Origin: Balneolaceae bacterium
GTDB taxonomy: Bacteria > Bacteroidota > Rhodothermia > Balneolales > Balneolaceae
Reading direction: 5' to 3'
DNA length: 54,037 nucleotides
Assembly: GCA_020832285.1 (NCBI GenBank)
Contig: JAFIFB010000042.1
Span: 1-54,037, forward strand
Notes under the pieces: generated by a model
The model's input: the letters and a program-made list of their open reading frames with translations, nothing else
Database searches by the model: none
What the model was told of the DNA's origin: nothing
Position numbers and translations under genes: made by a program
Shown: piece after piece, positions 1-54,037 of the stretch
Position numbering within the stretch: position 1 is the stretch's first letter
Layout: every line of letters begins with the position of its first letter

Positions 1-29
1 TCTTTCACAACACGACGCTCTTCCCTTCT

Positions 30-49
30 CCCGCAACCCGCAACCCGAA
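30..49. repeat. Short (CCCGCAA)n-type tandem repeat
   Basis: Two and a half units of CCCGCAA followed by CCCGAA. A related, more degenerate run occurs at 25464-25498. It lies downstream of the minus-strand gene that ends at 120 and contains no gene. Confidence 0.5.
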
Positions 50-60
50 TCATTTTTAAA

Positions 61-110
61 TGGAACTTATTCTGTAGCCACTACAGCAATATTTTTCGGA
101 ACTTGAGTTA
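61..110. repeat. Dispersed ~50-bp intergenic repeat, copy A
   Basis: About 50 bp that matches 43320-43371 at roughly 40 of 49 aligned positions by eye. Each copy lies directly beyond the stop codon of a minus-strand gene. Both contain a small hairpin: TGTAG-cca-CTACA here and TGTAG-cct-TTACA in the other copy, where one pair becomes a G-T wobble. It could be a mobile repeat or a shared 3'-end RNA element. No function is known to me. Confidence 0.6.
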
Positions 111-119
111 AACCTTTAA

Positions 120-3100
120 TCAATCATCCACCAACGGGGTATTTAATTTGGTAATCGTTGTGGCAATAGAATTACCGTCAGTAACAGTAAGCAATAATTT
201 AAAGTACTCATAGTTTTTTGGGACTCTTAATCTTAAAACAGGGCCGTTATGAATATCTTTTATAGCGAGGTGATTGCCATGTTCATCCTGTTTTACCAGT
301 GACCATTCAAAAGAGTAATTTTTAGTGTCCTGACCACCTATCCAGCCATTTTCGTCTTTATAAAGCATTGAATAGTAATGCAACACTTCATTTTCATATA
401 CAGGTATTGCCGGCTTTAATATTCTGACAGTTTTATTCTCATTAACTGTTTCTGTTTCATTCAGAACATGTTTTAGTTGGGAGTATTCATTTTTGGAACG
501 TCCCTTTCGGTCAATGATGCCATCAAAGGTGAGTTTATTGCTCTCGTGCTGGTCTTGCCAGGATGTTACAAAAAACAAAGGATCTGAGTTCCATGTTTCA
601 GGATGAAAAAGATTATCAGTTTCTATTTCGCTGAATAAATATTGCTTTTCGGTGCCTTCAAAATAGTCTGTTACTGAGCGTAAGTGTTCATCATTTTTTA
701 CAGCTAAACCAAAATAACCGATCCCACTCACATTATCAGCCAGCAACTGGGCATGATATACAGAGAGCAGGTTTACTTCAAGGTCAATTATTATTGGTCT
801 GACTGGATCAATCTCTTTAATTTCAGAAACCAGTTTTTCCAGCCAGTTTATATAGGCACGATTCTGGTACAGTAATTCCGGTTTATGGAAAAAATCTTTC
901 TGATTATAAAGGACATCATTCTGAATATTCCACGAGGAAATATGGGCGTTATTTTTATGCTGTTCAATCTCGTGAATAATAGTTTCGTGTAACTGATTTG
1001 CTCTCAGGGGGTTATTCATAAAGTCAATGGATTCCGAAACCCAAAAACCAAACGAAACATCAAGCTCCAATTCTCTTGAGATATTCAGGATATTATACAC
1101 ATAAACCGAATTTCCTGTGATTTTAATGGAATTAAATCCAAGGTTTTTAATTCGTTTAAAATCCGACTGCAGTTTTCTCCTGTTCAAAACATGGTAATTT
1201 TTCCGCCACTCATTACCATATTTCAGGTTAATACCTTTTGTTTCTTCCAGGCTTAATTCTGATGCCGGATTTACTAATGACTCATGGGCATCATTTTTAA
1301 GAACAGGTAAAGGTGTAAATACATAACCCGGGACTTTCTTGCTTTTAAATGAATTTTTGAAAGCCTGATTTTGGGGAATTGTCCAGTCAAGATACCCGTC
1401 GGGTTCCAATCCTTCGGGCCAATTTTTATCAACACTGCTATTAAAGTAGACTACGGACTTTATTTCTGAATAATCATTTTCAATTACAGCGAATGCATCT
1501 TCAATCCATTGATTTTGATTTTGGCCATCACGTAATGTTCCAAATTCAGCTATCACTACAGGTGTGAGTGGTAATTTATTTAGCTCTTGATGAAAAGGTT
1601 CGTACAGGCTTTCAAAATCATGCCATTCGCCATCTGTACTAAACTCTCCATAATCCAGAATATTAATTCCAACCCAGTCAACATATTCTCTGCCGGGATA
1701 TGAATCCGCTATGTTTTCCGGCTTCCATGGGTTCCATATCCATATTACGTTGTGAGCATTTCTGTTTTTAAAGATTTCATAGGTATGAATCCATGCGCTT
1801 TTAAATTTAGATGAAGCCTGATCACCCGACATATACCATGGATAAAACGGATTGTCAAATTCATGCGCAAACCTCAAAAATATTGGCTTATCGAGCACTT
1901 TGAGTTTGTCAGCAAATTCCGAAATGAAGGAATCGAAAAAGCCACTTGTTATGAGATCATAAACATGATCCTCGTCGCTTATTTCATCCTCAAACGTGTT
2001 AAGCCACGGCTCCCATGTTATCATTGGGATAGACTGATTCAAATATACAGAATCAATCAGCGCGTCGGGAAAACTTGATTCTATATCCTTATTCCACGCT
2101 AAGTAATGAGAAATAATGTCGAAATTCTCTTCGATCTGGTCAGATATATTTCTAACAATATCCAGGCTGGTAATTCCATCGTCATATCTGGGAGCAAAAA
2201 TTCCAATGTAGTTGATGACATTTTTCTCCTGCACTTCGGGTTGAACGCCTCCCCATTTTACATATTCAGTATGATAATAGAATCCGCCTGAAACTGCTGC
2301 AATCAATACTACCAAAGGAAGAGCTCCTTTTTGCCAGGCAGTAAAGAACAGAAATTTTCCGGAATTAAAGAGTGATTTTTTTTGCCCATTAAACTCAAAG
2401 GTAGCTTTTACAGGCTTGGGTTTTTCATAGGCAAACACCAATGTGAAAAACATAAAAGATGCATTAATCAGCGCAAAACCCGACATAAAAACTGAAAAAG
2501 GGGTAAAATCGATACTCAGGCCATAGATTACGGCAATAATCGAAATCACTCCAACAGCAAGGTTTGGCATCACTATTTTCCAACTGGTACGTTCATTGTC
2601 TTCTTTTGGAGTAGGCAAATAAGGTACTTTTTTACGAATAATTGTGTAAACAAGGCCTATAATATTAACCCACCACGTACATGTCTGCAGCAATCCGCCC
2701 AGGAAATGAGTCCCCCACTCACTTTTATCCATTACCCAACGCTGCACAAACAGCCTTATGCCCAGAATTGAAGCTAAAACGGGTGCAACAATGAAACCAA
2801 AGTTAATGATATTCCCTTTCCATGGTGTAGCAGCTGCAAATAATGATATTATCGGGATTAAGAAACATATCAGAACTACTAAACCGGAGAGGTAATGAAG
2901 GGGTAAGATTCCGAAATGAATTTTTTGCCGCCAGGTAAATTTTTTATACAGTTTTGGGAAAACAGAGACCAACAATTCCAGAGTCCCTCGCGACCATTTT
3001 AACTGCTGTTTGTAGAATGAGGTAAGTGAGCCGGGGACAAGTCCCTTTGTGAAGATTTTTGGAACATAAACCGATTTCCATCCTTTTGCGTAAAGTTGCA

Positions 3101-3896
3101 TTGCTGTATGCATATCTTCCGATAAACCCGCAGAATGTCCTCCAATTGAATCAAGTGCTTTGCGTCTGAAAACACAATTTGCCCCTATGGCATTTACCGT
3201 TCCGTAGGTGTTCATGGTCATCATCACCGGGCCATAAAATTGGAACGTTTGTTCGGCAGCTGCTTTAGCAACCAGTGATTCATCAACATTGTAATAAGCC
3301 TGAACAGACTGGACAAATCCGATGTTTTCATCTTCAAAATAGGGGATAACCTCATCCAGGAAATCCTCTTTAGGTACATGGTCAGGATCCAGTATCAGGC
3401 AGATGTCTCCGGTTGCCTGTTTGAGCGCATTGTTGATATTTCCCGCCTTGGCATTGATGCGATTGTCTCTTGTTACATGAATGATATCGTGTTTTTTGCA
3501 AAAATCTTTTAAATGTGCGTCATTTGCTTCATCACACAGATAGGTTGTATGTGGATATTTGATCCTTTTAATGGCAAGAAGAGTGTTTTCCACCATGTCA
3601 TATGGTTCACCGGGGAAATACGTCGTCAAGACATCAGCCGATAGCTTTTTTGTAAGCAGCGGTTTTTCAGGAACAGAAATATCCCAATAGTGATACCAAA
3701 TATAAATAACTCTGAAACTGTCAAAAGAGAAAAGGACAATCAATAGCCAGAATAGCAATTTATGGTCAATGAATTCCGGTGAAAGAAACCAATAGAAGAA
3801 ATTGACAATACTCAAGAGCCCGAGGAGTATTAAAATTCTCAGTGTTAACTTCTCTTTTATCGTCGGTTCTTTAATAACTGTGTTATTTTTGCTCAC
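120..3896 (-). CDS. Cellulose-synthase-like GT2 glycosyltransferase fused to GH26-like and TIM-barrel glycosidase-like domains
   Basis: 1258 residues. Two membrane helices (about 20-70) precede a cytoplasmic family-2 glycosyltransferase domain (about 85-310) with D122, DPD at 170-172, ED at 260-261 and QQLKW at 297-301, the Q-x-x-R-W position with Lys in place of Arg. Further membrane helices follow to about 541. The rest should be outside the cytoplasm: a GH26-like domain (about 560-860) with HE at 678-679 as likely acid/base and E784 in IAEFGT as likely nucleophile, then a second barrel-like region from about 885 to 1170 that looks degenerate, then a beta-rich end. The start is GTG and overlaps the upstream stop by 4 bases (GTGA), so the two genes are translationally coupled. 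Likely role: makes and trims or remodels a beta-linked surface polysaccharide. GT2 and GH26 are read from motifs; the fused function is inferred. Confidence 0.85.
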   Translation of the reverse strand: MSKNNTVIKEPTIKEKLTLRILILLGLLSIVNFFYWFLSPEFIDHKLLFWLLIVLFSFDSFRVIYIWYHYWDISVPEKPLLTKKLSADVLTTYFPGEPYDMVENTLLAIKRIKYPHTTYLCDEANDAHLKDFCKKHDIIHVTRDNRINAKAGNINNALKQATGDICLILDPDHVPKEDFLDEVIPYFEDENIGFVQSVQAYYNVDESLVAKAAAEQTFQFYGPVMMTMNTYGTVNAIGANCVFRRKALDSIGGHSAGLSEDMHTAMQLYAKGWKSVYVPKIFTKGLVPGSLTSFYKQQLKWSRGTLELLVSVFPKLYKKFTWRQKIHFGILPLHYLSGLVVLICFLIPIISLFAAATPWKGNIINFGFIVAPVLASILGIRLFVQRWVMDKSEWGTHFLGGLLQTCTWWVNIIGLVYTIIRKKVPYLPTPKEDNERTSWKIVMPNLAVGVISIIAVIYGLSIDFTPFSVFMSGFALINASFMFFTLVFAYEKPKPVKATFEFNGQKKSLFNSGKFLFFTAWQKGALPLVVLIAAVSGGFYYHTEYVKWGGVQPEVQEKNVINYIGIFAPRYDDGITSLDIVRNISDQIEENFDIISHYLAWNKDIESSFPDALIDSVYLNQSIPMITWEPWLNTFEDEISDEDHVYDLITSGFFDSFISEFADKLKVLDKPIFLRFAHEFDNPFYPWYMSGDQASSKFKSAWIHTYEIFKNRNAHNVIWIWNPWKPENIADSYPGREYVDWVGINILDYGEFSTDGEWHDFESLYEPFHQELNKLPLTPVVIAEFGTLRDGQNQNQWIEDAFAVIENDYSEIKSVVYFNSSVDKNWPEGLEPDGYLDWTIPQNQAFKNSFKSKKVPGYVFTPLPVLKNDAHESLVNPASELSLEETKGINLKYGNEWRKNYHVLNRRKLQSDFKRIKNLGFNSIKITGNSVYVYNILNISRELELDVSFGFWVSESIDFMNNPLRANQLHETIIHEIEQHKNNAHISSWNIQNDVLYNQKDFFHKPELLYQNRAYINWLEKLVSEIKEIDPVRPIIIDLEVNLLSVYHAQLLADNVSGIGYFGLAVKNDEHLRSVTDYFEGTEKQYLFSEIETDNLFHPETWNSDPLFFVTSWQDQHESNKLTFDGIIDRKGRSKNEYSQLKHVLNETETVNENKTVRILKPAIPVYENEVLHYYSMLYKDENGWIGGQDTKNYSFEWSLVKQDEHGNHLAIKDIHNGPVLRLRVPKNYEYFKLLLTVTDGNSIATTITKLNTPLVDD

Positions 3897-5221
3897 TGAT
3901 TATTTAGAACATAAAATGGAGTGTTGGTAGTGGCAAAGGTGCCATCATCATTGTATATGTACGCGAATATTCTGTAAGGACCTTGTTTTATTGGGGCAAG
4001 AAAGGTTGTTTCGTTTTTTTTAAAGCTGATAAAGGTGTTAATTGGCTTATAATTCTTCACTACTATATCACTTGTATCGTCATACCAGGCTTCATGATAA
4101 ATTTCCCAATCAATACGCAGACTATCATTATAGTTTTCATGAAAAACTATTTCTGCATGGCTTAATTCACCTGGTGAAAAGATGATATTATCATGTGCCC
4201 CTTTATGATTTACCAACATGTAATTCATTCTGCTTAATTGAGGAGAGATGTCCGATTGATTCCAAAGGGCTTCAATAACATTAATACTTTCTGATTTTTC
4301 CCCATCCCTGAAAAGACTGAACCAGGTGTGTGTACGCTCAAGTTTTGTTCCCCAGTAAAAAACCAAAAATCCAAGACTTGCTGAATCTTCATTACCCTCA
4401 ATCATATTACTTCTTGCTCTGTAAAGTTCAGCTTTTATGGAACTTGTAGACTCTATGGGTGCGCCCCAGGAAGTACTACTTGATTCCCAGGGACCGTCCG
4501 GGCCAAGTTCACTAAGTAAATATGGTTTGGTTCCGAATAAAAACGAAACCTGAGCTAAATTTCTATTGACCAGTCTCGTATTACCGAAAGTATTAAATGA
4601 GATAATATCCAGTTCCGGAGAATGAATGAAAATGCTACTCATCGTCTTTCGCCCGGCCCCAATAATTGAAGTTGAAACAGGATGATTTGGATCAACCTCC
4701 TGAATGATGGATACCAGCTCATTGAATGTTTTTATAAAATCATTCTGTCTAAAAACAAGAGGATAATTAAGCTCATTACCCAGGTTCCATATAAGGAGTG
4801 CCGGATGATCTTTATGTTGATATACCAGGTCCCTTACTTTTTGTTTTAGAAGCATATTTTCATCTTCGTCTTCGTATAAATTGTATGAAGTACTATAGGA
4901 TGGTATATAGATATCAACTACTACTGCTAAACCGTGTCTGTGCGCTTCATCCAGTTTATCTTTCAAATCTGAGCTATTGAACACCCTGATTGTGTTGCCT
5001 CCAATTTCTGCCAACTCTTTAAAATGAGAATCTCCTCCAGCCCCCTGAATATGAAAAGGCTCACCATTTCTTATAAGCTGAAATCCTGATTCTGTTTTTT
5101 CCACATAAACCGTTCTGTTTACATTGACAGGTTTTTCTTTGTGGAGATTTCGTAAAACAGACAATCCCGTCAAAGCGATGATAATAATTAGCACCTGGAC
5201 TGTATAAATAAATAGTTTCAC
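3893..5221 (-). CDS. Membrane-anchored glycoside hydrolase (GH2/GH5-like TIM barrel)
   Basis: 442 residues. An N-terminal hydrophobic stretch (about 4-24) is a signal anchor, so the enzyme should sit in the periplasm or at the outer face of the inner membrane. The barrel carries WNLGNE with E150 as likely acid/base and LLSELG with E238 as likely nucleophile, the spacing and local sequence of clan GH-A enzymes, mostly GH2 barrel-like. The substrate-entry motif before it (GGNTIRVFN) is also typical. A beta-rich C-terminal domain (about 340-442) may bind sugar. It is coupled to the downstream GT2 fusion by a GTGA overlap, so it probably acts on the same polymer. The substrate is unknown. Confidence 0.8.
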   Translation of the reverse strand: MKLFIYTVQVLIIIIALTGLSVLRNLHKEKPVNVNRTVYVEKTESGFQLIRNGEPFHIQGAGGDSHFKELAEIGGNTIRVFNSSDLKDKLDEAHRHGLAVVVDIYIPSYSTSYNLYEDEDENMLLKQKVRDLVYQHKDHPALLIWNLGNELNYPLVFRQNDFIKTFNELVSIIQEVDPNHPVSTSIIGAGRKTMSSIFIHSPELDIISFNTFGNTRLVNRNLAQVSFLFGTKPYLLSELGPDGPWESSSTSWGAPIESTSSIKAELYRARSNMIEGNEDSASLGFLVFYWGTKLERTHTWFSLFRDGEKSESINVIEALWNQSDISPQLSRMNYMLVNHKGAHDNIIFSPGELSHAEIVFHENYNDSLRIDWEIYHEAWYDDTSDIVVKNYKPINTFISFKKNETTFLAPIKQGPYRIFAYIYNDDGTFATTNTPFYVLNNQ

Positions 5222-5340
5222 CTTCCCTCATTTACTGATTTTTAGATTGTCGGATAAAGCTTTTTTTTTAGAAAACATGATCATCACAAATAATTAACCG
5301 TGAAACTCAACTGGCGCACATACATTTAAATGCTGAAAAA

Positions 5341-6519
5341 TTACTTAAATATTGATTTCTGTTTGCCGGCTTTGATTGAATATGTATCCATTATTTCTGG
5401 TACTTTTAAATCATTCAAACAATCAGCCATTATTTCCAATTGGTATCGATTGATATGGTGATGAATGGGCAGTTCGAGTAATCGCTTCTCCAGTTGTTCT
5501 GTTCCTGGAAATCCATCCAAACCAAAAGGTGCCTCAGTCCAGCCGATATAGCAGGTAATTCCTTTATTCAGTAATTCTCGCTGAATGAAGTTTCTGGAAC
5601 ATGGTGGGGTTAAAATTGGCAAACTGAAAGGCACATATCCTTCTTTTAATTGGTATTGTTGTTGACTTGAGATATCTCCTGATTGTGAATTTTGTGCCTC
5701 TGTATCGTGAATGGATAATCGATCGAACCCGATTGGAGAAAATGCTTCCAGGTCATGAATATGATTCCACAAGTAGCCAACATTTTCTCTACGCTTTCTG
5801 GATATTTTTTCCACATTTACATTTGGGTAGTATCCCTCCAATAACCGGTCCATTCTTTTTACCGTTACTGTTTGCACTTCATCATAATCGATATAACCGA
5901 TTTCCGGAATTCTCATTTTTTGAAATACATTCTTGCCACCGGAAAAGTGGTTTAAATAATATTTAACCCTTGATCCCAGCATGTGATAACCGGTGAATAA
6001 ACTGTTTACTTTTTTTGTTTTGGACGGCTGGAACGGCCAGGGCATTTTATTCAGAATCAAAAAACCGCCACAATGAAACTGAAGCATTTTCCGTGTGCTG
6101 AAAATGGTGAAGTCGCCGGTTGTTCCCAGTATCTTGCCGTTTAAATGACTATTCATCGTATGAGAGCAGTCTTCCATTAAAAAAACATCCAACTCCTGTG
6201 TCAGTTTTTTCAGTGGTGCCATATCTACAGGTATCCCGAAAAAATGGACCGCAAACACCATTTGGGTCTGATCATCAATCAGTCCCCGGATCTCATCAAC
6301 AGAGAAATCGAGTTGTGTGGATACGTCATAAAACCTTGTTTCATAACCTGCTGCCATAACAAACCGATAGAGCTTGCCCGGAATATATGACGGCATAATA
6401 ATATTCGGTTTCGGTTTTGGCCGATTGGCCTGAATCCATTTCATAACATCATAAAAAGCGTGCCCCGCATTTCCATAATTGATCGGTTTTGTTTTGAAAT
6501 TTTTTAAAAACTGTTTCAT
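5341..6519 (-). CDS. DegT/DnrJ/EryC1/StrS-type PLP-dependent aminotransferase-like protein
   Basis: 392 residues, the usual length of the DegT family. MEDCSH places D117 against the PLP ring nitrogen, and FSTRKMLQFHCGG gives the Schiff-base lysine at K144 followed by the family's GG. Family members transaminate keto-sugars on nucleotides, but this one is divergent: the start lacks the usual PxxxP substrate segment and the middle (about 170-290) is little conserved. It sits 28 bp downstream of a BioF2-like acyltransferase in the same run of genes, which fits making an amino group for later acylation. Substrate not determinable; a non-sugar substrate is possible. Confidence 0.75.
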   Translation of the reverse strand: MKQFLKNFKTKPINYGNAGHAFYDVMKWIQANRPKPKPNIIMPSYIPGKLYRFVMAAGYETRFYDVSTQLDFSVDEIRGLIDDQTQMVFAVHFFGIPVDMAPLKKLTQELDVFLMEDCSHTMNSHLNGKILGTTGDFTIFSTRKMLQFHCGGFLILNKMPWPFQPSKTKKVNSLFTGYHMLGSRVKYYLNHFSGGKNVFQKMRIPEIGYIDYDEVQTVTVKRMDRLLEGYYPNVNVEKISRKRRENVGYLWNHIHDLEAFSPIGFDRLSIHDTEAQNSQSGDISSQQQYQLKEGYVPFSLPILTPPCSRNFIQRELLNKGITCYIGWTEAPFGLDGFPGTEQLEKRLLELPIHHHINRYQLEIMADCLNDLKVPEIMDTYSIKAGKQKSIFK

Positions 6520-6547
6520 TGTCTCTCTCTTTATTTGCGTTTATTGA

Positions 6548-7828
6548 TTAAGAATTTAAAACTAACTTTAGTTTATTGGCCATACGTGAAAAAAGGAATC
6601 GGGTATAATGATTCCACCCAGCAATGAATGAGTGGTTTTTTGTGATGAAATCTTTTCTTATGACCTCATTAGCATATCTTTTTTTCAGGTATTGTGTTAT
6701 ATCAACAATCTTGCTTAACAGAACCTGACGAAGAGTTCCCGTCGAAATATCAATGGTTTTATTTTGATTGATATTGTTAGCCAACCGCTGCTTGTATTCC
6801 TCGTTTCCTCGCAGAAAATCGAATGTTAAACTCGATTGAACTGCTTCCTTTATTATGGTTGTATTCAAAACCTTTCCGGGGCCAATATCTACAAGAGGAG
6901 AGGAGATATCCATAGCTCCGTGTTGTAAGTACATTTGGTTTTTATAAATGATTACTATGGCCATAGCAACAAAGTTTTCTAATTTGGTCTCTTCTGCCGG
7001 AATAAGTGCATAAACCCGGATGGATTCTTTTTTCTGCAATTTTCTGCAGGTTTCCAGGAAGAAGTTTTTCATGCTTTTTTGTGAAAATGTACCCGGAAAT
7101 CCTTCTCTGTTCCATTGATCCTGATGTAAATCAATCAACTGATTTAAATAAAGTTCAAAATCTTCACTGTTATCGAGAATGAGTGTGCGAAAAACATTGT
7201 CTTCATTCTTATTCGTTTTTCTAAGGCTTTTCCGAACATTTTTTCTCTCATTACCCGAAAGATTATTTAAGTATCCTGCCCATCCATTTTCTTGAGGATT
7301 AATACGTGTAGTTTTTGATGCATTTTCAACATGTACCTTGAAACCAGAAGAAGAAAAATCATTTTCCAATAATCCCAGAGTAGAACTGTGTTCTGGTATT
7401 TCTTCAAGAATCATCGCATCAAAAAGAATTTCATTGTTTATGAATACCATCAAATGTTCATAAAATGAGGCTGTATACTTATCCAGAATTATAAATTGCA
7501 GGTAATCTGAGTATGCATTCACACCCAATAATGGGCCATCATTCGTCTTTCCAATTCTTGACCCAATCAAACGAAGACAGGTATAGTAAGTGAATCCAAA
7601 CAGCGAATATCTATCGAAAAAAAGAGGGGCTATACCTACTACTTTATCTTCATCATAAAGAACAAATATTTGCAATTTTCCTAAATCACCGAAATATTTC
7701 CACCAAGTTCGGTTCCAATCAAACGTTTGAAAAACATGAGAATCTGTTTTTCTGCTTAACAGATTCCACTCTGTTTCCAGGTTGTCAAACTCTGTGTTCG
7801 AACTGATAACTGTATGTCTGATATTCAT
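6548..7828 (-). CDS. BioF2-like/CelD-type GNAT acyltransferase
   Basis: 426 residues. The N-terminal half has the look of the Acetyltransf_6 (BioF2-like, CelD/BcsL) family. The C-terminal half has the family's hallmark FDFLRGNEEYKQRLA just after a segment that predicts the acceptor fold. Members are common in exopolysaccharide and cellulose clusters and in lipid-modifying loci, and are distant relatives of FemAB aminoacyl transferases. It is 56 bp from the upstream GNAT-like gene and 28 bp from the DegT-like gene. I infer that it moves an acyl or aminoacyl group onto the polymer or its precursor, perhaps from the carrier protein at 9038-9307. Confidence 0.75.
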   Translation of the reverse strand: MNIRHTVISSNTEFDNLETEWNLLSRKTDSHVFQTFDWNRTWWKYFGDLGKLQIFVLYDEDKVVGIAPLFFDRYSLFGFTYYTCLRLIGSRIGKTNDGPLLGVNAYSDYLQFIILDKYTASFYEHLMVFINNEILFDAMILEEIPEHSSTLGLLENDFSSSGFKVHVENASKTTRINPQENGWAGYLNNLSGNERKNVRKSLRKTNKNEDNVFRTLILDNSEDFELYLNQLIDLHQDQWNREGFPGTFSQKSMKNFFLETCRKLQKKESIRVYALIPAEETKLENFVAMAIVIIYKNQMYLQHGAMDISSPLVDIGPGKVLNTTIIKEAVQSSLTFDFLRGNEEYKQRLANNINQNKTIDISTGTLRQVLLSKIVDITQYLKKRYANEVIRKDFITKNHSFIAGWNHYTRFLFSRMANKLKLVLNS

Positions 7829-7884
7829 GGTTCCACTCTTCTTTACTGCTCATGATGAATTTTCTTACGCGTAGTTTCGTATTC

Positions 7885-9045
7885 TCAGATGAGCCAAAGA
7901 TCACCCTCAAGTCTTGTAAAAAAGGCATTGCCAGTTTGTATATCTAACATCAAATCAGTATCCCTGCTATGAAATAATGTCCACATTCTTGCCGGCATAC
8001 AAATTGCTTTTGTAGTAAATGGTGTCTGAAACTGGCTGGCCATAAGGCGCCCGGAAAGTTCTATGCCTCCCTGCATGTAAGCATGCCATGTTAGTGAATC
8101 AAATAATACCGTTTCCATTCCCGGAACGGATACCGCCTGGATAACTTCACAAACTCCGCCAGGCAATGAATAGTAGATAAACCAACCGGCTACTCCACCT
8201 TTCCCATCCAAAATTGCAAACTTGTGCAGTGTTCCATATCTCTTCTCCCTGCTTAATAAATTAAAAAGATGTTCAATTTTTGACAGGTCATAATCAGGAA
8301 ATAAAAAATATCTGTTACTGATTTTATCTAATGCCATTAACAACATCTGTGAATGTAAAGGTGTTAATTCTACATCCAATCTTTTTCGATAAAACATTGG
8401 CAGGCGTATTTTACCTGCTACAGTATCTGTTCCTTTTGCAAATAGTGCGGTAATATTTTGAACAGGTTTATAAAAACTTTTGAGGAACGGGCGCAGTGCA
8501 AAAGAGAGTGGCTTTAAAGGAACTTTATAGAAAATACATTCACCAACTGCAGGTTCACCACCAAGCCTTTTCCACAGCATACGTGTTGATTCAGAAGAGT
8601 TATCAGCAAATGAGAGATCCTGCGGTCCCGAAAGAAATTTCTGAAGCATTTTCATAGGCACAAGTTTTGCACGAGCTTGCTCTGTGGCCATTAAATGATG
8701 GCAGTTGGCCACTTTAATAGTTTTCTCTTTATAGCGAAAAGAATTTGTGATCACTCCTAAAAATCCATTTATAGTTCCATCCATTGACCTGTTTACAAGT
8801 GAAGTGGAATTAGAGTTGAGTTCCCCATCTGAAAAATAGAGCAGTTCAATGGTCTTTTTCAGGTTATTCAATGAAATCTCTTTACTCCCCGGAAAATAGA
8901 TTTGTGAAAGCAGTGCTACCTCTTCTATGTCACTAAAGGATAGAAGTGCAATCGAATCGAAACTGTTCTTTTTAGTATGATTGTTAGATTGTTTCAGAAC
9001 CTGTAATGTCAAATCCTGCTTTCTTATGTCATTGCGTTTATCCAT
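7885..9045 (-). CDS. GNAT-like N-acyltransferase of unknown substrate
   Basis: 386 residues. An N-terminal GNAT-like half includes an acyl-donor-like region near MDGTINGFLGVI and a region resembling the second half of the GNAT fold (LSFADNSSESTRMLWKRLGGEP). A second domain begins after about residue 230. Its start overlaps the acyl carrier protein stop by 8 bases, which argues for coupled synthesis and a shared job. It is probably a transferase that accepts a carrier-bound acyl or aminoacyl group. No single catalytic motif is decisive, so the GNAT assignment is moderate. Confidence 0.6.
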   Translation of the reverse strand: MDKRNDIRKQDLTLQVLKQSNNHTKKNSFDSIALLSFSDIEEVALLSQIYFPGSKEISLNNLKKTIELLYFSDGELNSNSTSLVNRSMDGTINGFLGVITNSFRYKEKTIKVANCHHLMATEQARAKLVPMKMLQKFLSGPQDLSFADNSSESTRMLWKRLGGEPAVGECIFYKVPLKPLSFALRPFLKSFYKPVQNITALFAKGTDTVAGKIRLPMFYRKRLDVELTPLHSQMLLMALDKISNRYFLFPDYDLSKIEHLFNLLSREKRYGTLHKFAILDGKGGVAGWFIYYSLPGGVCEVIQAVSVPGMETVLFDSLTWHAYMQGGIELSGRLMASQFQTPFTTKAICMPARMWTLFHSRDTDLMLDIQTGNAFFTRLEGDLWLI

Positions 9046-9307
9046 AATTTTTTAGTGATGTAGAAGGGGTTAGGCGGGTAATCATCTTAGACATTGTTCT
9101 TACTGTTCGGTAATCGTCAACATCTAACTCTTCAGGTGGAATTGTGATTTCAAAACCCTCTTCCAGTTCCATCATCAGCTGTATGAGAGACAATGAATCA
9201 AGTAACCCCGATTCAAACAGGTCTTTATCGATGTCTACCTGTCCAATAGTTAGTGCCTTACATACAATGGTTGAAATTTTTTCTGATATATTATTATCGG
9301 TATTCAT
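9038..9307 (-). CDS. Free-standing acyl/peptidyl carrier protein
   Basis: 89 residues with the carrier-protein fold signature GLLDSLS. S38 is the 4'-phosphopantetheine attachment site. The acidic helix after it (ELEEGFEITIPPEEL) is typical of ACP and DltC-like carriers. It lies 34 bp after the adenylation gene and overlaps the next gene, as expected for a loading pair acting in trans. A holo-ACP synthase is not seen in the window, so the modifying enzyme must be encoded elsewhere. Confidence 0.9.
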   Translation of the reverse strand: MNTDNNISEKISTIVCKALTIGQVDIDKDLFESGLLDSLSLIQLMMELEEGFEITIPPEELDVDDYRTVRTMSKMITRLTPSTSLKNYG

Positions 9308-9341
9308 ATTGAGTTCTGATCTTGTTTAGCCAACTATGTAT

Positions 9342-10928
9342 TTAGTTTTCAAATTCATCCGCTAATTTTTTTCGGTCAATTTTACCATTTCCATTTCGTG
9401 GTAACTGCTCATATTCTTGCCAGAAATGGGGAATCATATAGGCCGGAATTTTGTCCAGCAGTTTCTTTTTTAAATCAGGGGCAATATCACCGTTTTTTAC
9501 TCCGCTCCCTACAAAAGCACAACCGATCGCAGTGCCTTCAAAACCATTTTTTTTAACCGGAACCACAGCATACTCTCTTAAGATCTCATTCTGCCCTAAT
9601 GCCGCTTCAATTTCTCCAAGCTCTATCCGGTATCCTCTGCTTTTAATCTGATAATCTGACCGGCCGTGAAAGTAAACGAAGCCATCTTCTCCAACTGAGG
9701 CGAGGTCACCGGTTTTATAAATTCTTTCTTCATTTCCATTCTCATCCGTGTGTTGAATAAAGGCTGCATCTGTTTTCGCCTTATCGTTCCAATATCCGGG
9801 GCTCAATCCCACACCTGATATGTATAAATCTCCGACTTTGCCCTGTTTAACTGTACTCAAATCATCGTTTAAAACAAGCAGTTTTTCACCATCGCAGGCT
9901 GTTCCAATAGGAATTTCAGAGTTATCTTCCGGTATTTGAGGAACTGTAAAATAACTGCTGGCAATCGTAGCTTCAGTGGGTCCGTATAAATTGGTAAATT
10001 GTATATCAGGTAAGTTTTTCATCCAATATTGCAGTGCCGGCAGGGGAAATACCTCACCACACCAAATCAATCGCTTTAAACTTGGAAAACCTCCGTCCGG
10101 AATTGCTTTAAACCTTGCAAGATAATTCAATGCAGATGGGACCGAGAACCATTGATGCAGATTATTATCCAGAATAAAATTTGTCAATTTTTTAGGGTTC
10201 ACACTAATTTCTGGCGGTACCAGGAAGAGGCGTGAACCAGAGGCGAATGCTCCGAAAATATCAAATGTTGACAGGTCGAAATGAAGCGGAGAGTGGCATG
10301 AGATCCGTTCCCCGGCTCTCATTTTGAAAAAGGAAACGGCCCAGTTAACGAAGGTTTGAATATTTTTATGGGTAATCACCACTCCTTTCGGCTCCCCGGT
10401 AGACCCTGATGTAAACAATATTTGAGCAGCCGTATTTTCATCCCGAACAACCCCATGGGGAGTATTCCGTTGTAATTTAATATCATCATAACAAAATGCC
10501 GGTGGGTAATCATCAGCATACATCATCGGTTGCTTCGACCACCATATCCATGGAATATGACTCAGTTTAGAATCAATATGAAATAGGTCCTGGAATTGAT
10601 GGATAGAGTGGCTGTCAACAAATAACAAGGCCGGATCGGATGATTTTATAATTTTTGCAACCCGCTCTGCCGGACTTTTAAAATCCAGAGGCACATACAC
10701 TCCTCCTGCCTTACTAATCCCTAATATTGCGATAATCGTTTTTGGCGTTTTTTCCATAAATAACCCAACACGATTTCCCGGCTTGAGGCCGGCTTGTATT
10801 AACTGACCCGCCAACTGGTTACTTTCCAGTTCGAGGTTCAAATAATTGATGTGTTCGTCACCCAGGGTAATTGCAATCCGTGTACCGTATTTTTTTACTT
10901 TTTCTCTGGACCAATCGTAAATCATCAT
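9342..10928 (-). CDS. Amino-acid adenylation enzyme (AMP-binding, DltA/NRPS A-domain-like)
   Basis: 528 residues, a complete stand-alone A domain. Core motifs: LFTSGSTGEPKG (A3, about 171-182), HFDLSTFDIFG (A4, about 216-226), NLYGPTEAT (A5), YKTGDLA (A7), GRSDYQIKSRGYRIELGEIE (A8) and NGKIDRKKL with K516 (A10). The Asp in FDLS (D218) matches the residue that contacts the alpha-amino group in NRPS A domains and DltA, so an amino acid substrate is likelier than a fatty acid. It should charge the carrier protein encoded 34 bp downstream. Its start overlaps the luciferase-like gene (ATGA). The amino acid chosen cannot be read with confidence. Confidence 0.88.
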   Translation of the reverse strand: MMIYDWSREKVKKYGTRIAITLGDEHINYLNLELESNQLAGQLIQAGLKPGNRVGLFMEKTPKTIIAILGISKAGGVYVPLDFKSPAERVAKIIKSSDPALLFVDSHSIHQFQDLFHIDSKLSHIPWIWWSKQPMMYADDYPPAFCYDDIKLQRNTPHGVVRDENTAAQILFTSGSTGEPKGVVITHKNIQTFVNWAVSFFKMRAGERISCHSPLHFDLSTFDIFGAFASGSRLFLVPPEISVNPKKLTNFILDNNLHQWFSVPSALNYLARFKAIPDGGFPSLKRLIWCGEVFPLPALQYWMKNLPDIQFTNLYGPTEATIASSYFTVPQIPEDNSEIPIGTACDGEKLLVLNDDLSTVKQGKVGDLYISGVGLSPGYWNDKAKTDAAFIQHTDENGNEERIYKTGDLASVGEDGFVYFHGRSDYQIKSRGYRIELGEIEAALGQNEILREYAVVPVKKNGFEGTAIGCAFVGSGVKNGDIAPDLKKKLLDKIPAYMIPHFWQEYEQLPRNGNGKIDRKKLADEFEN

Positions 10929-11950
10929 AACTGTTCTTGTTTTTCTAAATGGTTTTGAGCTCGATTAAATACCATCATCGTGCTATGTAGTTCTATTTCT
11001 GAAACCGGTGTGTCAATGATGCAGGTTTTGCAGCCGGCATCCAGATACTTCGAAATTGCATTTGCTACTTCATCGTAACTTCCAACGAGGTATGGACAAA
11101 AAGTATGGTAATGCTCGAAAGGACCCAGCCAATACACAGGTTCAGAATTATGTTGTTTGCCATTTCCATTTTGATTGGAAAGCTTTTTGTGCCACTCCGA
11201 ATCGGATGTTTTTTTGGCAAGCTGATGAGATATTTCTCCCATCCGTGTAGCCGGAAAGCGTTCATGTGCTTCTTTCCATGCTTCATCATGATTGTGCCTG
11301 GCCAATACTCCTATACGAATTCCCTCAACCAATGCAGCTCCAATCGTACCATTTTTTGCTAATTCTTCAATCGGTTCGGGATATTGAATTAATTGTACTC
11401 CAAGGCGTTCCGATGCTTCCTTTGCCGCGTCAGAGGAGCCCGATAAATAATAGTCAGGTAAAAGATCTTCGGGCATATCCGGCTTCAGTTTCAGGTTTTT
11501 TATCTGATAAAATTCTCCTTCATATGTAACACCCTCGGATGAGGTTAACAGCTTTTGAATAATTTCTGTGTATTCTACAAGCCTGTCGTATCGCCTGTCA
11601 TGATCAACAGGTCCTCCAAGCGCCTTTAGATCATTTATATAACCACCAGCAACCAGGTTCAGGGCTATTTTCCGGTTATGAATAAACGCAATACTTGAAA
11701 TTTTTTTGGCAACCGTATACGGGTGCATATAAACGGGCTGGAGTGCCACCATAGGTATTAAATGAGTAGTCTCATTCAGAATTAAATCGGTAACTGACCA
11801 GGGGTCGGCCAGGCGGTTGTCGCTGTAGATGAGAGTTCCCCTGTATCCATATTTTTCACTTTGTACTGCAATTCTCTTTAACTCCCTTATGAACTGCACT
11901 CTGTCACTTTTAATAGATTCCGGCATTGTTGTGAATAGCTCTGTTTCCAT
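10925..11950 (-). CDS. LLM-class flavin-dependent monooxygenase (natural-product type)
   Basis: 341 residues, a bacterial luciferase-like TIM barrel. The stretches QPVYMHPYTVAKKISS, NLVAGGY and HDRRYDRLVEYTEII match the subfamily found in natural product clusters beside adenylation and carrier domains, as I recall it. The enzyme would use FMNH2 and O2 to oxidise a substrate, here probably the carrier-bound amino acid. It is first in the minus-strand run and overlaps the adenylation gene by 4 bases. The window shows no dedicated flavin reductase. Confidence 0.85.
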   Translation of the reverse strand: METELFTTMPESIKSDRVQFIRELKRIAVQSEKYGYRGTLIYSDNRLADPWSVTDLILNETTHLIPMVALQPVYMHPYTVAKKISSIAFIHNRKIALNLVAGGYINDLKALGGPVDHDRRYDRLVEYTEIIQKLLTSSEGVTYEGEFYQIKNLKLKPDMPEDLLPDYYLSGSSDAAKEASERLGVQLIQYPEPIEELAKNGTIGAALVEGIRIGVLARHNHDEAWKEAHERFPATRMGEISHQLAKKTSDSEWHKKLSNQNGNGKQHNSEPVYWLGPFEHYHTFCPYLVGSYDEVANAISKYLDAGCKTCIIDTPVSEIELHSTMMVFNRAQNHLEKQEQL

Positions 11951-12316
11951 AACAAAAAAGGTTTGAATGATCTTGAATTTTTCCGGGAAACTTCAGGATT
12001 AAGACTCATATTTGCCCGGACCGCACAAACAGTTATTTCTTGATTTACCTTTACTCTACTGCCTGCGAATACATACCCATATACAATTGTTGTGCCAAAG
12101 AGATAATTATCTGCTTTCTATTTTAAATACAACCTGATAACTGTTTTTAGACAGCTTTTTTATTAATCAAAGCACATCAAAAGAACATTTTTACACACCT
12201 CTCTTGTGATATTTAGTATAAAATGTTCACTTTATTTTGAAGTACTTTACACATTGAGAGTAAACAGATAAGCCATCAAACCGTATGATGACCTGAGAAT
12301 TCAATCCATTAACTGA
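11951..12316. promoter_or_regulatory. Divergent promoter region, AT-rich, 366 bp
   Basis: Separates the minus-strand run that starts at 11950 from the formyltransferase at 12317. It must hold the promoters of both. AT-rich blocks are present, but I see no promoter boxes, operator or hairpin strong enough to name. Confidence 0.5.
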
Positions 12317-13234
12317 ATGAATATTTTATTAGCAGCTGAAGAGTCTGCCGGTGTGCAAACCCTGAAATCTTTATCAAAGAGCAGCCATAACCTTAAAGCT
12401 GTTCTTACCAATACCGCCTCACCGGAAAAAGGTGCACCTGTTGCTGCACTTTCAAAAAAACTTGGCTACACAATCATGCCGGCGACACTGGTCAAAGAGT
12501 CCGGCTTTGCAGGTTGGATTGCCGAAAATGATATAGATCTTCTGTTAAACATACACTCACTTTTTGTAATCTGTACGGAAGTTATTGAATCATTAAAGAT
12601 GGGAGCTTACAATCTGCATCCCGGCCCATTGCCCAGTTATACCGGGCTCAATGCACCAAGCTGGGCCGTGTACAATCAGGAGCCTCAGCATGGAGTTACA
12701 CTGCACAAAATTGTTGATAAAATAGATGCCGGGACTATTATTGATGAGGCTCTTTTTCCCATCACTTCAACAGATACCGGGCTGTCCGTTAGCATGAAGT
12801 GTGTGAAGCATGGAATACCATTGATTGAAAAATTCCTGGATAAAATCGAAAAAGGCGAATCAATAGCCGGGAAAGAACAAGATTTTTCCCGGCGCAAATA
12901 TTACCGGGCAAATCAAATTCCGCATAATGGAAAAATTGATTGGAATAGTTCAGCCTCCCGGATTGATGCCTTTGTGAGAGCCTGTAACTACGCGCCGTTT
13001 CAATCGCCTTGGGGATACCCCTATACTTTACTGGATGGAGAAAAAATATCGATTCTAAAAATTGGAATTACAGATCAACTCTGCAACAGACATCCCGGTA
13101 CAGTTGGAGAAACGATTGATGGCGCTGCATCCATTGCTACTGCAGATAATTGGGTTACCGCAAATCGGTGTATGGTTAATGGAGTTCACGTTGATGCATG
13201 CTCAAAACTCTCCCCCGGTGATCTTTTAACTTGA
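12317..13234 (+). CDS. Formyltransferase (ArnA/Fmt-like)
   Basis: 305 residues. The N-terminal formyl-transfer domain has the catalytic trio N99 and H101 in NLHPGPLPSYTG and D137 in KIDAG, matching Asn-His-Asp of Fmt and ArnA. The C-terminal domain (about 200-305) begins with KIDWN and looks like the Fmt C-terminal fold. Such enzymes move a formyl group from 10-formyl-tetrahydrofolate to an amino group: initiator tRNA, UDP-4-amino sugar, or a carrier-bound amino acid. It lies divergent to the adenylation cluster, so a glycan or amino-acid target is more likely than tRNA. The ATG at 12317 is the natural start. Confidence 0.85.
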   Translation: MNILLAAEESAGVQTLKSLSKSSHNLKAVLTNTASPEKGAPVAALSKKLGYTIMPATLVKESGFAGWIAENDIDLLLNIHSLFVICTEVIESLKMGAYNLHPGPLPSYTGLNAPSWAVYNQEPQHGVTLHKIVDKIDAGTIIDEALFPITSTDTGLSVSMKCVKHGIPLIEKFLDKIEKGESIAGKEQDFSRRKYYRANQIPHNGKIDWNSSASRIDAFVRACNYAPFQSPWGYPYTLLDGEKISILKIGITDQLCNRHPGTVGETIDGAASIATADNWVTANRCMVNGVHVDACSKLSPGDLLT

Positions 13235-13649
13235 GTTAACCTCGTCAGATTGAGCGCTTGCCCACGTAGCTTCAGCGAAGGTGGTGGAGTCGAAAACCAC
13301 TCTCGGTTTTGTCCTGTAAGGGATGCTCGCGACACACTTCCGGTGACAGTTAACTCTATCCACTCGGACCCATCCCCCGGCCCCTTTCCTCCGGCGAACA
13401 GCACGCCGCAAGGAAGGGGTGACGTTCTGCGAAAGGATTTTCTATAAAAAAGTCTCTACCTGTCGAGCTGCTGCTTATCCAGCGCGATAGTGAGGGATTT
13501 AGGGTGGGTCCGAAATGAATGGCCCAAATTTACTTATATCAATTTTGATCATTTATAAACCGAATAAAGGATAATTCAGAAACAGGCACCCTTTTTGCAA
13601 TGGATAGAGCCAATCATACAAATCATATTTAAAAGAGAAAGTAAAAAGG
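13235..13649. other. Intergenic stretch with a hairpin repeat
   Basis: 415 bp between the formyltransferase and the hexapeptide acetyltransferase. The first 200 bp are GC-richer than the surroundings and hold the hairpin repeat listed at 13374-13419. Short open frames here overlap the repeat on both strands and have no protein-like composition. The last 150 bp are AT-rich and probably contain the promoter of the next gene. Confidence 0.5.
13374..13419. repeat. Dispersed GGACCCA-hairpin repeat, copy 1
   Basis: Begins with GGACCCATCCCCC and folds on itself: CCCCTTTCCT (13381-13390) against AGGAAGGGG (13411-13419) with one bulge, and inside it CGGCG (13392-13396) against CGCCG (13404-13408). 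A related element starts with GGACCCACCCCC at 48234 and also folds. Both lie in intergenic DNA. Confidence 0.55.
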
Positions 13650-14237
13650 ATGACTTTTCAGAGATTAGTAGCCCGGTTAAAAAAATATCCGCTAAAAGAA
13701 TATATAGCTGGTTTTCTGTTTTCAGGGAAATTTGACGAGAAAGGTGTGCTGGTATATTCAGACGGCCGGCCCTATCCAAAAGTCATCCATAAAGGAGGGG
13801 CCCTGGTGGCCGGTAACTGTCAGTTATATTCGGGAGTACGGCTTGAAATTGGTGAAAATGGCCGGCTTGAAATCGGGAATGGATCTTACTTGAACAGAAA
13901 CACCCTGATTATCTGCGAAAAGAGGATTGATATTGGTAAAAACTGCAAAATTGCCTGGGATGTCGTCATCATGGATTCCGACCTGCACCCAATAAATTCA
14001 GAGCCAATTGTAAACAAACCGGTATTTATTGAGGATAATGTGTGGATTGGATGCCGTTCAATTATATTAAAAGGAGTTAGAATAGGGGAGGGCGCTGTTG
14101 TAGCCGCAGGCTCTGTAGTAACGAAAGATATTCCCCCATTTACTATTTGGGGCGGTGCACCGGCAAAGTTTATCGCCCATGTAAATGACCCCAAGAATGG
14201 TGTAGCTCCTGTACCGGTTCAGGTGATTTATCAGTAA
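13650..14237 (+). CDS. Left-handed beta-helix (hexapeptide repeat) O-acetyltransferase
   Basis: 195 residues. Repeated hexapeptide turns run from about residue 60 to 180 (LEIGENGRLEIGNG, RIDIGKNCKIAW, VFIEDNVWIGCRSIILKGV, RIGEGAVVAAGSVV). DSDLHPI supplies the probable catalytic His. The end, GGAPAKFI, is typical of maltose/galactoside/colanic-acid-type acetyltransferases. It would work as a trimer with acetyl-CoA on a sugar or glycan intermediate. A terminator follows it. Confidence 0.85.
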   Translation: MTFQRLVARLKKYPLKEYIAGFLFSGKFDEKGVLVYSDGRPYPKVIHKGGALVAGNCQLYSGVRLEIGENGRLEIGNGSYLNRNTLIICEKRIDIGKNCKIAWDVVIMDSDLHPINSEPIVNKPVFIEDNVWIGCRSIILKGVRIGEGAVVAAGSVVTKDIPPFTIWGGAPAKFIAHVNDPKNGVAPVPVQVIYQ

Positions 14238-14284
14238 CAGAATTACTCTTAATCCCGTGTAAAAAAGTTACTCTCAAATAGAAT

Positions 14285-14327
14285 AAAAGCTTCTAATGCC
14301 AATCTAATCATCATCTGAGAAGCTTTT
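14285..14327 (+). terminator. Rho-independent-like terminator
   Basis: Perfect 10-bp stem AAAAGCTTCT (14285-14294) and AGAAGCTTTT (14318-14327), 23-nt loop, followed by a T-rich run. It lies 48 bp after the acetyltransferase stop. Confidence 0.75.
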
Positions 14328-14420
14328 TCTTTGTTGGCATATAAATTGCTTTTAACCTGTTAAGAGTTTTCAAAAAAATCGCTTGATATCGGTTTTTCAA
14401 ATTTACATTAAGAGGTTTTC

Positions 14421-15215
14421 ATGCTTGCCATCGAAAAAAATAACGGATACCAGGTACTTGGAGTTAATATTTCAACATATTCAAAAGAAGAATTTTTTTT
14501 TCTGATTCAGGAGAGGTTAAAAGATAATGATGAAAATTCACCCCCGGTTTTTATTGTAACCGTTAATCCCGAAATTGCTATTCAATCGATTATCGATAAC
14601 GATTTTAAAGATGTTTTAAATACCTCAACGATAAACACCGCTGATGGTGTGGGTATCAGCTGGGCTATAAATTTTCTTTACAACAAAAAGGTAGATCGAA
14701 TTACGGGATCTGATTCCTTAGAGAAAATTTGCACCTATTGTGCAGAACTTAATAAGCCCGCATTCTTTTATGGCGCTGCTCCCGGAATAGCACAAAAAGC
14801 GGCAGATATACTCACGGAAAGAATAGAAAACTTAAAAATTACGGGTGTTTATTCACCGGATAAACCTGATATTCCAATGGGAAATCTGCCTTTTGATACA
14901 CAAGCCTCTCTGCAAAGTGCTTCTGTCGTATTTGTTGCCCTTGGCGCTCCCTCACAGGAGAAGTGGATCCATGAAAACCTCGAAAAACTTCCAAACTGTA
15001 AATTAATTATTGGCATTGGAGGCAGCTTTGATTTCATCACCGGAAACACAAAACGAGCACCAATGCTTTTTCGAAAAACCGGATTCGAATGGATGTACCG
15101 CCTCTACCTGGAACCTTCGCGATGGAGGCGAATGCTTAGGCTTCCTCTCTTTGCACTGAATGTAATGCTCTTAAAAACAAGCAGCCTCGACATTCAAAAG
15201 CCTGCAGATCATTAA
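14421..15215 (+). CDS. WecG/TagA/CpsF-family glycosyltransferase (GT26)
   Basis: 264 residues. TINTADGVGI, DRITGSD, FYGAAPG and ALGAPSQEKWI are the family's conserved blocks. Members add the second sugar (ManNAc, ManNAcA or glucose) to an undecaprenyl-linked first sugar, so this points to a lipid-linked glycan route, distinct in principle from the processive GT2 synthase. The protein is peripheral to the membrane through basic and hydrophobic residues near its end (about 215-255). No partner initiating transferase is in the window. Confidence 0.88.
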   Translation: MLAIEKNNGYQVLGVNISTYSKEEFFFLIQERLKDNDENSPPVFIVTVNPEIAIQSIIDNDFKDVLNTSTINTADGVGISWAINFLYNKKVDRITGSDSLEKICTYCAELNKPAFFYGAAPGIAQKAADILTERIENLKITGVYSPDKPDIPMGNLPFDTQASLQSASVVFVALGAPSQEKWIHENLEKLPNCKLIIGIGGSFDFITGNTKRAPMLFRKTGFEWMYRLYLEPSRWRRMLRLPLFALNVMLLKTSSLDIQKPADH

Positions 15216-15663
15216 TTTACTAATCAAATTCGACCAGTCCGAATTCCTCACCCAGTAACTTGTTTGCAGAAATGGCCTTACTAAGCAACTCACTTCGTTT
15301 AAAGGTCAAGGGTCAGGAAAGCTTCACATGGCAGTCGAAGAAATTTGAACACTTGTTTTCTGAAGCTTTATACAAAAGAAGACATTCAGATTCTGCTATA
15401 TGTATTCCTTCGGAGTTTTACTGAATGGAAACCTGGCCAATAAATAAATCTTGTAACATTCTTGATAGTGATGAATCCCATTTATGGGAGATAACATGAT
15501 TTATTAACCACAGGCAAGTTTGATGAACGGAGAAGGGACTCTCCAAAACTAAAAGACAGCCACGTCTGCCGGGGCTATGACACGATACCCGGTTCTCTAA
15601 CACAGGGGTAACACAAACAACAGGTCAATACGAACGATAAAAAAGAATTGAATTCAAAACATA
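15216..15663. other. Intergenic, no gene recognised
   Basis: 448 bp. No frame with protein-like composition, no RNA gene and no clear hairpin. It may contain the promoter of the two oxidase genes, or decayed coding DNA that I cannot identify. Confidence 0.4.
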
Positions 15664-16827
15664 ATGAAAAAGTTTGATGTAATCGTAATAGGAGGTGGAC
15701 CCATGGGTTTAGCTGCCTCAGCGGAGTTAGCTAAATCCGGTAAGAGCACTCTCTTGCTTGAGCAGTATCAATTTCTAAATCAAAAAGGGAGTTCGGCAGG
15801 ATTATCGAGGCAATTTCGTCTTCAGTACGCACAGAAATACATGGCTCAGCTGGCTCTTGACGCGATTCCTTATTGGGATGAACTCCAGGAGAATACAAGC
15901 AAGTTACTTATCGATAATGTGGGTTCACTTTGGTTTGGTGACCCTGAAATCAGTTCTCAGGAAGGTGGAGTTCAGGCGGCTATGAAAGTCATGAATGAGC
16001 TGGAAATTCCCTATTCAAAGTTAACCGCAGGGCAAATTGAAGAACAATTCCCTTTCAAAAACATCCCGGAAAATTACATTGGTTTTTTTCAGAAAGATGG
16101 CGGCATTATCAATTTAAAAGCAACCCAGGAAGCTCTGTTCAATATTTGCCGGAATGCCTCAAATGTGGATTTGTGCGACCGAACAGCTGTTACAAATATA
16201 GAATCTCTCGAAACCGGTGAGATTATAGTAAGTACAGCAGGCGAAACGTATGTTAGCCAGAAGCTAGTTATTACTCCGGGTGCCTTTATAAATGATATTC
16301 TCAGGTTCTTTGGCCTTTCTGTAAATATTGATATCTGGGAAATGTCCTCAGCTTATTATAGAAAAACAAAGGAGGTAAAACTTCCAACCTGGTTTGTTTT
16401 TCAGAAACCACAGAATACAAGCCTTTTTTATGGATTTCCTGAAGAGGATTGGGCACATCCAGGCTACATACGAGTGGCGCCAGATATACCTGATCGAATT
16501 ATTCAGGACCCGTTTCAGCGCACAAATATACCGAGTACAAAAAGTCTCGGTTATAATGAGGAATGGGTGAAGAATCATATGGAAGGGCTCAACCCACAAT
16601 CGGAATTCACATCTACCTGCCTTATTACATTGAGCAATAATAATAAAGAGTTGCTACTGGATACATTGCCGGACACCATTCCAAATAACCGGAACATTAT
16701 TATATACTCAGCCGGCTGGGCAGCTAAGTTTATTCCGCTGATTGGAAAAATTATGGCAGAACTCGCTATCACGGGTCAAACCAGCTATGACATCTCTCAA
16801 TTCAAAATCGATTATAAGACTAATTAA
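15664..16827 (+). CDS. FAD-dependent amine oxidase, MSOX/MTOX-like (DAO superfamily)
   Basis: 387 residues, the length of monomeric sarcosine oxidase. GGGPMGLAA (10-18) binds FAD. C319 in STCLITLS aligns with the Cys that covalently binds FAD in MSOX and E. coli SolA. The Lys that activates O2 in those enzymes (the K of I-K-I-G in SolA after GFP) seems to be R270 here (GFP...YIRVAPD), and the nearby active-site His also seems replaced. So the fold and covalent flavin are likely kept, but substrate and electron acceptor may differ. The alignment is by eye. The next oxidase starts 11 bp downstream. Confidence 0.82.
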   Translation: MKKFDVIVIGGGPMGLAASAELAKSGKSTLLLEQYQFLNQKGSSAGLSRQFRLQYAQKYMAQLALDAIPYWDELQENTSKLLIDNVGSLWFGDPEISSQEGGVQAAMKVMNELEIPYSKLTAGQIEEQFPFKNIPENYIGFFQKDGGIINLKATQEALFNICRNASNVDLCDRTAVTNIESLETGEIIVSTAGETYVSQKLVITPGAFINDILRFFGLSVNIDIWEMSSAYYRKTKEVKLPTWFVFQKPQNTSLFYGFPEEDWAHPGYIRVAPDIPDRIIQDPFQRTNIPSTKSLGYNEEWVKNHMEGLNPQSEFTSTCLITLSNNNKELLLDTLPDTIPNNRNIIIYSAGWAAKFIPLIGKIMAELAITGQTSYDISQFKIDYKTN

Positions 16828-16838
16828 AAAAAGGTAAC

Positions 16839-18581
16839 ATGAATGAAAAAGACTTACCACTGCAGCACGGAGTACCCGAAAATCAATCAGTAGAAGTTGC
16901 AATTATAGGAGCCGGGGTCTCAGGGTTATATTCAGCATACAGGCTCACTACAGCCGATGAAAACCCGATACCTGCCGGAGAGGTGCAGATTTTCGAAATG
17001 AGTAACCGGATCGGCGGGCGACTTGAGTCTGTTCAACTTCCCGGTATGAAGATTTCTGGAGAGCTCGGAGGAATGCGATATATGACTTCTCAAAAAATTG
17101 TTACTTCTCTTATCGAGGATGTATTTGCCGACAGGCTCACCAATATCCCCTTTCCCATGGGCGAAGATGCTCATCACTTTGGATATTTCAGAAAACAGCG
17201 AATGAAGATGAATGCCTGGGAGGGGGCACAGCAGAGCGGTAAGAAGTTCCAAACCCGCTACTATCTGAATGATGATGACAATGGTTTCAGTGCAGACCAG
17301 CTGTTCAATAAAATTGTTTATAATGTGCTTGCAGCCGACTCCTGGTTTATGAAAAACTATGGCAATAAGATTACAAATCCTGCTCCATTCAAATATACAT
17401 TCCAGCTTACACGTGAAGACTGGAACCAGGTAAAACCGAACCTTACCTACAACTTTCAGGGGCCTTATACCGGCATGAAAGTGAATGACATCGGTTTCTG
17501 GAATCTTATCAAAGATCAGGTGTCTCAGGAAGGATATGAATTTCTTGCCAATGCCGGAGGGTATTATTCCAATACGATCAACTGGAATGCTGCAGAAGCT
17601 TTTCCCTACATGGTTGGTGATTTCTCTAACATCGGGACACAATATAAGACGATACTGGGAGGGTATGATCTTATTGCATATGCACTTGCCGGCGCATACC
17701 TGCAACAGCCAAAAGCTGGCATTTTCATGGGAAACAGGCTGATTACTTTTAACAAAAACGAATACGGGTACAAGTACACGCTGGAATTTTTTAATGAAGA
17801 TAATAACCAAAGCTGGACCTTACAGGCCAATAAGATCATTTTGGCGATGCCAAGAAGGTCCCTGGAACTGCTGGATCAAAATAATTTTTTCTTTCAAGAA
17901 GACAGGCACAAAGATTTGCAGAGAAACATCGCTTCCGTTATAAAAGAACCTTCTCTGAAAATCCTGATGGGGTTTGAAAGTGCCTGGTGGAAAGAAGATT
18001 TTGGTACGAAAGCGGGACACTCCATTACCGATCTGCCTGTCCGGCAATGTTACTACTTTGGCACAGACCCCGATGACAGTCACTCTCTTTTTCTGGGCAG
18101 TTATAATGACATGCGAACCGTCACTTTCTGGCAAACCCTTGAAGATAATAACAGCCAGAACAGTAATAAGCTTCTGTTCCAGCCAAAGCCAACTGCAAAA
18201 GTCTCTGAATCTCAATTCGATGCTGAACTGCTCTCAGTTCAGGCTACAAAGGCAATGGTAGATGAAACCTTAAATCAGATTCGTGAACTTCACGGAAGAG
18301 AAGACATTCCCGCCCCATATGTTACATGGTACAAAGACTGGAGCCTTGACCCATACGGCGGAGGTTATCATGCATGGAAAGCCAGGTATAATATACAAGA
18401 AGTTATGTCCTATATGAGAAATCCACTCCCTGAAGAAGATATTCACATATGTGGGGAAGCATACTCCGACCAGCAAGGCTGGGTTGAAGGCGCTTTTTGC
18501 GTAGCGGAGAATATGCTGCAAGAGCATTTTGGATTACTTCGACCGCCATGGTTACCCCGGGATTATTATTTGGGCTGGTAA
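16839..18581 (+). CDS. Flavin amine oxidase / L-amino-acid oxidase-like protein
   Basis: 580 residues. N-terminal dinucleotide-binding motif VAIIGAGVSGLYSAY (about 26-40), then EMSNRIGGRLES and GELGGMRYM, the arginine-containing block of L-amino-acid oxidases. The C-terminal FAD contact is HICGEAYSDQQGWVEGA. It would oxidise an amino acid or amine to an imine with release of ammonia and, if an oxidase, H2O2. There is no signal peptide, so it acts in the cytoplasm. It shares a transcript with the MSOX-like gene. The exact substrate is not readable. Confidence 0.82.
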   Translation: MNEKDLPLQHGVPENQSVEVAIIGAGVSGLYSAYRLTTADENPIPAGEVQIFEMSNRIGGRLESVQLPGMKISGELGGMRYMTSQKIVTSLIEDVFADRLTNIPFPMGEDAHHFGYFRKQRMKMNAWEGAQQSGKKFQTRYYLNDDDNGFSADQLFNKIVYNVLAADSWFMKNYGNKITNPAPFKYTFQLTREDWNQVKPNLTYNFQGPYTGMKVNDIGFWNLIKDQVSQEGYEFLANAGGYYSNTINWNAAEAFPYMVGDFSNIGTQYKTILGGYDLIAYALAGAYLQQPKAGIFMGNRLITFNKNEYGYKYTLEFFNEDNNQSWTLQANKIILAMPRRSLELLDQNNFFFQEDRHKDLQRNIASVIKEPSLKILMGFESAWWKEDFGTKAGHSITDLPVRQCYYFGTDPDDSHSLFLGSYNDMRTVTFWQTLEDNNSQNSNKLLFQPKPTAKVSESQFDAELLSVQATKAMVDETLNQIRELHGREDIPAPYVTWYKDWSLDPYGGGYHAWKARYNIQEVMSYMRNPLPEEDIHICGEAYSDQQGWVEGAFCVAENMLQEHFGLLRPPWLPRDYYLGW

Positions 18582-18965
18582 TCTGTTGAAACATAGCAGG
18601 TTTGAGTTGAGGGGAAAATGTCGCAGAAAAACAGTCCCGATCGCTGTCGGGGTAATTAAATTCATAAAGATTAATTTTCAGATCTCTTTAGTGGTTTGAA
18701 TCCATAATATCATTGCAGCTTCTTCTCCTTCTTCAAATTTTAATAGTGAAGGAATTAATGTAACTTCACGTCCTCAAAAACAAAACCACATCTTAAATCT
18801 GTAAACGAATAAAAAACTTCGAAAAGGCCTTTTTCGAATGCTCTTATTGTATAAATACCTGTTGGCATTGTAAACCTTTAATTATGCTGTTTACATACTG
18901 AGTATGCCGGCATTGCCAAGAAAGTGCCATGCATTGTACTATCTGAACCGGTTTGAAACTGAAAA
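18582..18965. other. Intergenic, one small hairpin
   Basis: 384 bp between convergent genes. CCCGA (18636-18640) pairs with TCGGG (18647-18651), a weak stem that may help termination of the oxidase genes. Nothing else is recognised. Confidence 0.4.
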
Positions 18966-19217
18966 TTACTCTTCAATGAAAAAAAATACGGCCTGTTCCG
19001 ATGAATCCGTAGTGCTCTTCACTTTGCTGTTGGTTTCACGATTATAGGTATATGCAATATTGCGAATAGAATTCAGCTCCTTTTGACTGGAGTAATCAAC
19101 CCGGATAGCATCACCTTTAGGCTGTAATTTTGAAATAGCTTCTTTCAGTTTTTCATACTTAGAACGGCTTTTTCTGGAGACCCTAACTTTTGATCTTGGT
19201 ACAAGTTTAATTTTCAT
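18966..19217 (-). CDS. Small basic hypothetical protein
   Basis: 83 residues, rich in Lys, Arg and Ser at the N-terminus (PRSKVRVSRKSRSKYEKL) and ending in a hydrophobic strand (AVFFFIEE). The composition is protein-like and the frame stands alone between long non-coding stretches. The basic start suggests nucleic-acid binding, but no family is recognised. The ribosome-binding site is weak (AAGATTGAC before ATG). Confidence 0.55.
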   Translation of the reverse strand: MKIKLVPRSKVRVSRKSRSKYEKLKEAISKLQPKGDAIRVDYSSQKELNSIRNIAYTYNRETNSKVKSTTDSSEQAVFFFIEE

Positions 19218-19553
19218 GTCAATCTTAATTTTATATTATATATCGAATGTGCCCATTCCTTATAATATTAAATAAAATCTTTAAATCAATCTGGTTTAAG
19301 TGAAATTTTATTTAACATCAAAAGATTGTGAATGGTTTAATGCAAGCTTTTATTCTATGCTCTTATATAGATATGGGTTTAACGCAAAACATTAGACGAT
19401 TGATTTAAAAAAAAGTTCCCTTAAAAACTTTTTTTCTTTGCAATTTTCATTGAAGAACTTATTCTATTGGTTATAAGTTGAATTCAATAAAATTAGTGGT
19501 TTTTCTTTCTTTTATTTAGATCAGAGAATTGTTTTTAATCATTGCTTTGAATA

Positions 19554-19576
19554 CAACCAAATTTCTTAGTGAGAGA
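19554..19576. repeat. Fragment of long-hairpin repeat family
   Basis: CAACCAAATTTCTTAGTGAG matches the right end of the 47272-47499 element (CAACCAAATTTCTTGGTGAA) with two differences. The left part of the element is absent, so this is a remnant or a half-unit. Confidence 0.5.
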
Positions 19577-19613
19577 TGGAACCAGGGATAGGTCAGTTTT
19601 TTTGGTTTAAATA

Positions 19614-19640
19614 TCCCGGTTCGTTCAGGCAGGGGGGATG
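19614..19640. repeat. 27-bp dispersed repeat, copy 1
   Basis: TCCCGGTTCGTTCA-GG-CAGGGGGGATG occurs again at 27147-27173 with two mismatches (AA for GG). Both copies lie in long intergenic stretches. Confidence 0.65.
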
Positions 19641-19680
19641 GATTGGATTGGAAGTTGAATGCCGTATGATCTCAAACAAT

Positions 19681-19706
19681 AAAGCCGGGAATGATATCCC
19701 GGCTTT
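19681..19706 (-). terminator. Terminator hairpin of the MoxR gene
   Basis: Perfect 10-bp stem AAAGCCGGGA (19681-19690) and TCCCGGCTTT (19697-19706) with a 6-nt loop, 28 bp after the stop of the MoxR gene on the minus strand. On that strand the stem is followed by ATTGTTTGAG, only weakly T-rich. Confidence 0.75.
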
Positions 19707-19734
19707 CATTATACTTTATTGAATATCAAGGTGT

Positions 19735-20736
19735 TCAGGGGACTTGAACAGTTCTCAGGATCTGCTTAACGATATACTCTGAATTTATATCCTCTGCTTC
19801 TGCTTCAAAGGTGGGAATAATTCGGTGGCGAAGAACATCCATTGTGATGAATCGTACATCTTCCGGGGTTACATAGGCTCTGTGCTGCATAAATGCATGA
19901 GCTCGTGCTGCAAGGTTCAGATTGATGGAGGCACGTGGTGATGCACCAAAAGCAATCAAATCCTTCAGTTCGGAAAGGTGGTAGTCATCAGGGTTTCGTG
20001 TTGCAAAAATCAGATCTACAATATATCGTTCAACTTTCTCATCCAGGTAAATCTCATTAATTACTTCCCGTGCCTCGAGAATTTTTTTAGGCGTAACCAC
20101 CGCTTTTAATTTTACTCGTTCACCCGTACGGGCCATCCGGCGCATAATTTCGAGTTCTTCATTCTTTGATGGATAGCCAATTTTTAACTTCAGCATGAAA
20201 CGGTCAACCTGCGCTTCGGGCAGTGTGTAGGTTCCTTCCTGTTCAACCGGATTCTGAGTAGCCAACACAAGGAAGGGTGCTTGTAATGGGAAAGTTTCTT
20301 CGCCAATAGTTACCTGTCGCTCCTGCATCGCTTCCAAAAGTGCACTTTGTACTTTAGCAGGCGATCGGTTGATCTCATCAGCCAATACAATATTTGAAAA
20401 AATGGGCCCTTTTTTTACGGTGAACTCCATCTCCTTTTGATTGTAAATCAAAGTCCCGATCAGGTCAGCCGGCAATAAGTCGGGTGTAAACTGAATACGC
20501 TGAAATTTAGTTTTGATTGCAGTGGCCAGTGAAGAAACGGTAAGGGTTTTAGCCAGGCCGGGCACACCTTCAAGCAGCACATGTCCATCAGCAAGCAGCC
20601 CGATGAGAAGGCGGTCTATCATATAACGCTGTCCGACAATTACTTTATCAAGCTCTGCATAAATATCATCAATAAAGGCACTGTGTTTTTCAATTTTTTC
20701 GCTAAGTGCCTGCATGTCAATTGTGGTAGTACTCAT
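19735..20736 (-). CDS. MoxR-family AAA+ ATPase
   Basis: 333 residues, typical for MoxR (AAA_3). Walker A is GVPGLAKT, Walker B is VLADEINRSPAK, and the sensor region ATQNPVEQEGTYTLPEAQVDRFMLKL is a family hallmark. MoxR ATPases act as chaperones, often with DUF58 and von Willebrand domain proteins. In many relatives a DUF58 gene follows directly; here the DUF58 gene lies about 11 kb away (31727-32602). Cytoplasmic. Confidence 0.93.
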   Translation of the reverse strand: MSTTTIDMQALSEKIEKHSAFIDDIYAELDKVIVGQRYMIDRLLIGLLADGHVLLEGVPGLAKTLTVSSLATAIKTKFQRIQFTPDLLPADLIGTLIYNQKEMEFTVKKGPIFSNIVLADEINRSPAKVQSALLEAMQERQVTIGEETFPLQAPFLVLATQNPVEQEGTYTLPEAQVDRFMLKLKIGYPSKNEELEIMRRMARTGERVKLKAVVTPKKILEAREVINEIYLDEKVERYIVDLIFATRNPDDYHLSELKDLIAFGASPRASINLNLAARAHAFMQHRAYVTPEDVRFITMDVLRHRIIPTFEAEAEDINSEYIVKQILRTVQVP

Positions 20737-21046
20737 GAATTTTGTCAGGGGTTAGTTGATGTTGGTTTTGGAAATAGCCTGTAATAAATTTTAAGCCGGG
20801 ATATAAAGAACGAATAATTCTGTTCAGCCGCAAAGTTCCGGTGCCGCAGAAATATATTTTCGGTAATCATTGAAACCGTAAGTTGAACCATAAAACATAA
20901 ACCGCATCAAATTATTATGATTCGCCGGAAAATAGAAACAAATGATTTAGAATACAGAATCGGTTAAAAATGAAAAAGGTTCTGAAAGTGCTTGAAGCCA
21001 TTTTTAAATTTGGGTACCTTAAGTGCCGTCAAAATAAACAAACAGA
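20737..21046. promoter_or_regulatory. Divergent promoter region between moxR and nuoJ
   Basis: 310 bp between divergently transcribed genes; it must hold both promoters. I see no convincing operator, hairpin or small gene. Confidence 0.45.
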
Positions 21047-21568
21047 ATGGAAATATACGCATTTGTACTTCTTGCTGTCCTTGCCATCGCATCTGCTTTG
21101 GGGATGATTCTTAGTAAAAACACTGTGAACAGCGCTCTTCTGCTGGTCCTGAATCTGCTTTCACTCGCAGGAGTGTATCTGCTGCTTCAGGCTCAATTTT
21201 TAGCTATCATACAGATATTAGTATATGCTGGAGCAATCATGGTGCTTTTTCTTTTTGTGATTATGCTGCTCAACCTGGATGAAGAAAAAACTCTTTTTGA
21301 TAAAATCCGTGCAAAATATGTTGTGGCTTTTTTGCTTGGTGTGGTTATTCTCGGGCAGATTCTATACAGCCTTGGCGGTGTAACCGACATGCTTCCCGAA
21401 TTATCTCCTGATATGGAATTTGCCGGCACGGTAGAAGCTCTTGGTGATGTCCTCTACACAGACTATCTGTTTGTTTTTGAGATGACGGCCATTTTACTTA
21501 CTGCTGCTGTGGTCGGTGCCATTATGATAGCGCAATATAAAACTAAAGATAAGGGTGATACTGAATGA
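21047..21568 (+). CDS. nuoJ: NADH-quinone oxidoreductase subunit J
   Basis: 173 residues, about five membrane helices, normal NuoJ length. The segment [20 protein letters not shown] is the conserved third helix with its pi-bulge region. NuoJ sits in the membrane arm of complex I, next to NuoK and NuoN, and takes part in coupling quinone reduction to proton movement. Its stop overlaps the nuoK start (ATGA), so the two are made together. The rest of the nuo operon is not beside it. Confidence 0.93.
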
Positions 21569-21867
21569 TAGAAATTGATTGGTACCTGGCATTAAGTGCA
21601 ATCATTTTTACAATCGGTATGATTGGGGTCCTGATCCGCCGGAATGCTATCGTGATTTTCATGTGCGTGGAACTTATGCTTAATGCAGTAAATCTGTCGT
21701 TGATTGCATTCAGTGCCTATCACGGTGATGTAACCGGGCAAATTCTCGTATTCTTCTCGCTTGCGGTAGCAGCCGCAGAGGCAGTGATCGGGTTGGCTAT
21801 TATCCTGGCCATCTTCAGGAATAACCTTTCAGTTGACATTACAAAAGTAAATTTGCTGCGCTGGTAA
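21565..21867 (+). CDS. nuoK: NADH-quinone oxidoreductase subunit K
   Basis: 100 residues, three membrane helices, normal NuoK length. [17 protein letters not shown] carries the conserved Glu of the second helix, and [11 protein letters not shown] the Glu of the third, both needed for proton transfer in complex I. Coupled to nuoJ by a 4-base overlap. A phosphatase gene rather than nuoL follows. Confidence 0.95.
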
Positions 21868-21993
21868 TTTCTGCACTTTGTTTTGGCTCAGGGGAGTTTA
21901 TAAACCTTGAATTTACAGTAAATAAGGTCAAGTAAGTTCAAGATATTGGTGTATATTCGGTATTCCGAAATTTTTTACACACGGGTATTAATT

Positions 21994-23634
21994 TTGTTGA
22001 AGAAAATTATTTCGATATTTTTTTTGGCGATGGCCATACACCTGATTTTAGTTCAGGATGTCTACTCGAATGACCCGCCAAAATTTATTCTCATTCACCT
22101 GGACGGAGTATCAGGAATTTATTTAGAGCAGGAACTGGAAAAAGGAAATCTTCCCAATCTTCAAGCTTTTTTTGGACATCATGGTATAATAGATCATACC
22201 ATTACCTATTTTCCAAGTAAAACTCCTACTGTAATATCAAGTCTGCGATTTGGCGATTCTATCCGTGAAGCTGATCTGCCCGGATGGCAGTATGTTTTAG
22301 ACAGAGAAGAAGGAAGAACAAGGGAAACCGTAGGTACTTTTTTGAGAATGGTTTTTTCCACTTCTCGTCTTTCAACGACCAATATTTTGTACGGTGTACC
22401 ATTTTTCCACAGGCTGGCCGGTCCTGCCCTGGTTAATACAGCCGATTATTTGAAAGATTATAATGTAGTCCAGTTTTACTGGTATAACATTGACACACAA
22501 GGCCATTTTTTTGGTGAAAAAGAATATTTAAATGCATTTCGTGAATTTGACCGTCAATTTGGCCGACTTATGAAAAGGCTGGATGACGATGTAAATGTAA
22601 TTTTATATTCAGATCATGGAATGACCTTTGGCCAGGGAATAGAGATTGGCGCAATAATTGAAGATCTGATGCAAGACAAAGTGAAGCTATATGCTTATCC
22701 CACTTTATATTTAACTGAGCCAGAAAAAGCAGAATATTATGCAAAAAAATTAATCGAAGAATCAGAACTGGATTTTACATTTTATCGGTTAAATAACAAT
22801 CAATTAAAAGGATACCATCAACAAGGTGAGATATTCTTTAACAAAGATTATGAAAAGCAAAAAATAAGTTATGAGTTTACAGGTACGGATGCACTCGGAT
22901 ATTATGAAAAAGGATATAACGGAGAGTATCTGAGCCGGTATGATTGGCTGAAACTTACTCATGCATCAGAGTTCCCAATGGCTCCGGTTGCACTGTTTCA
23001 CTACATGGATAACCCAAATGCAGGGGATATAATTACACTGTTTGATGGCTCGAAATACGAGCAAACCAGTTATAGCAGTTCCGGAAATCACGGCGGTTTT
23101 GTAGATAAAGATATGAGAGCCCTGCTGCTTGTTCGCGGGCCAGAATTAGCAAAACTTTATAACAGGGACTACTATTGGCTGCCCGAACTTTTTAATGATA
23201 TTGACAATGTTGATTTTGAAGAACGCCCACCCCGTGAACGGCATGTTTTCAGTTCAAGATATGATTTCAGAAGAAACAGAACGGTAACGAATCTTTCTTT
23301 TTCTCCACGCTACAGGATTAACTATGGCATGACTGCCTATAACTCTGATTTTAATCAACTCTCTCAGTTTGATAGTGTCGATTTTTGGGGTAAAGCGGAT
23401 CTTTTTCGATCCTACCTTGTTCGTTTATGGATTAGCACGGGTTTTGAATTAACTCCAAATGAAGCAAATCCGCTATTTCAACTTGATTATGATATACATA
23501 TAAGGAAGTTTGTTCTGCGAAACTCTTTTGCTACTCATCGGCCTTTTGAATTCAGGGTATCCTACGAAGCTTTGCCCTGGCTTGCATTTGAAACGGTGAA
23601 TTTCACATCTATAGGCTTACGCTTCGATTTTTAA
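21994..23634 (+). CDS. Exported alkaline-phosphatase-superfamily phosphodiesterase with beta-rich C-terminus
   Basis: 546 residues from a TTG at 21994, chosen because it gives a good signal peptide (LLKKIISIFFLAMAIHLIL); the frame is open from 21946. Metal and catalytic residues of the superfamily are present: HLDGVSG, KTPT with the Thr nucleophile, DTQGH, SDHGM and GNHGG. This is closest to the type I phosphodiesterase/nucleotide pyrophosphatase group. The last 120 residues alternate polar and apolar residues in short strands and end in RFDF, a C-terminal Phe like outer-membrane beta proteins. So it may be exported and held at the outer membrane. Substrate unknown. Confidence 0.8.
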   Translation: MLKKIISIFFLAMAIHLILVQDVYSNDPPKFILIHLDGVSGIYLEQELEKGNLPNLQAFFGHHGIIDHTITYFPSKTPTVISSLRFGDSIREADLPGWQYVLDREEGRTRETVGTFLRMVFSTSRLSTTNILYGVPFFHRLAGPALVNTADYLKDYNVVQFYWYNIDTQGHFFGEKEYLNAFREFDRQFGRLMKRLDDDVNVILYSDHGMTFGQGIEIGAIIEDLMQDKVKLYAYPTLYLTEPEKAEYYAKKLIEESELDFTFYRLNNNQLKGYHQQGEIFFNKDYEKQKISYEFTGTDALGYYEKGYNGEYLSRYDWLKLTHASEFPMAPVALFHYMDNPNAGDIITLFDGSKYEQTSYSSSGNHGGFVDKDMRALLLVRGPELAKLYNRDYYWLPELFNDIDNVDFEERPPRERHVFSSRYDFRRNRTVTNLSFSPRYRINYGMTAYNSDFNQLSQFDSVDFWGKADLFRSYLVRLWISTGFELTPNEANPLFQLDYDIHIRKFVLRNSFATHRPFEFRVSYEALPWLAFETVNFTSIGLRFDF

Positions 23635-23689
23635 AGATCCTGGTACGGCCTGTGTTTTTATTTTTAACTTAAATCAACAGATAAATAAC

Positions 23690-25363
23690 TTGAGCGACCA
23701 AAAAATTATTTTTTCGATGGTTGGGGTCAGTAAAATATATAAACCCAACAAAACCGTACTGAAGGATATCTATCTCTCTTTTTTCTATGGAGCCAAAATC
23801 GGTGTCCTTGGACTGAACGGAGCCGGTAAAAGTACACTATTGAGAATTATTGCGGGAGAAGATGATGACTATATCGGTAACATCTCTCGCCAGAAAGGAA
23901 TCACCTTCGGATATCTTTCTCAGGAGCCGGAACTGGATCCGAAAAAAACCGTACTTGAAATCGTGCAGGAAGGCGTGCAGGAGACGATGGACCTCATAAA
24001 AGAGTACGAGGCCGTAAACGAAGGATTTAGTGATCCAGAGGCTGATTTTGACGTGCTCATCGCAAAACAGGTCAAGCTGCAGGAGAAGATCGACCGGATA
24101 GGGGCCTGGGATATCGACGCCAAGCTCAATCAGGCGATGGATGCCTTAAGATGCCCTCCAGCTGATTCAAAGATCGAAGTCCTCTCCGGCGGAGAATTGC
24201 GGCGTGTGGCACTTTGTCGCCTTCTTCTAAAAAAGCCAGATGTGCTTCTGCTCGATGAACCGACTAACCACCTGGATGCCGAATCGGTGGGATGGCTGGA
24301 GCAGCACCTTGACCGCTATGAAGGAACCGTTATTGCCGTAACCCATGATCGTTATTTCCTCGACAACGTTGCCGGATGGATTCTGGAACTCGACAGGGGA
24401 GAGGGAATACCTTTTGAAGGCAATTATTCATCCTGGCTGGAACAGAAAAAAACCAGGCTTCAGCAGGAAGAAAAACAGGAATCCAAACGTCAGAAAACGC
24501 TGCAGCAGGAACTGGAGTGGATTCGCCAAAATCCGAAAGGGCGACGGGCCAAGAGTAAGGCGAGGATCAACGCTTACGAGGATCTGCTTTCTGAAGAGCA
24601 TCAAAAACGCCAGGATGAGATGGAAATTTTTATCCCCGCCGGTCCGCGTCTTGGAGACAAAGTAATTGTGGCTGAAAATGTATCGAAAGGATACGATGAT
24701 AAACTTCTGATTGAAGAGATGAATTTCAACCTGCCGCCGGGTGGAATCGTTGGCGTTATTGGTCCCAACGGTGCCGGGAAAACCACACTTTTTAAAATGA
24801 TTACCGGAGAAGAGAAACCGGATAGCGGGAATATCGTTTTGGGTGATACTGTAAAACTGGGTTATGTAGATCAAAAGCGTCCGCTCGACCCGGCCAAAAC
24901 CATCTGGGAAGAGATCTCCGGAGGGCAGGATCTCATCAAACTTGGAAATCGCGAGGTCAATTCCCGTGCTTATGTGGCGAGGTTTAACTTCAGCGGCAGT
25001 GATCAGCAAAAGAAGGCAAGTGAAATTTCCGGCGGTGAACGGAACCGGGTTCACCTGGCAAAAATGCTGAAGGAAGGCGCCAATGTATTGTTGCTTGATG
25101 AGCCTACCAACGATTTGGATGTGAACACCCTTCGCGCACTCGAAGAAGCAATGCTCGGTTTTGCGGGATGTGTAGTTGTGATTTCGCACGACCGATGGTT
25201 CCTGGATCGGGTAACCACACATATTCTCGCCTTTGAAGGCAACAGCCGGGTGTACTGGTTTGAAGGGAATTATCAGGAGTATGAAGAAAACCGGCGGAAA
25301 CGGCTGGGAATCAGCGAAGAGCAGCCAACACGCATTCAGTATAAAAAACTGATGCGGGATTAA
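23690..25363 (+). CDS. ettA: Energy-dependent translational throttle ABC-F protein
   Basis: 557 residues, the length of EttA. Two ABC cassettes: GLNGAGKST with LSGGELRR and LLLDEPTNHLD, then GPNGAGKTT with ISGGERNR and LLLDEPTNDLD. Between them is the charged linker (about 245-305, WLEQKKTRLQQEEKQE and following) that reaches the ribosomal E site. The arm insertion in the first cassette is short, as in EttA. EttA binds the E site and gates the first peptide bond according to ATP/ADP. The start is TTG at 23690. Confidence 0.92.
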   Translation: MSDQKIIFSMVGVSKIYKPNKTVLKDIYLSFFYGAKIGVLGLNGAGKSTLLRIIAGEDDDYIGNISRQKGITFGYLSQEPELDPKKTVLEIVQEGVQETMDLIKEYEAVNEGFSDPEADFDVLIAKQVKLQEKIDRIGAWDIDAKLNQAMDALRCPPADSKIEVLSGGELRRVALCRLLLKKPDVLLLDEPTNHLDAESVGWLEQHLDRYEGTVIAVTHDRYFLDNVAGWILELDRGEGIPFEGNYSSWLEQKKTRLQQEEKQESKRQKTLQQELEWIRQNPKGRRAKSKARINAYEDLLSEEHQKRQDEMEIFIPAGPRLGDKVIVAENVSKGYDDKLLIEEMNFNLPPGGIVGVIGPNGAGKTTLFKMITGEEKPDSGNIVLGDTVKLGYVDQKRPLDPAKTIWEEISGGQDLIKLGNREVNSRAYVARFNFSGSDQQKKASEISGGERNRVHLAKMLKEGANVLLLDEPTNDLDVNTLRALEEAMLGFAGCVVVISHDRWFLDRVTTHILAFEGNSRVYWFEGNYQEYEENRRKRLGISEEQPTRIQYKKLMRD

Positions 25364-25463
25364 TTTCAATTATTTACATCCAGCAATCAATTTGGTTTAT
25401 TTCGAAACTGACGTTTTGCAGTTTCCGAAAGTTCTTCTCAAGGCTGGTTAATGTTGTAGAAAC

Positions 25464-25498
25464 CCGCAACCCGCAACCCATAACCCGAACCGCGAACA
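25464..25498. repeat. CCCGCAA-type tandem repeat, second site
   Basis: CCCGCAACCCGCAACCCATA then ACCCGAACCGCGAAC, similar to 30-49. It lies in the 239-bp gap between ettA and pgk, which shows no gene. Confidence 0.5.
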
Positions 25499-25602
25499 TC
25501 CGATTGGATCAGATAGCATTTTTTCATGCAGATGATTTCCAAACACCGCTGCGAAACCGTATTTTTACAGGAAGGCTAACTTAAAAAAAATCATCAAAAA
25601 AC

Positions 25603-26799
25603 ATGGCAAAACTAACACTGAATGATGTTGAATTAAACGGTAAAACCGTTTTAATGAGAGTAGATTTTAACGTGCCGATCAAAGGGGGAGTGATTTCGGA
25701 TGACAACCGGATTGTGCAGGCACTCAAGTCGATCAACTTTGTAACCGATGCCGGTGCCAAACTGATCTTAACCAGCCACCTGGGCCGACCTGCCGATGCA
25801 CCGGATCCCGAATTCAGCCTGAAACCTGTGGCCGATCATCTCGCTACTCTTGTAGATGCCAGGGTTCATTTTGCAGAAGACTGCATTGGTGAGAAGCGTG
25901 AAGCCGCTGTAAACGCTGCCAATACCGGCGAAATAGTACTGCTCGAAAATGTACGTTTCCACCCTGGTGAGAAAAAGAACAATCCCGATTTTGCAAAACA
26001 ACTTGCTTCCGGTGCCGATCTGTTCGTAAATGATGCTTTTGGCAGCAGCCACCGTGCTCATGCTTCGGTTGCCGGTGTTACTGAATATTTGCAGCCATCG
26101 GTTTCAGGCTTTCTGCTCGAAAAAGAGATCCGCTATCTCGAAGAGAGTGTAAATAACCCGGAACGACCGTTTGTTGCTATATTGGGCGGCGCAAAAGTGT
26201 CCGACAAAATCGGTGTGATTGAAAACCTGCTATCTAAAGTAGACAGTATAGTTATAGGCGGTGGCATGACCTATACATTCTACAAAGCCAAAGGCCTGCC
26301 TATCGGCAACTCCCTGCTTGAGGAAGACAAAGTAGAGCTTGCCAAAGAACTGATCGAAAAAGCAAAGAAGGCCGGCGTAAACTTTATGCTACCGTTGGAT
26401 TCTGTTGTAGCCAAAGAGTTTAGTAACGATGCTGAAAACAAAGTAGTGGATGAGGATGGTATTGAAGATGGCTGGATGGCGCTCGATATTGGCCCGCAGT
26501 CTGCAATCGCATTCGGAAATCTGATCAAACAAGCCAAAACCGTTGTATGGAATGGCCCAATGGGAGTGTTTGAGATGAGCAATTTTGCGGATGGAACATT
26601 TGAGGTTGCAAATGCTCTGGCTGCAGCAACCGCAGATGGAGCTACCACGATCATCGGTGGCGGTGATTCAGCCTCTGCTATTAAAAAAGCCGGGCTTGAG
26701 AATCAGGTATCACACGTTTCAACCGGAGGGGGTGCAAGTCTCGAATACCTCGAAGGAAAGGAACTTCCGGGAGTTGCCGCTTTAACGGATAAAAAATAA
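25603..26799 (+). CDS. pgk: Phosphoglycerate kinase
   Basis: 398 residues, full length. RVDFNVP near the N-terminus, SHLGRP and LLENVRF bind 3-phosphoglycerate; [13 protein letters not shown] is the hinge region; the nucleotide-binding end has WNGPMGVFE and GGGDSASA. Catalyses the reversible transfer of phosphate from 1,3-bisphosphoglycerate to ADP in glycolysis. It is a single-gene unit with its own terminator and no other glycolytic gene adjacent. Confidence 0.98.
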
Positions 26800-26886
26800 T
26801 CAAGCAGATTTTGCTTTCGGCTTCAGATAAATGTGATCTGAAGCGAGTGTGAATATCTGCTGCTGAGATTCTCTTTAAAACAAAAG

Positions 26887-26911
26887 AACCTTCCCGGAAG
26901 GGAGGGTTTTT
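26887..26911 (+). terminator. pgk terminator
   Basis: AACCTTCCC (26887-26895) pairs with GGGAGGGTT (26900-26908) with one G-T wobble, a GGAA tetraloop and a run of five T. It lies 88 bp after the pgk stop. Confidence 0.85.
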
Positions 26912-27003
26912 CTGATATTGCATGTACAATTGTCAAAATAAGTTTGCAATATCATCATATCTGTCCAAAACGTTTTTGAGGTTAGAAAGATGCCGATTCT
27001 CGC

Positions 27004-27076
27004 AGGCTTTCAGCCTGTAATTTCGGGCTAATACAGACAGTCTGAAAGCCTAAGATATCTCAGCGCCGGGAGCGCT
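27004..27076. repeat. Pair of perfect hairpins
   Basis: A 10-bp perfect inverted repeat (27004-27013 with 27042-27051), containing an inner CTGTA/TACAG pairing, is followed by a 5-bp GC stem (27062-27066 with 27072-27076). No T run follows either, so a terminator role is unlikely. Confidence 0.55.
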
Positions 27077-27146
27077 CTGGTTTAAAGGGTCTTGTCCTCT
27101 GGGGCAGGCTGCAGGTCTGTCCCGTGGGATCGCTATGCTGCAAGAG

Positions 27147-27173
27147 TCCCGGTTCGTTCAAACAGGGGGGATG
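27147..27173. repeat. 27-bp dispersed repeat, copy 2
   Basis: 25 of 27 bases match 19614-19640. Here it follows the hairpin block directly, which is not seen at the other copy. Confidence 0.65.
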
Positions 27174-27412
27174 TTAAACACCTTATTCAACTTCATGACT
27201 GCAAATACATTATTCACAGCCAAGCAGAGATAAAAGCGTCCAATAAATTTTTTCCTGCCAATATGATCAGACAAAAGTGATGACAATGATTTTTTCAAAA
27301 CCACTTTTTTCTCATTTTCTAATTATCCCGGTTGAAAAAAATGTAAAGATGTGCTTATTTAAAAAAATGACCTGTCTTTCAAAAAAATCATAATTAATAC
27401 GTTCAAATTTAT

Positions 27413-28108
27413 ATGTTTGATAAACTAAAAGATGCGATGCACCAAGCGTCAGGTATGGCGAAAGCCATGAAGTTTGATCCGTCTAAATTCAATGATCCTG
27501 TTGCGGAACAAATTGACTGGCGCACCATAAGCAGAAGCAGTACAAACTTTAAAACACACAAACTGGTAACTGACGGAGTAAACCGTGCTGAGTTTAAACC
27601 ATCTTTGAACGTAATCTTTTTTAGTTTGATATTTATAGGAGTTGCGGTTGGTTTTTTGATATACTGGCTTCCTCAGGAATTGGAGCAGGGACTGTCATTT
27701 ACAGTCGATGGATTAATGCCCTTTATTTTCCCTCTCATATTTGGAGGTCTTGGTGTTATTTTTTTGCTAAAACACAGTACACCTATTGTATTTGATAAAC
27801 TGACCGGGGCATTTTGGAAAGGAAAAAAGGAACCGGACCATCACACCAATCTCAGCTCGATGAAAAACGGAGCTCCTTTGGAAGAGATTCATGCATTGCA
27901 GCTGCTCAGGCGTTATAATAGAAAAAATAGCAGCAGCAGTTCAGGATCTTCATCCAGCCGCAGGGGATATTATGTTTATGAACTGAACCTTGTTCTCAAA
28001 GACGGAACACGCAAGCATGTTTTAGCCCACGGTGGCCGTGGGGCGATGCACGATGATGCGTCTGAATTAGCTGAGTTTCTTGGTGTCCCGCTTTGGGCTG
28101 TTACATGA
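27413..28108 (+). CDS. Hypothetical two-helix membrane protein
   Basis: 231 residues. A soluble N-terminus (about 1-60) precedes two membrane helices (about 63-83 and 97-118). A cytoplasmic or exposed C-terminal domain follows with a Ser-rich linker (SSSSSGSSSSRR) and a conserved-looking tail (LKDGTRKHVLAHGG, ELAEFLGVPLWAV). The pattern 'helix pair, then a domain with VFDKLTGAFW' resembles membrane proteins that carry a small PH-like domain, but I do not recognise a named family. Single-gene unit. Confidence 0.75.
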   Translation: MFDKLKDAMHQASGMAKAMKFDPSKFNDPVAEQIDWRTISRSSTNFKTHKLVTDGVNRAEFKPSLNVIFFSLIFIGVAVGFLIYWLPQELEQGLSFTVDGLMPFIFPLIFGGLGVIFLLKHSTPIVFDKLTGAFWKGKKEPDHHTNLSSMKNGAPLEEIHALQLLRRYNRKNSSSSSGSSSSRRGYYVYELNLVLKDGTRKHVLAHGGRGAMHDDASELAEFLGVPLWAVT

Positions 28109-28209
28109 CGGATTTATTGGCTGAGCAGCGGTTTTCAGTGCCTTAGTTTTTAAATCCTGCCAAAAAATGACAAGAAAACTTTTAAACGCTTTGTGAAAGT
28201 GAATGGATG

Positions 28210-28262
28210 AGCTATCATCCGTCAGCATGGTCGTTGCTGAAAAAAGCTGAATGCTGATAGCT
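28210..28262. repeat. Inverted repeat between convergent genes
   Basis: AGCTATCA (28210-28217) and TCAGCAT (28222-28228) both find partners in ATGCTGATAGCT (28251-28262). The long stem lies between the converging genes that end at 28108 and 28332 and may serve as a two-way stop, though no T run is present. Confidence 0.4.
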
Positions 28263-28331
28263 TAACATGTTCAAATTTTTTGGTACTGGCTTCGCCAGGT
28301 TAGGAAACCCGGTTTTTTGTGATGATACTTG

Positions 28332-30038
28332 TTAGTCTTCACCCTCATGTTTTCGGGTTTTAGCAATCGATTTGCTGAGGATAAACACCGGCACCAATCC
28401 AACGAGAATGATCGCCAGTGCTGCCCCTGAAGATTCGGCGAGGCGTTCGTCCGATGCAAGTCGATATACCTGGACGGCAAGAGTATCAAAATTAAATGGA
28501 CGCACGATAATGGTTGCCGGCAGCTCTTTGATTACATCCACGATCACCAGCATAATGGCGGCAAACAGGCTGCCCGACATCATCGGAATGTGTATTTTGC
28601 CAAGTATTTTTCCAAAACTGTAACCCATTCCCTCTGCAGCTTCATCCATATTCGGGGTTATTTTTCCAAGGCTTGCCTCCACCGTGTTAAATGCCACAGC
28701 CAAAAAACGAACTACGTATGCGAAGATCAGTGCAAATATAGTTCCGCTCAAAATTAAACCGGAGGAGATTCCGAATGTAGTTCGAAGCCAGGAATCAACG
28801 GTGTTGTCCAGCCATCCAAATGGAATCAGAATGCCTACGGCAATAACTGAACCGGGAATGGCGTAGCCCATTGATCCAATACGGGTGGACATTTTTGTGA
28901 GTGGATTGGGACTCAGCCGTACTCCGTAAGCCATTACCAGGGCCACGGTGAGAGCGAAAAGTCCTGCAAGGATAGCTACGAGAATGGTGTTAAGGCTGTA
29001 CTGGAAAAAGCGGGAGTCCACAGCAGCATCGAAATTGGCAATCATCATATCTGTCAGAATCGCGGTCGGAATCAAAAAGCCAACCATTATGGGCGTCAGG
29101 CAGAAGAAGGTGCTTGCCCACGCTTTCCAGCCTTTCAGATTGTACACATAGAGGCGCTTGTAACGTCCGGTACCGCCTTGTTTCAAATTCATCTTGTTAC
29201 GGCTCCACCTTTCCAGAAGAATCAGAAAAAGTATAAAAATCATCAAAAAACCGGCAAGTTGGGCGGCTGCAGCCCGTTCACCCAGTCCAAACCAGGTTCG
29301 GTAGATGCCGGTGGTAAAAGTTTGAACCCCAAAATAATCCACCGTTCCAAAATCGTTCAGTGTTTCCATGAGTGCAAGAGCCATACCAGCAGCAATGGAT
29401 GGACGGGCCAGGGGTAGTGCAATTTTGTAGAAGCTCTGGAATGGTGTGGCGCCGAGGCTCCGGCTCGCCTCCAGCAGGGAGGAAGACTGTTCAAGAAACG
29501 CAGCACGGGTGAGCAGATAGACGTACGGAAAAAAAACGAAAGACATCATCATAATCGCTCCGCCGATACTGCGCACATTCGGGAACCAATAATCACCCAA
29601 GCCCCATCCTGTCAAATCCCGGAGCATCGACTGAACCGGCCCGGTGTATGCCAGGAAGTCGGTGTAGGTGTATGCCATTAGGTAAGCCGGGACGGCCATC
29701 GGAAGGATAAGCATCCAGTTAAACCAGCGGCTTCCGGGAAACCGGCACATGGTTACCAGCCAGGCGGTACCAACACCAAGAAGAAAAACACCCGATCCCA
29801 CACCGAGCATCAGCCAGATAGAATTCTTGATGTAATCGGGCAGAACTGTAGAAGCCAGATGCTGCCATACATCCCCGCTGGGAACAAATATATTTGCAGC
29901 CACGGTAAATATAGGAATCCCGACCAGAAGTGCGATAAAAATGGTAATGAAATTCCACCATCCGGAACCCGCCTTATTTTGGGAAATTTGAGGCCAGAAA
30001 GTTCCGGTTCGAGTCATTTCAAGGATGTTACGGATCAT
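28332..30038 (-). CDS. Iron(III)-type ABC transporter permease (FbpB/AfuB-like, two-domain)
   Basis: 568 residues with about 12 membrane helices in two BPD_transp_1 halves. Each half has its ATPase-contact loop: EASRSLGATPFQSFYKIALPLARPSI and EAAEGMGYSFGKILGKIHIPMM. This duplicated layout is that of ferric iron importers (FbpB, SfuB) and relatives such as ThiP. No ATPase or periplasmic binding protein gene lies next to it, so partners must be elsewhere. It follows a CrtI-like oxidoreductase gene by 67 bp on the same strand. Metal specificity is inferred from family resemblance. Confidence 0.85.
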   Translation of the reverse strand: MIRNILEMTRTGTFWPQISQNKAGSGWWNFITIFIALLVGIPIFTVAANIFVPSGDVWQHLASTVLPDYIKNSIWLMLGVGSGVFLLGVGTAWLVTMCRFPGSRWFNWMLILPMAVPAYLMAYTYTDFLAYTGPVQSMLRDLTGWGLGDYWFPNVRSIGGAIMMMSFVFFPYVYLLTRAAFLEQSSSLLEASRSLGATPFQSFYKIALPLARPSIAAGMALALMETLNDFGTVDYFGVQTFTTGIYRTWFGLGERAAAAQLAGFLMIFILFLILLERWSRNKMNLKQGGTGRYKRLYVYNLKGWKAWASTFFCLTPIMVGFLIPTAILTDMMIANFDAAVDSRFFQYSLNTILVAILAGLFALTVALVMAYGVRLSPNPLTKMSTRIGSMGYAIPGSVIAVGILIPFGWLDNTVDSWLRTTFGISSGLILSGTIFALIFAYVVRFLAVAFNTVEASLGKITPNMDEAAEGMGYSFGKILGKIHIPMMSGSLFAAIMLVIVDVIKELPATIIVRPFNFDTLAVQVYRLASDERLAESSGAALAIILVGLVPVFILSKSIAKTRKHEGED

Positions 30039-30105
30039 ATCAACCAGCCTCCATCCGGATGCGGGTCATAAAAAATCATACTCTTCAAACTGCTTGGCGA
30101 AAACA

Positions 30106-31566
30106 TTAATCTCCGTATTTCCAGTCTGCTTTTTTGAGCTTGAACTCTTTTTTGAGAACAAGATTGGCTGCGTGATATCCGCACATGCCGTGAACCCCTC
30201 CGCCAGGCGGTGTAGAGGCCGAACAGATATAAACGCCTTCTGTTGGCGTGGAGTATGGGTTGATAAAACGCACGGGCCTTGAAAATAGCTGAAAGATATC
30301 CTGCCTTCCACCTGTTATATCACCGCCGATGTAGTTGGCATTATATTGCTCCATCTGAATCGTATTCATCGTAACTTTTTCGTCAATCACATCACGGAAA
30401 CCAGGAGCAAAACGCTCGATCTGATTTTCAATAGATTCGGTCATATCTGCGGTTGAGCCGTTCGGTACGTGACAATAAGCCCAGAGGGTCTGTTTTTCAT
30501 TGGGGGTTCGTTTGTTATCAAATAAACTCTGCTGAGTTACAAGTACAAACGGCTTCTCCGAATATTTACCGAGATCCATCAGTTTTTCAGATTCGGCAAC
30601 TTCGTCAAATCGTCCTCCAATATGTACCGTTCCGGCCCTTTTGCACTGGTGATCTTTCCACGGAACAGGCTCCTTCAGAATATAATCAATTTTAAATACG
30701 CCCGGTCCGTGGCGAAATTTTCTGAGTTTTCGTTTATAGGACTGTGGCAAATCGTCGCCCATAATCCTTGACATCTGGATAGGTGAAAGATCAAACAAAA
30801 CAGCATTGGATGAAGGAATTTGTTTGATTTCTTTGATTTCAATTCCGGTTTTAATCACCCCGCCGTGAGATCTGAAACAGGCCGCCATTGCATTTGCGAT
30901 GGATTGCGAGCCGCCCTCAGCCAGCGGCCAGCCATGAGTATGAGCGGTTCCCAAAAAGACTAAGCCAATGGCCGATGTCATCCATGCACTAAGTGGGAGA
31001 ATACTGTGAGCAGCCATCCCGGAAAAGAGCGCTTTGGCGCGTTCGGTCTCAAATCGGTTTTGAAATGTGGATGCTGATAAAATCCCTTTCAGTCCGAATG
31101 ATGCGAGCTTGATGGGATGGGTTGGAATTCGAAGCGGACCTAAAAAATCGTGTGTCAGCTCTTCCCAGTTCTTTACAATCGGTTCGATGACAGAGCGATA
31201 GACTTTCTCATCGGGCCCGAGGTGAAAAGCCGTTTCCATCAGGTCGTTATAGAGAATGGCAGCCGGTTCATCGTCCATCGGATGTGCAGCCGGTAAAACG
31301 GGATGTATCCACTTAAGTCCGAATTTTTCGAGAGGCAGGCTGCGCATAAATGGAGAAGCCAGCGCCATCGGATGAATGGCTGAACAGACATCGTGGTGAT
31401 ATCCGGTACGGATCAGCTCTTTTGTGCGCAGACCTCCGCCGATGGTATCGGAAGCTTCTATAATCAGTACGGAAAGTCCCTCCTGGACGAGACGGATGCC
31501 CGCAGCCAGCCCATTCGGCCCGGAGCCTACAATGACAGCGTCAAATTTGTTTGATGGTTTCGGCAA
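30106..31566 (-). CDS. Phytoene-desaturase-like FAD oxidoreductase (PYROXD2-like)
   Basis: 486 residues. FDAVIVGSGPNGLAAGI gives the FAD-binding motif with the PNGLAA signature of the CrtI-like group that includes PYROXD2. IGGGLRT and the C-terminal YICSASTPPGGGVHGMCGYHAA match the second FAD contact. Members include carotenoid desaturases, but this subgroup usually lies outside carotenoid clusters and its reaction is unknown. No crtB or other carotenoid gene is in the window. Confidence 0.85.
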   Translation of the reverse strand: MPKPSNKFDAVIVGSGPNGLAAGIRLVQEGLSVLIIEASDTIGGGLRTKELIRTGYHHDVCSAIHPMALASPFMRSLPLEKFGLKWIHPVLPAAHPMDDEPAAILYNDLMETAFHLGPDEKVYRSVIEPIVKNWEELTHDFLGPLRIPTHPIKLASFGLKGILSASTFQNRFETERAKALFSGMAAHSILPLSAWMTSAIGLVFLGTAHTHGWPLAEGGSQSIANAMAACFRSHGGVIKTGIEIKEIKQIPSSNAVLFDLSPIQMSRIMGDDLPQSYKRKLRKFRHGPGVFKIDYILKEPVPWKDHQCKRAGTVHIGGRFDEVAESEKLMDLGKYSEKPFVLVTQQSLFDNKRTPNEKQTLWAYCHVPNGSTADMTESIENQIERFAPGFRDVIDEKVTMNTIQMEQYNANYIGGDITGGRQDIFQLFSRPVRFINPYSTPTEGVYICSASTPPGGGVHGMCGYHAANLVLKKEFKLKKADWKYGD

Positions 31567-31726
31567 AAACTTTTTATTAGATCTGTAAAGCGAGTTGTAA
31601 AGGTACGCAAACCTTCATCAAACCTGAAGTTGAAAAGAGACAGGAGTTATCCCATTTTCTGATTTAGAAATCAAATTTACTGGTTAAGGAGTTACTTTAT
31701 CGCTTGGACATGTCTCTGTTTCTCTA

Positions 31727-32602
31727 TTACTGCCGTGCCGTTCTGCGCTGGAAGAAGTTGATGAGCGGCCGAATGTATGAACGGTTAGTATAAACATCCA
31801 CCGAATCCATTTTGTTACGGATAAAGTACTCTTTCAGGTTCTTTTTGTGCTCCAGTACTTTGGCTTTGTATGCCGTTCGAACTTTTTTGCTGGATGTGTC
31901 CACAATTGTCTGTTCACCGGTTTCGGCATCGAGAAGTGGTACCACACCGATATTTGGCAGATCTTCTTCAAGTTCATCATTGATTACAAGATTTACCAAA
32001 TCGTGCTTTCGCCCGGTAATACGGTGCTCTTTATCGAAATTCTGATCCTGAAAATCTGAAGCCAGAATCACGATCGCTTTTCGGTTCAATAGTCGATTTA
32101 CATAGGAGAGAGCTTCGGCTATGGAAGTTTTTGTTCCGGCCGGTTCGGTGGTGTAGAGTTCTCGAATAAGTCTCAGTACATGCGTTCGGCCCTTTTTGGG
32201 CGGGACTACCTTCTCTATTTTATCGCTGAACAACACCATTCCTACTTTGTCACCGTTTTTGATAGCGCTGAATGCAAGCACCGCACAAATTTCAATGGCC
32301 AGTTCCATTTTGGTCTGAGAACGGCTGCCAAAAAATCCGCTGGGTGAAATATCCACACAGAGCATCAGAGTCTGTTCGCGCTCCTCTTCAAATACTTTGA
32401 TAAACGGTTCTCCATTTCGCGCGGTCACGTTCCAGTCGATCTGGCGCACATCATCCCCGAAAGTATACTCCCTTACCTCTGAAAATTCCATTCCGCGGCC
32501 TTTAAACGCCGATTGATATTCTCCGCCAAAAACATTGTTCACCAAACCCTTGGTGCGGATTTCAAGTTTCCGGACTTTAGAAAGAATTTCTTTTGAGATC
32601 AT
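31727..32602 (-). CDS. DUF58 domain protein (vWA-like)
   Basis: 291 residues, typical length. GRGMEFSEVREYTFGDDVRQIDWNVTAR is the DUF58 signature, followed by a vWA-like domain starting CVDISPSGFFG. DUF58 proteins normally work with MoxR ATPases in envelope or stress functions. The MoxR gene here is about 11 kb away, so the usual pair is split, unless a second moxR exists outside the window. No signal peptide or membrane helix. Confidence 0.9.
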   Translation of the reverse strand: MISKEILSKVRKLEIRTKGLVNNVFGGEYQSAFKGRGMEFSEVREYTFGDDVRQIDWNVTARNGEPFIKVFEEEREQTLMLCVDISPSGFFGSRSQTKMELAIEICAVLAFSAIKNGDKVGMVLFSDKIEKVVPPKKGRTHVLRLIRELYTTEPAGTKTSIAEALSYVNRLLNRKAIVILASDFQDQNFDKEHRITGRKHDLVNLVINDELEEDLPNIGVVPLLDAETGEQTIVDTSSKKVRTAYKAKVLEHKKNLKEYFIRNKMDSVDVYTNRSYIRPLINFFQRRTARQ

Positions 32603-33444
32603 AAACGATTATTCGGTTGAAAGTACTGCACAAAACAGAAACGAATAGAATCTAACCAGATTTTGGTACCCAAAAAAATGAGAAATTTTCCCGTTTTTTT
32701 GAGAGCATTCACAAATGACAATTTTCAAATACCAAACAAGAGACCAAGGCATTCATCCGAAATCCCGTGATGCTAAACACTCGTCAAGGACGAAGAAATG
32801 TTGCTTTTTAAAAAAAAACAGAAAACGGAATAATATTTTTCATTCATCTTGGATAGAAGCTTTTTATTGAAAATTGTAGAATCATACAAATCAGAACAGA
32901 GTCAAAATTCTTTAACAATAGCTTAATAGTGCGTTAAAGATCTGATAAATCATAAAGGTGATTCTTTGCCAGAGAAATAAATTAATGTAAAGATATTACA
33001 TATAACCGAATGCTGATCGGAAGTGATTTTAACAAAAAATGCGAAAGTATATTGCGAGAAGCCGGGAAAATCAGTAATCAACAACCGTTTATAAATTAGG
33101 TCGGTATCATTCAGGGTTATTCTTGTGCAGCTAATCAGAGTGTTCCATTTCGATAAACCATCTTCTTTTTTTATGCTCATTTAGCATCTGGTTCAGATTT
33201 TTTTATGGCTAGCTGTTTGATACTGTAAGCTCAAGTTCAAAATAATAGCACTGTTAATCGAGGCCGATAAAGGTGGAATGATGAAAAATTTTACCATATT
33301 AAATAGTGGATAAAACTTTCAAGAGGAGCGTGATTATATAAAAGTATATAAACTTTACAAAATGGTGGTATTTTTATTATAATTAAACCTGCACTAAAAT
33401 TTTAATGAAAGCATTTTTATGCTTCAAAAAAAGGAGTGACAGCT
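32603..33444. other. Long intergenic region, no supported gene
   Basis: 842 bp between divergent genes, very AT-rich. A 76-codon frame at 32950-33180 on the minus strand has no ribosome-binding site or recognisable composition, and I do not call it. Promoters of the DUF58 gene and the lipoprotein gene should lie here. Confidence 0.45.
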
Positions 33445-33855
33445 TTGAAGAGACTCACATTTATTTTTATTCTTTCATTATTTTTTGTGATTTCAGGATG
33501 CGGTATTTTTGGGTCGGATGACGACGGAAATCCGCTTGCCGGTGAAGTTTCATTCACTATAGAAGGTGAACCGGGAACAACAGCTTTCATGGCACACAGT
33601 TATTCCGAAGGATTGGAGTTTTTCGGTGAAACACTTGGCACTATAGAAATTCCATCATCAGGAGTATACATCCAGGATCTTGAAAGCGGCGATTTTGATG
33701 CCTATCAGGTTAGTGCAACAGTGGCAGACCCGGATGTTACCATTACTCTTCGGTTAAAAAGTAATGGCGATGTACTGGATGAAACATCCGAACGAGAAGA
33801 AGAGGGTTTCTATATTGCTCAATATGGGGAATTCCCTGATTTTGGTTTAGAATAA
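33445..33855 (+). CDS. Small lipoprotein
   Basis: 136 residues from TTG at 33445. The frame opens at a GTG at 33436, but that codon overlaps the strong AAGGAG at 33431-33436, which is placed 8 bases before the TTG, so the TTG is the start. Signal peptide LKRLTFIFILSLFFVISG with lipobox VISG-C, so the mature protein is lipid-anchored. The acidic residues after Cys (GSDDDGN) and the mostly beta-strand body suggest exposure at the surface. Function unknown. Confidence 0.8.
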   Translation: MKRLTFIFILSLFFVISGCGIFGSDDDGNPLAGEVSFTIEGEPGTTAFMAHSYSEGLEFFGETLGTIEIPSSGVYIQDLESGDFDAYQVSATVADPDVTITLRLKSNGDVLDETSEREEEGFYIAQYGEFPDFGLE

Positions 33856-33927
33856 ATATTGGTTACTTCTATCCGTGGTTTTGTCTGTATATCTATAAGG
33901 AGAATCTTCAAATAACTATCGGATAAC

Positions 33928-34974
33928 ATGAGAGAACAAATTCAAACGGCAATTATAGGATATGGGAAATCTGCAAAGGTTTTTCATGCACCGCTGCTGA
34001 AAGTGTTACCTGATTATGAGGTCAGCTCAGTTCTGCAGCGATCAAAAATTGATTCAAAGGAAGATTTCAGAGATGCAAAAATTGTTCGGGACCTTAAAGA
34101 TCTGCTGAAAGATGACAGGATTGAACTGGTAATTATCACCACACCCAATCATCTCCATTTTGAACAAGCTTTTCAGGCTCTAAATGCAGATAAACACGTG
34201 GTTATTGATAAGCCGTTTACGGTAACATCGGGGGAAGCTGAGAAACTGATCCGTCTGGCTCAGTCAAAAAACAGAATCATTACAGCCTATCAAAACCGAA
34301 GGTGGGATGGAGACTTTCTAACTTTACGGAAGCTGGTTCACGATAAATCAGTTGGAGAACCGGTGGAATTCATTTCGTCTTTTGACCGCTACCGGAGTGA
34401 ACGAAAAGAAAATGACTGGAAAGAGAAGAAGCTGCCGGGCAGCGGCATCTTGTATGACCTGGGTTCTCATTTAATCGATCAAACACTTCTTTTGTTTGGG
34501 AAACCTGAAAAGGTTTATGCAGATATTCGTGTTCAGCGAGGTGGTGATGTTGAGGATTATTTTGAGATAGACCTTTATTATCCCGGTCTCAAAGCCAAGC
34601 TGAAAGCGGGAATGCTGGTTGCGGATGAAACACCGAGATTTATCCTGAGGGGGAGGGAAGGTTCATTTGTGAAGATTGGGAAAGATGTCCAGGAAGATGC
34701 ACTTACAGCAAAGAAAAATCCGGCCGGTTCTGACTGGGGTACAGAATCTCCATCAAGCTATGGTACAATTTACAGGCCAAAAGACGGTAATATTGAACAA
34801 GAGAAAATTGATACTGTACCGGGCAACTATCTCAGATTTTATGAAATGCTGGCACAGGCTATTCGCAAAAAAAATGACCCGCCTGTGAACCCAGACACCG
34901 TAAAAGAGGGTATTAAAATAATCGAAGCCGCACTTGAGAGTCATCAGTCCGGGCGGGTGGTATCTGTGAAGTAG
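33928..34974 (+). CDS. Gfo/Idh/MocA-family oxidoreductase (YdgJ-like)
   Basis: 348 residues. AIIGYGKSAKVFHAPLL is the NAD(P)-binding motif of the YdgJ-type subgroup; TTPNHLHFEQA and DKPFTVTSGEAEKLI carry the conserved lysine of the catalytic region. The C-terminal alpha/beta domain has GSGILYDLGSHLIDQ. These enzymes oxidise or reduce a sugar or inositol-type alcohol. The start is ATG 33928. The lipoprotein gene ends 72 bp upstream. Confidence 0.88.
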   Translation: MREQIQTAIIGYGKSAKVFHAPLLKVLPDYEVSSVLQRSKIDSKEDFRDAKIVRDLKDLLKDDRIELVIITTPNHLHFEQAFQALNADKHVVIDKPFTVTSGEAEKLIRLAQSKNRIITAYQNRRWDGDFLTLRKLVHDKSVGEPVEFISSFDRYRSERKENDWKEKKLPGSGILYDLGSHLIDQTLLLFGKPEKVYADIRVQRGGDVEDYFEIDLYYPGLKAKLKAGMLVADETPRFILRGREGSFVKIGKDVQEDALTAKKNPAGSDWGTESPSSYGTIYRPKDGNIEQEKIDTVPGNYLRFYEMLAQAIRKKNDPPVNPDTVKEGIKIIEAALESHQSGRVVSVK

Positions 34975-35011
34975 GGCAATCGTAAAGTCTCTTACGCTGG
35001 ATATGTTCTGG

Positions 35012-35689
35012 TTAAATTTTTCTGAAACTATGCTGATCTGAATGAGCCTCTTGTTGAAGATTCTGCAGCAGATGCTGTAGTTCCATTTCAAAAAAAGTGT
35101 TCAGATTATCTTCATTTTCACTCCTGTCAAATTCTAGAGCTCTGCCAATTTTTAAAAAAAGTTCCGGTTTGTCGGAAGCTTTATGACTGAAATAAATTCC
35201 GATCGGTACGACATCAGCAGCAGGATATTTTTTAGCAATCCATGCTAAACCTTTTTTAAATGAGGGTTTTTGGATGCTAAAGGGAACAATTTCCCCTTCA
35301 GGATAGATAAAAAGGCAAGCTTGGGGACGCTGCATTGATGTAACGGCATAACGCAAAGATGTTATCACGGCCCGCGGGTTGGATAGGTTTACAGAAAAAG
35401 CCCCTATTTTTTTAAAAAAACGATGCTCATTCATCTGTTTGTCTTCCATCATGGCACGTGCATTTTGCCGGAACAGCTTCCGGTTGAGTAGAAGAGGTAT
35501 CAAACCGTCCCACCAGGATGTATGGTTCAGATAATAAATAGTCTTATTTTCTTGGGAAGGATTGTAACTGAGATCTGTCCAGACACGGTAAAATCGTCGC
35601 CGGAAAAGAAATCGAACATAATGGTCAAACAGGGCTATAAACCAGCGCGATTCATCTGCAGGTATAAATGTGGTTTCAGGTTTCTTCAA
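35012..35689 (-). CDS. PlsC-like lysophospholipid acyltransferase
   Basis: 225 residues. NHTSWWD holds the HX4D catalytic motif (H56, D61), and YPEGEI is the second block that binds the phosphate. Family members add an acyl chain to lysophosphatidate or related lipids at the inner membrane. The protein is short and lacks an obvious membrane helix, typical of the divergent subgroup seen outside the main plsC. Convergent with the Gfo/Idh gene, divergent from the methyltransferase gene. Confidence 0.85.
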   Translation of the reverse strand: MKKPETTFIPADESRWFIALFDHYVRFLFRRRFYRVWTDLSYNPSQENKTIYYLNHTSWWDGLIPLLLNRKLFRQNARAMMEDKQMNEHRFFKKIGAFSVNLSNPRAVITSLRYAVTSMQRPQACLFIYPEGEIVPFSIQKPSFKKGLAWIAKKYPAADVVPIGIYFSHKASDKPELFLKIGRALEFDRSENEDNLNTFFEMELQHLLQNLQQEAHSDQHSFRKI

Positions 35690-35781
35690 AAAATAGCTTT
35701 TAATGATTGATAAGTAAATGTTTTCTGTTTTCTACAATAGTAAGTAATTCACAAAATTCAGGAAAAATTCATCAAAAAAAT

Positions 35782-36414
35782 ATGGATATCATCAATAGAA
35801 AAGTAGTTGAATATACCGAATCGTTCACCACTCTGGAGCCTGATATCGTTCGGCGACTGGTTAAAGCCTCGGAAGATGGACTCGACTATACTAACATGAT
35901 AAGCGGACGGCAGGTTGGGATACTGCTCAGAATACTGGTTCAGATTTCGGGTGCTCGCCGGATCCTGGAAGTTGGCACATTTACCGGCTATTCTGCTTTG
36001 ATGATGGCAGATGTTTTACCCGAAGATGGTGAGCTGATCACCATAGAAATGAACCAACAGTACGAAGAAATTTCGAAACCTTTCTTTGCCGAGCCCCCGT
36101 TTGATGAAAAAATATTTCAGATTATGGGAAATGCTCTTGAGGTCATACCTCATATTGAAGGCACTTTCGATTTGGTTTTTCTGGATGCTGATAAAATCCA
36201 TTATCCGAAATATTACCCGATTTTAAAGGAAAGAATAAAGAGCGGCGGCCTGCTGATTGTGGACAATGTTCTATGGGGCGGAGCGGTTTTGGATCAAAGC
36301 ACAGAGAAGGCAGAGGCAATCCACAAGCTGAATGAAACCATTCGCACTGATAAGGATGCCGAACAGGTGATGCTTCCGGTTCGGGATGGAGTCACATTTG
36401 TTCGGTTTAAATAA
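35782..36414 (+). CDS. O-methyltransferase (class I SAM, Methyltransf_3)
   Basis: 210 residues from the ATG at 35782. The frame is open from 35707, but the first 25 residues look non-conserved and the ATG gives the family's usual length. LEVGTFTGYSALMMA is the SAM-binding loop, FLDADKIHY holds the metal-binding Asp, and DNVLWGG is the third family block. Members methylate catechol-like or caffeoyl-type hydroxyls. A perfect terminator follows at once. Confidence 0.9.
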   Translation: MDIINRKVVEYTESFTTLEPDIVRRLVKASEDGLDYTNMISGRQVGILLRILVQISGARRILEVGTFTGYSALMMADVLPEDGELITIEMNQQYEEISKPFFAEPPFDEKIFQIMGNALEVIPHIEGTFDLVFLDADKIHYPKYYPILKERIKSGGLLIVDNVLWGGAVLDQSTEKAEAIHKLNETIRTDKDAEQVMLPVRDGVTFVRFK

Positions 36415-36415
36415 A

Positions 36416-36446
36416 AAATCCTGCCAGTTTAATTCTGGCAGGATTT
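36416..36446. terminator. Bidirectional terminator between methyltransferase and redoxin genes
   Basis: Perfect 12-bp stem AAATCCTGCCAG (36416-36427) and CTGGCAGGATTT (36435-36446) with a 7-nt loop. The A run before it and T after it suit both directions. It begins two bases past the methyltransferase stop. Confidence 0.9.
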
Positions 36447-36518
36447 CATAAAAAAAGTATCACGTACCAATCAACTATTTTTTGTGAATAATGCGGGTTA
36501 AAAGTTTTAACCATTTGA

Positions 36519-37142
36519 TCATTCATACTTTACAGTGCAACCATAGGGAGTATTGGTGGTTACTTCAACCGGTTCGCCATTCAACAGGCTGGTCATAGCG
36601 GCTACGAGGTAGTTATGTGCGCCTTCAAGGTCACGTAAACGTGCAGTTGGTTTATCGTCAATTGCGCCATTAAATTCCAGAATTCCATCAGGATTGATGA
36701 TGTAGATTTGCGGGGTTACACGGGCATCGTAGGCCCGGCCCATTGTTCCGTCAGAATCGAGAAGTATAGCAGTTGGGACGGCTCCTTTTTCTTCTGCAGT
36801 TGCAATTGTTTCCTCGGGTTCCATATATCCTTGAGTGCCGGGGGCAGAAGAAACCACTGAGAGCCACACCACATTCTTATCAGTGTATTTTTTTTGCAGT
36901 TCTTGCATATTGTTTCCATCATAATGTTTGCGTACAAACGGACAGCCGTGGTTCAGCCACTCAAGAATAACATATTGTCCTTCGTAATCGGCAAGATTAT
37001 GAGTATTGCCATGAGCATCAACTACGGAAAAGCCGGGTGCGCTTTCGCCCACAACAGCTCCGTCGCTGTCGGAATTGCCTGTTGCATTGATGAAAACCAT
37101 ACAGGTAATCAAAAGAGAGAGGAGGATTATTGTTTTTTTCAT
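36519..37142 (-). CDS. Exported redoxin (AhpC/TSA-type thioredoxin-fold protein)
   Basis: 207 residues from ATG at 37142; a longer frame opens at 37178, but the inner start gives a clean signal peptide (KKTIILLSLLITCMVFINA). The redox site is LNHGCPFVRKHY, a single Cys in the CPFV form. The body has ILLDSDGTMGRAYDARVTPQIYII. It probably works in the periplasm and may be reduced by the DsbD-like protein encoded just upstream (32-bp gap), which would make the pair one unit for thiol chemistry. Confidence 0.87.
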   Translation of the reverse strand: MKKTIILLSLLITCMVFINATGNSDSDGAVVGESAPGFSVVDAHGNTHNLADYEGQYVILEWLNHGCPFVRKHYDGNNMQELQKKYTDKNVVWLSVVSSAPGTQGYMEPEETIATAEEKGAVPTAILLDSDGTMGRAYDARVTPQIYIINPDGILEFNGAIDDKPTARLRDLEGAHNYLVAAMTSLLNGEPVEVTTNTPYGCTVKYE

Positions 37143-37174
37143 AATTATCGATTGGTTTAGGTTTGAAGTTGGAA

Positions 37175-39337
37175 TCAAACACCTGCGTTTGTAAGATCTT
37201 CAGGGAGTTCAATTTGGTCGAGTGCATTTAATACAATGCCGGGTGTCAAAAGCTCGGGCAGGATCATTGGTTCATCCAGATTTTCACTGTAAATCACATA
37301 AAGCGGTACCCCGTTTCTGCCGAAGGATTCAAGTGCACGGGTGATTTCAGGATTTCGATTGGTCCAGTCGGCTTTAACCATTTCAAAACCCAATTCATCA
37401 AAACGGTCTTTTACCCGGTTTGAGCTAAATACCACACGTTCATTGGCTTTGCAAGTGATGCACCAGTCGGCTGTAAAATCGATAAATACATTTTTTCCGT
37501 CAGCTAAATGCTGCTCCACAAGGTCGTTTGAAAAAGCCTGCCACTCCACGCCATGACTAATGGAAATTCCATCCGCCGATTGTTCTGTGACAGCCTGGGA
37601 TGAAGCTGAGAAGAAATAACCTGCCACAATAAAAATAGCGACAAACGCCCGGCTCACAACTCTTGCGGTTGTTGAAATCTGGAAGGCTTTCCATCGATAG
37701 AGAACCCAAAGGCCAATCGAAAGCAGGAGCAAACCGATAAGCAGCCGGGTGAGTCCGTCAACCCCGGTCTGCTGGCCAAACACCCAGATCAGCCAGATGG
37801 CAGTAGCAAAAAGCGGGAAAGCCAGTGCCTGTTTAAAGGTTTCCATCCATGGACCTGGTTTTGGTAAAAATTTCATAAGACCGGGAAAAGAGGAGAGAAG
37901 GATGTAGGGAGCTGCCATACCGATTCCCAGTGTAGCAAAGATTATTAAAGCGGTGGTAGCAGGCAGGGTGATGGCCACTCCCAATGCTGTGCCCATAAAC
38001 GGAGCTGTGCAGGGTGTGGCAAGTACTGTTGCCAGAATTCCGCTGAAAAATGAGCCGCGAAGTCCATCTCCGGTATTGGCTTTCCCGGCAACATTGATCA
38101 AAGATCCGCCGATTTCAAAAAGCCCCATGAGGCTCAGGCCAAGTCCAAACATCAAAAAAGCCATAAATGCAATAAATGCAGGAGTCTGCAACTGAAAACC
38201 CCAGCCCAGCTCCTGTCCGCCTGCCCGTAAAAGCAGTAATAAACCGGCCAAAAAAAGGAAAGATAGCAGAACACCAAGTGCGAAAACCCAACCATGTATT
38301 TTTACCTTTCGGCTGTCATGGCCAGCCATCTGCATGAAATTCATGATTTTAATAGATAAAATGGGGAATACGCACGGCATCAGGTTGAGAATAAGGCCGC
38401 CCAGAAATGCAAACCCGAGTATCAATAGAAATTGGGAGGAGAAAACGGAGAGTGTGGAAAGCTCTTCGATCAATTTGGCTTCTTCACCAACCGATACATC
38501 CACCACGATGGACTGGATGTTGCCTGTTTCATCCCAGCCGGCGGAATTATATACCAGGCCCCAGAGTCGCTCTATATCTCCGGTTTTATACCCCGACTTT
38601 TCAAGCTCCATGATGATGGAATTTCCTTCCACCCTGAATGGCTGATCTGCGCCATTTTCAATCTCACCTTCTTTTTTGGCGAAGTATTTGATCTCATCAT
38701 AATCTGAAATGTCGAAAGCGGTGTTGGTGAGAGTGAGTGTGACCGTGTTGCCTTCGTATACTGCAGAAGCTTCCCAGTAGTCGAGCTTTACAGGAAGGTT
38801 CTCTCTTGTTTCGGCAAAAAGCGGAAGCCACTCATCATTATAATCAACATCTTCATCGGTTACGGTGAGAGTCAGTTCGAGGTCTGCATATTCGGGAATA
38901 CAGACATCTTCACAAATCAGCCAGTCTGCTTCAGCAAGCAAAGTGTATTCTGTACCGGGTTCCAGTCCGGCCGGGGCAGTGGCCTCCATCATGTAGAGAA
39001 TATTATCGTAATACCCGTAACTGGTCATTCCGCCCGCTACATCAAGCCAGAGGGGAGTGGGCCATTGAATTTCACCGATGCTGAAATCATCTTCATGCAT
39101 CCACTCGACCATCATCGGCATACCGGAATCGCCGGGGTTACGATAATAAACGTACCAGTTTTCCCGGATATCCATTCGAATTCCAATCCAGAAAGTTTGG
39201 CCGGGCTGAATGGTTTTCTGTTCAGAAATCAGTTCCACTTCCGCATTATCGGTACGGACCGGATCGGCAACAATCTGGCTAAATACCAAGAAAGAAAAGA
39301 AAAGCAAAAATATAGAAAAGCGACCCAAATTTTTCAT
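37175..39337 (-). CDS. DsbD/ScsB-type thiol:disulfide reductase
   Basis: 720 residues. Signal peptide, then a periplasmic N-terminal DsbD domain (about 25-270) with CEDVCIPEY as a Cys pair. The eight-helix membrane domain (about 300-580) has the paired cysteines in NLMPCVFPILSIK and ATPCTAPFMG. The C-terminal thioredoxin domain has the CxxC site DWCITCK. Electrons move from cytoplasmic thioredoxin through the membrane to periplasmic targets. The target is probably the redoxin downstream. The ScsB subtype is a family-based inference. Confidence 0.9.
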   Translation of the reverse strand: MKNLGRFSIFLLFFSFLVFSQIVADPVRTDNAEVELISEQKTIQPGQTFWIGIRMDIRENWYVYYRNPGDSGMPMMVEWMHEDDFSIGEIQWPTPLWLDVAGGMTSYGYYDNILYMMEATAPAGLEPGTEYTLLAEADWLICEDVCIPEYADLELTLTVTDEDVDYNDEWLPLFAETRENLPVKLDYWEASAVYEGNTVTLTLTNTAFDISDYDEIKYFAKKEGEIENGADQPFRVEGNSIIMELEKSGYKTGDIERLWGLVYNSAGWDETGNIQSIVVDVSVGEEAKLIEELSTLSVFSSQFLLILGFAFLGGLILNLMPCVFPILSIKIMNFMQMAGHDSRKVKIHGWVFALGVLLSFLFLAGLLLLLRAGGQELGWGFQLQTPAFIAFMAFLMFGLGLSLMGLFEIGGSLINVAGKANTGDGLRGSFFSGILATVLATPCTAPFMGTALGVAITLPATTALIIFATLGIGMAAPYILLSSFPGLMKFLPKPGPWMETFKQALAFPLFATAIWLIWVFGQQTGVDGLTRLLIGLLLLSIGLWVLYRWKAFQISTTARVVSRAFVAIFIVAGYFFSASSQAVTEQSADGISISHGVEWQAFSNDLVEQHLADGKNVFIDFTADWCITCKANERVVFSSNRVKDRFDELGFEMVKADWTNRNPEITRALESFGRNGVPLYVIYSENLDEPMILPELLTPGIVLNALDQIELPEDLTNAGV

Positions 39338-40039
39338 GAATCAAATAGAGATTTAGTTAGCCCGTAAAAGCTATAACATTAAATATAGTGTTTGAAGTAT
39401 ATTAGAGATTAATTAAGTACAAAATTTTACATTAACAGCAGAGATAATCGTTCTGTTTCAAATCGGAGTTTGTTTCTCCATGGACATGAGAACATACCAG
39501 TTGGTAAAGAGATCATCTGTTTATACAGGATTTCAGTCCGCATTACTCAATATAAAATTTGTCGTTTTAGGTTAAATAAATTGAACTCAGATGAGAAAAT
39601 GAATTCTCAAAATTTCACAAAAAAACTGGTAAAAAATTTTTTTTAAAAAAATCTGTTGCATAATTTTCAGCGAGTCGGGATAACTTCCTGACGAATGACC
39701 ACGGGAGTTCGTGGAAATCTCACGGTAATAGAGATTTTCCATAACAGTGGGCTTGGGTTGGATTTAATGTTTTTGCATAAACGGTAGCACTCTTTATGAG
39801 CCATTAAAAACATTGAGCCATCTCCTGCGGGAGCCTTTCCTAACCGCTGTTTTACCAGTTATCCATTGGCTGACTTCCGGTCTGATACAAAACTTTCGGA
39901 AAAAAATGTGTCAATATTGTCGCACAGATGTTCTGTGAAACAGGCTATGTGTGATGACGCGGTGATTTGGCAGGCCTCTGTAAAATCGGGGCAGTGCCTG
40001 ATTTCGTCAAACAAAAATTAAATTTGTAAAGACTTAATT
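39338..40039. other. 702-bp gap with AT-rich first half and structured second half
   Basis: The first ~330 bp are AT-rich and hold the promoter region of the divergently transcribed dsbD-like gene. The second half, 39671-40012, is listed separately. No protein-coding frame is convincing in either half. Confidence 0.5.
39671..40012 (+). ncRNA. Candidate structured RNA or leader upstream of the NEW3/ABC genes
   Basis: Six or more hairpins in 340 bp: GTCGGGA/TCCTGAC (39674-39680 with 39686-39692), CCACG/CGTGG (39699-39703 with 39710-39714), GGAAATCTC/GAGATTTTCC (39713-39721 with 39731-39740), AATGTTTTT/AAAAACATT (39766-39774 with 39806-39814) enclosing CATAAA/TTTATG, CACAG/CTGTG (39923-39927 with 39933-39937), and TGACG/CGTCA (39955-39959 with 40005-40009) enclosing CAGGC/GCCTG. 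The second and third overlap by two bases and may be alternatives. The strand is chosen from the gene that follows. No known riboswitch consensus was recognised. Confidence 0.45.
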
Positions 40040-41233
40040 ATGAAGAAGGTGCATTCTGTAATAACCCGTTTTTTTGTATTATTCTTATTATTTGCTATTC
40101 CTATTCATGGTAATTCAACTTCGATCGATGATGGTGTTATTTTATATACCCCATATATAAGCCAGTCGATAACACCGGGGGAAACAGTCAATTACAATAT
40201 TGAAATTATCAACCGGTCGGACCAGATCGAAAATATCAGCCTCTCAGTACAAGGGATTCCTGCAAGCTGGGATCCGGGCATCACATCAGGTAATTCAACC
40301 ATCCAGCAAATTGCTCTGAAACCAGAAGCGCTCGGATCGGAGAACTCAAGAACGGTTGGCCTTGAATTTACCATTCCTCTCGAGATTGACCAGGGTACAT
40401 ACCGGTTTGAATTTCGTGCACAAACCCAAACCGGGCAGCAATATACGCTTCCTTTACAGGTACGGGTGACGGAACGGGGAGTCTTCGAGACTGAATTGGA
40501 AGTTGCACAGGCAAATATGGAAGGATATGCAGACTCCGAGTTCAATTATACCACAACCCTGACCAACCGTACCGCTGCCACTCAAAACTACGCACTTGCG
40601 GCAGATGCTCCCCCTGGCTGGAATGTAAGATTCAGGGTAAGAGGAAACTACGCAACCTCTGTTTCACTTGACCCCAATGATAGCGAGTCAATAAATGTAA
40701 CCGTACGCTCTCCTTCACGAGCACAAGCAGATACCTATCAAATCGGAATCCGGGCAGTTTCCGGGAATACATTCGATGAGGCTGCTTTGGAAACGGTAAT
40801 TCAGGGACAGCACGATCTGGAACTAACAACTCCAACAGGAAGGCTAAGTGCGAGTATTACAGCCGGCCGGGAAACGACAATTCCGGTATTGGTGAGAAAT
40901 ACTGGCACCGTTCCACTGCAAAATATTTCACTTAGTTCATCCCCTCCGGCAGAGTGGAGTGTGGACTTTGATCTCGGAAATGGTGAAGATCAGATTTATG
41001 AACTGGAACCGGGAGAATCGAGAACGGTTGATGCCACGATCAGAGCCAGCAGCCAGGCCATTGCCGGCGATTACAGGCTGGGAATGAATGCCAGTACATC
41101 CGATGCATCCTCAAGTGCCACATTTCGGGTTACCGTAAACCGTTCGATAGCAGGAGGTACTGTAGGAATTCTTTTTATTCTTCTGGTTGCAGGAGGAATT
41201 TCTTTTATGATCAAAAAGTACGGAAGAAGATAG
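40040..41233 (+). CDS. Exported NEW3-domain (Ig-like) membrane protein
   Basis: 397 residues. N-terminal signal peptide (FFVLFLLFAIPIHG), three repeated Ig-like segments of the NPCBM/NEW3 type (about 35-140, 150-255, 265-370) with recurring LKP, LDPNDS and LEPGES turns followed by a strand, and one C-terminal helix (GTVGILFILLVAGGISFMI) with a basic end. Topology: large outside part, held by the C-terminal helix. It is 10 bp upstream of an ABC exporter ATPase, so it is probably an extracytoplasmic accessory of that exporter. Similar genes flank ABC-2 systems in many Gram-negative and archaeal genomes. Confidence 0.85.
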   Translation: MKKVHSVITRFFVLFLLFAIPIHGNSTSIDDGVILYTPYISQSITPGETVNYNIEIINRSDQIENISLSVQGIPASWDPGITSGNSTIQQIALKPEALGSENSRTVGLEFTIPLEIDQGTYRFEFRAQTQTGQQYTLPLQVRVTERGVFETELEVAQANMEGYADSEFNYTTTLTNRTAATQNYALAADAPPGWNVRFRVRGNYATSVSLDPNDSESINVTVRSPSRAQADTYQIGIRAVSGNTFDEAALETVIQGQHDLELTTPTGRLSASITAGRETTIPVLVRNTGTVPLQNISLSSSPPAEWSVDFDLGNGEDQIYELEPGESRTVDATIRASSQAIAGDYRLGMNASTSDASSSATFRVTVNRSIAGGTVGILFILLVAGGISFMIKKYGRR

Positions 41234-41243
41234 TTCCATTACG

Positions 41244-42179
41244 ATGATTGCAATCAAAGATTTGGTAAAGGATTACGACAACACCAGGGCTGTGGATCAC
41301 CTGAACCTTACGATTGGGAAAGGAGAGATCTTCGGGCTGCTGGGGCCGAACGGGGCCGGAAAAACCACTATTATTCTCACCTTGCTTGGACTGTCTGAGC
41401 CCACATCGGGTTCGGTTACGGTAAATGATCGGAATGCAACATCGGAGCCGATAAAAGTAAAAAAAATCACTGGGTACCTGCCGGATGATGTCGGCTTTTC
41501 AGAAAACAGTACTGGCCTGCAAAGCCTGGTCTATACGGCAATGCTGAATGGGATTCCGAGAGAAAAGGCGATAGAATCGGCCCGGGAGCTGCTGGAGATT
41601 GTGGGGCTGCAAGATGCTGCCGATCAAAAAACAAAAACCTATTCAAAAGGAATGACCCAGCGGCTGGGACTGGCCGATGTGCTGATCAAAGAACCCCAAA
41701 TCATGATCCTTGACGAACCGACAATTGGAATTGATCCGAGAGGAATTCATGATTTCCTGGGTCTTATCAGGAAATTGAGCAAGGAAAAAGGCATGACTGT
41801 ACTGCTGAGTTCTCACCTGCTTCACCAGGTTCAAAAAATTTGTGATCGTGTGGGAATCCTTGTGGGTGGAAAACTGCTGGCAGAAGGAAATGTTCATGAC
41901 CTGGCAGATAAACTGTTTGGAGCCAGAGAAACCTCTTTTACTGTCGTAGCCGATCCCGTTACTGATGAACTTGTTCATAAGTTACAAGAAGTGCCATCTG
42001 TATCAGAGGTCAAAAAGAACGGGACAGGAATCATCGTAACGGGAAGCAAAGTCGCGGCTCCACTCATTTCTCAAACAGTTGTTCAGAGCGGAGCAAAGTT
42101 GTTCCGAATCTCTGGAAAGGAGTATGGACTGGACGACATCTATCAACACTATTTTGAAGGAGGAGCAAATCATGTCTGA
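41244..42179 (+). CDS. ABC transporter ATP-binding protein (ABC-2 type)
   Basis: 311 residues. Walker A GPNGAGKTT, signature YSKGMTQRLGLA, Walker B MILDEPTIGIDP, and a C-terminal regulatory domain (about 220-311). It pairs with the permease encoded by the overlapping next gene. Many relatives export polysaccharide, peptides or drugs; nothing tells which here. ATG start 10 bp after the NEW3 gene. Confidence 0.93.
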   Translation: MIAIKDLVKDYDNTRAVDHLNLTIGKGEIFGLLGPNGAGKTTIILTLLGLSEPTSGSVTVNDRNATSEPIKVKKITGYLPDDVGFSENSTGLQSLVYTAMLNGIPREKAIESARELLEIVGLQDAADQKTKTYSKGMTQRLGLADVLIKEPQIMILDEPTIGIDPRGIHDFLGLIRKLSKEKGMTVLLSSHLLHQVQKICDRVGILVGGKLLAEGNVHDLADKLFGARETSFTVVADPVTDELVHKLQEVPSVSEVKKNGTGIIVTGSKVAAPLISQTVVQSGAKLFRISGKEYGLDDIYQHYFEGGANHV

Positions 42180-43104
42180 TATACCTGCCCCTTTTCGTGT
42201 CTTGGTGGAAAAAGAGATTTCCGATCATGTGAGGAGCTGGCGGTTTATGATTCTTGTTGGATTAATCCTGCTGACCACCTCGGGATCTGTCTACACGATT
42301 CTTTCGGTGATCCGTGACAACCCGGCTGAACTCAGTGCCGAAAGTACCTATCTCTATTTAAGCCTGTTCACGTCATCCATCAATAATCTGCCCCCGTTCA
42401 TTACCCTGATCGGTTTTTTGGGACCGCTGGTTGGCATTGCTCTTGGATTTGATGCTGTAAACTCCGAGAGAAATAATGGGACCATAAGCCGGATACTGTC
42501 ACAGCCCATTCCGAGAGATTATTTCATCAACAGTAAATTTGTGGGTGCCCTTATTGTGGTTTTTGCCCTGGTTTTTGCACTGGGTTTTCTTGTGCTTGGG
42601 ATCGGCATCCTCTTTATCGGTATTTTGCCTGCTTTCGAGGAGTTTGTCCGGATTTTGATGTTTTTGATATTTACATGCATTTATATCGCGTTCTGGCTGA
42701 ATCTTGGAATCACCTCTTCGATTGTATTTCGCCAGGCATCAACATCGGCATTGTCGGCTTTGGCCATCTGGCTCTTTTTTACCGTTTTTTATGGAATGAT
42801 TGTTCGAATGGGTGCACAATCGTTTATCCCAAATGAAGCGACTGCAAACTCACTAACGTTGATGTTTTCCAGGGTTTCGCCAGACTACCTGTTCAATGAA
42901 CTGACTACCGTACTGCTCACACCATCAATCCGGAGTCTGGGTGCTTTAAGTTTTGAGCAGGTTTCGGGTACGTTGCCGTCAACACTGCCGCTGGGACAGA
43001 GCATGCTATTGGTCTGGCCGGATATTACAGCACTTATAGCCGGAACGCTTATCTGTTTCGGCATTTCCTACGCATTGTTTATGAGACAGGAGATCCGGGC
43101 TTGA
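42172..43104 (+). CDS. ABC-2 type permease
   Basis: 310 residues from ATG 42172, which lies 6 bases after a strong AAGGAGGAG and overlaps the ATPase stop by 8 bases (ATGTCTGA). About six membrane helices, including the family segments SLTLMFSRVSPDYLFNEL and a C-terminal helix ending in RQEIRA. A longer frame from 42079 is not credible as it lacks a ribosome-binding site. With the ATPase and NEW3 protein it forms one export unit. Confidence 0.88.
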   Translation: MSDIPAPFRVLVEKEISDHVRSWRFMILVGLILLTTSGSVYTILSVIRDNPAELSAESTYLYLSLFTSSINNLPPFITLIGFLGPLVGIALGFDAVNSERNNGTISRILSQPIPRDYFINSKFVGALIVVFALVFALGFLVLGIGILFIGILPAFEEFVRILMFLIFTCIYIAFWLNLGITSSIVFRQASTSALSALAIWLFFTVFYGMIVRMGAQSFIPNEATANSLTLMFSRVSPDYLFNELTTVLLTPSIRSLGALSFEQVSGTLPSTLPLGQSMLLVWPDITALIAGTLICFGISYALFMRQEIRA

Positions 43105-43319
43105 GTAGCTTCAGATTTATTGGTATGGTAAAAAAATTACATGGTTTAACGGTGATCAATAATGGTTCAACAGGAATTGATGCGGGTAGTCGTTAGAACC
43201 AGGGGAGTAAAACCGTGGCTGGCAAGATGAGACTGCAGGGGAAGAATCAAATCAATTTGCCTCCAATAATTCTCGTTGAACCTGAGAAGTTATGACAACA
43301 AATATTTCTATCACTTTGA

Positions 43320-43371
43320 AATGAAACTTATTTTGTAGCCTTTACATCGCCATTTTGCGGAACTTGAGTTT
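43320..43371. repeat. Dispersed ~50-bp intergenic repeat, copy B
   Basis: Homologous to 61-110. It ends inside the stop codon of the YihY gene, just as the other copy ends next to the stop of the GT2 gene, so the position relative to the gene end is kept as well as the sequence. Confidence 0.6.
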
Positions 43372-44236
43372 AGAATGAACTGCTACGGCTTTCGATTACA
43401 ACATTCAATTTAGCACTATAGAGCAGTACGGCAGAAGAGATATAGAAATAGATTAACAGAAAAATGATGGCACCCAGGCTGCCGTAAAGTATACTCAGGT
43501 CTACAAATGTTCTCATATATAAGTCGAACCCAATCGACAATGCGATCCATACCAGGACTGAGAGTACTGATCCGGGGATGATATCTTTAAATTTCTGCCT
43601 TTTATTTGGTGCGGTAAAGTAAATGAATGCCACAGTTATCATTAAGAGAATGGCTGCAATCGGCCAGCGAAGCCACTTCCAGAGAACTATGAAAATATTG
43701 TCCAGGTTAACCAGACTCGCAATCCACTCTAAAACCTGCGAGCCGACAATCATAAATAGTAAAGCCAGGATCAACATCAGGGCAATTGCAATGGTATATA
43801 TTATCGAAAGTGGGAACTGAGTCCAGAAAGGCCGGGATTCGTCAACTTTGTGAACGATATTTAGTGCATGGGTAACGGAACGAAATGCACTTGAGGCCAG
43901 CCATAGGGCAATCAGCAGGACAATCGATATAAGTCCGCCCGCTGGCTTCTCAATCTCGTCGATAACCTGTTCCACAATTTGTGCAGCATCACCCGGTATT
44001 ACTACATCAGAATGATCATGAAGAATTTGATAAAGCCATTCCAGGTCAAAAAATCCCAGAATAGTGATCATAATGATGATGAAGGGAACCACTGCAAAAA
44101 GCATCTGGAAAGCGACAGCTGAAGAATATGTAGGCATATCACTGCTGAAAAAACTTCTGAATGTTTCTTTATGAATACCTAAACTTACAATGTGCCGAAG
44201 GCCTTTTAGCCGCATCTTATTTTTATTCTTGTTCAC
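43370..44236 (-). CDS. YihY/BrkB-family inner membrane protein
   Basis: 288 residues with six membrane helices. SAVAFQMLFAVVPFIIIMITI and WLASSAFRSVTHALNIVHKV are the conserved family blocks, and FIYFTAPNKRQKFKDIIPGSVLSV the third. Often called 'virulence factor BrkB', it is not an RNase despite an old annotation. Function is unclear. It stands alone, divergent from nothing and about 230 bp from the E1 gene. Confidence 0.93.
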   Translation of the reverse strand: MNKNKNKMRLKGLRHIVSLGIHKETFRSFFSSDMPTYSSAVAFQMLFAVVPFIIIMITILGFFDLEWLYQILHDHSDVVIPGDAAQIVEQVIDEIEKPAGGLISIVLLIALWLASSAFRSVTHALNIVHKVDESRPFWTQFPLSIIYTIAIALMLILALLFMIVGSQVLEWIASLVNLDNIFIVLWKWLRWPIAAILLMITVAFIYFTAPNKRQKFKDIIPGSVLSVLVWIALSIGFDLYMRTFVDLSILYGSLGAIIFLLIYFYISSAVLLYSAKLNVVIESRSSSF

Positions 44237-44467
44237 TATGTAAAATTGTCTTTCTTACAGTGACAATTTTTGGATAAATGAATGTTGACAGTAAGTACAT
44301 AAAAATCTTAACATATCTGCATAACCTAAACGCAGACAACAAAATTACTCTCCATCCAATTCATATACAGAATTCCTAATTTGTAAAACATTTGCTAAGC
44401 GGGCTGTCATATGACCTATAATATACATCTTAGTCTTGGCACAACCCCGAATGATGGCCTTAACAGA

Positions 44468-46459
44468 TTAATAGCCAATTAAAAAATCCAGCTTTTCTCT
44501 CAGCCGGTAATTGGCAAGGTAGCCCTCTTCCAGTTTTTTATTGAAGGGAATGGGAGTATGAATGGAGGAGCAACGAATGACCGGGGCATCGAGGTACTCA
44601 AAAGCATGTTCGAAAATTCCTGCGGCGATTTCGCTCATGGGTCCAAGTACTTCGGAGGGTTCTTCAAGGAGCAGCACTTTGCCCGTTTTTTGAACGGTTT
44701 GAAGGATGGAGTTCCAGTCAATGGGCGCCAGTGACCGCAGGTCTAAAATTTCGATTTCAACGTCTTTATCAGCATATTCTCCGGCAATTTCCAGTGCCCA
44801 GTGTACACCCAAACCGTATGTAATAACTGAAACTGATTTCCCTTCACGAACGACTGATGCCGATTCGAGATCTATCCATTTACACCGGTTTTCAGTTACT
44901 GCTCTGATACTGCGATACAATTTTTTGTGTTCAAAAAAGAGCACAGGATTGGGATCAAATAGAGCGGTGTATAGCATGTTTTGAGCATCTTCAACTGTTG
45001 AGGGAACCAGAATTCGCAATCCCGGAAACTGCATGAACCAGCTTTCGGGTGATTGTGAATGAAAAGGTCCTGCACCTATTCCCGCACCGTGAGGGGCCCG
45101 GATGGTAATATTAAGTTCTTCAGGCATCCAGCGGTAACGTCCTTTAGACAGATTATTTACGATCTGATTGAACCCGCAGGAGATAAAATCGGCAAACTGC
45201 ATTTCCACTACCGGTCTGAACCCTTCCATTGAAAGCCCGATTGCGGCTCCGATGGCACCCGATTCGATAATGGGGGTATTTCGGATCCGCTCTTTTCCGA
45301 ACATTTCCACAAAACCTTCTGAGATTTTAAAAACACCTCCATATTCTGCCACATCCTGGCCCATCAGCAGAAAGTTTTGCTCTTCCTCAAATGCCTGGCG
45401 ATGGGCAAGTTGTATTGCATCCACAAAACGCTTTTCAGATGAGGAGTGTTTCTCTCCATTGGCTTTAGGGTTTGGCTGGGGCCGGAGTCCGGCTCTCTCC
45501 CGTTCGGTTTTTTCATCAAATACAGGTTCAGATGCATTCAGAGCTCGGTTCAGGTCTGGTTCAAAGGTTTTTTTCAGATCTTTGGCAATGTTATCGAATT
45601 CAGATTCGTCCGACAAAATTCCTTCAGCCAGAATCCACTGTTCAAACCAGTGTATCGGATCTTTCGGTTTCCATATTTCAAACTCTTCATCCGGAACATA
45701 GAATGTACCTGACGCCTCTTCGTGCCCTCTCATTCGAAATGTTTTGGCTTCAATCAGCACCGGCTGCTCTTGAAGTGCCAGTGCCCGGGCTTCTGTAACG
45801 GCCTTTTCAACAGCAAAATAGTCGTTGCCATCTATGAGCATTCCTTTCAGTCCGTAACCGGAGGCCCGATCAGCAAGATTTTCGCAGGCGTATTGTTCAG
45901 ATACCGGAGTGGAGAGACCATATCCATTATTTTCAATGATAAAGATGACCGGTAATTTCCACACTCCGGCAAGGTTCAGAGCTTCATGGAAATCGCCCTC
46001 GCTGGTAGCGCCATCCCCGCAAAAACTGATAACCACCTGTTTAGTTCCGCGTAGTTTTTGAGCCAGTGCAATACCATCAGCTACCGGCATGGTAGCAGCT
46101 AAGTGAGAGATCATACCGAAAATACGATACTCCGGCAGACCAAAATGAAAGGAGCGGTCGCGACCGCCTGTGAAACTATCTGCCCGTCCAAATAGTTGAC
46201 AAAACAGTTGATAAAGGGGAACTTCCCTCGTTGTGAAGATACCCAGGTTACGGTGCATGGGCAGAATGTAATCGTTAAATTCGAGGCTGAGTGATGTACC
46301 AACAGCAATTGCCTCCTGGCCGATTCCAGAAAACCATTTACTGATTTTATTTTGTCGCAGTAATGAGAGCATTTTTTCTTCAATTAGCCGGGGAAGCAAC
46401 AGATGCCTGTAAATTTTAAGTGCTTCTGAAGGAGAAATTTTTTTTGCAGGGACTATCAT
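44468..46459 (-). CDS. Fused E1 alpha/beta subunits of a branched-chain or pyruvate-type 2-oxoacid dehydrogenase
   Basis: 663 residues from ATG 46459; a longer frame opens at 46516. The alpha half (about 1-330) has the thiamine pyrophosphate motif GDGATSEGDF with NNGYG at its end. The beta half (about 345-663) has DVAEYGGVFKISEG and RAPHGAGIGAGPFHSQSPE. Fusion in one chain is usual in Bacteroidota. Catalyses oxidative decarboxylation of a 2-oxoacid, most likely branched-chain, together with E2 and E3, whose genes are not in the window. Confidence 0.9.
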   Translation of the reverse strand: MIVPAKKISPSEALKIYRHLLLPRLIEEKMLSLLRQNKISKWFSGIGQEAIAVGTSLSLEFNDYILPMHRNLGIFTTREVPLYQLFCQLFGRADSFTGGRDRSFHFGLPEYRIFGMISHLAATMPVADGIALAQKLRGTKQVVISFCGDGATSEGDFHEALNLAGVWKLPVIFIIENNGYGLSTPVSEQYACENLADRASGYGLKGMLIDGNDYFAVEKAVTEARALALQEQPVLIEAKTFRMRGHEEASGTFYVPDEEFEIWKPKDPIHWFEQWILAEGILSDESEFDNIAKDLKKTFEPDLNRALNASEPVFDEKTERERAGLRPQPNPKANGEKHSSSEKRFVDAIQLAHRQAFEEEQNFLLMGQDVAEYGGVFKISEGFVEMFGKERIRNTPIIESGAIGAAIGLSMEGFRPVVEMQFADFISCGFNQIVNNLSKGRYRWMPEELNITIRAPHGAGIGAGPFHSQSPESWFMQFPGLRILVPSTVEDAQNMLYTALFDPNPVLFFEHKKLYRSIRAVTENRCKWIDLESASVVREGKSVSVITYGLGVHWALEIAGEYADKDVEIEILDLRSLAPIDWNSILQTVQKTGKVLLLEEPSEVLGPMSEIAAGIFEHAFEYLDAPVIRCSSIHTPIPFNKKLEEGYLANYRLREKLDFLIGY

Positions 46460-46624
46460 TAATTGTTTTTTTTCTGTGTAATTTATTTGTCTTTTAAAAA
46501 AATGATCTGTAATCATCCGCTAATTAACTTTAAATGTATGGACAAGATAAAAAGGAAATTTATCAATCATCATCTAACTAAAACGTAGCTATTTTTATTA
46601 AGATTTAATTGAGGGTTAAGTGAA

Positions 46625-47026
46625 ATGGAAGCACTCGGCAGACAAATACTCGTAGAATATTACGATTGTGAACAGTCAAAAATAAATGATGTCAGTTATA
46701 TTGAAACCTCGCTTATTCAGGCAGCAAAAGCATCAAGGGCCACACTCATTTCCCATAATTTTCACAAGTTCAGTCCATACGGTGTGAGTGGTGTTGTGGT
46801 GATTGCAGAGTCTCATATTGCTATTCATACCTGGCCGGAATACAATTATGCCGCTGTGGATATTTTTACATGCGGAGATACAATTGATCCCTGGATTATT
46901 CAAGAATACCTGAAGAATAATTTCGGTTCGAAAAATGTATCAAGTATGGAGATGAAACGCGGAATGTTTAAAGTACCTCAAGGCCAGAAGCTTCTGTTTA
47001 AACCCAGCCCGGAAACAAAAAATTAG
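46625..47026 (+). CDS. speD: S-adenosylmethionine decarboxylase proenzyme
   Basis: 133 residues, the short bacterial class 1B (SpeH-like) form. ESHIAIHTWPE holds the self-cleavage site between E62 and S63, numbering as in the T. maritima enzyme, and creates the pyruvoyl group. HTWPE and CGDTIDP are family blocks. The product, decarboxylated AdoMet, donates aminopropyl groups in spermidine formation. GAGGG lies 9 bases before the start. The arginine decarboxylase gene downstream makes the matching agmatine, but no aminopropyltransferase is in the window. Confidence 0.95.
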   Translation: MEALGRQILVEYYDCEQSKINDVSYIETSLIQAAKASRATLISHNFHKFSPYGVSGVVVIAESHIAIHTWPEYNYAAVDIFTCGDTIDPWIIQEYLKNNFGSKNVSSMEMKRGMFKVPQGQKLLFKPSPETKN

Positions 47027-47124
47027 TTGTTAACTATTTCTCTTTCCGGAAAATGATAAATCATTCATCAATCATCATTCATACCGGTTTACCATCTCTG
47101 ATCAGATTGAATTAAATTGATTGC

Positions 47125-47231
47125 AGATTTCTGCACTAAAATCGCCTGCTCAACGTCCGACAGGACGTTTCCGCTGCCATTTTATCTTCGCCTTGCTGGG
47201 AAAAAATCTCTTGATGAGAAATCCGGGCTAA
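47125..47231. repeat. Long-hairpin repeat, copy 1
   Basis: Pairs AGATTT (47125-47130) with AAATCT (47204-47209), TAAAAT (47137-47142) with ATTTTA (47179-47184), and AACGTCC (47152-47158) with GGACGTT (47163-47169), GACA loop. Its sequence aligns with copy 2, including CTGCTCAACGT, TTCCGC and CGCCTTGC. Confidence 0.65.
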
Positions 47232-47271
47232 CCGCCTTAATCAAAATTTTATAATCTCAAAAAAGCCTTAC

Positions 47272-47499
47272 ACCTGCATTATTCACAAAAAATAAATGAT
47301 TGGTTTTATTGCTATGTATATGAGTAACTTATATCAGACAAAGATTAAAATTTTATTCAACGTATTGTTACGTACTGCGAAATTTGCCTGTGGGCTGCGT
47401 TGTCTAAGAAATGGCTTGCTCAACGTACACATGTACGATTCCGCCACCATTTCTGAGACGCCTTGCCCCCAACCAAATTTCTTGGTGAATAATGCAGGT
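47272..47499. repeat. Element with perfect 15-bp terminal inverted repeats, contains hairpin copy 2
   Basis: ACCTGCATTATTCAC (47272-47286) is the perfect reverse complement of 47485-47499. Inside, GAAATTTG (47379-47386) pairs with CAAATTTC (47474-47481), GTCT(A)AGAAATGG (47402-47414) with CCATTTCT(G)AGAC (47447-47459), and CGTAC (47424-47428) with GTACG (47433-47437). The right end stops 8 bases before the ATG of the arginine decarboxylase gene, so it contributes to its leader. No target-site duplication was found. Confidence 0.65.
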
Positions 47500-47507
47500 A
47501 CAAGATT

Positions 47508-47984
47508 ATGATGACGAAAACTCCGAATATTTACTGCCTGGTGAAAGGTGCCGCTGAGGGCCGTACCCGGCTTAATGCATTTGACAAGGCACTGCTGCAA
47601 GCAGGTGTGGGTGATACCAACCTGATGCGAATGAGCAGTATTTTGCCACCGGCAGCCGAGCAGGTCTCTGTCAATGATATTGTTCTCCCGAAAGGCGCAC
47701 TGATTCCACTTGCGTATGCAGCAATTGACGGTACCACACCAGGTCGTGTTATTTCCGCAGCAATAGCTGTTGGAATTCCGCAGGATGAAAGAGAACCGGG
47801 TGTAATTATGGAGTTTGAAGACCATGCACATCTGGATACAGTGGAAGAAATTGTACGACAAATGGTAGTCGATGGTTTTGAGTACCGGAATCGGAAATTA
47901 AAAGAGATTAAGTCGATCGGGGTTGAACACCGAGTGAAGCAGACTGCTTCAGTTTTTGCTGCGGCTGTTTTGTGGTATAAGTAG
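47508..47984 (+). CDS. Pyruvoyl-dependent arginine decarboxylase
   Basis: 158 residues. RMSSILPP contains the self-cleavage site between S43 and S44 that yields the pyruvoyl cofactor, as in the M. jannaschii PvlArgDC. KGALIPLAYA and the acidic MEFEDHAH are family blocks. It converts arginine to agmatine, the first step of an arginine-based polyamine route. The start is one of two tandem ATG codons (47508 or 47511). Its upstream leader is largely the repeat element. Confidence 0.95.
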   Translation: MMTKTPNIYCLVKGAAEGRTRLNAFDKALLQAGVGDTNLMRMSSILPPAAEQVSVNDIVLPKGALIPLAYAAIDGTTPGRVISAAIAVGIPQDEREPGVIMEFEDHAHLDTVEEIVRQMVVDGFEYRNRKLKEIKSIGVEHRVKQTASVFAAAVLWYK

Positions 47985-48232
47985 TATTGAGCAGCATGTA
48001 TTGAGCAGTACTTTTTTGTGCTCTTAAATCAGGGATTTCGAAAATGCTGAACTACCGTCATGTCGAGCAACTTATTTTGCCGAAAAAGCCGTCACCTGTG
48101 TTTATTGAAAGGCTCGTTTCGCGATCTTACTCAAATCTGTCCCCTCTAAAGTGGCTGTGAGAAAATAGTTTTCCGAAAATAATGGACATAAATAATTTAA
48201 GTTTTTGTCAAATTCAGAGGCTACCAAGCCTT

Positions 48233-48294
48233 CGGACCCACCCCCTCCCCTATCACACCAAAATACGGTGTGACAAGTGACAAGGAGGGAGGTC
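48233..48294. repeat. Dispersed GGACCCA-hairpin repeat, copy 2
   Basis: GACC (48235-48238) pairs with GGTC (48291-48294), CCCTCC (48243-48248) with GGAGGG (48284-48289), and TCACACC (48253-48259) with GGTGTGA (48267-48273). Related at its left end to 13374-13419. Confidence 0.5.
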
Positions 48295-48610
48295 ATTAAA
48301 AAAGTTCATCGCCTTAAATAGTTTAAGTAGGAAGTAACTTGATTAGGTATATTTTCACAGCATCTGAAGAGGGGATTTTGGGATTTATTATTTCCACAAC
48401 AAAAGTGTTTTGATTGTATTCCAGATATTGGTGAACTACCTGTTTATTTAAAATCTCTAAAACTATTATTAATCATGCCAATTCAATATAACGAGTATTA
48501 TAATCTATTAATTTTTACTTGCTCTTCTTTTCTTAATGTTGTTATATAGCCTTTAAACGGCGTTTTCTCTCTCTCTTCTTTGCCGTTGTTTTCTCATTAT
48601 AGTTGTTTTA

Positions 48611-48685
48611 TTGTTACCCGTTTGTTACTTTACAATTGTAATAGGGTACTATTGCACTAACCGTACAAGTAACAAAATTTGTTAT
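48611..48685 (+). promoter_or_regulatory. Candidate operator/arm-site cluster of the integrase gene
   Basis: TTGTTAC occurs at 48611-48617 and again at 48622-48628, exactly 11 bp apart, about one helical turn. It occurs inverted (GTAACAA) at 48669-48675, and as TTGTTAT at 48679-48685 next to the integrase start. Between them TTACAATTGTAA (48630-48641) is a perfect 12-bp palindrome. Likely binding sites for the element's own integrase, excisionase or a repressor. Confidence 0.55.
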
Positions 48686-48686
48686 T

Positions 48687-49766
48687 ATGGGTATCAAAGT
48701 TCGAGAAAAAGAGTTAAAGGACGGGAGAAAATCCCTGTACCTGGATATTTACCACAATGGGAAACGGCGGTATGAATTCCTCAAAGACTTACCGAAGCTG
48801 ACCGGGAACAGGGCAAAGGATAAAGAGATCCGGCAGCTGGCAGAATCCATAAAGGCAAAGCGACAGTTAGAGATTGCCAATAATGCACATGGGTTTGTAC
48901 CTGCCTTCAAGCAGAAAGCTGATTTTGTGGACTATTTTCAAAAGGTGGTGGAATCGCACGAAACAGCAACAGAAGCCCAATACCGCAATGTTCTGCTGAA
49001 AGTTAAAGAGTACGCCGGGGATAATGTACAATTTGGGGCAATAGATGAAAAATGGGTGGAAGGCTTCAAAGAGTACTTACTTGGAAGTATCGCAAAGAGT
49101 ACTGCACGGGTTTATATCACTATGTTGAAAGCAGTGTTAAATAAGGCCGTAAAAGAGAGGGTTATAAACAGAAACCCTGCTGACAATGTGGATAACTTCA
49201 AGAAGCAGAAAGGCCATGTTCCATATTTAGAGAAAGCCGAATTAAAAAAACTCCAAGAAACTGAATTGGATAGATGGGATTTAAAAGATGCTTTTTTCTT
49301 TTCGTGTTATACCGGGCTTCGTTATTCAGACGTAAAGAAATTGAAATGGGATCAGATCCGAAATGACCGGATTCAGTTCCGGCAAAAGAAAACTGAAGGT
49401 GTCGAATACGTGCCCTTAAACAATCAGGCTAAAGAGATTCTGCAAAGAATGCCGAAAGACCGGCCAAACGTTTTCAAAATTGCTTCAAGTTCCGGCGTAA
49501 ATATGGCTTTAAAAGATTGGGCTAAAGACGCCGGGCTAAAACGCTGGGTTAAGATTATTGATAAAGATAGCGGTGATACTATACAAAAGGGGCTCCATTA
49601 CCATGTTTCACGCCATACCTTTGCTGTGCAGTTACTTAGCAATGGGGTTGACGTATTCACCCTTAAAGAGTTAATGGGTCATGACTCAATAGATTCTACA
49701 ATGGTTTATGCTGATATCGTAAACAAAACAAAAGAGGACGCAATTAATAAATTCCCGGAATTATGA
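48687..49766 (+). CDS. Tyrosine recombinase (integrase)
   Basis: 359 residues. A basic N-terminal arm-binding region (about 1-60), a SAM-like core-binding domain (about 75-170) and a catalytic domain. Catalytic residues: R212 in GLRYSD, H306 and R309 in HVSRH, H332 in MGHDS and Y341 in MVYADI. It integrates and excises the element whose genes follow. The stop overlaps the next start (ATGA). No tRNA target is visible. Confidence 0.95.
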   Translation: MGIKVREKELKDGRKSLYLDIYHNGKRRYEFLKDLPKLTGNRAKDKEIRQLAESIKAKRQLEIANNAHGFVPAFKQKADFVDYFQKVVESHETATEAQYRNVLLKVKEYAGDNVQFGAIDEKWVEGFKEYLLGSIAKSTARVYITMLKAVLNKAVKERVINRNPADNVDNFKKQKGHVPYLEKAELKKLQETELDRWDLKDAFFFSCYTGLRYSDVKKLKWDQIRNDRIQFRQKKTEGVEYVPLNNQAKEILQRMPKDRPNVFKIASSSGVNMALKDWAKDAGLKRWVKIIDKDSGDTIQKGLHYHVSRHTFAVQLLSNGVDVFTLKELMGHDSIDSTMVYADIVNKTKEDAINKFPEL

Positions 49767-50416
49767 AAAAGATAGAGAGACTTGAAAAGCGAATAAATGA
49801 ACTTGAAACTTTTATTAGGTTGATGAAATGGAACAATGACAACCATAATAAGGATGTGCGTATTTGGAGAAAAATTATACCTGATAACAAGGGGTTTGAA
49901 GAGAACTTTATTCAAAAATATTCAATAAAAGAATATCGAAAGCGTGGTTTTAGTGAAGAATATGACCAGTTGGATTTTAAAACAGCCGTTGAAAAGATGC
50001 AAAAGCTTGGTGATGGTTCAAAAAAGCTACATTTCTGGATGAATTTTCATAGAAAGCTAATTGATACAATAGGTTTAGATCAATATGCTCTGTCTGACTA
50101 TTGGGGTGAATTGATTTGGTTCATACGACAATCAATAGAATATTACCAAAACAAGATTATTGAAAGAATTTTAAAAGAAGGAAAGCATTTCGAAGGTAGT
50201 GGCAGGACACCTATATCTAAAAAAAATGTTATTAATTTGTGGAATAAGTTTTCAAAAATGCCTGAATATATTTGGACAGAGTTTGAAAACAAACGTTATG
50301 CGGGATGTCCTAAAAAAGAAGATATTTACGAACTTATTGCAGATGAGTTAGACATTCCAATGCAAGAAAACCGAACAAGAACTATCCAAAAGATTATTAC
50401 TGCCTACCTGAAATAA
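49763..50416 (+). CDS. Unknown protein coupled to the integrase gene
   Basis: 217 residues, AT-rich coding sequence unlike the genes to its left. The N-terminus (KKIERLEKRINELETF) should form a coiled coil. The middle is rich in aromatic residues (WMNFHRKLIDTI, YWGELIWFIRQ). The last 70 residues (SKKNVINLWNKF, EDIYELIADELDIP, RTIQKIITAYL) look like helices of a DNA-binding type. Start overlaps the integrase stop by 4 bases. Possibly a recombination accessory factor or cargo gene. No family recognised. Confidence 0.8.
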   Translation: MKKIERLEKRINELETFIRLMKWNNDNHNKDVRIWRKIIPDNKGFEENFIQKYSIKEYRKRGFSEEYDQLDFKTAVEKMQKLGDGSKKLHFWMNFHRKLIDTIGLDQYALSDYWGELIWFIRQSIEYYQNKIIERILKEGKHFEGSGRTPISKKNVINLWNKFSKMPEYIWTEFENKRYAGCPKKEDIYELIADELDIPMQENRTRTIQKIITAYLK

Positions 50417-50496
50417 AATCCCATAACATTCCTTCCGTTTATCAATTTTACTAAAAAGGGTATCTATCAGTAAATCAAAACAAAAAACTGATAGAT

Positions 50497-50730
50497 ATGG
50501 AAAATCAAGCTTATCAAAAACCCTTGAACATGGAAGAAGCGGCGGACTTCCTTGACATTAGTAAATCTCACCTATACAAATTAACAAGCCGCGGCGAAAT
50601 TCGACATTACAAACCGACCGGGAAACGAATCTATTTCTTTCCGAAAGATCTTATTGAATATCTCAAAAATGGTCGTGTGAAAACTGCCGAAGAGATTGAG
50701 GCCGAAGCCATTAAAACAGTAACCGCATAA
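50497..50730 (+). CDS. Excisionase-family helix-turn-helix protein
   Basis: 77 residues. MEEAADFLDISKSHLYKLTSRGEIRHYKPTGKRIYFF is the MerR-like winged helix of the DNA-binding domain used by excisionases (HTH_17). Likely controls excision and perhaps the integrase promoter. It is 80 bp after the unknown gene and has its own terminator-like hairpin behind it. Confidence 0.9.
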   Translation: MENQAYQKPLNMEEAADFLDISKSHLYKLTSRGEIRHYKPTGKRIYFFPKDLIEYLKNGRVKTAEEIEAEAIKTVTA

Positions 50731-50733
50731 AAA

Positions 50734-50758
50734 AGGCCGTGGCTGAATTCCACGACCT
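50734..50758 (+). terminator. Hairpin after the excisionase-like gene
   Basis: AGGCCGTGG (50734-50742) pairs with CCACGACCT (50750-50758) with one C-A mismatch and a 7-nt loop. No long T run follows, so it may slow rather than stop transcription. Confidence 0.5.
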
Positions 50759-50817
50759 ATAAAGAGAAAAGCTGTATTAAAAATACACTTTTTTCGATGC
50801 AATAAAAGAGAAAAGCA

Positions 50818-50985
50818 ATGACAGATCCAATCAGAGATGCCCGGAACTTAGCCCTGACGTTACGATCACTGAAAAGCGGTATGGACACCTATGTAATGGT
50901 ATTCAATGCTTTAAAAGGTGAATACGCACCCTTCCATGAATCAGAATTTTACAAGGCATTTTACAGGGGGCTGCATGAAAGTTGA
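50818..50985 (+). CDS. Small protein of 55 residues
   Basis: ATG at 50818 to TGA at 50985. Reads MTDPIRDARNLALTLRSLKS, then GMDTYVMVFNALKGEYAPFH and ESEFYKAFYRGLHES. The composition is protein-like and helical. The end overlaps the ATPase start by 11 bases, which supports coupled translation. Function unknown; small helper genes are common before replication ATPases on such elements. Confidence 0.6.
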   Translation: MTDPIRDARNLALTLRSLKSGMDTYVMVFNALKGEYAPFHESEFYKAFYRGLHES

Positions 50986-52681
50986 AATCCCGAAAGGAAC
51001 CAATTTCAATAATGTACCTGGAAAGCCTGCATCAACTTTGCAGAAAGTGCCGGATGACCATAAGCCGACCGAACCAGTCAAAGCGCCACCGGTATCTGAA
51101 ATTTTAATGCAGATCATTGAAGACCGGGCTTTCCTATTCAGAGACAAAACAGCGACTGCATACGCTTCAATTGATGGTGAGTGTTTACCAGTACGATCCA
51201 CGCGGTTCAAACGAAAAATTCAGCGATTGTATCATATCCGAAATAAAAAGGTTCCTCATACGCAGGCCATGCAGGACTCAATCGACCAGGCGGAAGGCAA
51301 AGCGTTGTTTGAGGGCGGGGAATATGAAGTAAGTGTACGTTCCGCTTTCATCAACAACAAAATTCTGATTGATCTTGGTGATGACAATAAAACTATTATT
51401 GAAGTATCAAAAGACGGCTGGAAATTTGGTACAGAAGAGAGAGTATTTTTTTACAGGCCAAGCGGACTAAACAAGTTACCGCGACCGGAACAATGCCAAG
51501 ATATTACATTATTGAGGCAATTCGTAAACGTGGCGACTGATGCAGATTTTCGATTATTCGTTGCTTACCTGCTGGCGGCTTTTCATCCCGGAATTGCTGC
51601 TGCAATATTAAATCTTCTTGGAGAACAAGGCAGCGCGAAAAGTACACAAACTAAAATGTTACGCTCCTTAATTGATCCGAATGCTGCACCGATCCGAACC
51701 GCACCACGGGATGAACGCGAATTGATTATTCAGGCTCAAAACTCCCGGATGTTGTGTTTCGATAATTTATCAGGAGTGAAAAGTTGGCTATCAGATGCAT
51801 TGTGTAGGATATGCACCGGGGGCGGGTTTTCTGCTCGTAAGCTCTATACCAATGATGAAGAAATGATCTTCCAAATCCGGCGACCTATTATCCTGAATGG
51901 AATAGATGACATTGCCACGCGCGGCGACTTGTTAGATAGAAGCATAGTTATAAACCTGCCTGCAATACCGCAAGAACAGCGCAAAGATGAAACCAAATTT
52001 TGGAATGATTTTGAAGCATTGAGGCCAAAAATAATTGGGGCGTTGCTGCACGGGCTTTCATACGGATTGAAATATCAGGATGAAATTAAGCATGACAAGT
52101 TGCCGAGAATGGCAGACTTTGCCCGTTTCATTGCGGGTTGTGAAAAAGCCTATAATTGGCCGGAAGGAACGCTTATTGCTGATTACAACAGGAACCGCGG
52201 CCAAGCTGTTGAAACCGGGCTGGACTCGGACATTTTAGCATCGGCCATACGTGCCATAATGAAAGACCTTTCAAAATGGACTGGAACAGCTACCGAACTA
52301 ATCGAAAAAATCGAAAAAGTTGCGGGTGATGTTGATGCCCGATACTTGCCAAGTACCCGGACTTTAAAAAGCAGGCTGACGAGACTTTCTCCGGCACTCC
52401 GACAAATTGGGATTACATGGGATCGAACACGAACCGAAAACGGAACGGAATACTTTATTAAAAACTCCGGAAATAATGTGCAAGTTGTGCAAGAACTGCA
52501 AGAAGGTATTAAAAACAATGGTTTAGAGGCTGGCACAACACTGGCAGAAATGAATGAACCTGCAAGTTCTGCAAGGAATGTGCAAGGCGCTAACTCATTG
52601 GCAGACAATGATTATTGCACAACTGGCAGAACTGGCAGAACTGAACAAGAACTTTTTAATAATGATACCGCGCCGTTTTGA
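50975..52681 (+). CDS. P-loop ATPase of the element (replication/helicase type)
   Basis: 568 residues from ATG 50975, which follows an AGGGGG by 4 bases; a frame open from 50918 is longer but its start lies inside the previous gene. Walker A LGEQGSAKST (about 214-223) and Walker B MLCFDNLSG are clear. IRRPIILNGIDDIATRGDLLDRSIVINLP is the arginine-finger-like sensor region seen in phage and plasmid DNA-unwinding ATPases. It probably drives replication or mobilisation with the primase-like protein that starts at its stop codon (TGATG). Confidence 0.85.
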   Translation: MKVEIPKGTNFNNVPGKPASTLQKVPDDHKPTEPVKAPPVSEILMQIIEDRAFLFRDKTATAYASIDGECLPVRSTRFKRKIQRLYHIRNKKVPHTQAMQDSIDQAEGKALFEGGEYEVSVRSAFINNKILIDLGDDNKTIIEVSKDGWKFGTEERVFFYRPSGLNKLPRPEQCQDITLLRQFVNVATDADFRLFVAYLLAAFHPGIAAAILNLLGEQGSAKSTQTKMLRSLIDPNAAPIRTAPRDERELIIQAQNSRMLCFDNLSGVKSWLSDALCRICTGGGFSARKLYTNDEEMIFQIRRPIILNGIDDIATRGDLLDRSIVINLPAIPQEQRKDETKFWNDFEALRPKIIGALLHGLSYGLKYQDEIKHDKLPRMADFARFIAGCEKAYNWPEGTLIADYNRNRGQAVETGLDSDILASAIRAIMKDLSKWTGTATELIEKIEKVAGDVDARYLPSTRTLKSRLTRLSPALRQIGITWDRTRTENGTEYFIKNSGNNVQVVQELQEGIKNNGLEAGTTLAEMNEPASSARNVQGANSLADNDYCTTGRTGRTEQELFNNDTAPF

Positions 52682-53586
52682 TGAAATCACCACTCGACAT
52701 ATCAGTTTCATACTACATGAATTATCAGGACAACAAAGGTGGGATAACTCCGCTTATGCGATTTTTAAAATCAGATCGGCACGCCGACAAGGTTAATCAC
52801 ATCCAGCAGATTGAGGACAAACAGGAACGCGACCAGATTAAAGCTACACTCCCGGCCATTACTCCATCGGGAACTTTCAGCACGCGTAAAGAATCAGGAT
52901 TAATTGAACATTCCGGGCTGCTTCAATTCGATATTGATTTTCAGGATAACAGCCATATTACAAATTATGGTGAGCTAAAAACGCAACTCTGCAATATTGA
53001 GAATGTAGCATATTGTGGTTTATCGGTATCCGGGAAAGGGTACTGGGGTTTGATACCAATTAAGCACCCGGAACGCCACAAAGATCATTTTAGAGCGCTA
53101 AAAAAACAATTTGAACAGATAGGGTTAACAATTGATGAGAAGCCTTCCAACGTGGCCGCGTTACGTGGCTATTCCTACGATCCTGAAAGCTACTTCAACC
53201 ATGCAGCCGTGCCATTTACGCTATTGGATAAACCCGAACCGCGAAAAATCGAAAGAAAGCATTTTGATAATGACAGCCGATCAGATGTTGAACAGTTAAT
53301 TGAGAAAATTCAGGCAAACAGAATTGACATTACAACCGGATATGATGCCTGGTTGAAAATAGGTTTTGCATTGGCTGAAGAGTTTGGAGAAAGTGGCCGC
53401 GACTACTTTCATGCTGTTAGTCAATTTCATTCAGATTACAACGAACGGGAAACAGATCGGCAATTTAATCATTGCTTAAAAGCAAGGGGTTCAGGGGTTA
53501 CAATATCCAGTTTCTTCTATCTGTGCAAAGAGTACGGAATTGTGCTAAAAACGGACAAGGCCAAACCATTGCCGCAATGGAGATAA
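52681..53586 (+). CDS. Primase-like protein (VirE-N/BT4734 with PriCT-2)
   Basis: 301 residues. The N-terminal part (FDIDFQD with an acidic metal site, SGKGYWGLIPI) is the BT4734-like/VirE-N primase-related domain. The C-terminal part (ITTGYDAWLKIGFALAEEFGESG to YLCKEYGI) is PriCT-2. Such proteins prime replication of mobile elements in Bacteroidota. Start ATG overlaps the ATPase stop by one base; a TTG three bases earlier is possible but less likely. Confidence 0.85.
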   Translation: MKSPLDISVSYYMNYQDNKGGITPLMRFLKSDRHADKVNHIQQIEDKQERDQIKATLPAITPSGTFSTRKESGLIEHSGLLQFDIDFQDNSHITNYGELKTQLCNIENVAYCGLSVSGKGYWGLIPIKHPERHKDHFRALKKQFEQIGLTIDEKPSNVAALRGYSYDPESYFNHAAVPFTLLDKPEPRKIERKHFDNDSRSDVEQLIEKIQANRIDITTGYDAWLKIGFALAEEFGESGRDYFHAVSQFHSDYNERETDRQFNHCLKARGSGVTISSFFYLCKEYGIVLKTDKAKPLPQWR

Positions 53587-53596
53587 GCCCGGAGAA

Positions 53597-53746
53597 TTGA
53601 AATGTGAGGCCGAAAAATCGGCACCCTATGGCAAAAATCCATATACCAATGAAATTTTTGATGAACGCGGTTATCCGGCTGATTGGGATGATCCGTTGCT
53701 AACCGAAATTATCGAAACATTCGATTGTGAATTAACAACCAACTAA
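53597..53746 (+). CDS. Possible small protein of 49 residues
   Basis: TTG at 53597 to TAA at 53746. Reads MKCEAEKSAPYGKNPYTNEI then FDERGYPADWDDPLLTEIIE and TFDCELTTN. The composition is strongly protein-like and acidic. The TTG is only two bases past GGAG, so the start is uncertain and it may be a translated fragment of a longer broken gene. Confidence 0.45.
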   Translation: MKCEAEKSAPYGKNPYTNEIFDERGYPADWDDPLLTEIIETFDCELTTN

Positions 53747-53762
53747 AACCAAAATTAACATT

Positions 53763-53870
53763 ATGTCTATAGAAACAACGAAAAAAGCATTCCAAGAACT
53801 ACGTAAACGAAAAAATGAAGCCGATGAAGATTTTAACCGCTGGCTGATATTGCAAAATTTATACGGATGA
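53763..53870 (+). CDS. Small protein of 35 residues
   Basis: ATG at 53763 to TGA at 53870. Highly charged: MSIETTKKAFQELRKRKNEA then DEDFNRWLILQNLYG, a likely single helix. Its stop overlaps the next start (ATGA). Function unknown. Confidence 0.5.
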   Translation: MSIETTKKAFQELRKRKNEADEDFNRWLILQNLYG

Positions 53871-54004
53871 GACAGAAAGCACTCATACACGAAACTGATT
53901 TTAATAAAGGCATGAACCACGCCTATCAGGATATTCTCTTTTTAGTTGAGGACATGCTGGCAGATCCAAAGTTTCCAATTGATGAAATAACAAAAGCCAA
54001 ATAA
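53867..54004 (+). CDS. Small protein of 45 residues
   Basis: ATG at 53867 to TAA at 54004. Reads MRQKALIHETDFNKGMNHAY then QDILFLVEDMLADPKFPIDE and ITKAK. Amphipathic. Overlaps both neighbours (ATGA before, TAATG after), which indicates one transcript with coupled translation. Function unknown. Confidence 0.55.
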   Translation: MRQKALIHETDFNKGMNHAYQDILFLVEDMLADPKFPIDEITKAK

Positions 54005-54037
54005 TGAGTAAACTCAGGCCGGAATATCAGAAGCTAA
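54004..54037 (+). CDS. Start of a gene cut off by the window end
   Basis: ATG at 54004 overlaps the previous stop (TAATG). Eleven codons are visible (MSKLRPEYQKL) and the frame is open to the end. Too short to identify. Confidence 0.5.
   Translation, partial: MSKLRPEYQKL

What the first reader, a model, noticed from the sequence alone, without database searches (positions are those of the whole stretch)
120..15215. Glycan synthase locus combined with a free-standing amino-acid loading and oxidation module
Eight minus-strand genes, most overlapping or closely spaced, join two kinds of machinery rarely seen together: a processive GT2-type synthase and an anchored glycosidase on one side, and on the other an adenylation enzyme, a lone carrier protein, an LLM monooxygenase and GNAT/BioF2-like transferases. 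A formyltransferase, an acetyltransferase and a GT26 enzyme are encoded divergently next door. One reading is a polymer decorated with an oxidised, perhaps formylated, amino acid delivered from the carrier protein. The gene identities are from motifs; the joint pathway is inference.
Basis: partly seen in the sequence, partly recalled or inferred. Interest (0 to 1): 0.72.

Follow-up and report, generated by a model that had tools for sequence, protein, structure and literature searches.

The report
Amino-acid decoration module beside exopolysaccharide genes
A bacterium of the order Balneolales carries a small set of genes that probably load an amino acid onto a carrier protein, oxidise it and attach it to a slime polysaccharide, which may show where such sugar coats get unusual decorations; a neighbouring glucan-making gene pair is probably a separate unit.

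Summary
The eight minus-strand and three divergent genes are real; the genome is of the order Balneolales. Two units have been read as one pathway. (1) LLM monooxygenase, DltA-like adenylation enzyme, DltC-like carrier and tandem-GNAT transferase (orf386), often with divergent formyltransferase, acetyltransferase and GT26, recur whole or in part in 16 of 128 genomes of the order. In 11 of 15 relatives examined they lie beside the EpsU-type gene of an exopolysaccharide operon (Wzx also on the fetched stretches in 6); here that operon is on another contig. (2) A GT2-GH26 fusion with a GH158-like glycosidase (beta-glucan-type) occurs in 8 of 128 genomes, next to unit 1 only here and in one close relative. 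So the joint synthase pathway is not supported; amino-acid decoration of a glycan from a carrier protein is plausible. The LLM's closest plasmid relatives lie beside adenylation/NRPS genes; it is not SsuD. The second GNAT is FemX-like; the genome has no MBOAT (DltB). Likely mechanism: a small amino acid is loaded, oxidised on the carrier and transferred in the cytosol by a GNAT to an amine of the repeat unit, which Wzx then flips. Substrate, oxidation and acceptor are inferred.

The parts
10925..11950 (-). LLM-class flavin monooxygenase, closest to enzymes encoded beside adenylation/carrier genes
   Evidence: PF00296; neighbourhoods of the closest plasmid relatives; TxCPYLVG stretch, SsuD active-site residues replaced
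9342..10928 (-). Free-standing amino-acid adenylation enzyme, DltA-like, pocket code DLFSICLIAK
   Evidence: TIGR01733 365 bits, above its cut-off; DltA models 331 and 313 bits, below their cut-offs; code against S. aureus DltA
9038..9307 (-). Lone carrier protein, DltC-like, phosphopantetheine serine 38
   Evidence: PF00550; best NCBIfam model DltC, below cut-off; D37-S38 in 13 of 13 aligned
7885..9045 (-). orf386, tandem-GNAT acyltransferase with no Pfam family; candidate transferase
   Evidence: model pLDDT 84; NMT Z 20.6, 4.5 A over 300 residues; acetyltransferase 3n7z Z 20.2
6548..7828 (-). PF13480 GNAT, FemX-like; candidate amino-acid transferase
   Evidence: PF13480 1.7e-20; model pLDDT 69, residues 173-355 best on FemX 6snr Z 14.6, 2.4 A over 146 residues
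5341..6519 (-). DegT/StrS-type PLP aminotransferase, linked to the module in 3 of 15 relatives
   Evidence: PF01041; orthologues in G008, G081, G011
3893..5221 (-). Membrane-anchored GH158-like glycosidase; partner of the GT2-GH26 gene, separate unit
   Evidence: 9oro GH158 E 5.6e-54; N-terminal hydrophobic segment; beside GT2-GH26 wherever the contig reaches that far
120..3896 (-). Processive GT2 synthase fused to a GH26 domain and a C-terminal part weakly like the GH158-like partner; separate unit
   Evidence: cellulose-synthase-like GT2 and GH26 closest to Endoglucanase H; C-terminal similarity 27-29%; 8 of 128 genomes
12317..13234 (+). ArnA-like N-formyltransferase, divergent
   Evidence: PF00551; best solved relatives ArnA and a GDP-4-amino-4,6-dideoxymannose formyltransferase; 10 of 15 relatives
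13650..14237 (+). Hexapeptide (LbH) acetyltransferase
   Evidence: PF00132, solved relatives; 10 of 15 relatives
14421..15215 (+). GT26 WecG/TagA-type glycosyltransferase
   Evidence: PF03808 6.3e-49; 10 of 15 relatives

Best explanation
The conserved system is an aminoacyl-carrier-protein module attached to a Wzx/Wzy exopolysaccharide locus. Step 1: the DltA-like ligase adenylates a small amino acid and loads it on the lone carrier protein. The enzyme families are shown; the identity of the amino acid (alanine-like) is inferred from the pocket. Step 2: the LLM flavin monooxygenase oxidises the loaded residue on the carrier, probably at the alpha carbon or the nitrogen (inferred). Step 3: orf386 and/or the FemX-like GNAT, both apparently cytosolic, transfer the oxidised aminoacyl group to an amine of the lipid-linked repeat unit or its sugar precursor. 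That amine could be unmasked by the operon's deacetylase or made by the DegT aminotransferase; formyl and acetyl groups are added by the divergent enzymes (inferred). Step 4: Wzx flips and Wzy polymerises the decorated unit (inferred from families). The GT2-GH26/GH158 pair is a separate beta-glucan-type synthase unit that lies between the two in this genome and one close relative.
For: Module orthologues in 15 relatives: ligase 15 of 15, LLM 13 of 15 intact, carrier 13 of 15, orf386 13 of 15 (in the 2 without it the contig ends); EpsU-type GT2 gene of the EPS operon on the fetched stretches in 11 of 15, Wzx in 6 of 15. At genome level 13 of 16 module genomes hold the EpsU-type gene, against 16 of 112 without the module. 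The host's own EPS operon is on contig C79. The LLM's closest plasmid matches lie near AMP-binding or NRPS genes, each with a PPTase or carrier gene, in 5 of 5 neighbourhoods opened, and it lacks the SsuD residues. Carrier serine in 13 of 13 aligned. Pocket code resembles DltA's. GNAT folds. No MBOAT in the genome. No membrane segment in the module proteins or the deacetylase by a simple hydropathy scan. In G011 the LLM is broken, no carrier gene is found and the ligase pocket Asp is Gly: joint decay.
Against: No chemistry was tested. orf386 relatives also occur without ligase or carrier nearby: an Acidobacteria EPS locus (L060, 21 kb held) and an 8-kb contig of G124 (L046), so orf386 may use a CoA donor. 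The LLM is absent from G028 and the formyltransferase from 5 of 15 loci. The EpsU-type gene was not found in 3 of 16 module genomes (G017, G049, G057; 82-89% complete), and 16 of 29 genomes with it lack the module. A module GNAT of the FemX-like kind is present in 8 of 15. FemX and MprF use aminoacyl-tRNA (recalled); use of a carrier donor by such a fold is not shown, and many rows are plain acetyltransferases.
Confidence: 0.5

Rival explanations
1. The module makes a free small molecule (an oxidised amino-acid product or N-acyl amino acid) that merely sits next to the EPS operon, like the N-acyl amino acid synthases found beside exosortase/EPS genes.
For: The closest LLM relatives lie near halogenase, P450 or NRPS genes, as in small-molecule clusters. 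N-acyl amino acid synthase genes next to PEP-CTERM/EPS genes are described in PMC7293339 (passages read).
Against: No thioesterase or condensation domain among the window genes searched from 120 to 18581 (relatives' other genes were not searched one by one). Linkage with GT26, formyltransferase and the EPS operon is kept across families. The pocket keeps the Asp for an amino acid.
Confidence: 0.22
2. The amino acid is attached at the nucleotide-sugar stage: DegT makes a 4-amino sugar nucleotide, which is then N-aminoacylated or N-formylated before GT26 uses it.
For: DegT lies in the same run of genes here and in G008, G081, G011. The formyltransferase resembles ArnA and nucleotide-amino-sugar formyltransferases.
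Against: DegT is linked in only 3 of 15 relatives and the formyltransferase in 10 of 15.
Confidence: 0.18
3. One reading: the GT2-GH26 product is the polymer that is decorated, all eight genes being one pathway.
For: Near-contiguous eight-gene run. 6 of 8 genomes with the GT2-GH26 pair also hold the module (Fisher p 3.6e-5, uncorrected).
Against: Physical linkage in 2 of 8 only; other contigs in G011, G040, G048 and G101. Domain types point to a plain beta-glucan (activities recalled), which would offer no amine.
Confidence: 0.1

Closest known systems
Dlt system (DltA ligase, DltC carrier) of teichoic acid D-alanylation
   Same: Free-standing amino-acid ligase and lone carrier protein; similar pocket code (DLFSICLIAK against DLMSFCTVAK in S. 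aureus DltA); carrier's best model is DltC
   Different: Below NCBIfam cut-offs for DltA and DltC; no MBOAT (DltB) found in the genome; an LLM and apparently cytosolic GNATs instead
Caulobacter holdfast EPS pathway (HfsH deacetylase, FemX-like tandem GNAT HfsK)
   Same: Lipid-linked glycan that is flipped and polymerised, polysaccharide deacetylase, FemX-like GNAT that might acylate amines exposed by the deacetylase (PMC5362036, passages read)
   Different: No ligase/carrier/LLM donor module appears in the passages read; the nature of HfsK's acyl group is left open there
Exosortase A (XrtA)-type EPS loci with AMP-forming ligase
   Same: Chain-length, tyrosine-kinase, export and GT genes here match XrtA-system models, below cut-offs; such systems have an AMP-forming ligase family, TIGR03098
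   Different: Ligase scores 235.5 bits against a cut-off of 592.35; the only exosortase hit in the genome is on contig C2, not in the locus
NRPS-embedded flavin monooxygenases (myxothiazol, melithiazol, solanimycin)
   Same: Flavin oxygenase hydroxylating the alpha position of a carrier-bound glycyl residue (PMC10204066, passages read)
   Different: Here free-standing and in a glycan locus; whether those domains belong to the same LLM subfamily was not tested
Nod factor NodB/NodA with acyl carrier protein
   Same: Deacetylate an amino sugar, then N-acylate from a carrier protein (PMC5080398, passages read)
   Different: Nod uses fatty acyl groups; NodA was not compared with orf386
Alkanesulfonate monooxygenase SsuD
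   Same: Same LLM superfamily, 117 bits
   Different: Cut-off 518; SsuD active-site residues replaced

Membership tests
Dlt (D-alanylation) system | Ligase reaches the DltA model cut-off | tested here: not met
   312.5 bits against 559.85 (TIGR01734), 330.7 against 476 (NF003417)
Dlt (D-alanylation) system | Carrier reaches the DltC model cut-off | tested here: not met
   50.3 bits against 68 (NF003464), 35.5 against 52.35 (TIGR01688)
Dlt (D-alanylation) system | MBOAT acyltransferase DltB | tested here: not met
   PF03062: no match in the 99% complete genome; controls ring in B. subtilis, Bacteroides ihuae and L. lactis
Amino-acid adenylation enzymes | AA-adenyl model over cut-off and pocket Asp binding the amino group | tested here: met
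   365.1 bits against 317.4; Asp at the 235 position in 15 of 16 (numbering and role recalled)
Carrier proteins | Phosphopantetheine serine in a DS motif | tested here: met
   PF00550 over cut-off; D-S in 13 of 13 aligned, of 14 held
SsuD alkanesulfonate monooxygenase | Model cut-off and active-site residues | tested here: not met
   116.9 bits against 518.2; equivalents of Cys54, His228, Arg297 and Tyr331 replaced, Arg226 kept in the window protein (roles and numbering recalled)
FemABX-like transferases | Fold match to FemX | tested here: met
   Z 14.6, 2.4 A over 146 residues for 6snr; only the C-terminal domain fits well; model pLDDT 69
FemABX-like transferases | Aminoacyl-tRNA as donor | not testable with these tools
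   needs biochemistry
Exosortase A EPS system | Exosortase gene in the locus | tested here: not met
   one PF09721 hit in the genome, on contig C2, not on C79 or C89
Exosortase A EPS system | Ligase of the TIGR03098 family | tested here: not met
   235.5 bits against 592.35
Wzx/Wzy exopolysaccharide locus | Flippase and polymerase in the cluster | tested here: met
   orthologues on C79 of the same genome (families read on the L036 orthologues); on one stretch with module genes in L055 and G040

The most novel reading that the evidence does not exclude
A cytosolic, MBOAT-free counterpart of the Dlt pathway: an amino acid held on a carrier protein is oxidised there by an LLM enzyme and handed by a FemX-like or NMT-like tandem GNAT to an amine of a lipid-linked exopolysaccharide unit. 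FemX-fold enzymes of Wzx/Wzy loci would then have a carrier-bound donor instead of aminoacyl-tRNA, giving an exopolysaccharide with oxidised, capped amino-acid side groups.
Probability: 0.35. Interest if true: 0.78.

Novelty: new variant of a known kind. Interest (0 to 1): 0.6.

Why it matters
For HfsK, a FemX-like GNAT of the Caulobacter holdfast pathway that may acylate amines exposed by a deacetylase, the exact role and the acyl group are left open (PMC5362036, passages read). Here a locus carries such a GNAT and a deacetylase together with its own amino-acid ligase, carrier protein and oxygenase, which makes the donor question directly testable with purified proteins. If true, it would extend carrier-protein amino-acid chemistry from natural products and teichoic acids to exopolysaccharides.

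Tried and rejected
Rejected: one eight-gene pathway with the GT2 polymer as the target. Rejected: SsuD-type sulfonate use. Rejected: canonical Dlt or exosortase A membership. Promoter scan: 42 promoter-like sites in 1-16000 against 46.2 expected from shuffles, so it cannot decide between one or two transcripts at 5222-5340. LLM relatives in viral contigs: none by the pattern scan. A phylum sample of 394 genomes gave LLM orthologues (E 1e-50 or better) in 5, all in this order, own genome included. No Rfam match at gathering score in the window. Considered and left open: the formyltransferase (10 of 15 loci) and the small GNAT c18 (3 of 15) never occur in the same locus, which would fit alternative formyl or acetyl capping; but the three c18 loci are among the most diverged, and two loci (L041, L042) have neither. 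Horizontal transfer of the GT2-GH26 gene: 79% and 73% identity in G048 and G040 against 71% and 70% for one MoxR yardstick, suggestive at best. Literature: of ten searches, 41, 42 and 64 returned nothing; others gave listings, from which four papers were opened, in passages only. No paper on this locus was seen in these ten searches. Rows dropped: two weak orf386 matches (G125, a 98-residue frame; G058, five stops inside) were not fetched or counted.
Full report
The observation. The window is a whole contig (C89, 54,037 bases) of a 5.3-Mb, 99% complete genome. Contigs of its relatives agree in length with named Balneolales records (for example 50,881 bases for G045:C11 and JAIULZ010000011.1); 11 of the 12 loci found with orf386 in the named genomes carry Balneolales-type titles or the class name Rhodothermia, one is an acidobacterium. 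Neighbours overlap by 4 to 8 bases or lie 28 to 56 bases apart, with a largest gap of 119 bases at 5222-5340. The promoter scan found no more sites than shuffled sequence, so the transcript question stays open.

Two units, not one. I searched the 128 held genomes of the order with orf386 and fetched 18 stretches from 15 relatives. Two weak matches, G125 and G058, were left out. Two of the 15, G017 and G049, came from the LLM search of 58 genomes. With the window's genome this makes 16 of 128. In the 15 relatives the ligase is found in 15, the LLM in 13 (broken in G011, absent in G028), the carrier in 13, orf386 in 13 (in the other two the contig ends), the formyltransferase in 10, the acetyltransferase in 10, GT26 in 10, a module GNAT of the PF13480 kind in 8 and DegT in 3. 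The EpsU-type GT2 gene of an exopolysaccharide operon lies on the fetched stretches in 11 of 15, and Wzx in 6; the four without EpsU are contigs of 6 to 13 kb. That operon codes for a Wzy polymerase, a Wzx flippase, two GT4 enzymes, a second PF13480 GNAT, a polysaccharide deacetylase, a GH9 enzyme and the EpsU-type GT2. In L055 module genes and operon lie in one row, there without GH9. In the window's own genome the operon is at the start of contig C79, with chain-length, tyrosine-kinase, export and WecA-type genes behind it. In G008 the operon, from Wzx on, runs straight up to the GT2-GH26 pair and on to the module.

Across the order the EpsU-type gene is in 29 of 128 genomes: in 13 of the 16 with the module (not found in G017, G049 and G057, which are 82-89% complete) and in 16 of the 112 without it (Fisher p 1.2e-7, uncorrected for kinship). 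Among the 16 without the module its identity to the window genome's copy is 35-58%, except 84% in G010, which is 62% complete; among the 12 module relatives it is 65-87% in nine and 43-46% in three. So the module is an optional part of one branch of this EPS locus.

The GT2-GH26 fusion behaves differently. It occurs in 8 of 128 genomes. It has its glycosidase partner beside it wherever the contig reaches that far, and it lies next to the module only in the window and in G008. In G011, G040, G048 and G101 it is on other contigs and other genes flank the module; only in G040 are both contigs long enough (61 and 194 kb) to prove a wide separation. The partner is GH158-like (9oro, E 5.6e-54), and the GH26 domain is closest to Endoglucanase H. 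That GH158 holds beta-1,3-glucanases and that this Endoglucanase H domain is a lichenase are recalled. So the pair looks like a self-contained beta-glucan-type synthase unit. Against a complete divorce, 6 of the 8 genomes that hold it also hold the module, one of them decayed (Fisher p 3.6e-5, uncorrected).

The enzymes of the module. The ligase passes the amino-acid adenylation model (365 bits, cut-off 317). It stays below the cut-offs of the DltA models (331 and 313 bits against 476 and 560) and of the exosortase-A ligase (235 against 592). The pocket residues read DLFSICLIAK in the window; the pattern DL[FY]S[IL]C[LM]IAK holds in 14 of 16 sequences, one of which is cut before the last position. 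The exceptions are G028 (DMMSICLIAK) and the decayed G011 (GLFSICLIAK). S. aureus DltA gives DLMSFCTVAK, and three ligases from plasmids give DLFSLALVCK (two) or DLLSLALVCK; that codes of the latter kind go with proline is recalled. So the pocket is a little closer to DltA's, and a small amino acid is the best guess. The carrier's best model is DltC, below cut-off, and the DS motif with the serine is present in 13 of 13 aligned.

The LLM is not SsuD. It scores 117 bits against a cut-off of 518, and the residues equivalent to SsuD Cys54, His228, Arg297 and Tyr331 are replaced (their roles are recalled). Among 562 plasmid records with a match, the seven best listed score 237 to 289 bits and the other rows listed 113 or less. 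I opened five of the seven; the other two are further Tritonibacter mobilis records. In 5 of 5 the LLM gene is near AMP-binding or NRPS genes, with a PPTase or a carrier gene in each. All five share a TxCPYLVG stretch with the 12 proteins of the order that were aligned. This is the strongest evidence that the LLM works on carrier-bound substrates; no tree was made. For carrier-bound glycine, alpha-hydroxylation by flavin oxygenase domains is described for myxothiazol, melithiazol and solanimycin (PMC10204066, passages read).

orf386 has no Pfam family. Its model (pLDDT 84) is a tandem GNAT closest to N-myristoyltransferases (Z 20.6, 4.5 A over 300 residues) and to the acetyltransferase 3n7z (Z 20.2). 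The PF13480 GNAT gave a weaker model (pLDDT 69), whose residues 173-355 fit FemX best (Z 14.6, 2.4 A over 146 residues). FemA, aminoacyl-tRNA-dependent peptide synthases, MprF and ATE1 are among the further rows, together with many plain acetyltransferases. A shared fold shows no function. A simple hydropathy scan found no membrane segment in the module proteins or the deacetylase, so the decoration would be made inside the cell. No MBOAT protein was found in the genome, so the DltB route seems closed to it.

Joint decay. In G011 the LLM is reduced to fragments, the carrier gene is not found and the ligase pocket Asp is Gly, while orf386, the GNAT and DegT remain. This fits LLM, carrier and ligase acting together, and suggests that the GNATs may have other donors.

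Mechanism. Shown: gene content, linkage, families, carrier serine, predicted folds. Inferred: loading of a small amino acid, oxidation on the carrier, transfer by orf386 or the FemX-like GNAT to an amine unmasked by the deacetylase or made by DegT, formyl or acetyl capping, and flipping by Wzx. The order deacetylate-then-acylate from a carrier has a precedent in NodB/NodA (PMC5080398, passages read). A FemX-like GNAT and a deacetylase in one exopolysaccharide pathway have a precedent in the Caulobacter holdfast, where the acyl group is left open (PMC5362036, passages read). That Caulobacter also uses a GT26 enzyme (HfsJ) is recalled.

Verdict. The loading module is a recurrent, patchily distributed add-on of an exopolysaccharide locus in Balneolales: 16 of 128 genomes of the order, while a phylum sample of 394 genomes gave LLM orthologues in only 5, all of this order. 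It is a new variant of known kinds of machinery, with an unusual combination and a testable donor hypothesis.

Noticed in passing
window 1-35: The first bases resemble an Illumina adapter stretch (recalled), so the contig end is probably contaminated; by comparison with G008 the locus continues on contig C79 of the same genome.
   Followed up: partly
window 48687-49766: Phage-type integrase (PF00589) near the right end of the contig, followed by a 587-aa ORF (50918-52681) without a Pfam match: a possible mobile element.
   Followed up: no
window 15664-18581: Two flavin amine oxidase-type genes (DAO and Amino_oxidase) behind GT26; found there in G017 only among the 15 relatives, so not counted as part of the module.
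   Followed up: partly
L042 (G011) 3663-5647: Decayed copy of the module: LLM fragments, no carrier gene found, ligase pocket Asp changed to Gly.
   Followed up: yes
L045, L047, L048: A small GNAT (c18, PseH/SpeG-like) sits between ligase and carrier in three of the five loci that lack the formyltransferase.
   Followed up: partly
L060 10034-11257: An Acidobacteria genome has an orf386 relative (28%) between two flippase-family genes of an EPS locus, without ligase, carrier or LLM in the 21 kb held.
   Followed up: partly
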